IMG/VR virus record: IMGVR_UViG_3300029319_000036
Location: 1 to 35,048 of that record
Reading direction: 5' to 3' (one strand)
DNA length: 35,048 bases
Source of the DNA: a virus
Numbering within the stretch: position 1 is the first letter of the stretch; each line of letters begins with the position of its first letter. The notes beneath the pieces were generated by a model, which saw nothing but the letters and a program-made list of their open reading frames with translations, did no database searches and was not told the origin of the DNA. This document shows, one piece after another, positions 1-35,048 of the stretch. The translations under genes were made by a program, and so were the position numbers.

Positions 1-119
1 CCTTGTCCTCTATATTGTTTTTTATATGCATTCTGACCCTTAGATGCATTTTTTGAATGCACACCAGGCCTTTTACTTCTTTTATTCCCTACAAATTTAA
101 AATTATTTCCTTTTGCCAT
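1..119 (-). CDS. Small basic protein, C-terminus beyond the left edge
   Basis: An ATG at 117-119 opens a frame with no stop before the window edge, giving 39 readable residues that begin MAKGNNFKFVGNKRSKRPGV and continue with a Lys/Asn/Gln-rich stretch reaching KKQYRGQG. It is strongly basic with few acidic residues. It follows the QHD-ending 117-aa gene through a TAATTATG-type junction, the same junction used between the other small basic genes of this cluster, which supports the start. From memory, small proteins with an RPG..H..K...YRGQG pattern are common in Bacteroidota phages, but I know of no assigned function. A virion-associated or DNA-binding role is only a guess from charge. An S-R-P-G...H-K-N pattern also occurs in the 49-aa protein at 33456-33605. 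Confidence 0.7.
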   Translation of the reverse strand, partial: MAKGNNFKFVGNKRSKRPGVHSKNASKGQNAYKKQYRGQ

Positions 120-133
120 AATTAATCATGTTG
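116..133 (-). repeat. Repeated stop-start junction, copy 1
   Basis: The minus strand reads CAACATGATTAATTATGG: codons for Q-H-D, stop TAA, then TT and the next ATG. The same junction recurs, with small changes, at 472-489, 1947-1962, 3240-3256 and 3530-3546. Confidence 0.7.
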
Positions 134-475
134 ATTTTTAAAACTATATTCTCCCATAACTACACCACCTTTTTTATATGTAGTTTCTTTTAATTTTTTA
201 AGACCAAGAAAACCCCTTTTTCTAATTAATTTAGATGGTGTTCTATTACTTAAATAATTTTTATATACTTCTAAAGCTCTATTTCTATAATCACTGTCGC
301 TTTCACCTGGAATATTTTTAATTACAGGAGGTGATATGTCAGGTCCTATTAGTATATCTTTAGAAGTTGAACCTATTTTTTTTCTTTTTTGTTTTATAAC
401 TCTTCCATCAGGACCATAAAAATTAACAGTCTTGTAGCCTCTTTCTTTAAATTTTTCTTTTTTTTTATTTGGCAT
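122..475 (-). CDS. Small basic protein with GG...NQHD tail
   Basis: A 117-aa Lys/Arg-rich protein. Near the N-terminus is a FYGPDGRVIKQKRKK segment, comparable with KFNPDGTLKKTVRKK in the 95-aa protein (3245-3532) and with INPDTGKVEKH in the 49-aa protein (33456-33605). The C-terminus reads KKGGVVMGEYSFKNQHD, almost parallel to the RGGIIMGESRFRNQYD tail of the upstream 156-aa protein. These two are therefore probably distant paralogues. No signal peptide or membrane segment is visible. The gene sits between the lysis genes and the left edge, joined to both neighbours by TAATTATG junctions. The function is unknown. The shared tail suggests the family uses it as a common recognition or assembly element, which is inference. 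Confidence 0.75.
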   Translation of the reverse strand: MPNKKKEKFKERGYKTVNFYGPDGRVIKQKRKKIGSTSKDILIGPDISPPVIKNIPGESDSDYRNRALEVYKNYLSNRTPSKLIRKRGFLGLKKLKETTYKKGGVVMGEYSFKNQHD

Positions 476-489
476 AATTAATCGTATTG
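472..489 (-). repeat. Repeated stop-start junction, copy 2
   Basis: The minus strand reads CAATACGATTAATTATGC: Q-Y-D, TAA, TT, ATG. It differs from copy 1 at only a few positions although the flanking proteins differ. Confidence 0.7.
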
Positions 490-948
490 ATTTCTAAAAC
501 GACTTTCTCCCATTATTATACCGCCTCTTTTTGCTATTTTTGGTTTTTTGTTTTTTCTTTCTTTTTCTGTTGGTATTGGTGAATCAATAAAAGGATTTGT
601 TGCTTTTAGTGTTTTTGATTTTTTACTACCAAAATCATCTGCATCACCTCTTCTTTTTCCTTCAGAAAAAACAACTCTTTTTGTGTTACTAGTGGGTGAA
701 TATCTTGTGTCTTTAAAACTTCTTGCGTCTAAATTAACATTTTTTATTTTTTTACTTTTTTTATCAAACCCTAGTGCTGTCTTTTTTTCTTTATATTTGT
801 CTTTTATGTATATTTTATCTCTCATTGAGTAAGGGTCAGGATTGGGTTTGTAAACCTCTACTGTCTTACGTTTTTTTCCCTTTTTTTTATTTTTGTAAGT
901 TACCCTAACTCTTCCTGTAAATGGATTTTTAAACGTTCTTTCTGGCAT
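478..948 (-). CDS. Small basic protein with GG...NQYD tail
   Basis: A 156-aa, very Lys/Arg-rich protein. It starts MPERTFKNPFTGRVRVTYKN and is followed by a run of basic residues (KKKGKKRKT). The middle is polar, with no predicted membrane segment. The last residues, RGGIIMGESRFRNQYD, match the 117-aa neighbour's tail in order and spacing (GG-x2-MGE-x2-F-x-NQ-aromatic/His-D). It is preceded by the 3TM holin-like gene and followed by its putative paralogue. The base composition produces long T runs on the plus strand because of the AAA/AAG codons. No enzymatic motif is recognised. Function unknown; it could be a minor virion or DNA-associated protein. Confidence 0.75.
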   Translation of the reverse strand: MPERTFKNPFTGRVRVTYKNKKKGKKRKTVEVYKPNPDPYSMRDKIYIKDKYKEKKTALGFDKKSKKIKNVNLDARSFKDTRYSPTSNTKRVVFSEGKRRGDADDFGSKKSKTLKATNPFIDSPIPTEKERKNKKPKIAKRGGIIMGESRFRNQYD

Positions 949-952
949 AAAT

Positions 953-1339
953 CTATTTTTTACTAGTTGATTTTAATTTTTCAATTGACCTTCCCCCAAA
1001 ATAACTACCCACAATAGTAATCAAAACAATTTGCAACAAATCTGTCCATTTATCTTCTACTGTGAAGTCTATTGCACCTGCATCAATAAATATTAATAAC
1101 ATAGTACAAACTAACATAAATATAAGAGTTATTGGTCTTACATTTTTGCTTAACCAAGAATCAGATGCCATATCTGCCTTCCATCTGTCTGTTACATTTC
1201 TTTGTAAATCAGCTTCAGAATTCAAAAGCATTTGCTTCATCTCATTCTTTAATCTTATTTTTTCCTCCTTTGTGGTTACAACATTATCTATAATGTTACT
1301 TGCATCACCTACTAATGATTTTAAAAGTCCTTTAAACAT
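953..1339 (-). CDS. Putative holin (GTA-type 3TM holin-like)
   Basis: A 128-aa membrane protein. The N-terminus MFKGLLKSLVGDASNIIDN is amphipathic, followed by a charged helix (about residues 22-60, KEEKIRLKNEMKQMLLNSEAD). Hydrophobic segments lie at about 68-86 (PITLIFMLVCTMLLIFI) and 102-117 (LLQIVLITIVGSYFGGRS), and the tail is basic (EKLKSTSKK). This layout, including the N-V-R-P-I-T before the first membrane helix and the G-S-Y-F-G-G-R end, resembles the holin family described for gene transfer agents and many phages (Holin_3TMs). Holins form inner-membrane lesions that let endolysin reach the cell wall. The gene lies directly downstream of the putative endolysin (1341-1949), one base apart, which supports a lysis role. 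Its stop is TAG, showing that TAG is not reassigned here. Confidence 0.65.
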   Translation of the reverse strand: MFKGLLKSLVGDASNIIDNVVTTKEEKIRLKNEMKQMLLNSEADLQRNVTDRWKADMASDSWLSKNVRPITLIFMLVCTMLLIFIDAGAIDFTVEDKWTDLLQIVLITIVGSYFGGRSIEKLKSTSKK

Positions 1340-1340
1340 A

Positions 1341-1949
1341 TTATATTTTTAAATCCTTACTGTCTAATAAAGTATAAGTGAAGCTGTTACCCCAAGTATC
1401 TCTAGCCACTCTACAAATATCCATAAACTCATGCCAATCGTCATTAGCAGCTATTACTTGACATCCAGCAGACCACTTATCTACTTTAGAAGATTTTTTA
1501 CCTCCCCATTTTGTTGCTCTGTGTATGTTTATACCAAAGAGTCCAGTTTGTGTATTATCGTCGCTTAAATCAAACTTATTGTCCTTATTAGCATCTCTAT
1601 ATACAGTTACAGGACCATTTTGTCCTAACGCTTCATATCTACCCTGATGTAATCTAATTTTATGAGAACCACGATACTGTCCTTCTTTAAGAACAGCCAC
1701 ACCTTCCTTTCTCATTATGTTCTCAACCCAATATCTTCCTGGGTCTGTAGTACAATCATAACAATAAAACTCCCACTGACCATCACATTTAAATGATAAT
1801 GTTATCTTATCATCAAACTTATTAGTAACTTCTGTGCCTGTGTCAGAGTTTCTTACACCTACTATATTAAGATTATAGTCGCCTTTTTCAAACCATCTAT
1901 AACCTTTTGACTTTACGCCTTCTTCTATTATTTCTTTAGTTAATTTCAT
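1341..1949 (-). CDS. Putative endolysin, L,D-transpeptidase-like fold
   Basis: I choose the ATG at 1947-1949 (202 aa, starting MKLTKEII), one base after the upstream stop (TAATATG). A longer frame is open for 13 more codons, but that would overlap the previous gene. The C-terminal half contains FGINIHRA with His143 and, about 20 residues later, WSAGC with Cys163. This H...(S/T)xGC arrangement is the catalytic signature of YkuD-type L,D-transpeptidase folds, which act on peptidoglycan stem peptides. The N-terminal half (KGYRWFEKGDYNLNIVG) is a conserved block I recall from other Bacteroidota phages. There is no signal peptide, so release would depend on a holin, and a holin-like gene follows immediately. 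Whether it cuts or links peptides cannot be read from the sequence. Lysis is inferred from position. Confidence 0.6.
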   Translation of the reverse strand: MKLTKEIIEEGVKSKGYRWFEKGDYNLNIVGVRNSDTGTEVTNKFDDKITLSFKCDGQWEFYCYDCTTDPGRYWVENIMRKEGVAVLKEGQYRGSHKIRLHQGRYEALGQNGPVTVYRDANKDNKFDLSDDNTQTGLFGINIHRATKWGGKKSSKVDKWSAGCQVIAANDDWHEFMDICRVARDTWGNSFTYTLLDSKDLKI

Positions 1950-1962
1950 ATTAATCATATTG
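1947..1962 (-). repeat. Repeated stop-start junction, variant copy
   Basis: The minus strand reads CAATATGATTAATATG: Q-Y-D, TAA, T, ATG. It is one base shorter in the spacer than the TAATTATG copies and leads into the endolysin-like gene rather than another basic protein. Confidence 0.6.
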
Positions 1963-2319
1963 TTGACTAAACATATCTCTATTACCACCTTTTAATTTTC
2001 CTCCTTTTTTAAATTTTTTAGGCACAACGTTTCTTAAAGAATCATAATACGCACTGTCTTTTTTTTGACTTGGATGAGTATAAAAAGATTTGTCAATTTT
2101 TTCTAAAAATGCTTTTGAAATAGAATCCTGTCTCTCTTTTTCTATCTTTTTATTTTTTATTTGTTTATCCTTATAACTTGCTAATATACCTGGAAGAAGT
2201 GGGTTTTTTCTAGGATTTAAGAATTGAGGATATTCCTTTTTCTTCTTTTTTTTGGTTGTTTCGTAATAGAGATTTTTAGCCATCTCGTTCCAACTAAGTT
2301 TTCCTTTTTTATCTGGCAT
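1951..2319 (-). CDS. Small basic protein with GG...QQYD tail
   Basis: A 122-aa Lys-rich protein that starts MPDKKGKLSWNEMAKNLYYE and contains a KKKKKK run near residue 25. A charged central part is followed by KKFKKGGKLKGGNRDMFSQQYD-type residues at the end. The two GG pairs and the final Q-Y-D place it with the other GG/QHD-tailed small proteins of this cluster, although the rest of the sequence does not align obviously. It lies between the thioredoxin-like gene and the endolysin-like gene. No signal peptide, membrane helix or catalytic motif is visible. Function unknown. Confidence 0.7.
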   Translation of the reverse strand: MPDKKGKLSWNEMAKNLYYETTKKKKKKEYPQFLNPRKNPLLPGILASYKDKQIKNKKIEKERQDSISKAFLEKIDKSFYTHPSQKKDSAYYDSLRNVVPKKFKKGGKLKGGNRDMFSQQYD

Positions 2320-2333
2320 AATATTTTTTTTAA

Positions 2334-2723
2334 TTATTGAAATTTATTTAATGTTAATGTGTCTATTGAGTGCTGTATAGTTTTTCTATCTACACTTAAT
2401 TGAAACATAATATTAGGATTAAACCTTTCTTTTTCTTCTCCGTTTTCAAATATAATAACAGTAGGAATACCTGTAACACTATATTGCTTTTGTATTTTGT
2501 TACATTTACCTATATCTACTCTATATTTAGAGCACTCTTTTAGTTTAGAAAACTCTGAAAATTCATTAGATGAATTCCAAGCAGCCCAAAACTCTATAGC
2601 AACTATATCTTTTGCTATTGTATTTTTAAAATTATCAGAGCTTACAAAACTTTGTCCAAATGTAATTCCTAGTCCAAAAAAAAACAACATCATTAATACA
2701 TATAGAATGTTAGCAATATTCAT
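2334..2723 (-). CDS. Membrane-anchored thioredoxin-fold protein lacking the active-site cysteines
   Basis: A 129-aa protein with an N-terminal hydrophobic anchor (about residues 6-23, ILYVLMMLFFFGLGITFG) and then a thioredoxin-like domain. The beta strand before the active site reads AIEFWAAWNSSNE (residues 42-54). In thioredoxins this position is FWAxWCGPC, so both redox cysteines appear to be Asn (N50, N53). The cis-proline loop is kept as GIPTVIIFENGEE (Pro87). Two other cysteines remain (C64, C74). The protein therefore looks like a periplasm-facing thioredoxin fold that cannot do classical disulfide chemistry; a structural or binding role is more likely. It sits in the lysis cluster, with a TAATATG junction to the upstream TM/coiled-coil gene. 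Confidence 0.6.
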   Translation of the reverse strand: MNIANILYVLMMLFFFGLGITFGQSFVSSDNFKNTIAKDIVAIEFWAAWNSSNEFSEFSKLKECSKYRVDIGKCNKIQKQYSVTGIPTVIIFENGEEKERFNPNIMFQLSVDRKTIQHSIDTLTLNKFQ

Positions 2724-2724
2724 A

Positions 2725-3009
2725 TTAATTCATGTTATCTAGTTTATTTCTTAAATACTTCAAGTCTTCTTTTACCTCTTTCATGTCTTCTTGTGTATCT
2801 AATATAGTTTGTCTAATCATTTGGTCTTTCATATCAAACTCCATCTTTGTTACTTCAGGGTCAGGCGGTATAGGAAGTAGCTTTGCTTCAGCTATCTCAG
2901 CTTGAAGAGTAAACCACATACCTACAAAAGCAAATATTAACACCGCTAGCCCACCTAAGGTTTTAATACTAACTTCAAACTTTGAATCTTCTGATATTTC
3001 TTTTGACAT
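2725..3009 (-). CDS. One-TM coiled-coil membrane protein (spanin-like by position)
   Basis: A 94-aa protein with a short cytoplasmic N-terminus, one membrane helix at about residues 17-37 (TLGGLAVLIFAFVGMWFTLQ), a Pro-containing linker (LLPIPPDPEV) and a charged heptad-like C-terminal helix (about 55-94, MKDQMIRQTILDTQEDMKEV onward). This N-in/C-out layout with a periplasmic coiled coil is what an inner-membrane spanin or a holin partner would look like, but no family motif is recognised. Its ATG overlaps the upstream stop as TAATG, which suggests translational coupling with the two-TM holin-like gene at 3009-3242. The lysis role is an inference from topology and neighbours. Confidence 0.5.
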   Translation of the reverse strand: MSKEISEDSKFEVSIKTLGGLAVLIFAFVGMWFTLQAEIAEAKLLPIPPDPEVTKMEFDMKDQMIRQTILDTQEDMKEVKEDLKYLRNKLDNMN

Positions 3010-3242
3010 TACTTAGGACAATTATTACATTTTTTATTTGAAAACTTTTCTACCCCACTTATACCAAAACATCCGAGTACAACCCATACAAATGAATCAT
3101 ACACAAATTTATTTATAACTAAATCAGAACCTGCGGCTCCAGTTACTAAATCTATAATCATTACTACAACCATAATAAGAAAAGCTATAAATCCTACTAT
3201 AGACTTTTCATTCCAATTGTTATCGTCTTTAAATATATTCAT
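3009..3242 (-). CDS. Small two-TM membrane protein, holin-like
   Basis: A 77-aa protein with a charged N-terminus (MNIFKDDNNWNEKS), a membrane helix at about residues 15-36 (IVGFIAFLIMVVVMIIDLVTG), a short loop, a second helix at about 47-62 (YDSFVWVVLGCFGISG), and a short basic tail ending KKCNNCPK with a C-x2-C pair. Two-helix proteins of this size next to endolysins are often class II holins. However, a different 3TM-holin-like gene lies at 953-1339, so this one may be an antiholin, a second holin, or something else. It starts after a TAATTATG-like junction from the QHD-tailed 95-aa gene and overlaps the next gene by TAATG. Confidence 0.5.
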   Translation of the reverse strand: MNIFKDDNNWNEKSIVGFIAFLIMVVVMIIDLVTGAAGSDLVINKFVYDSFVWVVLGCFGISGVEKFSNKKCNNCPK

Positions 3243-3256
3243 AATTAATCGTGTTG
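3240..3256 (-). repeat. Repeated stop-start junction, copy 3
   Basis: The minus strand reads CAACACGATTAATTATG: Q-H-D, TAA, TT, ATG. Here it leads into the two-TM membrane gene, so the junction is not tied to the identity of the downstream gene. Confidence 0.7.
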
Positions 3257-3532
3257 AATTATTCCACCATCCATAAACCTAGAGGTTCTTCTTTCGTCTA
3301 TGATATTTCTAAATCTATTAGCTATAGTTTTTCTAGAATCTCTTTTAGGTTTATCTACTACTCTTCTAAAACCTTTTTTTCTAACAGTTTTTTTAAGAGT
3401 TCCGTCAGGGTTAAATTTATATTTAAGTTTACCAAATTTACCTTTTTCTTTAATTTTTCTGTCAGTGGTTACTACTTTAGAGTCCTCACCCATAGAAGAA
3501 ACTATATTTTTATATTTTTTTCTACCTGGCAT
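3245..3532 (-). CDS. Small basic protein with GGIIQHD tail
   Basis: A 95-aa protein very rich in Lys/Arg. The central segment KYKFNPDGTLKKTVRKKGFR resembles the FYGPDGRVIKQKRKK segment of the 117-aa protein. The C-terminus is RFMDGGIIQHD, a short version of the GG...QHD tail. No membrane or signal segment is visible. It is flanked by the Met/Gly-rich 104-aa gene upstream and the two-TM gene downstream, both through the repeated junction. It looks like a nucleic-acid-binding or virion-packaged small protein, but nothing in the sequence proves this. Confidence 0.72.
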   Translation of the reverse strand: MPGRKKYKNIVSSMGEDSKVVTTDRKIKEKGKFGKLKYKFNPDGTLKKTVRKKGFRRVVDKPKRDSRKTIANRFRNIIDERRTSRFMDGGIIQHD

Positions 3533-3546
3533 AATTAGTCGTGTTG
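3530..3546 (-). repeat. Repeated stop-start junction, copy 4
   Basis: The minus strand reads CAACACGACTAATTATG: Q-H-D, TAA, TT, ATG. The Asp codon is GAC rather than GAT; the rest matches copy 3. Confidence 0.7.
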
Positions 3547-3849
3547 TTTCATCATTCCTCCACTCATCATTCCTCCGTGACCATATTCCATTTTTCCACC
3601 TCTTCCATACTCCATCATTCCTCCTTTTTTCATATATCCCATTTTGTTTCTAACCTCTTTAGGCAACTTTGCTAATCCTTTTTGATTTGGCATAACCTCT
3701 TTTAGTTTTCCACCCATGGCATATTCTTCCATAACACCACCCATTTCGTAAGAAGTTTTTACATTGTCTAATAAACTAGGAGAGTTCATTGTCATTCCTC
3801 CATGTCCCATTTTTTTCATGTAGTCTTTTTTCATTTTATAACCTGGCAT
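3535..3849 (-). CDS. Met/Gly-rich repeat protein with QHD tail
   Basis: A 104-aa protein of very unusual composition, with 19 Met and many Gly-Gly pairs. Repeats of the form GG-M/K-(M)-EY-G recur: YEMGGVMEEYAMGGK, then KKGGMMEYGRGGKMEYGHGG, then MMSGGMMKQHD at the end. A central LAKLPKEVRNKMGYM segment is more ordinary. The final QHD links it to the 95- and 117-aa proteins. From memory, small proteins with this LPxEVRNKMGYMKKGG block occur in other marine Bacteroidota phages, without known function. The Met-rich GG repeats could form flexible, hydrophobic contacts with membrane or protein, or bind metal through Met/His; both are speculation. It starts the small-protein/lysis cluster downstream of the secreted 224-aa protein. 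Confidence 0.75.
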   Translation of the reverse strand: MPGYKMKKDYMKKMGHGGMTMNSPSLLDNVKTSYEMGGVMEEYAMGGKLKEVMPNQKGLAKLPKEVRNKMGYMKKGGMMEYGRGGKMEYGHGGMMSGGMMKQHD

Positions 3850-3853
3850 AATT

Positions 3854-4528
3854 TTATTTTTTTAATTGATATTTAATTTTTCCGTTTTGGATATATAAAC
3901 CTTTGGGTTCTCTGATTGCCTGACCTAATAAGTTATACATTCTATTATTGCCCTCTGTTGCTTTTATTATTTCTTGTAGATTAGATGAACAAGGTAAACC
4001 CGTGTCGCAATCTACATATTCTATAAACTCTACATATTCTATTTCTATAATAGTATCGTAAACCATAACATCTACATACTCTATTACATCTACAAACAAT
4101 GTGTCTAAAATATCTTCATATACAGTTACAGTATCTATTACATATATATATTCTGGTACAAACACCTCTACTTCTACGGTGTCTATTATAATTTCATAAA
4201 CAAACTCTGTGTTTATTATAGTATCAAATATGGTTTCGTATTCTGTTAAAAATATAGTATCACAATCAGGAAGTGGTGGTAAACAATCTAAAAACGTCGT
4301 TGGAACAGCGTCTTGCTCATCGCTACCATCGACACAATCTTCCCACCCATCGTTAAGATAAAAAAGGTCATTAAGACCATTAGGAACGCAACCATTAGGA
4401 GAATACTGAGTCCAATTAGCAGGGTCATCTCCACAATAAAACCCATTTTGTTCAACACAAAGTTCGCAGTTTGTTTGACTAAATCCATAACCAAATACAA
4501 ATAATAATATAAATAATAATCTTTTCAT
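3854..4528 (-). CDS. Secreted protein with LDLa-like motif and T9SS-type C-terminal tail
   Basis: A 224-aa protein. Residues 1-18 (MKRLLFILLFVFGYGFSQ) form a clear signal peptide. A Cys-rich N-terminal part follows (C21, C24, C32, C47, C65), containing GWEDCVDGSDEQ at 61-72, which matches the DCxDGSDE core of LDL-receptor class A modules (a calcium-binding motif). Residues about 88-175 are an acidic, Val/Ile/Tyr-rich series of loose IDTV/YVD repeats. The last 31 residues (NRMYNLLGQAIREPKGLYIQ and following) match the pattern of Bacteroidota T9SS type A sorting domains (YNLLGQ...KGLYI.NGK). I infer that it uses host Sec and possibly T9SS to reach the cell surface. It might alternatively be a virion or host-modifying protein. 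It is preceded by an outer-membrane barrel gene two bases away. Confidence 0.65.
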   Translation of the reverse strand: MKRLLFILLFVFGYGFSQTNCELCVEQNGFYCGDDPANWTQYSPNGCVPNGLNDLFYLNDGWEDCVDGSDEQDAVPTTFLDCLPPLPDCDTIFLTEYETIFDTIINTEFVYEIIIDTVEVEVFVPEYIYVIDTVTVYEDILDTLFVDVIEYVDVMVYDTIIEIEYVEFIEYVDCDTGLPCSSNLQEIIKATEGNNRMYNLLGQAIREPKGLYIQNGKIKYQLKK

Positions 4529-4529
4529 A

Positions 4530-5600
4530 CTATAAAAATAAGAAATTTATTCCAATCTTAAATTCGTATATGGGGCGCATCCAATATCTTTGATGTATTC
4601 CCTCTACAAAAAAACCAAGATTTCTAGTAATTCTGTACCCCATAACAAGTCCAGCATCCCATTCTATAATAGCTGGTATGCCCTCCTCTGACCACTGATT
4701 ATCACTGTAATCAAAACTATAATCGTCTAGTCCTATATGGTAGGGCAGGACATTCATCCAGCCATGTAGCCAAAAATCAGAAGTGTACTTATAATAAGCA
4801 ACTCCTAATATAACAGATAATTCCTTTTGCAAACCTAATTTCTTAAGTTCTCTGTCATTATATTCATCTATAGCATTACCAAAGTAATGTCTCATAAATT
4901 CTCCTGTTGAATGTGCTACTTGAACTGAATCTCCGCTAGAAATATCAAACCAATCATAGTTTACGTAGCCTCCTTGTGACCACTGTTCGCTTACGTAACC
5001 AAAATCCTCTGCTATTGCAGAAAAAGGTGTTACGGCTGGGTCCCAAGATTCGTTTATAGGAACTATCCCATAAACAGGATGCACTCTAAATGCTGCACCC
5101 ATAGAAAAATCAAAGTTTCCTACGTTTTTTCTCCATCTTAACTCTGATAATATATATTTTAAATCATACTTTTGATTGTCTACAAACTGACTTTTAATAA
5201 GGTACGAATCACTCAAATAACGTAGGAAGAAATCCTGATTTACAAACTCTTCTCCTCTATCTCGTACTAAAGAAAGGTTCGCTAAGTATTCAAAGCCTTT
5301 TGCGTTACCTATAGGAGCTTTATTTGATATCTGTGACTCTGTGCCATCATAAAATGATTTAACCTTGTGTTCGTAATCAAAACGAGCCACCTTACGTAAT
5401 CCTATAGTGTAATTATAATCAAATGGATTTATTTCTGTGATGTCTATTAAGACTTTGTCCTCTATCTTATACATGCCATCTTCTAATGTAGAAGAACTCA
5501 TTGAGCTAGATACATAAAAGGTAGAGTATTTAAAAAAGTCTTTTATTTGGGCATTAGCCACAGAGCATAATAATACTAATATGACTAATATATTTTTCAT
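4530..5600 (-). CDS. Putative outer-membrane beta-barrel protein
   Basis: A 356-aa protein. Residues 1-17 (MKNILVILVLLCSVANA) form a signal peptide with an AxA-type cleavage site. The mature part alternates polar and aromatic/aliphatic residues in many strand-like stretches (for example YNYTIGLRKVARFDYEHKV, FDFSMGAAFRVHP, DAGLVMGYRITRNLGFFVEG). It ends in a strand with a terminal aromatic residue (YEFKIGINFLFL), the usual outer-membrane assembly signal. No known enzyme motif is seen. A phage-encoded outer-membrane protein could block superinfection, alter the receptor surface or help lysis; none of these can be chosen from the sequence. The stop is TAG. It forms a two-gene secreted unit with the 224-aa protein. 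Confidence 0.6.
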   Translation of the reverse strand: MKNILVILVLLCSVANAQIKDFFKYSTFYVSSSMSSSTLEDGMYKIEDKVLIDITEINPFDYNYTIGLRKVARFDYEHKVKSFYDGTESQISNKAPIGNAKGFEYLANLSLVRDRGEEFVNQDFFLRYLSDSYLIKSQFVDNQKYDLKYILSELRWRKNVGNFDFSMGAAFRVHPVYGIVPINESWDPAVTPFSAIAEDFGYVSEQWSQGGYVNYDWFDISSGDSVQVAHSTGEFMRHYFGNAIDEYNDRELKKLGLQKELSVILGVAYYKYTSDFWLHGWMNVLPYHIGLDDYSFDYSDNQWSEEGIPAIIEWDAGLVMGYRITRNLGFFVEGIHQRYWMRPIYEFKIGINFLFL

Positions 5601-5601
5601 T

Positions 5602-6228
5602 TTAATAAGAGCTTGTAAAAGATTTGGAAGGGGCTGACTTTAAATAAAGCATAGCAAATTCTCCAGAACCCACACCACAAGCCTTCCATCTTCCTTCAAT
5701 TAAAGTACCAGAAGGAAAACATTGAGTGGTTATAAGAGGCTTTGTGGTCTCACTACCAGCGCCAAATCTAGTAACAGCATCGTCATGGGCAGAATAAGTA
5801 CCTCCATTAGGCGCAACTGTTCCTATCCAATTTCTATCAACTGGTATTAAAACAGTAATCTCTGTAGAACTTTCATTTACATTAGCAGATGTTTTACCAA
5901 GAGGCATAATACCTACAATTTCAAATTTAGGGGCTAACTCTATGGTGTCATCATCCTCTAAGTTTATAAGGCTACCCCTTTCAAGAGTTACAGAAAACTC
6001 TGTTGTTGACTCGACAATACCTATAGCTTTTCCCGTTAATCCGCTTACTACTTTATCACCCACATCTAATCCTCTTGCATCTGTGCCATCTACGGTAATA
6101 GTTTCTTGACCTCGCGTAACGGCACCATTAACTGTAATGCCAACTTTATCCGCAGGACCCCTTAAATCAAATGTTGAGTTATTTACCATTACACAAGCAT
6201 CGTATATGGTTGTTTTTATTCCAGGCAT
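5602..6228 (-). CDS. Putative virion surface/decoration protein
   Basis: A 208-aa protein with no signal peptide, rich in Thr/Val/Gly and short beta strands (VTRGQETITVDGTDARGLDVG, then TEFSVTLERGSLINLEDDDTIELA). It ends in an Ala/Gly-rich part that includes GRWKACGVGSGEFAMLYLKS. The composition is typical of phage capsid decoration or fibre proteins and unlike the basic small proteins downstream. It lies between the 59-aa basic protein and the outer-membrane barrel gene, downstream of two other beta-rich virion-like genes. No family is firmly recognised. The ATG at 6226-6228 follows an A/T-only leader with no Shine-Dalgarno motif. Confidence 0.5.
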   Translation of the reverse strand: MPGIKTTIYDACVMVNNSTFDLRGPADKVGITVNGAVTRGQETITVDGTDARGLDVGDKVVSGLTGKAIGIVESTTEFSVTLERGSLINLEDDDTIELAPKFEIVGIMPLGKTSANVNESSTEITVLIPVDRNWIGTVAPNGGTYSAHDDAVTRFGAGSETTKPLITTQCFPSGTLIEGRWKACGVGSGEFAMLYLKSAPSKSFTSSY

Positions 6229-6246
6229 AATTTATATTTTTATTAT

Positions 6247-6426
6247 TTATTTACCTCCCTTTCCTTTTCCAGGTTTAATTGGTTTTTTAACTTTTTTAGG
6301 TTTAGCAACGACTTTAGTAGTTTTAGCAGATATTTTGCTTTTAAATTTTGATTTAGCAACAGAAGTTCTGCTTTTACTTCTACTTGTTTTTCTTGAACCT
6401 CTAAGGTTATCTAATAAACTTCCCAT
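6247..6426 (-). CDS. Histone-H1-like 59-aa basic protein
   Basis: ATG at 6424-6426, stop TAA at 6247-6249, 59 aa. It starts MGSLLDNLRGSRKTSRSKSR and ends KKPIKPGKGKGGK. It has about 21 Lys/Arg and a single acidic residue (Asp6). The Ala/Lys/Pro/Ser/Thr-rich second half (AKTTKVVAKPKKVKKP) resembles the tails of bacterial and eukaryotic H1-type proteins. It fills what would otherwise be a 218-base gap, has an A-rich leader (AATTAAAAAAATG), and keeps one frame open throughout. Most likely a DNA-compacting or nucleic-acid-binding protein packaged with DNA or acting in the infected cell; the role is inferred only from composition. Confidence 0.75.
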   Translation of the reverse strand: MGSLLDNLRGSRKTSRSKSRTSVAKSKFKSKISAKTTKVVAKPKKVKKPIKPGKGKGGK

Positions 6427-6446
6427 TTTTTTAATTTTAATTATTA

Positions 6447-6878
6447 TTATTCGCTAAATAGCGCTATTTCATATTCCATATCGGCAGCTGACTGCCCAAC
6501 AAATACATCTAAATGACCTGCGTAAGGTATAACAAATGCATTTCCTGCATAAACTCTTCCTAATAAATTGTTAGCATCATCTGGAGAGTCCCCATCTTTT
6601 ACAAATATCTCTAAATATTCAGTAATAGTTGTAGATAAACACTTTATGTATAATACATGAGCTTTATCATCATCAAAATCAGCCTCGTCTATTACCCTTA
6701 AGGCAGTAGTTGAACCATGACTTCTTCTTGATATTCCTGTAAACACATCTAAACCATTTCTTGTACCCGCCTTATTAAGGTCAAAAGAACAATTTAAATT
6801 AAGAGGGTTAGATGTTATGTTAGCAGAAGTTATACTTATGTTAACTTTACTTACTGGGTCTACTATTTTTGTTGCCAT
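6447..6878 (-). CDS. Beta-rich virion protein, paralogue of the 158-aa neighbour
   Basis: A 143-aa Thr/Ser/Asn-rich protein. It can be aligned by eye with the upstream 158-aa protein. KVNISITSANITSNPLNLN corresponds to KVTISISSNGLTSEAINVS, TGISRRSHGSTTALRV to TGIRRQKGFNSGVVVY, and LLGRVYAGNAFVIPYAGHLD to IIGKIYEGKSCLIPLEGHTG. A gene duplication is therefore well supported. The strand-rich composition, the lack of a signal peptide, and the position just downstream of the internal virion genes fit a capsid- or tail-surface protein. The precise role is unknown. Confidence 0.6.
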   Translation of the reverse strand: MATKIVDPVSKVNISITSANITSNPLNLNCSFDLNKAGTRNGLDVFTGISRRSHGSTTALRVIDEADFDDDKAHVLYIKCLSTTITEYLEIFVKDGDSPDDANNLLGRVYAGNAFVIPYAGHLDVFVGQSAADMEYEIALFSE

Positions 6879-6889
6879 ATTATATTATT

Positions 6890-7366
6890 TTAAGCTTTAC
6901 CTAATTCGTTTGTAGTTGAATCAGCATCTACAGTTTCTGCAAACACACAATATTCAACAAAATCTCCTGCATTTGCAGTAGTTAGTGTTATATCTGAAGC
7001 CCCCGTGTGTCCTTCTAATGGTATTAAACAACTTTTACCTTCATAAATTTTTCCTATAATACAATCTTGAGCAGAAGAGTTAGTTGCTGTAATAGTAATA
7101 TAAACACTTCCATTTGTGCTTGTATTAGGATTATGAACCCATAACCAACCTTGATTAGCTGCAGCCCCATGCTTATCTGAATCATAAACTACTACGCCAC
7201 TATTAAATCCTTTTTGTCTTCTTATTCCTGTAGAGTTTTTTAACCCTGTAACATTATCAATAGCAGTAAGCTCAAATGTTTGACTAACATTTATAGCTTC
7301 TGAAGTTAGTCCATTACTACTAATGCTAATGGTAACTTTTGTTGTTGGTGTTGTTGAATACGCCAT
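6890..7366 (-). CDS. Beta-rich virion protein, paralogue of the 143-aa neighbour
   Basis: A 158-aa protein, first gene after the giant RNA polymerase gene and separated from it by 53 bases that hold a promoter-like element. The beta-rich body (KVTISISSNGLTSE, SVYITITATNSSAQDCIIGK, CLIPLEGHTGASDITLTTAN) matches the 143-aa paralogue downstream, plus a longer C-terminal tail (ETVDADSTTNELGKA). Such Thr/Asn/Ser-rich small proteins are commonly head or tail decoration proteins in marine phages. The need for many copies per virion would fit a separate promoter directly in front of it. Family not identified. Confidence 0.6.
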   Translation of the reverse strand: MAYSTTPTTKVTISISSNGLTSEAINVSQTFELTAIDNVTGLKNSTGIRRQKGFNSGVVVYDSDKHGAAANQGWLWVHNPNTSTNGSVYITITATNSSAQDCIIGKIYEGKSCLIPLEGHTGASDITLTTANAGDFVEYCVFAETVDADSTTNELGKA

Positions 7367-7389
7367 TATTTTTCAGTTTTATCGTTATA

Positions 7390-7397
7390 CAAATATA
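7390..7397 (-). promoter_or_regulatory. Bacteroidota-type -7 promoter element (candidate)
   Basis: The minus strand reads TATATTTG, an exact fit to the TAnnTTTG -7 consensus of Bacteroidota primary-sigma promoters. It lies in the 53-base spacer between the giant polymerase gene and the 158-aa gene. It sits 24 bases before the ATG, which leaves room for a short leader. No TTG is seen at the expected -33 position, so this is only a candidate. Confidence 0.35.
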
Positions 7398-7419
7398 CTA
7401 ATTTTTATTTATTGATTTT

Positions 7420-10400
7420 TTACTCTTTAGCAAACGCACCTCTAACAATATTAGGGAACAATCTAGCTAATCTACCACGTGCTTTTAAATCTCCTTTATC
7501 ACCATACTTTGCATCTCTTTGATATTCTGCTCTAGTAACTAAATCTTTCATACCAAATAATAAGTTTTCACCTGTTTGTGCTGCTGGCATAGAAATCATA
7601 TATTGCCATTTGTCTATGTTTAACATAAGGTTCATATCCCAGAAAGTTCTTTTTAATTGTTTCTGTACAGCACTTTCATCATCATCTTCACTAAACCCTC
7701 CTGTAAATGCATATAAACAAACTACCGTCATCATACCAAGCACACCTCTATAAGCTCTAGCCACAGCCTCTTGTCTGTGTTTTGGAAGTTTTCTAAAGGC
7801 AGTAACAAACTTACCTCTTACATCTTTACCATCTGGGTCAAGTATAACATCTTTCATATAAGATATCATAGCAGGAGCTGTACCTATGTACCACTCTCCA
7901 CTTCTTAGTTGTTTTTCTGCAGACATTCTATCTAATATAAATGTAGGCAACCATCTCTTAAATTGTAACAAACCATTTACAATAGAATAGTGTTGTATTA
8001 ATCTTTGGTCTAATTCTGTATAACCCTGACCCTGTACCTCAAATATTTTTGATTTATATCTGTCAGCATTTTTAGATAGCTCATCAAATACTTCTTTATT
8101 AGTTTTGTTTTTCTCTACAGTGTTTTGGCCTGGTTTTACTTTTACTTGACCATTTACTATTTCAAAAGAATCAAACTCAGCATCTGTCATCATACCCGCA
8201 AACTGTGCTCTTTGTATATACTTCTCTGAACCCACCATGGCAACAAACACTAAATCTCCAAATGGGCCTCTAAATATATCTTCACTAATTTGTGCAGAAG
8301 ATTCATTTAATAAACCAAAGTATGTAGTTATCTTTCTAGTTTTATTAGCAATGTTTTTATCAAAACCTTTTTTAGTCATACCAAAAAATCTAGCTTCACC
8401 AACTCTAAATTTAGTCCAACCAGCTTGTCTAAAGGTGTTGTACTTACCTATTAATATGTTACCAACACCCGCAGTAAAGTTAAAACCTAAACCAATAAAC
8501 ATTGTCCACTTATGTAAATTTTCAAATATTTTGTCTGCCCAAATTCTTTCTCCACTAGCTGTAAATAAAGATTTTTTAGCTGTTTTTTTCAAAACATATC
8601 TTTCTAACAATAATTCTTTTACCCAAGTTCTTGCGTTTTCTCTACCTCTTAAAGATTGATAACCCATTATACCATCTATCAATGGTATCTGTTCTGTTAT
8701 ACCTTTAAATTTAAATCCTGACTGAGAATCTAAACCATGATAAAATAAATTAGTTCTAACGTAGTCTTGTAAAGCTGCGTGCATATCTATAGTGCCGCTA
8801 AACTCAGCAGAACTAGAACGTTCTTCTACATATCTATTAAAGTATTTACCCATTTCATTATCTTGCGCTTGTTCTCTAATAATAACATTGCCATCTGCAT
8901 CAGTCCCTCTTTTTAAATACCTATTAGCATCAGATATAAGTTGTTTTATTTCTGACCTTAAAGCTCTATCTTGTGCAGAGCCTAATTTAATAGAACGTTT
9001 TGTATTTTTATCTATTTGTAAAATCTTATATTCTTCAATAAAGTCACGCAAAGGTTTGGACTCTCCAGTTTTTCTGTTTACGACCACAATCTTAGACAGT
9101 TCATGTGAGTAGTTATTTAATATATAAGCAGATGTTAAATTCCTAGCAATCATCATTTCATTTCTAGACATGCTTCTGTGAGGTATATAATTTTTTCTAC
9201 CTTCTTTTAAAACCACTTCACCATCTTGTCCTATTTTTTGTGATAAATGTTTTTGAAAGGTTTCAGTCACTTGTTTATACATATTAAAATACGCCAATTC
9301 CTCTGGAGTAAAACTGTCATCTGCTACTTCTTTTAACTCTAATATTCTTTTATATTTAGTTCCAGACTGTATTTTTTTACCATTTCTTTCAATTATATTA
9401 GGAACTTCTAATTGCTTTTCAATCATTAAGTTTCCAAAAATTCTTTGGTTGTAATAATATCTAGCTACATAACTAAGTTTATATAAACCATACTTTAAGA
9501 ACCACAAGTTGCTTTTACCTTTACCAAGTTTAGACTTTAACAAGTTTTCATAAGTTTTATCCATTTTAAACTTATTGTTAACCTTATCCATTTCTATTCC
9601 ATACAACATCTCTTCTTGATTAAGAACATTAAGAAGTTCTGCTATTTCGCCTCTAATTGAATCACTTATATCAGTGCTTAACCATTTAGTAACCTTACTA
9701 ATATCACCCCCTTGTTTTTTTAATTTTATGTCTTGTTTTTCTTTTTCTAATTTATCTATTATTTCTTGAGAAAGACCGTTTTTTTCTGCATTGTTAAGTT
9801 GTGTTTGAATAACCTTTAATGCTATTTTAGCTCCTACAACTTGACCAATAGTGTTGTAAAGTCTTGTTTTAGCAGTTTTGTCAAACGTGTTTAACTCTTT
9901 CATTTGTTTAATTAAATCATCTACAGTATATGCATCAGATTCAATTTTCATGTTACCATTTTTATCAGTAGATATTAGCTTAGCCTCTAACTCAGATACT
10001 TTAACAAAGTCCTCTTTGTATTTTTTGTGCATTTCTTTGTAAGCCTCGTATTGTTTTGGTTCTAATCTAGCTTGTGCATCTTGTTCACTTTCAAAGGACT
10101 TACCTGCAGCAACTCTTAAATATTCAATCATACCTTTAAGTCCAGGCATGCTTTCTTCTGAATCTATTTGCTCTGAATAAGAATACATAGCTGTGCTACC
10201 AAAGTTACCATCTTGGTCTATAATTTGTTTACCTTTAGCTACACCCAACACCTCTGGTTGAACTTTTCTAGAATACATTACCTCGCCTGATTCGTTTTCT
10301 TCTACAACAACTTCTTCTCTAGCTTTTTCTATAAAGAAAGGACTCATTGATGTAGAAGCTATTGTTTTGTTTTCTACAAATCTTTTTACTTTTTCTAAAT

Positions 10401-13400
10401 GTTGCTTAGTTGCTACCTTTTCTAAATTTATTTTTTTACCTAATTTGTATATACCAAATCTTTTTGATTTTTTTGACTTACCCATGTAAGGTAATATAGC
10501 ATCTATACCCGTATGATTATTAAACACCAAATCATAATGAGCTAAATAATCTTGCATGTTAGGTGGTAGTTTTTCAAAAGCTTCTTGTGCTAATTCGTAG
10601 TTTTCTTTTATGTTTCTGTTTAGTTTTATTTTGTAGTTTGGTCCTACCTTTTCTATACTTAAAAATTTAAAGAACTCATACTGCGAATTGTTCAAAGAGA
10701 CTTTTGATAAATTTTCTAAAATTATATTATTAATGTCTTGAATTTTTGAATTAGCATCAGCTAGTTTTTCAAGAACCTTTACATCAGCAGACATTACGCT
10801 ACCTAAAATATTTGCAGGATTGTATTGATATAGTTCTGGACCTACCATTCTTAACAGTAATGATTTTAATTTATTAGTAGAGGCTTCTGATGTGGCTATA
10901 GATTTAAACTCTGATTGGTGAACAGGGTCTAGCTTAGTTAAATCATTTATATATTCAGTTAGTTTAGTATAGTTTTCTTGTAACACAGGTGAAGTAAACT
11001 GTCCATTTTTATATAAACCAGACGCATCAAATATTGCAGAGCCTTTTGTTCCAGATATATGTTTTATTAACTTATCTATTTTAGCCTTTAACTCTCTAGC
11101 GCCGTGTATGTTTTCAGGCATTTTACTGTCCAAATTATTTAACGTGCTAATAGTTCCCAAGAAAGAAGTTCCTTGACCAAAATAATTCTGCTCAGCACCT
11201 TGCTTTACATCATAGATTTCATTTAATAAAGTTAATACTTCAGCATTTTGATTAACAAAGCTATCATTTATTTGTATATCATACGCATCTAAAGATGTAA
11301 CATTTAATTCTTGTGAAGCTTGTTCTATAGCTGTTTGAATATTGTCTGCTAGTCTGCCTTCTAAATTAGACATTATTTCTGAAACCCTTTTTGTAGCAGG
11401 GTGATTAAGTATAGCCATAATATTATTGAACTCTACGTTTCTTAATACAAGTTGTTGTATAATATTAAACGTATTAATATTCATATTCATCTGGTTAGCT
11501 TTACCTTTACTTGCATTATCTAAAAAGATATTTAATATATAAGCTACATTTTTAAATGCACTACCACCATCCTCAAAGCTTCTTTGTATTTCATTATTAT
11601 TAATAGTGCTTTGTAGTGGGTGTCCTAACACTTTAAAGTTACTTAATGTCTTTTGTGTAGTGTTTAACACAGCTGCAATACCTATCATACCAGCTCCTAA
11701 TACATTTGATTTGTATATATCGTTATTACCTAGTATAGATAAATCATTTTTATTATCATTGACTGGGGTTATTCCTTTTGGGAATTTACTTATAGCTTCT
11801 TCTACAGCAGATTCAAAGTTCATATCAGCCTCCATATATGCTTGATACTCTTTCTTGCTTAACATATCTATAACTGAATTAAAAGCTTCGTTAAATTCTT
11901 CTTGAGCTTTGTTTTTTGTTTCTTTAAATTCACCCACAACATGCAATGAATCACCGTCCATATCAGAACCTATCTTGTGTGAAAGTTCTGCTGGAATCAT
12001 AACCATAGAACCTGAATTAGACACAGTGCCTTTTACTCTACCTATTACAGCATCTCCTAGTTTAGAGAAAGGAACCCTTTGTAGTATAATAATATCTCCT
12101 TCTTGATAACCCAAAGATTCGTCTACAATAACCTCTGCATATTCTTTTATGTTACCATCTTCTTTTACATAACCTTTTAGTCCTGGAGATTCAGATATCT
12201 TATCTTTAGATATATTCTCTGTGTCTATAGCAAAGTCTGTAGATTGATGTAGTAGTCCACCTGGAGCACGCAGCTTCATAGATTTTTGGAACTGCGATTT
12301 AAGGGTTTTATTAATTACCTCTATAGTGTTTGCATCTATACTTCCGCTTCTTACTTGCTCTATTACTGCCTCACCAAATATCTTTGGGTCCATAACATTA
12401 GCGACAGCTTCCCTAAAGTCTTTATTGTCAGGTCTAAACTTACTTAGCTTATTTTCATTTAAAGAGTTTCTAGCATTCATTAGCTTTTTAACTACACCTA
12501 CAGCTTCTTTACTATTTTGTGGTAAAGAAAGTAGCATGGCTATAAACTGTTTTCCAAATATAGCATCACTTGAAGATTTATCTAGTTCCGTTTGTAAAAA
12601 GAAATTATTACCATCTAAGCCAGTCAATCCATTTTCTCTGTCTACAAAAAAGTCATCTTGCATTTCGTTCAGCTTCTTTCCCTCATTTTTTAAAAGCTCT
12701 TGTAATTCATCTACACTTACTAAAGACTCTGTCATTTCATTACTTTGAACTTTAATAGCTGAATTAAACATAATAATAGGAACTACGCCTTGTTTTTTTC
12801 TTAACCTTAATGCTTGAGCTAGTTCTGCAAATTTAGGATGTTGAGCAATTAAATTATCTGACAATACAAATACATTAGTTTTTCCATAGAAAGGAAGCCT
12901 TTTACCAAATTTGTTTTCAAATTGTTTGTTGTCAAAGTTTTGTCCATTATATACAAACTTATAATGATTACCTGGCTGTCTTACTCCACCAAATAAACTT
13001 TTAATATCTTTTCCATCTTCAGGTAAAATAAATGATGTAGCATCCGTTCTATTAACTTCATCATATTGTTTCTTTTTTTTAGCTGAAAGTTTGTTATATT
13101 GTTCTTCGAATATAATATCAGACTCATCTTCTTTGTTTAAATAAAACACAGAATCTTTAATCATAATAGGTTCTATCCTTCCACCCATCTTTATACCTGA
13201 TGCAATAGGCCCAGCTGACCTTTTAATATAATCTCTACCATTTTTAAAGTATTTAGCAGGACCTAATAATAAATCTTTGGCATGCATTTTGTTTATAGCA
13301 TAGTTTAGGGCTACTTGTTCTAATATATTAGGACTTACTTCAATATTGTTATTATTAACAAAAGTTTCTAAATCTTTAGTTAACTGATTTATAAAGTTTT

Positions 13401-16400
13401 GGTCTCCTGATAAATAAATATCTCCATTTAAAAATGTTACTGGACTGCCTTCAAACTTCTTTATTTCTTTACGAGCTTCTTCTAAAGTTAAAAGCTTAGT
13501 GTTTTTAATGTGAACTTCGTTTTTCTTGTCAGAAAATACTGTTACACTTTGACTATAAGTATCTGTTCCTGATTCTATAGCATCTACTATTAATCCTATT
13601 TGAGCTGAAGTATATACTTTTGCTGGAGCTTTACCCCTAGCAAATCCATCTTTTTCTTGTTGATACCCCATTACTTCTACTATCTCAGGGAGCGTATTGT
13701 TTTTTATAGCATTTTCTATATACAAGTTGCCCTCAAACATTTCTAACAGATTCTTTTTACCTTCTTCTGTTTTCATTTCTTGATTAATATAACCTATCAA
13801 GTTATCAGTAAAATTCATTTTAGCTGTTACATTAATCTTTTCATTGTTAGGCATGAGCATCATAGAGTCAAACTCTTTTAACTCTTGTGTTTCTATAGCT
13901 TTTTCTAATATATTATTTAGAGTGCTCTGTGTAAAAGATTTAGTTGTAGGATATACATTTTTAAAATCTAAAGAACCGTCTCTATTAATAACCATTCTAG
14001 CTGGTGTAGTTGTTTTTTTATTTATATATCTTAAATAGTTATTATTGTTAATAGAAAAATTCATTAAAGATTTAAAGTTTTCTTTAAAGTTAGGGTCTAG
14101 TTTACCTTCTTGTATAGCTAATTGTAAGTCAGTTCTTTCTGCAAACTTTTTAACAACCCCTTCAACATGTGCTCGGTCCTTTTTACCTTTTCTTGCATCT
14201 TGCGCAAACTTACCTTTAGAGCCTTCTTTACTTTGAAACTCTATTCTAGCTAAATCTTGAATCATTTTAAAAGAAGCTGACTCTTCTACGTTTTTAAACT
14301 TAACAAACTCTTCAACTACAGCATCATCTATAGCTTCAGGACTACTATAAAGTTCGTTATTGTTTTTAAATAAGTTTTCGTAAACAAACTCTTTTGCTAT
14401 TTTTGTTTTTTGCTCATCAGACAAAGAGCCATCTATCATTTTTTTATGAACAGACATTAAATTAGAAACTAAGTTAAGTCTAGAAACCATGCTATCTGTA
14501 AAGCCTTCATCAGTTTGTTTATTGTCTTTTACTTTAAATGAATTTATAAAAGACTCTCTAGCTCTTTTTTTAACAATATTGTTTTCTATTTTAGTAGACT
14601 TTTTTATTTGATACTTTCCGTTTACAAAAGATATAGTATGAAAATCTATTTGCTTAAAACTAGATAGTTCTTGATATATATGTTCTATAGGATTGCCCTG
14701 CATGGTATTATCGCCTTTATAAACTTCTTTCATATAATTCATAAAGTTTGCTAACAACTGATTTTTAGATGTAAATGTTTCTCCTTCTTTTAGTACCTCT
14801 AGCATAGTCTCATGCCTTTCTACATACTGCTCCTTTGTTAACATAACACCGTCATCATCTTTTACAGAGTTATATAGAACTTGTCTTAAGTGTCTTAGGT
14901 TTATATCTACACCACCTATGGATATTTGTTTTTTTACAAAGTCTGACATAAACTCACCCATACGCCCTTCACCATTTCTAGTTTCTAAAAATGCTTCAAC
15001 ATAGTTTTCATCATTTTCTGTAAAGCTTTCAAACTCTGAATCCATTTTTACAATAGGAGATGTTCTATAAGATTGGAACTCTTCATTAACTAATTCAAAG
15101 AAATCTTTTCTAGGCTTACCATTATTATCAAATAAATAGTTAGAAACTTCTTCTCCATACTGCTGAACGTTTTCCTGCATTTGTTCAGAGTTTTGTGTTA
15201 TAAGATTTTGTAAGGCCTGTATATACTTTGCTGTAGGCATACCTTTTCTTTTACCTGTAGGGTTGAAGCTGTCTTTAGCCTCTCTGGTTTCTTTAAATGC
15301 CTCTGAATATATTAAGTTATTTATCTCTGTTTTAATAGCATTTTTTGCAGTCTGTCTAGTGTTCATAATATAACGACTCTGCATTTTGTTTCCATAGCCC
15401 TTTTGTCTTCTAACTCTTTTAGTAAAAGACTTAACCTTTTTCATATCAATATCTACTTTACCTACAGCATCTTTTAGCTCTGTAACTAAACCTTCTATAT
15501 TTGCAGCCTCTAATATTTGTTTAGAGTCTTGTCTTGTAAACACACTAGATACATAAGAAAAGAATCCATCAATCTTTCTTTTTGCAGTAGGAGAATCCTG
15601 TGTTGTAAACGCTTTTTTAATCTGCGAATCACTCAAAGGGGCTTCTAAAACTTTTGCCACAGCTTCTTCCAAAACGAATCTTTGTTCTGGTGCACGTAGT
15701 TTTCTATATCCTAACTTAGAAAGCTTGCCTCTTTGTGATGCTAAATAACCATCTACAGACTTGTCTGCTTTTTTAGTTTTTTTTCTCCACTCTAAATATC
15801 CCTGTATTTCTTGTTGATTTATTATGTTAGACAATCTATACTTTACATTGTCTTTTTCAAATATTAACTGGTCATAGTAATTTCGTTGAGCTTCTTTATA
15901 AAAATTACTCTTTAAAACTATTTTTTTTAGAGCTGTCATTGGTTTACTGGTCCAATGTACAGACATGTATATATGTGAAAACTCATGCTTTAAAGTTTCT
16001 CTAGTAGCGGTGTTTAAGTCTAAATAGACAGATAGGCCCATGGCTACACCATTTAATCTAACATTATCAAATGATTGATTTATCTCTTTACTAAATCTAG
16101 TATTAGAAAAGTCACCAATAACTATATTAACATTTTTCTTTCTAAACTTTTCTGTTAAAGCTTTTTCTAAAGCAAAGAATCTTTTGCCTTTTTTCATTTC
16201 AATCTTCACATCATCCATTTGCCCTGTCTCTATCTCTTGCTGGCCTTCTTTAGAAAGAGTAAACTTTAGATTTGAATCTAATATAGACCTTACCTCTTTT
16301 ACTGTTTTTTTAGCATTTTCTTTAGACAAGCCTTGTGCTATATATTTTTGTTCTAATAGTCTGAATATTTTTCTTTGATTAGATTGTTTAGACTTAGTAG

Positions 16401-18681
16401 TTTGATTCTCTACAACACGCTTTCTTAATTTTTCTATTTCAGATTTTATTTTTTCTACTTCTTCTTTTTTCTCTTGTTTAACTTCTTGTTCTGTAATCTG
16501 AGTAGGAGATTCTTGCTCTTGTTTTTCTTTTTGTTCTGCTAGCCTTTGTTTTATTATATCTTTTCTTTCTTCTTGTTGTTTTTTAGCAAGTATTCTAGAT
16601 TCATCATAAAGATTATCCATAGATTGTTGATAACCTTTGCTAGTTTCTTCAAGTATTTCTATTGTTTGTTTTTCTTCTGCGGCTATATCTTCTAAGTTTT
16701 GCTTTCTTACCCTATCACTCATCTTAGTGTTAGCCTCTACCTTTTCTCTTTGTGCTTGATAATAATCTTTGTTTTGTTGTATTATCTCATCATTTTTAGA
16801 TTGATAATAAGCTAGGTAAGCCATTTCTTTTTTAGCCTCAAAAGTCAATCTACTCATACCCACATTATCATACTTATTGAAAGCCTCTTGTATCTCATTC
16901 ATCTTTTGCTTAAAGCTATCGCCTTCTTCTTGTGTGAGCTTTTGTTCTTTTACCAGCCTGTCTATGTGCATATTGCCTAATTCTATCTCTCCTGCTGCTA
17001 CAATACCTGCTAAAAATCTTTCTCTTATTTCTTCTACCTTTTGTGCTACAGCCTCTGCTTTTGTAAATTGGTCTTTTGAATAACCCTTTTCATTTATTTC
17101 TTTAGTGGCTTGAGCAAATAATAAATTTTCATCATACTCTTCAGAAAATCCAGTTCGTTTAATTTTATTATCTATTATTCTAGACCTTTCAGCGATAGAG
17201 TCTATTGTAGATATAGCCATCTCTCTTACACCCTGATTAACAATACCAGCACCCGCTCCCAATATACCCAAGCTAAAAGCTACTACTCTTGTTTCTGCTA
17301 CAGCAGGGTCATTGAAATATTCAAAAAAACCTGTATCAAATTCTTCGCCTAAAACCTCTGCAGTATTTTTCTTTGTAGACCAATCTTGATGAACCTCCTG
17401 AAACTGTTCTAGTATACCTTCACTTACAGCAACACCAGAGCCTAAAGCAAATCTTGCAATAGCAGTCTTAAAATTAATACCACTATTTAACTTTACAGCA
17501 GCGCCTATACCTTTTAAACCTTTAGTTAATATATTGTATTGTAAGGCATCAATAGCCATCCATTTCAAGTTATCTTCAAAAACTCCATAAGCAGCAGAAG
17601 CGGCTTGGTCTATTGTTCCACCTTTTTCTAACACCTGTCTATGTGCCTCACCTGCAATCATTGCTCCTTCTAGCATGTTAGCTCCAGCACCACCACCAAT
17701 GAAACCTGCTATATCTTTTCCTTTTATTACTGTGTTTGGTAGTTTTCCCATTGCCTTACTTCCCAATCCTGTTCCTATACTTTTTAATAAAGAAGGTCCT
17801 TTAAAAGCAACTTTATCTGCAACACCAATAGCCTTAGCTCCTTTAACTGCTAATTTACCTACAGCGGCACCACCAACCATAAAAGTTAATAAATTAGGTA
17901 TTTGTTGAGCCACCTTTGTATACCAAAACTTTGGGTTTGCCATTTGGGCAAAAGATATTTTTAAGTTACCATTTTCATCTAATCTAGTAAACTGACCATC
18001 AATACCACTCATATTAATATTATCGTCTACAGATTCTAAAGCATCACCTACTGCTCTAAAAGCTTCTGCTACATTAAAACTTGTATCAGCTCCCACTACA
18101 TTATTTAAATAATTTAAATTTTGTGCATTTAGATTAACATCTTCATTAGCAAGTTCTGGAGAGGCTTGATTTGTTACACTATCTGTTCCACTTAACCAAT
18201 CCATTGTATCAGCAAAACTATTAAAGACTTGACCTACACCCGCTGTAAAACTTCTTAAGAACTCTCCTCCAGCTGTATAATCTACATAATTAATATCACT
18301 ATTAAAGGCTGCTGTTTTAGCTCCTTCAGACGCTTCCTGTGGCAAGTCCATAAAAGGCAAGCCAGTTTTTCTTTCTTCCATGTAATAATCCATAGCAGGA
18401 GTTACAACATCATCATATGTTGCTATAGTAGAGCCAGTAGTATCAAATTGGTCTTGATTATTTTCTAATATAGGACTATACACAAACCCATATCTATTAT
18501 CATCTTGAGTTGATGTTTGAGTTGGGGGTTCGGCTATATTTTGTTGTGGTATTGTGTTAACAGAAACTTCAGGAGATTCTTCTATTTTAGGTACTCCCTG
18601 GTCATAAAGATTTGCTCCTTCCTCTGGTGTTTGTACTCCACGTGCTTTTGACTCGTCTAAAATTCTTTTTAAAACAGACAT
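7420..18681 (-). CDS. Giant virion protein: zincin protease plus double-psi beta-barrel RNA polymerase
   Basis: A single 3753-aa frame. Order of parts: a polar N-terminus; Gly/Ala-rich hydrophobic helices at about 260-480; a charged coiled coil at about 680-760 (KQQEERKDIIKQRLAEQKEK); a zincin-like site LKHEFSHIYM with H899, E900, H903, and candidate third ligands H909 or E1005/E1006; then an RNA polymerase region. The polymerase evidence is LQRVPFSKLG (R2202) followed 38 residues later by SDMDGDSLHVV (D2240, D2242, D2244). This reproduces the bacterial beta' pattern NRAPTLHRLG...NADFDGDQMAVH, where the gap is 35. A KMGGR motif at 1831-1835 could be the beta-like lysine site. About 1400 further residues and a hydrophobic segment at about 3644-3662 follow. 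In crAss-like phages such virion-packaged polymerases are injected and transcribe early genes; I infer the same here. The protease may release or process parts of the protein. Confidence 0.75.
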   Translation of the reverse strand: MSVLKRILDESKARGVQTPEEGANLYDQGVPKIEESPEVSVNTIPQQNIAEPPTQTSTQDDNRYGFVYSPILENNQDQFDTTGSTIATYDDVVTPAMDYYMEERKTGLPFMDLPQEASEGAKTAAFNSDINYVDYTAGGEFLRSFTAGVGQVFNSFADTMDWLSGTDSVTNQASPELANEDVNLNAQNLNYLNNVVGADTSFNVAEAFRAVGDALESVDDNINMSGIDGQFTRLDENGNLKISFAQMANPKFWYTKVAQQIPNLLTFMVGGAAVGKLAVKGAKAIGVADKVAFKGPSLLKSIGTGLGSKAMGKLPNTVIKGKDIAGFIGGGAGANMLEGAMIAGEAHRQVLEKGGTIDQAASAAYGVFEDNLKWMAIDALQYNILTKGLKGIGAAVKLNSGINFKTAIARFALGSGVAVSEGILEQFQEVHQDWSTKKNTAEVLGEEFDTGFFEYFNDPAVAETRVVAFSLGILGAGAGIVNQGVREMAISTIDSIAERSRIIDNKIKRTGFSEEYDENLLFAQATKEINEKGYSKDQFTKAEAVAQKVEEIRERFLAGIVAAGEIELGNMHIDRLVKEQKLTQEEGDSFKQKMNEIQEAFNKYDNVGMSRLTFEAKKEMAYLAYYQSKNDEIIQQNKDYYQAQREKVEANTKMSDRVRKQNLEDIAAEEKQTIEILEETSKGYQQSMDNLYDESRILAKKQQEERKDIIKQRLAEQKEKQEQESPTQITEQEVKQEKKEEVEKIKSEIEKLRKRVVENQTTKSKQSNQRKIFRLLEQKYIAQGLSKENAKKTVKEVRSILDSNLKFTLSKEGQQEIETGQMDDVKIEMKKGKRFFALEKALTEKFRKKNVNIVIGDFSNTRFSKEINQSFDNVRLNGVAMGLSVYLDLNTATRETLKHEFSHIYMSVHWTSKPMTALKKIVLKSNFYKEAQRNYYDQLIFEKDNVKYRLSNIINQQEIQGYLEWRKKTKKADKSVDGYLASQRGKLSKLGYRKLRAPEQRFVLEEAVAKVLEAPLSDSQIKKAFTTQDSPTAKRKIDGFFSYVSSVFTRQDSKQILEAANIEGLVTELKDAVGKVDIDMKKVKSFTKRVRRQKGYGNKMQSRYIMNTRQTAKNAIKTEINNLIYSEAFKETREAKDSFNPTGKRKGMPTAKYIQALQNLITQNSEQMQENVQQYGEEVSNYLFDNNGKPRKDFFELVNEEFQSYRTSPIVKMDSEFESFTENDENYVEAFLETRNGEGRMGEFMSDFVKKQISIGGVDINLRHLRQVLYNSVKDDDGVMLTKEQYVERHETMLEVLKEGETFTSKNQLLANFMNYMKEVYKGDNTMQGNPIEHIYQELSSFKQIDFHTISFVNGKYQIKKSTKIENNIVKKRARESFINSFKVKDNKQTDEGFTDSMVSRLNLVSNLMSVHKKMIDGSLSDEQKTKIAKEFVYENLFKNNNELYSSPEAIDDAVVEEFVKFKNVEESASFKMIQDLARIEFQSKEGSKGKFAQDARKGKKDRAHVEGVVKKFAERTDLQLAIQEGKLDPNFKENFKSLMNFSINNNNYLRYINKKTTTPARMVINRDGSLDFKNVYPTTKSFTQSTLNNILEKAIETQELKEFDSMMLMPNNEKINVTAKMNFTDNLIGYINQEMKTEEGKKNLLEMFEGNLYIENAIKNNTLPEIVEVMGYQQEKDGFARGKAPAKVYTSAQIGLIVDAIESGTDTYSQSVTVFSDKKNEVHIKNTKLLTLEEARKEIKKFEGSPVTFLNGDIYLSGDQNFINQLTKDLETFVNNNNIEVSPNILEQVALNYAINKMHAKDLLLGPAKYFKNGRDYIKRSAGPIASGIKMGGRIEPIMIKDSVFYLNKEDESDIIFEEQYNKLSAKKKKQYDEVNRTDATSFILPEDGKDIKSLFGGVRQPGNHYKFVYNGQNFDNKQFENKFGKRLPFYGKTNVFVLSDNLIAQHPKFAELAQALRLRKKQGVVPIIMFNSAIKVQSNEMTESLVSVDELQELLKNEGKKLNEMQDDFFVDRENGLTGLDGNNFFLQTELDKSSSDAIFGKQFIAMLLSLPQNSKEAVGVVKKLMNARNSLNENKLSKFRPDNKDFREAVANVMDPKIFGEAVIEQVRSGSIDANTIEVINKTLKSQFQKSMKLRAPGGLLHQSTDFAIDTENISKDKISESPGLKGYVKEDGNIKEYAEVIVDESLGYQEGDIIILQRVPFSKLGDAVIGRVKGTVSNSGSMVMIPAELSHKIGSDMDGDSLHVVGEFKETKNKAQEEFNEAFNSVIDMLSKKEYQAYMEADMNFESAVEEAISKFPKGITPVNDNKNDLSILGNNDIYKSNVLGAGMIGIAAVLNTTQKTLSNFKVLGHPLQSTINNNEIQRSFEDGGSAFKNVAYILNIFLDNASKGKANQMNMNINTFNIIQQLVLRNVEFNNIMAILNHPATKRVSEIMSNLEGRLADNIQTAIEQASQELNVTSLDAYDIQINDSFVNQNAEVLTLLNEIYDVKQGAEQNYFGQGTSFLGTISTLNNLDSKMPENIHGARELKAKIDKLIKHISGTKGSAIFDASGLYKNGQFTSPVLQENYTKLTEYINDLTKLDPVHQSEFKSIATSEASTNKLKSLLLRMVGPELYQYNPANILGSVMSADVKVLEKLADANSKIQDINNIILENLSKVSLNNSQYEFFKFLSIEKVGPNYKIKLNRNIKENYELAQEAFEKLPPNMQDYLAHYDLVFNNHTGIDAILPYMGKSKKSKRFGIYKLGKKINLEKVATKQHLEKVKRFVENKTIASTSMSPFFIEKAREEVVVEENESGEVMYSRKVQPEVLGVAKGKQIIDQDGNFGSTAMYSYSEQIDSEESMPGLKGMIEYLRVAAGKSFESEQDAQARLEPKQYEAYKEMHKKYKEDFVKVSELEAKLISTDKNGNMKIESDAYTVDDLIKQMKELNTFDKTAKTRLYNTIGQVVGAKIALKVIQTQLNNAEKNGLSQEIIDKLEKEKQDIKLKKQGGDISKVTKWLSTDISDSIRGEIAELLNVLNQEEMLYGIEMDKVNNKFKMDKTYENLLKSKLGKGKSNLWFLKYGLYKLSYVARYYYNQRIFGNLMIEKQLEVPNIIERNGKKIQSGTKYKRILELKEVADDSFTPEELAYFNMYKQVTETFQKHLSQKIGQDGEVVLKEGRKNYIPHRSMSRNEMMIARNLTSAYILNNYSHELSKIVVVNRKTGESKPLRDFIEEYKILQIDKNTKRSIKLGSAQDRALRSEIKQLISDANRYLKRGTDADGNVIIREQAQDNEMGKYFNRYVEERSSSAEFSGTIDMHAALQDYVRTNLFYHGLDSQSGFKFKGITEQIPLIDGIMGYQSLRGRENARTWVKELLLERYVLKKTAKKSLFTASGERIWADKIFENLHKWTMFIGLGFNFTAGVGNILIGKYNTFRQAGWTKFRVGEARFFGMTKKGFDKNIANKTRKITTYFGLLNESSAQISEDIFRGPFGDLVFVAMVGSEKYIQRAQFAGMMTDAEFDSFEIVNGQVKVKPGQNTVEKNKTNKEVFDELSKNADRYKSKIFEVQGQGYTELDQRLIQHYSIVNGLLQFKRWLPTFILDRMSAEKQLRSGEWYIGTAPAMISYMKDVILDPDGKDVRGKFVTAFRKLPKHRQEAVARAYRGVLGMMTVVCLYAFTGGFSEDDDESAVQKQLKRTFWDMNLMLNIDKWQYMISMPAAQTGENLLFGMKDLVTRAEYQRDAKYGDKGDLKARGRLARLFPNIVRGAFAKE

Positions 18682-18684
18682 ATA

Positions 18685-20568
18685 TTATTCGTTAGTTTCT
18701 TCTGGTTCTTGTTGACCCGTTCCTCCATAAAAATTAAACCCTGACTTTATATAGCTTACCTCTAATTTTAAATCTTTTACTTCATCAGTGGCTAACTTAA
18801 TAGATTGTTTTTCTGTAAACCCGTCTTTTTTATAATCTTCTATTAACATGTTTTCATAGATATCATAGAAACCATCATCTTCTTTAGTGTTATATTTGTT
18901 TTCTTTTATAGCTGTTAGTAATTTTTTAATATCAGGATTATTAGAGCTTCTAAACTCCTCTAAAACAGCTAAAGGATTTAAAGTGTCATTATCTCTCATA
19001 GAAAGACCTATTAATGCAGAAGCTCCATTAATATCATATTCGCTATGATTGTTAGTAGTAAAGACATCAGCGGCGATAGGTGCTAAAGCATCCACCAAGC
19101 CTATAACATTTTTTTGAGTGTATTTAAATTTTTCTCCTGGTTGAAATCTATATGGCTCTGGTTTATTAGATAGATTCTTTTTTGTATTAACCTGTATAGT
19201 TCCCATGGCATCATCTACAACCTTTTTAACTATATCTTGTTCTAAATCTAATTTAACATATCTATAATCATCTGGATTAAATACACCATCTTTATCTCTT
19301 AATACTAGAGTCATTACTGGGTTTTTAACTTGGTCTCTAGTTCCTTCATTTCTTAATTCGTCTTTTGTAAATAATTTAGTTTTTCCATTTATATCTTTAG
19401 TCTCAAACATTAACTCTATACCATCTACTATATAATCATCATTTCTATTCCAAAAACCAAAATCATTATTATTTTTTACGCCACCAACTAACAACTCTCC
19501 ATCTTCACCAAATACAGATACAGCGCCCATTCTTCCCTGTAAAGACCTTAATTGTTCAAAAGTTACTTTTTGTCCATCACCACCAAATAATTCTTTTACT
19601 ATTCCTTGCGCTTCAGACACAAACATTTGTTGTCCATATACTCTTTTGTTTCTACCGCCTGCTGATTCGCTATATGGCTGTATCCAAGTTATATTTTCTA
19701 ATTGCTGTAAAGCTTTATTGTTTGATGGGTCCATATAAAAGCCATTAAAGTCTCCTGTATAATTAGGATTAAACATAGCAAAAGCATCTGATATGTTTTT
19801 ACTATAACTTTTTTGACCACCTTTTGCATCTGCTAAAGTAAAGTTTTTAGCAACCTCAAATTGCGCGCCAGTTATCTTATTAGCAACATATCTATACAGC
19901 TCTCTGTCATCTACAATAGACTCTAAAGGAACTCCTGTATCTATTGAATAATTATATCTGTAATTATTAGGCTGCTTTAAATACATAGCCTCTACTAAAT
20001 CTCCATTTGCTTGTTCTAGTTCTTGCTTGGTAATATCATTAATAGGCATATACTCTCCCCTATATTTAAACTCTCTTATTTGTCCATTCTTCCATTTTAA
20101 ATAGTTTTCTTTGTCTATATCAGATAATAATTCAGGACTAGAATCTGCTGCATCTAAATACTTTGTTAAAGAAACATGACTGTTTCTTATCATTTGTGCT
20201 GTTTCGCTATTTAAAACACTATCTCTATATTCATTTATCATTTCTCTACCACCACCTCTCATAAAAGCATTTATATCATCTCCATAAAACTCTAGCTGCT
20301 GTCTTAATTTAGACAAAGCTGTTTCATTTTCTTCTCGCATAGAACTTAAATCTGTACTCCTAGCAAATCTAGACAATGCTTCAGCTTGTTTATTTATATT
20401 TTGAAGTCTTTCAGAAGTGGCTGCGGCATTTTTTTCATTTGCAATTTGAAGCTTAGCTTCATTTTTCATTATATTTAATTCAGATTCTCTTTCAGCTTTA
20501 GCTCTTTTTCTACCCATATCAGCTTGGGTATTCCAGTTGCCTATGATATTTAAATAATTTTGAGACAT
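18685..20568 (-). CDS. Putative internal virion (cargo) protein
   Basis: A 627-aa protein immediately upstream of the giant polymerase, three bases apart. Residues about 17-100 are a charged, Ala/Lys/Glu-rich helical or coiled-coil stretch (GRKRAKAERESELNIMKNEA and on). The rest is mixed polar sequence with aromatic-rich loops (FNPNYTGDFNGFYMDPSNN, NNNDFGFWNRNDDYIVDG) and no membrane helix. The C-terminus is acidic (GTGQQEPEETNE). No enzyme motif is recognised. In crAss-like and other podoviruses, genes between the tail-tip protein and the polymerase encode proteins packed in the head or barrel and ejected with DNA. That context is the only ground for the call. Confidence 0.5.
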   Translation of the reverse strand: MSQNYLNIIGNWNTQADMGRKRAKAERESELNIMKNEAKLQIANEKNAAATSERLQNINKQAEALSRFARSTDLSSMREENETALSKLRQQLEFYGDDINAFMRGGGREMINEYRDSVLNSETAQMIRNSHVSLTKYLDAADSSPELLSDIDKENYLKWKNGQIREFKYRGEYMPINDITKQELEQANGDLVEAMYLKQPNNYRYNYSIDTGVPLESIVDDRELYRYVANKITGAQFEVAKNFTLADAKGGQKSYSKNISDAFAMFNPNYTGDFNGFYMDPSNNKALQQLENITWIQPYSESAGGRNKRVYGQQMFVSEAQGIVKELFGGDGQKVTFEQLRSLQGRMGAVSVFGEDGELLVGGVKNNNDFGFWNRNDDYIVDGIELMFETKDINGKTKLFTKDELRNEGTRDQVKNPVMTLVLRDKDGVFNPDDYRYVKLDLEQDIVKKVVDDAMGTIQVNTKKNLSNKPEPYRFQPGEKFKYTQKNVIGLVDALAPIAADVFTTNNHSEYDINGASALIGLSMRDNDTLNPLAVLEEFRSSNNPDIKKLLTAIKENKYNTKEDDGFYDIYENMLIEDYKKDGFTEKQSIKLATDEVKDLKLEVSYIKSGFNFYGGTGQQEPEETNE

Positions 20569-20569
20569 A

Positions 20570-22957
20570 TTATTCGTTATCTGTTTTAAAGTTTATAGAA
20601 AAAGATTTATCATCTTGAGCATCTCTTGCTATTTCTGCGGAAGTTATACTAGAACCTAGTAATTTTGCAAATATATCCTCTGCCTTACTAGTTCTACCTT
20701 TTTCAGTAGCATAAGCTATGTCACTTATAGCTGAACCGATTAATGTACTCCCCAAAGTTCCATATAAATCAGACTTTCTTTTAGCTTCGTCGTATTTCAT
20801 TTGTTCTGCTAATATACCACTTTTTTGATTAAACGTTTCTTGAATTTTTAAAACCTCACCATACTGCTTTAAATTATCTCTTTGTGTTGCCGCATCCAAA
20901 GCCCCCATCTTTAATAATCCTTCTACTCTATTAGCATTTAACACACCTGCATTAGCCAAGAAAAGACCTCTATTGCCCCCTGAAGCTCTTAATACATTTT
21001 TTACACCTGCTTGATAAGCATCTGTTAAATCTTGTCTTATAGCAGTTTTTTCACTAGCAGTTAATCCCGTTTTAGATAGCTGGTTCATTTTTGCAGCATA
21101 ACCTTGATATGCCTGTGATATTTCAGGAAACTCACCTGCTGGTATATCTTGCATTGCTTTTCCTAATTGTACTAAACCTGCTCCAGCTTTTAATGCAGTA
21201 ACAGCAGTGTTTGCTTGATTTAATAAAGAAGCGTCTTCTTCTGACACAGTTGGGGTATCTGTTAAACTTTTAAGAGGCGGGTAAAATGTTTTGTTTTTAT
21301 TTTTTGATAGGTCAGGAATCTGTTTGTCAGTTGTTGTAACCAATTCATCTGCTGTTTCATCTGTTATATTTGATTCTATCTCTACTTCATCTATTTCTTC
21401 ATCATCTTCTATGCCTTGATTTGTATCTACATTATCTTCAGTAGTAGGTGGTGATAAATCTAATCCTAAAATATTATTTGCGTAATCAGTAGCTAAATCT
21501 AATCCATATCTTGAATCAATTAAATTCTGTTCTCGTAAAATTTTATCTAATGCTGAATTTTTTTGTTTTAATAAACTAGAAACATCAACTTCTTTAAAAG
21601 ATTTGTATCTTCTTCCTTCTAATAAAATTTGTTGTTTATCTTTACCACCATATGTTGCATCATATATGTTATCTGGCCCCAAATTTAATTTTAAACCTGA
21701 ATCTTTAACAAAGTCTAAAGAAACATTACCTAGTTTTGGGGTTTTTAAATATTGGTAAATATTTTCTTGTGTATAATTTGAGTCTTCAAACATATTTTCA
21801 AGCCTAGTTTCACCTATACCTAAAGGATACACAGAGCCCTCATTGCCCTCTAATCTTCTTGCAAAATTTTGTCCATCTGTGCTAGCAAAAAGATAATTTA
21901 ATATAGCTCTTTTTCTTCCTAAATCTTCTGGGTTATTTGAATCTAGGTTATCTAAGCCTAATTCTTTTTCCATGAAGTTTAAATAAATAGCCCTATTTTT
22001 ATCATCATCATTATTTTTATATATACCTCTATAAGAACTATTATCTAAATCTTTATTGCCAGTTTTTTTACCTAACAAAAAATCATTAAACATTAAAGTA
22101 GAATCATAAATTTTATTATCTAGCTCTAACTTTTCATTTTCAGTTAATGTGTATTCTGCTTTTTGAAGATTTTCTAATGTATTAAAAAAGTCAACTTGGT
22201 CTCTTAATAATTTTTGATTTTCTTCTGTAATAGGGCCTTTAAAGTTTTCGTCAAATCTTGGCTCACCTAAATTAGGTAATATGTTTTTTACAAAATTACT
22301 ATCCTCTCCCATGTTATACAAAGTGCCATATTTTCCTCCATCTATAGCATCAGGCTTAAGTATGTTAACTATTTCTTTATATTCATCTGTTTCTTTTAAA
22401 CCATTATCTTTATATGTTTTACTTTTATTTCCATATACTACAACATTAAAAGCACCAGGTTTAGTGCTGCTTTTAGTTTTTTTTCCCTTTTCATAAAAAC
22501 CATAAGCTCTGTCTGGGTCAACATTTTCAAAACCTGGATTATAAAAATCAAAATGCCAATGTGCAGCACCTTTTCTTCCTCTTTCGTCAAGTATTCTTAC
22601 ATTGTGTTTTTTTAAAAAAGCAGCACCCTCTTCTGTCAATTCATATGTATGATTATGAGCATTAAAACTTGATTTTGATTGTCCTTTTGGAACTGTATAG
22701 TTTTTAAAAAAGAAACTCATTAGTTTTTTTGAATCGTTTCCTGAACCAATATCTATAGCACTGGCATGCTTGTGACTAGAGGCGTCTTTTGTCCAATTAT
22801 CTTTATTTCTAAAGCCACTTGTTACTCTAAACAAGTCACCTTTTTCATCTCCTGTTAGTTGCATAAGCTCATAAAGGGCTACCATTACATGCTCATCAAC
22901 TATTGGAGCTCCCTCTATACCTTTATCTATTTCATATGACGCGTGATTTTTACCCAT
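20570..22957 (-). CDS. Virion-associated protein with N-terminal M15-type peptidase
   Basis: A 795-aa protein. The N-terminal about 160 residues form an M15-like (D-Ala-D-Ala carboxypeptidase type) domain. It has SGFRNKDNW near residue 48, then S-S-H-K-H-A-S-A-I-D with H62 and D69, and G-A-A-H-W-H-F-D-F with H133/H135. This gives the His-Asp-His zinc set of the SxHxxGxAxD...HxH family, with Ala replacing the usual Gly. Such domains cut peptidoglycan peptides. A long polar middle follows, then an acidic linker near 510-540 and an Ala/Gly-rich helical C-terminal region (about 590-780: ALKAGAGLVQLGKAMQ, LYGTLGSTLIGSAISDIA) of the kind seen in ejected virion proteins. I infer a cell-wall-opening injection protein. 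It lies between two other putative internal virion genes. Confidence 0.65.
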   Translation of the reverse strand: MGKNHASYEIDKGIEGAPIVDEHVMVALYELMQLTGDEKGDLFRVTSGFRNKDNWTKDASSHKHASAIDIGSGNDSKKLMSFFFKNYTVPKGQSKSSFNAHNHTYELTEEGAAFLKKHNVRILDERGRKGAAHWHFDFYNPGFENVDPDRAYGFYEKGKKTKSSTKPGAFNVVVYGNKSKTYKDNGLKETDEYKEIVNILKPDAIDGGKYGTLYNMGEDSNFVKNILPNLGEPRFDENFKGPITEENQKLLRDQVDFFNTLENLQKAEYTLTENEKLELDNKIYDSTLMFNDFLLGKKTGNKDLDNSSYRGIYKNNDDDKNRAIYLNFMEKELGLDNLDSNNPEDLGRKRAILNYLFASTDGQNFARRLEGNEGSVYPLGIGETRLENMFEDSNYTQENIYQYLKTPKLGNVSLDFVKDSGLKLNLGPDNIYDATYGGKDKQQILLEGRRYKSFKEVDVSSLLKQKNSALDKILREQNLIDSRYGLDLATDYANNILGLDLSPPTTEDNVDTNQGIEDDEEIDEVEIESNITDETADELVTTTDKQIPDLSKNKNKTFYPPLKSLTDTPTVSEEDASLLNQANTAVTALKAGAGLVQLGKAMQDIPAGEFPEISQAYQGYAAKMNQLSKTGLTASEKTAIRQDLTDAYQAGVKNVLRASGGNRGLFLANAGVLNANRVEGLLKMGALDAATQRDNLKQYGEVLKIQETFNQKSGILAEQMKYDEAKRKSDLYGTLGSTLIGSAISDIAYATEKGRTSKAEDIFAKLLGSSITSAEIARDAQDDKSFSINFKTDNE

Positions 22958-22960
22958 AAT

Positions 22961-24322
22961 TTAATATCTTAACATTCCACCTTTTTCAAATTTAACACCT
23001 CCACCTGCTTGATTGATTTGAGATAAAATATCTCTAAACATTTTTGTGGACTTTTTATTTATAACAGCTTCACCGCCTTCTAACTCTACAACTTCTCCGC
23101 CTACATTAAACTTAACACCGCCGTTTTTGTGACTAGGTCCTTTTACCATACCACCACTTTTATATGCATACTTTAGCATCTCAGGTCTGGTTCCCTCTAC
23201 CATACCCCCTTCTTCTCTCATATTTCTAGATAAATACATTTTATACCCATCTGATAAAAAAGAAGACATTCCCATATTCATATTGGTAGGTGTAATCATT
23301 CCTTTTTCTCCTACCATACCATATCTTTCCATAACAGCTTGTTTATCTTCTAAATTTGCTTCAGCCGCTTGTTGACCTCTAGCTAGTAATTGTTCTTGTA
23401 ATTTTTTTCTAGCCTCATCTTTTTTCATTTGGTCTTCTGTTCTTCTGTCTCTTCTAACTTGACCAGCATCTGTAAACAATCCTACCACACCCTGACCTAT
23501 TTCTAAAAGACCACCTACAGGGTCCCCTAAAGCAATTAAACCAAAACCTTTTGCAGCTTGAAGTCCTCTACCAGCAACATCTTTAACGCCATATTCTGTT
23601 CTTAAACCTTCTTTGTCTGTTCTTAATATTTGTTCTGGTCTTATTAAACTTGAAGCTAAACCTACACCAGTTGCTTTTAAAGTTTGTGAAGCCTGTGTTC
23701 CTTTTTGTAAAAATTTAGCTCCTTCATCTTTAAACAGGCCAGAAAGAGCTCCGCCTAATTTAGTATCAACAAACTTCTTTCCAACCTTAGGAGTTCTGTC
23801 TAATAACATAGAAGTTCCTGTTTCACTTACACCTTTACTAGGAAGAAAACTTGGAGCGGTTATAGGTGTATCAAGACCTGGTATAATACTTGTTGTTGTT
23901 TTATTAACATTCGTTTTTATTGGAGCTAATACATTAGATGTGTTTATTGTGGGCCTAAATGCATCTGCAGTTTTCTGTTCTGATAAATATTGTTGATATT
24001 TATTTAATCCTTTAATAGATTCTGGATTAACATCTAACTTAGTTGGACCTATAGATGGAAGAGTAATATCAGTTACGTCATCCCCCGTAATGCCTTCTAA
24101 GTTAGCCACTAATTTTAAATTTTTTGGAGCATCTCCTCTAGGAACGCCTAGTTTGTTTTTCAAATCTGCCAAAGCTTCTTTACCAAAAGCATCTTCAAAC
24201 AATTTAACATCTCTTTCAAAACTTTTTATTTTGAATTTGTTTGGGTCAAGGATATCTGTTCTACCACCTGGTCCATACGTTGCCATCATGGCTTCTATCG
24301 ATTTTCTTAAATTTTCATCCAT
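22961..24322 (-). CDS. Putative internal virion protein with Gly-Gly C-terminal domain
   Basis: A 453-aa protein. The middle (about 215-290) is a Gly/Ala-rich amphipathic region (GRGLQAAKGFGLIALGDPVG), followed by a charged helix (DRRTEDQMKKDEARKKLQEQ). The last about 90 residues contain repeated GG motifs: REEGGMVEG, YKSGGMVKGPSHKNGGVKFN, VGGEVVELEGGEAVINKKS, then INQAGGGVKFEKGGMLRY. I recall this GPSHxxGGV...ELEGGEAVIN block as a recurrent module in phage internal, tail and tape-measure proteins, without a defined activity. The same GGM/GGV style appears in the QHD-tailed small proteins at 0.1-3.8 kb. It follows the 1930-aa tail protein by two bases and belongs to the same late transcript. 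Confidence 0.55.
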   Translation of the reverse strand: MDENLRKSIEAMMATYGPGGRTDILDPNKFKIKSFERDVKLFEDAFGKEALADLKNKLGVPRGDAPKNLKLVANLEGITGDDVTDITLPSIGPTKLDVNPESIKGLNKYQQYLSEQKTADAFRPTINTSNVLAPIKTNVNKTTTSIIPGLDTPITAPSFLPSKGVSETGTSMLLDRTPKVGKKFVDTKLGGALSGLFKDEGAKFLQKGTQASQTLKATGVGLASSLIRPEQILRTDKEGLRTEYGVKDVAGRGLQAAKGFGLIALGDPVGGLLEIGQGVVGLFTDAGQVRRDRRTEDQMKKDEARKKLQEQLLARGQQAAEANLEDKQAVMERYGMVGEKGMITPTNMNMGMSSFLSDGYKMYLSRNMREEGGMVEGTRPEMLKYAYKSGGMVKGPSHKNGGVKFNVGGEVVELEGGEAVINKKSTKMFRDILSQINQAGGGVKFEKGGMLRY

Positions 24323-24324
24323 AA

Positions 24325-27300
24325 TTATATTTTTGACTCTCTGAAGAAAGGTACTGCAGAGAATATATTAAACTTTTCACTTTTTATTAAAACATCAGCT
24401 CCACTTGGGTGCTCTTCTCCCCAACCCATTGTTAATCTTGCTGTAGCATAGTTTCCTCTTATCTTTCCCTGTGGACCTAATGGACCATCTTTTGCTCTCA
24501 TAGGTATTTGATGAAAGCCATCTTTTACCGAATACCATGTTCTAGTTGCAGAATCTGCTAAATTATTTGTATTAGCAAAGTCTTCTGAACCATCATCTAA
24601 CTGTTCTATTTCATCTATATTTGCCGCTCCCTTAAATGCAAATTTACGAAAATATAAATATTGCAATCCTTCAGCCGTATCTGTATTAAATGTTAACTGT
24701 ATTTTATCAAATATTTTACTTGTTATAGGTAAATCATTAAACACCATTTCAACTTCTAATGGCTCTTTATATACTTCTTCATTATTTGCATATTGCCATA
24801 TATAATAATCTATACCTCCAAAGTTTAAATATTTGTTTTCCCCAAAAACAGCAGGTTCATTAACCCACCCATTTGCTAAATATAAAGTATCAATCTCTCC
24901 CTCTTTATTATAGGTATTATACATCCTACCTTTATAATAAATATAATCAGCTGGAATTTTAGATACAAAAGATGTAAATGCTTGTAATTTTTCATTAAAC
25001 ACCAACGTTCTAGGTATTTCTTTTTCTGCTCCTAACGTTAATAAAATCTCATTATATTCTGGGTCATAACCTATAGCTATACCACCCAAACCTTCATCTA
25101 AATTATTATACCTATCCTGTTTATTAAAATTATAATTAGTTGATGCTGGCAAATCAAAAGTTTGATTTGTTAAAGGTAAATCGTTTATAACTTTATTTTT
25201 ATATGTATTAAAATATGATTGTAGACCATAAGCATCACCCATAGATAAAACTTTAGATTTACTTCCATCAGCTGCTATTTGAAAAAATCTTGAAGAATTA
25301 TCATCATAAAAATAAGCTGCATTTTCAGTTACTGCAATATTGTGTATATGCTGACTCCCATAAACATCGCTTACATAATCAAATCTTTCTAAAACATTTT
25401 GTGAGCCTGTTACTGCTTGTATTTCTGCACCATCTTCTGACTTAATTAAAATTCTAGGATTTACACTTAATCTAGCCACACCAGAATGTTGCAAACTATG
25501 TAATGTGTCTTTTAATAAAAATAAATTTGTAATAGGTCCTTTTGTAAAATCTAAATCTGTTATTTGATTTGGAGGAAAAACAGAATACATATCCTGAACC
25601 TCACCAGGTATTTTTTGTTCTGAATAAGCTATAGTACTAGGCCATTCATTTATGTCTTTAAAATCTTCTGGCTTAGCGCTAAAATTAAGAATACTGTTTT
25701 GTGAATCAAAACTTTGATTATATAAATACTCATCACTCGTTAAACATTGAATGCTTTCTGCAGCGCTACCCATATAAGTTCCATGTCTTAAGGCTATATT
25801 AAAATTACATTCTAAAGGAATTAAATACCCCTCGTGGACACATCTATCTTCTCCATCCTTTATGGTATTTTTCTTTAAAGTAAAGTAACCTATATATGTA
25901 TCACCTCCAAATGTATGCAAACCATTCATTCCAGTATTATTAAAAACATCTACATCTGCAACAGAAACAAAAGCTCCTGTTCCTTGATAAATGTTTCTTG
26001 AAAAATCACCAGGTGAATAACCCCCGTACATAGTATCTTTAGATTGAGTTCTAGTTATAGATGCTATCGTTACCTCTGGTGAATATATACCAGCATTTGG
26101 AAATTGGCCTCTAACCGTTCCTATTTTTCCACTCACACCCTCAAAGTAATTATTATCAAATAAATTTTGTCTTACTATAGGTAAGTTTCCCACATGTCCA
26201 TTATGTGTTTTAAGAAAAATAGTTTTATTATTTTTTGCTGTTTCATGGAATTCTGTATAAGTACCTCCTACTGAATCATCTTCTGCATAAGCTGGTCTTG
26301 CACTGTTTTGCACAGCTTTTTTATAATACTCTAATGTATTTACATTAAAAGTTCCAAAGGTGCTAGCATTAATATAAGCACGGTCTGCATTTAAATCTAA
26401 ACTTGAAATAGTCTCAAACGTATCTATTACCTTCCCAAAAGTTATTCGAGCTTCATAAAATTCACCACCTTCTGTAGGTATTTGACTTGCTGGGTCTGGT
26501 TTTGCATAAGGGCCATTAAATGATGTAGTTTGTAAATGTCCAAAAGGTAAATATTTTGTTTCTTGACGTTCACCTATATCAAAAGATGGTGAATCGCCAA
26601 AATTACCTACATAACTTCCATTATTCCAAGTTGTGTCGTTATCTTCACCTACTTTTTTTGCAAATCCATATTGAGGATAGCAAGAAACTCTTTTATTATA
26701 ATATTTAGTATTATAGCCTACTCGCATATATCCTTGGTCAAATATTGACTCATAGGAAGATACATCAACTGGGGGGTCTATATTATCACCCCACTGGTCT
26801 GCAAAAGTTCCTAAGTTATTTTGAGTCAAGCCTCTAAATCTATAAAAATATTGCCCTGGAAACTCATCATCTATTTGTGGTCCTGCAAGGTAATTTTCTT
26901 TCCATACAGAAGCAAAAGCATTTAAAGCGTTAAATTCTTCACGATAACCTTCTGTGTCATCTTCGTCTTGAAAGTAGATTATATCTTCATCTGTAGTATT
27001 GTATGAGGTGTCTGAAAGAAATTGAGTTAAAAAGTCAAATTTGTTTAAAGAAAATTCGCCAGAATTACTATCTTCAAAATCCATAGCCAAAGATTGTTTT
27101 TGACAAAAACCACTTTCTACTAATTTAATTCTGTCAATAGGCTGAGCATTATATTCAAAGTCACTATCTATTATGGCATCTGGAGAATCTATAGTAAAAT
27201 AAGAACAATCGTTATATTTTTGAACATTTTGTTCCATTTGAGTAAACAAAGACCACGTGTCATTTGTAAATTTATTTACAACAGCATCAGAACCTCGTGA

Positions 27301-30117
27301 GTTATGATGACGTGCCACTTTTCTTATAATACCTGATGTTAATATAGTTTTGTTATCATCAGTACGAGGAACTCTAACTATTTGATAACCACCAACTTGA
27401 GCTGTTGTATTTGAACTAAGCTTTACTTCAAAATAAGGATAAACAATATTACCTCTTGTAGAAGAATCATGTGAAGGATAGCTACTTCTTTTTTCAAAAC
27501 CATTATCTTTAGGGTCTCTAGAGGTTTGATAGAAATAAGGAAATGGCTGAACAAAAGAATCATTTCCAGTGCTTGGGTCTTGTATTTCACCGTCTTGATT
27601 ATATAAAGGAACAATATATTCTGTGCTGTGTTCAGGCATTCTTATATCCCCTAAAGGTTTAACAAACATAGGGCTACCTTTTTTGTCATAAAACAGAAGT
27701 CCAAATCTATATATTTCTCCTCTTCTATAGCCAACATAATTAGAATTATAAACTGGATTTGCATAAGTTCTTGAATATCCACCTACTCCTGTAGAAGGAA
27801 CTCTATAAAAAGGTGGATAACAAACAACATCTTGTTGTAACAACTTAGCATCTTCATCTAATAATAAAGATTCTTCAGGAGTTCCCGCCGCCCCTAATAT
27901 TCTAAATGTAACCCTTACACCTTCAAACTCTCCAGCTCCTACCTGTCCCTCTGGTATAGGGTCATTAAAATATTTACTTTGTGCTCCAAAAATACCTCTA
28001 TACGAATTTGGAGGATTGCCCACTAAGTTTCCATTGCTAAATAAAGCGCTAGTAGTACTATAAGGATTTTTAATATACCTATACATTAACCTATCGCTAT
28101 ATGGCTCACAATAAACACCAAAAGGGTCAGGCGCAGGATTTACTATAGCATCCGTTCCATCGCCAGCCCCATTAAACTTTAAACCAGCCATAGAATACAT
28201 TAAATCATCATATAAGTTAGGATTACCACCTGAATGGGAGTGATGTTTGTTGTTTCTGTCATATGAAGCCAACATAAAGTCTGTTTCTATAGTTTCAGTA
28301 GTATTTTTTAAATTACCACAAAACAGTCTATTATCTTTAGTTTCCATTGCTTTGCACGTGTCCCAAACTATTTGATTTATATTTATTTCATCTATAGAAA
28401 GTTCTTCAATAATTTCTTCTGAACCTGTATGCACCCAATCTATAGTAACCTCTTCATCCACCTCTCCTTGCGGTATAGCATTTACAGAAAAAACTTTAGG
28501 AGTTCCAGGAACATTATCTATATATGGTATAGCAATTATTTCTATTTTTGAATATCTTGTGTCTATATTTCTTACCTCTCCTTTAATTGTTTTTCCTGTG
28601 CTGTTTCCAGCAGGACCACCCTTTACAAACTCTCCTACTGTAGATAAACTTGTAGAAGGAACACTAGCTGGATTAGATAAAGGAGAAATTGTACTCTTTC
28701 TTCCATCTGCGGTTACATATTTATATCCATATGCAAAAGAAATAGAATCTAATGAGCCACCTTCCCTTAACCCTGTTACTACTATTGGAGAAAATACAGA
28801 TGGTACAAATAAATTAAAGTATTTAGGTTGATTTTGAAATGGACTATATACAGTAGGCGGTAAACCTACATTTATAGTTTTTAAAGTAAATTCTGTATCC
28901 GTAAAATACAATCTTCTTACTTTGTAATTTTCTTCAGAACCCTCTATTATTAATTTTTTATTTTCATCAAACTCTAAGTTACCTACAAAATATATACTAA
29001 ATGCATCTGTTGAATTTAATAATTCAAATTCTTGTGTAGAAAGCAAGCCATCTTTTTGTTGCTTTACTTTTATTATCATATCATTAGCCTCTGCCAATCC
29101 ATAAAATTGTTGTATTGCTCCTAACAAAGGCCATTTAGCAAATAAAACTAAATAATCAGAAAATCCATAATGACCTATAATTTTTATATTATTTGGAATA
29201 CTATCTATATCTATACCTAAATTTGCTGCTAGATTAGCAACTATACTATTTATACTTTGTGGTTGAATGTTTAAAATATTACCACTAAAAGTACCAAAAT
29301 TTATAGCAGCATAGTAACCTGTTAAAGCTGCTTCTGCTAAACTAAAAAGACCACTTAACATATTCATAAGCGCTTCTAAAGTAACTATACCAGCGTCTAC
29401 TAAATTTGCTAAAGGCTCTATTTCTAAAGTTGCAGCTTCAAAAATTCCATCTGTATTTACAATAATATCAGCTTGAGTGGCAAAATCAATAGACATATTG
29501 ACTACATTATTATCTGGGTCTTCTGTATTTACAAATGTCCACACACAAGTATCTGATTCTGTTCCTACTTCACCAGAGTGAGTAACTGTACTTACAATAG
29601 GAAGCGTTTCATTATCATTTATAATATTTGAAATTGCTGTATCTAAATCTAAAGCTATCCCTAAATATTCAGCAATATTTACAACCTCAGATAAATCTTC
29701 TACCAAAACTATTTCTCCTGATTGAGCTAACTCTAATGTTATAATAACATTCAAAGCATTTCCATCTGCATTATTTGTTCCAAAACCAGAAAATGATACA
29801 TTGGGAGTAACATCAGCATATCCTCCACTAAAAGCAGTTTGCCAATTTGGTTGAATTTCACCTAATGTAACTTGTGGTACATTTAACCAACCATCTAAAT
29901 AGGAGACAGTAGTAGTAGTTTCTACTTGATTTACTGACTGTGTAAACTCTATAGCTTTTCTGTCACTAGGAAATGGCTGTATACTAACATTGTCACCATC
30001 TGTGCTTGTAACACGAATGTTATTTGCGTCTTTATATGATTCTTTTGGTTGTAGACCTTCATCAAGGTCTTTAATCATACCTTTAGTAAATATATTTGGT
30101 TTTCCTGGTGTAGACAT
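24325..30117 (-). CDS. Tail stabilization/'muzzle'-type protein (P22 gp10-like, crAss-like)
   Basis: A 1930-aa protein. The N-terminus NIFTKGMIKDLDEGLQPKES followed by YKDANNIRVTSTDGDNVSIQ is the typical opening of crAss-like tail stabilization proteins (pattern: GM.kD.d....p.gsY.DA.N.R......G...siqn). Near residue 1600 there is DDNSSRFFQIAADGSKSKVL, and near 1680 YDPEYNEILLTL followed by TLVFNEKLQAFTSF. These blocks are conserved in the propeller part of the same family. It is beta-rich throughout, with no signal peptide or membrane helix. The protein would form the lower tail or muzzle around the ring complex. Its ATG overlaps the stop of the P22 gp4-like gene as TAATG, matching the ring-to-muzzle order known from crAss-like genomes. 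The family name is from memory, without a search. Confidence 0.65.
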   Translation of the reverse strand: MSTPGKPNIFTKGMIKDLDEGLQPKESYKDANNIRVTSTDGDNVSIQPFPSDRKAIEFTQSVNQVETTTTVSYLDGWLNVPQVTLGEIQPNWQTAFSGGYADVTPNVSFSGFGTNNADGNALNVIITLELAQSGEIVLVEDLSEVVNIAEYLGIALDLDTAISNIINDNETLPIVSTVTHSGEVGTESDTCVWTFVNTEDPDNNVVNMSIDFATQADIIVNTDGIFEAATLEIEPLANLVDAGIVTLEALMNMLSGLFSLAEAALTGYYAAINFGTFSGNILNIQPQSINSIVANLAANLGIDIDSIPNNIKIIGHYGFSDYLVLFAKWPLLGAIQQFYGLAEANDMIIKVKQQKDGLLSTQEFELLNSTDAFSIYFVGNLEFDENKKLIIEGSEENYKVRRLYFTDTEFTLKTINVGLPPTVYSPFQNQPKYFNLFVPSVFSPIVVTGLREGGSLDSISFAYGYKYVTADGRKSTISPLSNPASVPSTSLSTVGEFVKGGPAGNSTGKTIKGEVRNIDTRYSKIEIIAIPYIDNVPGTPKVFSVNAIPQGEVDEEVTIDWVHTGSEEIIEELSIDEININQIVWDTCKAMETKDNRLFCGNLKNTTETIETDFMLASYDRNNKHHSHSGGNPNLYDDLMYSMAGLKFNGAGDGTDAIVNPAPDPFGVYCEPYSDRLMYRYIKNPYSTTSALFSNGNLVGNPPNSYRGIFGAQSKYFNDPIPEGQVGAGEFEGVRVTFRILGAAGTPEESLLLDEDAKLLQQDVVCYPPFYRVPSTGVGGYSRTYANPVYNSNYVGYRRGEIYRFGLLFYDKKGSPMFVKPLGDIRMPEHSTEYIVPLYNQDGEIQDPSTGNDSFVQPFPYFYQTSRDPKDNGFEKRSSYPSHDSSTRGNIVYPYFEVKLSSNTTAQVGGYQIVRVPRTDDNKTILTSGIIRKVARHHNSRGSDAVVNKFTNDTWSLFTQMEQNVQKYNDCSYFTIDSPDAIIDSDFEYNAQPIDRIKLVESGFCQKQSLAMDFEDSNSGEFSLNKFDFLTQFLSDTSYNTTDEDIIYFQDEDDTEGYREEFNALNAFASVWKENYLAGPQIDDEFPGQYFYRFRGLTQNNLGTFADQWGDNIDPPVDVSSYESIFDQGYMRVGYNTKYYNKRVSCYPQYGFAKKVGEDNDTTWNNGSYVGNFGDSPSFDIGERQETKYLPFGHLQTTSFNGPYAKPDPASQIPTEGGEFYEARITFGKVIDTFETISSLDLNADRAYINASTFGTFNVNTLEYYKKAVQNSARPAYAEDDSVGGTYTEFHETAKNNKTIFLKTHNGHVGNLPIVRQNLFDNNYFEGVSGKIGTVRGQFPNAGIYSPEVTIASITRTQSKDTMYGGYSPGDFSRNIYQGTGAFVSVADVDVFNNTGMNGLHTFGGDTYIGYFTLKKNTIKDGEDRCVHEGYLIPLECNFNIALRHGTYMGSAAESIQCLTSDEYLYNQSFDSQNSILNFSAKPEDFKDINEWPSTIAYSEQKIPGEVQDMYSVFPPNQITDLDFTKGPITNLFLLKDTLHSLQHSGVARLSVNPRILIKSEDGAEIQAVTGSQNVLERFDYVSDVYGSQHIHNIAVTENAAYFYDDNSSRFFQIAADGSKSKVLSMGDAYGLQSYFNTYKNKVINDLPLTNQTFDLPASTNYNFNKQDRYNNLDEGLGGIAIGYDPEYNEILLTLGAEKEIPRTLVFNEKLQAFTSFVSKIPADYIYYKGRMYNTYNKEGEIDTLYLANGWVNEPAVFGENKYLNFGGIDYYIWQYANNEEVYKEPLEVEMVFNDLPITSKIFDKIQLTFNTDTAEGLQYLYFRKFAFKGAANIDEIEQLDDGSEDFANTNNLADSATRTWYSVKDGFHQIPMRAKDGPLGPQGKIRGNYATARLTMGWGEEHPSGADVLIKSEKFNIFSAVPFFRESKI

Positions 30118-30773
30118 TATACATTAAGTAATCCGTTAGTACTTCTAATAGGTATTAAAGTGTTCCAAATCTCAGCAGCTTTTTTCATTTCTATTGGTGT
30201 AGGCATATTATCATTACCTCTTGCTTGTGCGCAAAGCTTAGACCAATTTCTTTCTAAATCAATATAAATAGCTCTTGGTAATTTACCATTCCAATAATCT
30301 CTTGCTTTATATTTGTACATTAAATATGCAGAAACTGCATCTTCATGATTATCTGCTATAGTAGGAAATCCTTCACTGTCCGTGTCAACAGAATAATATG
30401 TAATATCAATAGAGCTTATATCACTTGTAGATAAATTAATAGTGTTTTCAGTAAAGTAAAACATATTTTGTTTATCTATGTTAGCAGGAAACGTAGCGCT
30501 ACTTTGATGTAAATAATCATTACTAGCACTGCCACTTTTTTTAGCATCTATTAAACTTAAAAAATCATCTGGTAGTGTAGCTTGTTTGTTTTCTACATCT
30601 AAGCTTGTTGTTTTTTTTACAAATGTTTTATAGCTACCTATTTTTCTTTCTGCTTCAAAAGCCCATTCTACAAAAGAATGAAACATTCTAGCAGAATCAG
30701 GAACCTCCATATTTCTTATTACATTTGCTACAACCCTTTTTACACTAACACGTTTTCCAGCTTGTCCATTCAT
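30117..30773 (-). CDS. Tail tubular/ring protein (P22 gp4-like)
   Basis: A 218-aa protein with helical N-terminal segments (VKRVVANVIRNMEVPDSARM, then FHSFVEWAFEAERKIGSYKT), a central strand block with ATLPDDFLSLIDAKK, and a helical C-terminus (AYLMYKYKARDYW...). The helix-bundle ends around a beta core with L-P-x-D-F are characteristic of head-completion/tail tubular proteins of the P22 gp4 type, which form the ring directly below the portal. The position between the IHF-like gene and the muzzle-type gene matches the crAss-like order. The stop overlaps the next start (TAATG). Confidence 0.6.
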   Translation of the reverse strand: MNGQAGKRVSVKRVVANVIRNMEVPDSARMFHSFVEWAFEAERKIGSYKTFVKKTTSLDVENKQATLPDDFLSLIDAKKSGSASNDYLHQSSATFPANIDKQNMFYFTENTINLSTSDISSIDITYYSVDTDSEGFPTIADNHEDAVSAYLMYKYKARDYWNGKLPRAIYIDLERNWSKLCAQARGNDNMPTPIEMKKAAEIWNTLIPIRSTNGLLNV

Positions 30774-30774
30774 A

Positions 30775-31200
30775 TTAATATTCTTTTACTTCTTTAATAA
30801 CTTTTTTAAATCTTGATAAAGGAAGTATCTTGCAATTTTTATATCTAGCTGGCCTTAACCAAACAACCTTATTGTAGTAATCAGTAAATATAGGTACTTT
30901 ATATTTAACTACTTCACCTGTTCTTTCACTTTCTACAATATCTAACCTAACGTGAAAAGCTCTTTTGTTTTTGCATTTCTTTACATAAACAGTTCCAAAC
31001 TTGTTAGGTAATCTAGCCTTATCTCTATTTCTAGCTACATCCTCTATCAAAGTGTCAAAGAAACCACCAACAATAGACCTGTATTCTGTGTAAGATAACT
31101 GTCTATCTTTAGTTGTTCCTTTAATTTTTATGTCCCTCCTTATGTTTTCAAATACATCTTTTAATAAAACATATTTGTCTTTGTATTTTCTTATGTTCAT
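30775..31200 (-). CDS. IHF/HU-like DNA-binding protein in the neck cluster
   Basis: I choose the ATG at 31198-31200 (141 aa, MNIRKYKDKYVLLKDVFENI). It is one base after the stop of the upstream ring-protein gene (TAATATG); a longer in-frame ORF exists but overlaps that gene. The central part, FFDTLIEDVARNRDKARLPN followed by KFGTVYVKK, resembles the HU/IHF helix-then-strand core (V.LP.FGTF.V). The C-terminal part is extended and basic (LRPARYKNCKILPLSRFKKV) compared with the roughly 90-aa cellular proteins. crAss-like phages are known to carry such IHF-subunit-like genes inside the structural cluster. It may bend or organise DNA in the head or have become a structural protein; the sequence does not decide. 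Confidence 0.55.
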   Translation of the reverse strand: MNIRKYKDKYVLLKDVFENIRRDIKIKGTTKDRQLSYTEYRSIVGGFFDTLIEDVARNRDKARLPNKFGTVYVKKCKNKRAFHVRLDIVESERTGEVVKYKVPIFTDYYNKVVWLRPARYKNCKILPLSRFKKVIKEVKEY

Positions 31201-31201
31201 A

Positions 31202-31909
31202 TTATCTAGTTCTTGCTCTTCTTGACCTTGCATTAGCAGATGGCTTAGCACTTGGAGGACTAAATGAAATTCTAGCTCCTTGTATATTATCATCTACTGA
31301 ATTATTAGTGTAGTCTTTTCCTACAGTTAACATAACATTAAACTCTTTTGACAATACTGTTTCTACTAATGTAGCAACTAACTCATCAGGTAAAGGATAA
31401 CCCATCTTACCATCTTCAGGTTTAGATGCTATATATTTTATAGAAACAATAGCATTAGCATCTTCATATTCAGTTACACCTTCGTTAAAGAAAAAATTAA
31501 TTCTACTTTGACTACCATCTATTACTCCATATATTTGATTATTAACTGGAGAAAATCTAGATTGTAAATGAAACTGGGCATCTTCTTCTGTAAACACAGG
31601 CACGATGGTAGCGTCACTTAAATTAGCACCGCCTGATACCCCTTCTAACATTACGCTAACTAAAGCTCTATTATTAGGAAAACCTACCATTTCTGGTAAA
31701 TCTATATATCCATCTGTTATAGCCTCTCTTTTATAAGAATATAGCTTTTCTGATAGATACCTACCTGAATCAGTGTATTTAGTTAACAACTGAGCTCTAT
31801 GGTAATGTATCATACCTTTTATCTGTCTAGTAGATATATTAGAGTCAGTGCCATGTATACCACCTTCTACAATGTTTTTAATATTAAATGCTATTTCGTC
31901 TAATGTCAT
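31202..31909 (-). CDS. Ring/neck protein, crAss-like
   Basis: A 235-aa protein. The N-terminal block TLDEIAFNIKNIVEGGIHGT then DSNISTRQIKGMIHYHRAQL corresponds to a pattern I recognise in crAss-like neck proteins (EIa.ni....rgG...d..is.rqi...i...Ra.li). A beta-rich middle follows and an Arg/Ser/Ala-rich disordered tail (SAKPSANARSRRARTR). In the crAss001 virion, several such proteins stack as rings between portal and muzzle. The order here (235-aa, 251-aa, this gene, IHF-like, gp4-like, muzzle) fits that layout as I remember it. It is preceded by a 69-base spacer with a hairpin. Confidence 0.55.
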   Translation of the reverse strand: MTLDEIAFNIKNIVEGGIHGTDSNISTRQIKGMIHYHRAQLLTKYTDSGRYLSEKLYSYKREAITDGYIDLPEMVGFPNNRALVSVMLEGVSGGANLSDATIVPVFTEEDAQFHLQSRFSPVNNQIYGVIDGSQSRINFFFNEGVTEYEDANAIVSIKYIASKPEDGKMGYPLPDELVATLVETVLSKEFNVMLTVGKDYTNNSVDDNIQGARISFSPPSAKPSANARSRRARTR

Positions 31910-31933
31910 ATTTTATGTTTTTCTGCATAGACA

Positions 31934-31957
31934 AGGGGCAGAACGAATCTTACCCCT
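31934..31957 (-). other. RNA hairpin in the 69-base spacer between neck genes
   Basis: In the minus-strand transcript AGGGG (31953-31957 read in reverse) pairs with CCCCU (31934-31938). Inside, an AGA/UCU stem closes a UUCGU loop. No U tract follows, so it is not a standard terminator. A 15-codon micro-ORF (31913-31960) overlaps it. Confidence 0.35.
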
Positions 31958-31978
31958 CATCACAAAGCAGGGAGCAAA

Positions 31979-32734
31979 TTATTTATTCAACTCTTTGATT
32001 TCGTTATCCCCTACAGGATATCTTTCATCAGCAGTTGTTCCAAGTATTTTTCTAGCAGCAATAAGGCAAACTTCTTCTCTAGAATGTTGAGGTAATCTAG
32101 CAATGTTTATTTCTTCATCGTCATTGTTATCAGCTACAAAGTCAACATGAAATTTATAATCTACAATTATAGTTTCACCTTCCACTTCTTGTTCTAAACT
32201 TGGCAATATAAAATATATGTTACCAATTTTTACTGCTCGATAACTACCTACCTCTGGTTTATTATATGGGTCGTCTAATACAGCTTGTGCATCATCTAAG
32301 CTTATAACTTTACAATTATCATAAGAAGATGTATATGTATCTGCCACTATTGCTCCTTCATCATCATAAACTGCATTCATCTGTTCTATTTTGATTCCCA
32401 ACAAGTAACCAAATTGAACGCCCGCCTCTTCACCTAAATATTCTTCAACAAACGTAATGTTAGATATAGAATCCATATCAAGACCAACGTTACTCCAATG
32501 ACTAGAGTTATTAGCTTCATCAAAAGTAAACGTTGTAGTCCTAACATAATTACCCAAATCATCTCTTAATTTTTGTGTGGCTCCAAATAAATTAACTCTT
32601 TCTCTTACGAACTCATTAGTAGCCATAGAGATAAAGTCTTTTATTTCAGAGTTAGACATCCATGGAGTATTACCTCTATCTAGAATAGTTCTTACCCTAT
32701 TTATAGCATCATTAATTCCAGAGATGTTTGCCAT
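31979..32734 (-). CDS. Ring/neck protein, crAss-like (second)
   Basis: A 251-aa protein. The N-terminus ANISGINDAINRVRTILDRG then WMSNSEIKDFISMATNEFVR is a helical head-completion-type start (W/N-S-x-x-I-x-x-F-I-x-x-A...F). The rest is beta-rich with acidic loops (FVADNNDDEEINIARLPQHS) and ends in a short helix (EEVCLIAARKILGTTADERY). No catalytic motif is present. Position between the 235-aa gene and the next ring-type gene, similar length, and the helical ends suggest a neck ring subunit. I cannot identify which ring it would be. Confidence 0.5.
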   Translation of the reverse strand: MANISGINDAINRVRTILDRGNTPWMSNSEIKDFISMATNEFVRERVNLFGATQKLRDDLGNYVRTTTFTFDEANNSSHWSNVGLDMDSISNITFVEEYLGEEAGVQFGYLLGIKIEQMNAVYDDEGAIVADTYTSSYDNCKVISLDDAQAVLDDPYNKPEVGSYRAVKIGNIYFILPSLEQEVEGETIIVDYKFHVDFVADNNDDEEINIARLPQHSREEVCLIAARKILGTTADERYPVGDNEIKELNK

Positions 32735-32740
32735 TTATTA

Positions 32741-33448
32741 TTACTTTTTACTTGTTTTTTTTGAAGCAGATTCTTTCTGCTCAACTAAATCCATTTCTAC
32801 TTCACCATTACCATTCATTTGTTGTTTTAGTAAAGCATGAATGTCTTTATTATCTTTCAACCATTTTATAACTTGGTCTTCAGAAATACCTACAATTTGT
32901 GAACCATACTTAAATGTATCCTTGTCCCAAACTATAATACCTCTTTCTTGAGCCTCCATTACAAACAATCTGTAATGTCTATTATCATCAAACCAAACTG
33001 ACATAAAGTTTTCTGGTTGTTCTGCAGCTATCTTTAATATGTGAGCTTTTAAGATATCATCTCTAGAATCTAGATTTAAACCTAATAATCTAGCAATATC
33101 TCTAACCTCTTTCATATTTAATTTAGCAGCTTCCATTACTGCATTAGCAGAAGTCATAATAGCATTAGCTTCTTGTTCTTGTCTTTCAATAGAGTCATCT
33201 CTAAACCAAGAATTATTTAAAACTAGCGGATGATTTTTTAAAAACTCATCTACTAGCTTGTGGTGTTCCATATTTATATTCAACCTTATTACAGGTGAAG
33301 TATTAGGAAAACCTCTATGTGCAACACCATTTACATCTGTATATGTGTGCATTTTACCTGTTTTATCTTTATAGTTACCAAAAAAAACGTAGCTCATTTT
33401 AGTTGGACTTTTTGACCTATAAAATATTAAATGTTCATTTTTGCTCAT
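32741..33448 (-). CDS. Uncharacterised protein of the head-neck cluster
   Basis: A 235-aa protein with a beta-type N-terminal part (LIFYRSKSPTKMSYVFFGNY...SPVIRLNINMEHHKL). The helical middle includes an Ala-rich stretch (ANAIMTSANAVMEAAKLNMK) and a segment VRDIARLLGLNLDSRDDILK that I have seen in other Bacteroidota phage proteins. The C-terminal part ends ESASKKTSKK. No membrane or catalytic signature is visible. It sits between the small capsid-associated genes and the ring proteins, where crAss-like phages encode further ring or head-completion proteins. That would be a reasonable guess for its role. Confidence 0.5.
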   Translation of the reverse strand: MSKNEHLIFYRSKSPTKMSYVFFGNYKDKTGKMHTYTDVNGVAHRGFPNTSPVIRLNINMEHHKLVDEFLKNHPLVLNNSWFRDDSIERQEQEANAIMTSANAVMEAAKLNMKEVRDIARLLGLNLDSRDDILKAHILKIAAEQPENFMSVWFDDNRHYRLFVMEAQERGIIVWDKDTFKYGSQIVGISEDQVIKWLKDNKDIHALLKQQMNGNGEVEMDLVEQKESASKKTSKK

Positions 33449-33455
33449 AATTTTT

Positions 33456-33605
33456 TTATTTTAATTTTTGTCCATTCTTGTGTGTCCATTTCAAGCCTGG
33501 CCTGCTTTTTTTAATTAATAAACCACTCCCTCTTTTTTGAGAGGACACGGAGTGTTTTTCTACTTTCCCTGTATCGGGATTAATTTTTAATATATACCTG
33601 CTCAT
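33456..33605 (-). CDS. 49-aa basic protein
   Basis: ATG at 33603-33605, stop TAA at 33456-33458. The sequence opens MSRYILKINPDTGKVEKHSV and closes with IKKSRPGLKWTHKNGQKLK. It fills most of the spacer between the 152-aa and 235-aa genes and ends seven bases before the next ATG, as expected for a real gene in this tightly packed genome. It is basic, and its I-N-P-D-T-G-K-V motif resembles N-P-D-G-T-L in the 95-aa and G-P-D-G-R-V in the 117-aa proteins. The S-R-P-G...H-K-N part resembles the partial protein at the left edge. Function unknown; a small virion or DNA-binding protein is plausible. The start lies just downstream of the UUCG hairpin. Confidence 0.65.
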   Translation of the reverse strand: MSRYILKINPDTGKVEKHSVSSQKRGSGLLIKKSRPGLKWTHKNGQKLK

Positions 33606-33620
33606 AATAATAATACCCAC

Positions 33621-33636
33621 CCCCTCCGAAGAGGGG
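33621..33636 (-). terminator. C(UUCG)G tetraloop hairpin, possible terminator or processing site
   Basis: The minus-strand RNA reads CCCCUC-UUCG-GAGGGG: a perfect six-pair, mostly G:C stem closed by the exceptionally stable C(UUCG)G tetraloop, 20 bases after the stop of the 152-aa gene. The following bases are not a clean U tract, so partial termination, 3'-end protection or RNase processing are equally possible. It stands out in an A/T-rich region. Confidence 0.55.
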
Positions 33637-33656
33637 ATAGATATATAAATTAACTA

Positions 33657-34115
33657 TTAACTAAACGCTGGGTCAGCATCTGATGACAATACAGTCCCAG
33701 AAACAATCCAATTTGTTCCATCAGAAACAAACTCTAATCTACATCCTGGTTCAATGTTGTCATTAACAGTAATTTTTGTGTCTGTACCATCAGACTGTAC
33801 TATAGTAGTACCTGTACCATTTTGAGCTAAAACAGCGCCTAATAGAGCACCAGATGGCACTTCTACAATTGTAGCTTGTGCATCTGAAGCAACTGTCCAA
33901 ATAATAGAAACAAACAATCCCAACCCTGGAGCTGGTAAAGTTATTGTTCTATCTGCTGTTGCTGCTGTGTTTACTAAAACCAGTCCTCCTGATTTTATGT
34001 CTTCAATAGTAGCATCAGCATCTCCAACAGTTTGTACAATTTTAAACTGTCCTTGCATCGCTCTTAAAACGTCATCGCTATCCGCTGAACGTCTTACATC
34101 AAATTTTTCTAACAT
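33657..34115 (-). CDS. Putative head decoration/fibre protein
   Basis: A 152-aa protein. After a short charged start (MLEKFDVRRSADSDDVLRAM) it is almost wholly beta-type and Thr/Val/Ala-rich (VLVNTAATADRTITLPAPGL, TKITVNDNIEPGCRLEFVSD). This composition and the T-A-x-x-x-x-x-I-T-L-P pattern are common in phage capsid decoration and head-fibre proteins. It is the third small protein downstream of the putative capsid gene and is bracketed by two spacer hairpins, which would allow its level to be set separately. No firm family. Confidence 0.5.
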   Translation of the reverse strand: MLEKFDVRRSADSDDVLRAMQGQFKIVQTVGDADATIEDIKSGGLVLVNTAATADRTITLPAPGLGLFVSIIWTVASDAQATIVEVPSGALLGAVLAQNGTGTTIVQSDGTDTKITVNDNIEPGCRLEFVSDGTNWIVSGTVLSSDADPAFS

Positions 34116-34162
34116 TTTTATTTATTTTAAAAGTTAAACACTTAATTATTTCTTAAACGAAA

Positions 34163-34184
34163 GGGGAGTTAAGTGCTTCTCCCC
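34163..34184 (-). other. RNA hairpin in spacer (possible weak terminator)
   Basis: In the minus-strand RNA, GGGGAG and CUCCCC form a six-pair stem with a ten-base loop, followed by UUUCGUUUAAG. This is weakly like an intrinsic terminator. A 14-codon micro-ORF (34153-34197) that overlaps the upstream stop as TAATG covers the same bases. Confidence 0.4.
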
Positions 34185-34196
34185 AATCGTTAACCA

Positions 34197-34505
34197 TTAT
34201 GCTACTTCAGTAACTTCAGCTATACTAACTTTATCAAGCATAGTTACCACATCAATTACACCACCTCTATAGGTTGCAAACAATTTACATAATTGTTCTA
34301 ATACTGTTTCTTCATCAGCATCTCCTGTTGTCAAAGCAACAGAAGTTGTAGCTGCTATGTTTTCAGTACCATCTTGGTGAGTATCAAAAACGAGTGTTAC
34401 AGTATCATCAGCAACATCTATATGATGTAATCTACTTAAAGGTATCATTGTGCTTTCTGTAGTGTCTGCTGTGTCACTAAAGAATATCATTTTATCTTTT
34501 GCCAT
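34197..34505 (-). CDS. Small capsid-associated protein, paralogue of the next gene upstream
   Basis: A 102-aa acidic protein. By eye it aligns with the 101-aa protein at 34527-34832: MIPLSRLHHIDVADDTVTLV with AFPLSKLVDVRYNDATNLDL, a shared Thr/Val strand region, then LEQLCKLFATYRGGVIDVV with MRALGDLFYSHRGAIIRVA, and a similar Ala/Val-rich end. A duplicated small head protein is the simplest reading. The pattern of strands, then a short helix with Y-x-H/R-R-G, is unusual, and I do not know its family. It lies two genes downstream of the putative capsid protein. Confidence 0.55.
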   Translation of the reverse strand: MAKDKMIFFSDTADTTESTMIPLSRLHHIDVADDTVTLVFDTHQDGTENIAATTSVALTTGDADEETVLEQLCKLFATYRGGVIDVVTMLDKVSIAEVTEVA

Positions 34506-34526
34506 TTTATTTAATTTTAAAGGTTA

Positions 34527-34832
34527 TTAACTAGCTAAGGCTATTGATGCACAAGCAGTAATATTTGAATCAGCAAATTTATTATCTACTGAGTCAGCAA
34601 CTCTTATTATTGCACCTCTGTGACTATAAAACAAATCACCTAAAGCTCTCATTACATTATCGGCTGTTCCTGATTTTATAGTTAAAGTAACTGTATCTAC
34701 GGAATCAGCTCCTATTTTACCTTCAAAAAACAAATCAAGATTAGTTGCGTCGTTATAACGAACATCAACTAACTTGCTTAATGGAAAGGCTGTTGCATTA
34801 TCATCAGCAACTCTAAAATATACAAATTTCAT
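34527..34832 (-). CDS. Small capsid-associated protein, paralogue of the next gene downstream
   Basis: A 101-aa protein starting MKFVYFRVADDNATAFPLSK. It shares the P-L-S-K/R-L start of the core and the L-F-Y-S-H-R-G-A-I-I-R-V-A helix/strand block with the 102-aa neighbour. It is acidic and strand-rich, with no signal peptide. The leader TTTAAAAAAATAAAAAATATG has no Shine-Dalgarno sequence. The position directly after the putative capsid gene, behind a strong spacer hairpin, suggests an abundant auxiliary head protein. The function is inferred from position only. Confidence 0.55.
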   Translation of the reverse strand: MKFVYFRVADDNATAFPLSKLVDVRYNDATNLDLFFEGKIGADSVDTVTLTIKSGTADNVMRALGDLFYSHRGAIIRVADSVDNKFADSNITACASIALAS

Positions 34833-34855
34833 ATTTTTTATTTTTTTAAAGTTAA

Positions 34856-34895
34856 GATGGGAGAGGGGATAAAACAGATTACCCCCTGTGCCATC
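34856..34895 (-). terminator. Strong hairpin after the putative capsid gene
   Basis: The minus-strand RNA has an inner nine-pair stem AGGGGGUAA/UUAUCCCCU with loop UCUGUU. Outside a three-by-three internal loop is a five-pair stem GAUGG/CCAUC. One inner pair is G·U in the minus-strand RNA but would be A·C on the plus strand, so the structure favours the coding-strand transcript. It begins nine bases after the stop codon. No strong U tract follows, so partial termination or mRNA 3'-end stabilization are both possible. Confidence 0.5.
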
Positions 34896-34903
34896 AATTA
34901 AAT

Positions 34904-35048
34904 TTATGAATTAGATAATATACCACAAGACAATGGGTTTCTTAAGATAATACCAGATTCAGAAAGAATTTGACATTCAAAGAAATCATCACCATTAGCA
35001 GCCATCATCGAATTGTAATCGTAAGGGTTAACCATACCAGGTACATAT
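34904..35048 (-). CDS. C-terminus of a structural protein, possibly the major capsid protein
   Basis: The stop TAA lies at 34904-34906 and the frame stays open to the right edge (48 residues: starts YVPGMVNPYDYNSMMAANGD, ends RNPLSCGILSNS). The N-terminus is outside the window. The fragment is too short to identify. Position immediately before a strong hairpin and the small head proteins is where crAss-like and many other phages place the major capsid gene, so that is my best guess, held loosely. Confidence 0.5.
   Translation of the reverse strand, partial: YVPGMVNPYDYNSMMAANGDDFFECQILSESGIILRNPLSCGILSNS

Follow-up and report, generated by a model that had tools for sequence, protein, structure and literature searches.

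Why should several small phage proteins of unlike sequence share their last few residues, and to what partner could such an end be addressed? The question is raised by a 35,048-nucleotide stretch of viral DNA (the window: bases 1-35048 of the 62,308-base virus record IMGVR_UViG_3300029319_000036), in which a reading of the sequence alone had noted five such genes. All five open reading frames were found on the minus strand with the lengths and ends that this sequence-only reading had listed (Table 1), the ends being of one shared form, Q-[HY]-D, rather than identical as had been claimed (three QHD and two QYD). That chance is an unlikely cause was borne out by a naive, post hoc composition estimate (1e-14 for five such ends among ~31 window genes). 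The bodies without tails gave no mutual protein alignment at E<=1, a Pfam search matched no family for any of the five, and a PHROG search assigned none to a family, yielding one weak match (95-aa protein, E 0.016). In related loci the ends recurred: GGIIQHD is kept in orthologs of the 95-aa protein at 91, 79 and 62% identity, an ortholog of the 117-aa protein (locus L006) ends in GGIVMGESSFKNQYD, the counterpart of the 104-aa protein in locus L005 ends in NGGMMRQHD, and L005 and L007 carry a different body at the place of the 122-aa protein, ending in RDMFTQQYD.

Table 1. Tagged genes of the record and their annotated neighbours; positions are those of the virus record, of which the window is bases 1-35048.
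Feature	Position	Strand	pI	C-terminus	Tag codons	Database match
117-aa basic protein	122..475	-	10.1	GGVVMGEYSFKNQHD, ..NQHD	122-169	
156-aa basic protein	478..948	-	10.4	GGIIMGESRFRNQYD, ..NQYD	478-525	
Holin	953..1339	-		untagged		PHROG 3427, E 1e-28
Endolysin-type protein	1341..1949	-		untagged		PHROG 3000, E 3e-36; PHROG 33083, E 2e-15
122-aa basic protein	1951..2319	-	10.0	GGKLKGGNRDMFSQQYD, ..QQYD		
95-aa basic protein	3245..3532	-	10.8	MDGGIIQHD	3245-3268	
104-aa Met/Gly-rich basic protein	3535..3849	-	9.6	SGGMMKQHD	3535-3561	
Major capsid protein (part; continues to 36334)	34904..35048	-				
76-aa tagged protein	within 60693-62198			..GGIIQHD		
94-aa tagged protein, DUF5872	within 60693-62198			..GGIIQYD		PF19197, E 1e-12
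69-aa tagged protein	within 60693-62198			..LLEYQKD		
109-aa tagged protein, DUF6321	within 60693-62198			..DEYGQLD		PF19846, E 3e-19

The record appears to derive from a Crassvirales-like phage, as judged by a TerL and virion proteins related to those of crassviruses: i) its terminase shares 25-28% identity with crassvirus terminases along >90% of the length (E down to 1e-51); ii) a protein of 1930 aa is similar to a virion protein of crassviruses (PHROG 28748, E 7e-51); iii) stabilisation protein matches were also found. Genes for the major capsid protein, a scaffold-like protein, the portal and the terminase follow in this order at 34904-41510. The record measures 62 kb versus about 83-104 kb in most of the named relatives compared. 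A close isolate of the tagged phage group was not found in the phage collection searched, and the DUF5872 domain gave no match in that collection and none in the genome contig collection; a host among marine Flavobacteriia is a guess. Four more Q-x-D genes lie beyond the window, at 60693-62198. Since the counterparts of the two sets adjoin each other in a related locus (L238), the ends of the record probably join, so that the nine tagged genes form one cluster of ~5.5 kb.

The sequence-only reading had proposed a search of relatives for small tailed genes. Among 3172 distinct proteins from related loci (gathered with the holin at 953..1339 as bait and in some cases with a tagged protein as bait, and with genes called mechanically), Q-x-D ends were found on 140 of the 915 small basic proteins but on only two of the 2257 others (odds ratio 204, p 4e-76), namely one of 1334 other small proteins and one of 923 large ones, while the rate of Q-x-D at internal positions was 0.14% per position. 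About 30 protein clusters contained at least one tagged member. The shared C-terminal tag suspected at the outset is thus strongly supported; it is confined to small basic proteins and is commoner than first noted, being borne by many that are otherwise unrelated. Moreover, an independent scan of IMG/VR for the GGIIQHD-stop pattern in DNA returned 28 contigs. In contigs found by the GGIIQHD pattern alone, the tag was present on 36 of 128 other small basic genes versus two of the 195 remaining genes. The Q-[HY]-D genes in the 28 contigs numbered up to five per contig with differing bodies, all those listed had a pI >=8.9, and several stood directly upstream of the terminase gene.

From 104 distinct tagged bodies a consensus of [YF]-x-x-G-G-[IYTF]-[IRM]-Q-[HYL]-D-COOH was derived, in which the residues at -3 and -1 follow from how the tagged set was defined. 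The Gly-Gly, which the proposed search had also named, was confirmed as part of the tag: it was found between -16 and -4 in 94 of the 104 tagged bodies versus 53 of 889 untagged small basic proteins (56 of 66 versus 50 of 813 when the pattern-selected contigs were left aside). Position -2 is variable (H 62, Y 16, L 15, K 8, N 2, R 1), which would suit a peptide that is read while extended, its -2 side chain pointing away. No described tag of this form was found in the literature searched, which lay mostly outside subscription journals, and Q-x-D ends were absent from phi14:2, FpV4-1.1, the Flavobacterium phages and the gut crAss-like contigs examined. Phage phi14:2, for its part, is one for which virion MS/MS data exist.

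The tag is a module that comes and goes on given bodies. Two tagged proteins of the phage belong to Pfam DUF5872 and DUF6321, domains that elsewhere end without it, and their bodies are 75-97% identical with or without the tag. Among DUF5872 proteins of 74-97% identity the ends are ..GGIIQYD, ..KFLRQLD or ..KFYKQHD, while those of other phages simply finish in a Lys-rich stretch. The DUF6321 proteins of some phages stop at RKW[KN]C, while others extend beyond this position into ..GCVVPTQHD, ..FYRQLD or ..YRPQND. Bodies kept without the tail, which the sequence-only reading had held to speak against a tag, therefore do exist literally (DUF5872 and DUF6321), but only in phages whose capsid match is weak, absent or of a sister lineage; a modular tag linked to lineage is thereby favoured, not contradicted.

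This link is plain in a comparison of 38 records ranked by their major capsid protein match. The tag was present in 15 of 15 records with a close match (E<1e-225); it was lacking wherever the capsid match was weak or absent, even in several records that carry the same DUF5872 or DUF6321 bodies. At intermediate distance (E about 1e-162), genomes G021, G031 and G033 have these bodies too, but with ends of another kind, and a shared tail was not seen in G021 or G031, both fetched whole. Two nearer genomes, G003 and G005 (E 1e-182 to 1e-191), carry a YSYQDFLDL tail instead, in each case on a pair of unrelated proteins that are small and basic. Four IMG/VR contigs contained the YSYQDFLDL pattern, and a search for relatives with a 115-aa protein bearing it returned its own contig alone. 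The end of the scaffold-like protein differs as well: the Q-x-D genomes sampled have GFDPVEFMK or KFDPKAFM[ST]E, and G003 and G005 have DIDDL[DN]L[ND]LF; this switch fits co-evolution with a head protein and equally fits plain shared ancestry. Likewise, the linkage of tag and capsid is also expected from the common ancestry of all core genes.

The same body modules were found in T4-like cyanophages. There DUF6321 closes a long protein (T4-GC119) whose gene often adjoins that of the terminase; this protein also holds a CYHKV..KCRKVG module and in some cases a DUF5872-like module. One member of this family, S-SCSM1_29, is annotated as 'virion protein', and 45 proteins were identified by mass spectrometry in CsCl-purified virions of S-SCSM1 (PMC9602691). 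In AG-345-E15, a single-cell phage, a DUF5872-like module directly follows MKTFEQFTEG, which resembles in form the sequence that targets T4 internal proteins, although such an N-terminal sequence was present on only one of the nine cyanophage-type module proteins examined. Furthermore, sites resembling those of the prohead protease stand ahead of 13 of 18 modules, as against 22% for background windows (p 7e-6), a statistic that draws on only about ten related proteins.

We therefore consider the Q-x-D tail to be most likely a C-terminal address that directs cargo into the capsid (probability roughly 0.55). The cargo would be small basic proteins made late in infection, probably binding DNA or scaffold, each with a basic, flexible body joined through a Gly-Gly hinge to the terminal Q-x-D; in the assembling head a single receptor could then recognise the Asp, the Gln and the free carboxylate of this end. 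The first candidate for this receptor is a scaffold-like protein whose gene lies between those of the portal and the major capsid protein (36408-37409); it is acidic (pI 4.7), and its predicted structure is helical and includes a long helix (mean pLDDT 64). The second is the shell lumen. In the low-confidence predicted structure of a tagged DUF5872 protein (pLDDT 56) the tail is unstructured. By such a tag many different proteins might be drawn into one head, where they may neutralise the packaged DNA and/or be ejected into the host, like the internal proteins of T4. On a wider scale, each marine crAss-like capsid lineage may have its own C-terminal tag for head cargo (Q-x-D in one, YSYQDFLDL in another), with small basic genes acquired from other phages gaining the local tag and becoming cargo, a tentative extension to which we give slightly less than even odds.

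The T4 internal proteins offer the nearest parallel. They are small, basic and mutually unlike except for their targeting sequence (CTS), and related phages put other basic proteins in their place (PMC9026906). In T4 itself we read this sequence as MKTYQEFIAEA in ipII and ipIII and as MKTFKEF in ipI, and ipII and ipIII adjoin the lysozyme gene. Like the CTS of IPI, IPII and IPIII, Q-x-D is a short terminal peptide on small basic proteins with divergent bodies; unlike the CTS, which is N-terminal and cut by gp21, it is C-terminal and different in sequence. Cleavage by gp21 occurs after L/I-x-E (PMC9026906), and no cleavage site was recognised in the Q-x-D tag; a search for CTS-like N-termini in 16 genomes gave only one, on an untagged 78-aa protein (G002). 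The pattern here is that of the T4 internal proteins with a different tag at the opposite end of the protein.

A second parallel is found in encapsulins, where a short C-terminal cargo-loading peptide brings cargo into an HK97-fold shell. The Q-x-D tag is likewise a short conserved C-terminal peptide, joined by a flexible linker to non-homologous proteins, although encapsulins are cellular compartments. Crass-type heads carry a large load of cargo protein (PMC10172136); the cargoes of crAss001 (gp45, gp46 and RNA polymerase subunits) are large (60-277 kDa), while the tagged proteins here are small.

If Q-x-D is a head-cargo address, i) sequence alone would be enough to name many unannotated small proteins as probable injected effectors or DNA-condensing proteins; ii) the tag would be an unrelated, C-terminal counterpart of the T4 targeting sequence; iii) the orphan domains DUF5872 and DUF6321, common in marine phages, would be tied to virions; and iv) the tail would provide a handle for bait, fusion and mutation tests.

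Entry into the head is not needed if the tail is instead a docking peptide for another late phage machine, be it the terminase, the portal or a complex for lysis or at the membrane, with the tagged proteins as accessory factors of packaging or lysis, which we consider unlikely but worth keeping in view. The window gave the lysis version its appeal, as its tagged genes sit among holin and endolysin genes, and the interleaving described by the sequence-only reading is true there. It is not general, however: in genome G035 the tagged cluster is separated from the terminase gene by 211 bp and from the holin by 42 kb, a distance on which we rejected a lysis partner as a general reading. On the other hand, the packaging-complex version stays alive, since tagged genes often directly adjoin the terminase gene (within 1 kb in 10 of the 14 tagged genomes compared). 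Against docking of either kind, up to nine different tagged proteins per genome are many for one enzyme, and the body modules are present in a cyanophage protein annotated as virion. Among the functions first offered for the tag, virion packaging has gained support from independent evidence, whereas degradation control and a membrane or lysis role are unsupported; lysis, degradation and DNA-junction readings all fit worse than a capsid-cargo tag.

Distinctly unlikely, in our judgement, is a role of the tagged proteins as external structural or decoration proteins, with the tag binding a tail protein or the outer face of the capsid. Their location among late genes and the linkage to capsid type fit this equally, but strongly basic, Lys-rich and apparently disordered bodies better suit contact with DNA or with an acidic scaffold.

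Proteolysis control is improbable. Signals of the degron type usually combine a fixed free C-terminus with a flexible Gly-Gly linker, and the tag matches this form, so that a host protease might read it as a degron or anti-degron and time the removal or survival of basic proteins. Such a signal would not explain, however, why the tag is restricted to small basic proteins, follows the capsid lineage rather than the body type, and is switched wholesale to YSYQDFLDL in a sister lineage. Moreover, an acidic Q-x-D end is unlike that of ssrA type (..LAA, small hydrophobic), which the observed ends, Q-[HYLNKR]-D, do not match.

An origin of the repeated ends at the DNA level, by duplicated junctions or by a regulatory signal over the stop and next start (CAAYAYGAYTAATTATG), is highly improbable, even though 17 bases are common to four window junctions and the last 36 nt of the 117- and 156-aa genes are 83% identical, because across 160 genes ending in Q[HYL]D synonymous codons vary mostly at background, all three stops occur and spacing is variable. 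In these 160 genes, the Gln of the tag is encoded by 134 CAA and 26 CAG (background 0.82/0.18) and the Asp by 108 GAT and 52 GAC (background 0.76/0.24), Leu is encoded by TTA, CTT and CTA, all three stops are in use, and the position of the next ATG varies between overlap and +30. Codons thus vary freely and junctions differ, so that selection acts on the peptide, and an origin of the tail wholly from gene-junction duplication, which the sequence-only reading had named as a possible refutation, does not hold. As judged from the alignment of their ends, recent duplication of the tail is likely only in the 117- and 156-aa pair. Within the tag codons CAC and TAC are favoured over CAT and TAT, a preference that may reflect avoidance of spurious ATGs (CATGAT, TATGAT) before the next start.

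The YSYQDFLDL tag, the shared C-terminal tail of one sister lineage, appears to resemble at the sequence level the core (YQEFIAE) of the N-terminal capsid targeting sequence (CTS) of T4 internal proteins, but lies at the opposite protein terminus. Judged by their sequences, the GC119 proteins of T4-like cyanophages look like head-cargo polyproteins. They hold several small basic modules, with prohead-protease-like xxE|[AG] motifs between modules, and one carries an N-terminal CTS.

In the sister-lineage phages at L127, L150 and L154, the same bodies as in the tagged phages, DUF5872 and DUF6321, bore other extensions (GGFILPGPARI and CGSCSNWR), none of them common to different proteins. Members of the 57-73 aa family ended in QKD, QND or QRD, and in three related genomes (G008, G010 and G011) the terminase gene followed directly.

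Within the window, the 3753-aa ORF was retained across genomes carrying Q-x-D ends, in some as fragments, and genome comparison detected no counterpart in the sister-lineage genomes G003 or G005. The 453-aa protein has repeated GG motifs (GGEAVIN) before its end, and homologs do not keep this end. The thioredoxin-like protein, encoded within the lysis/tag cluster, has a hydrophobic N-terminal segment and was present in 15 of the 16 genomes compared.

Locations of the features (G, related genomes; L, relative loci or contigs)
Feature	Location	Remark
453-aa protein	window 22961-24322	end FEKGGMLRY
Thioredoxin-like protein	window 2334-2723	Pfam E 2e-8
3753-aa protein	window 7420-18681	single ORF; virion gene block
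57-73 aa family	G001:1487-1660; G008:36397-36576; G010:56705-56890; G011:33634-33855	..IGDKxFVxDGD..GG..
Differently extended DUF5872 and DUF6321 bodies	L127; L150; L154	sister-lineage phages
GC119 proteins	L267:1163-2716; L272:626-2752; L274:182-2752; L170:11146-12510	T4-like cyanophages
YSYQDFLDL tag	L016:3340-4013; L021; L233
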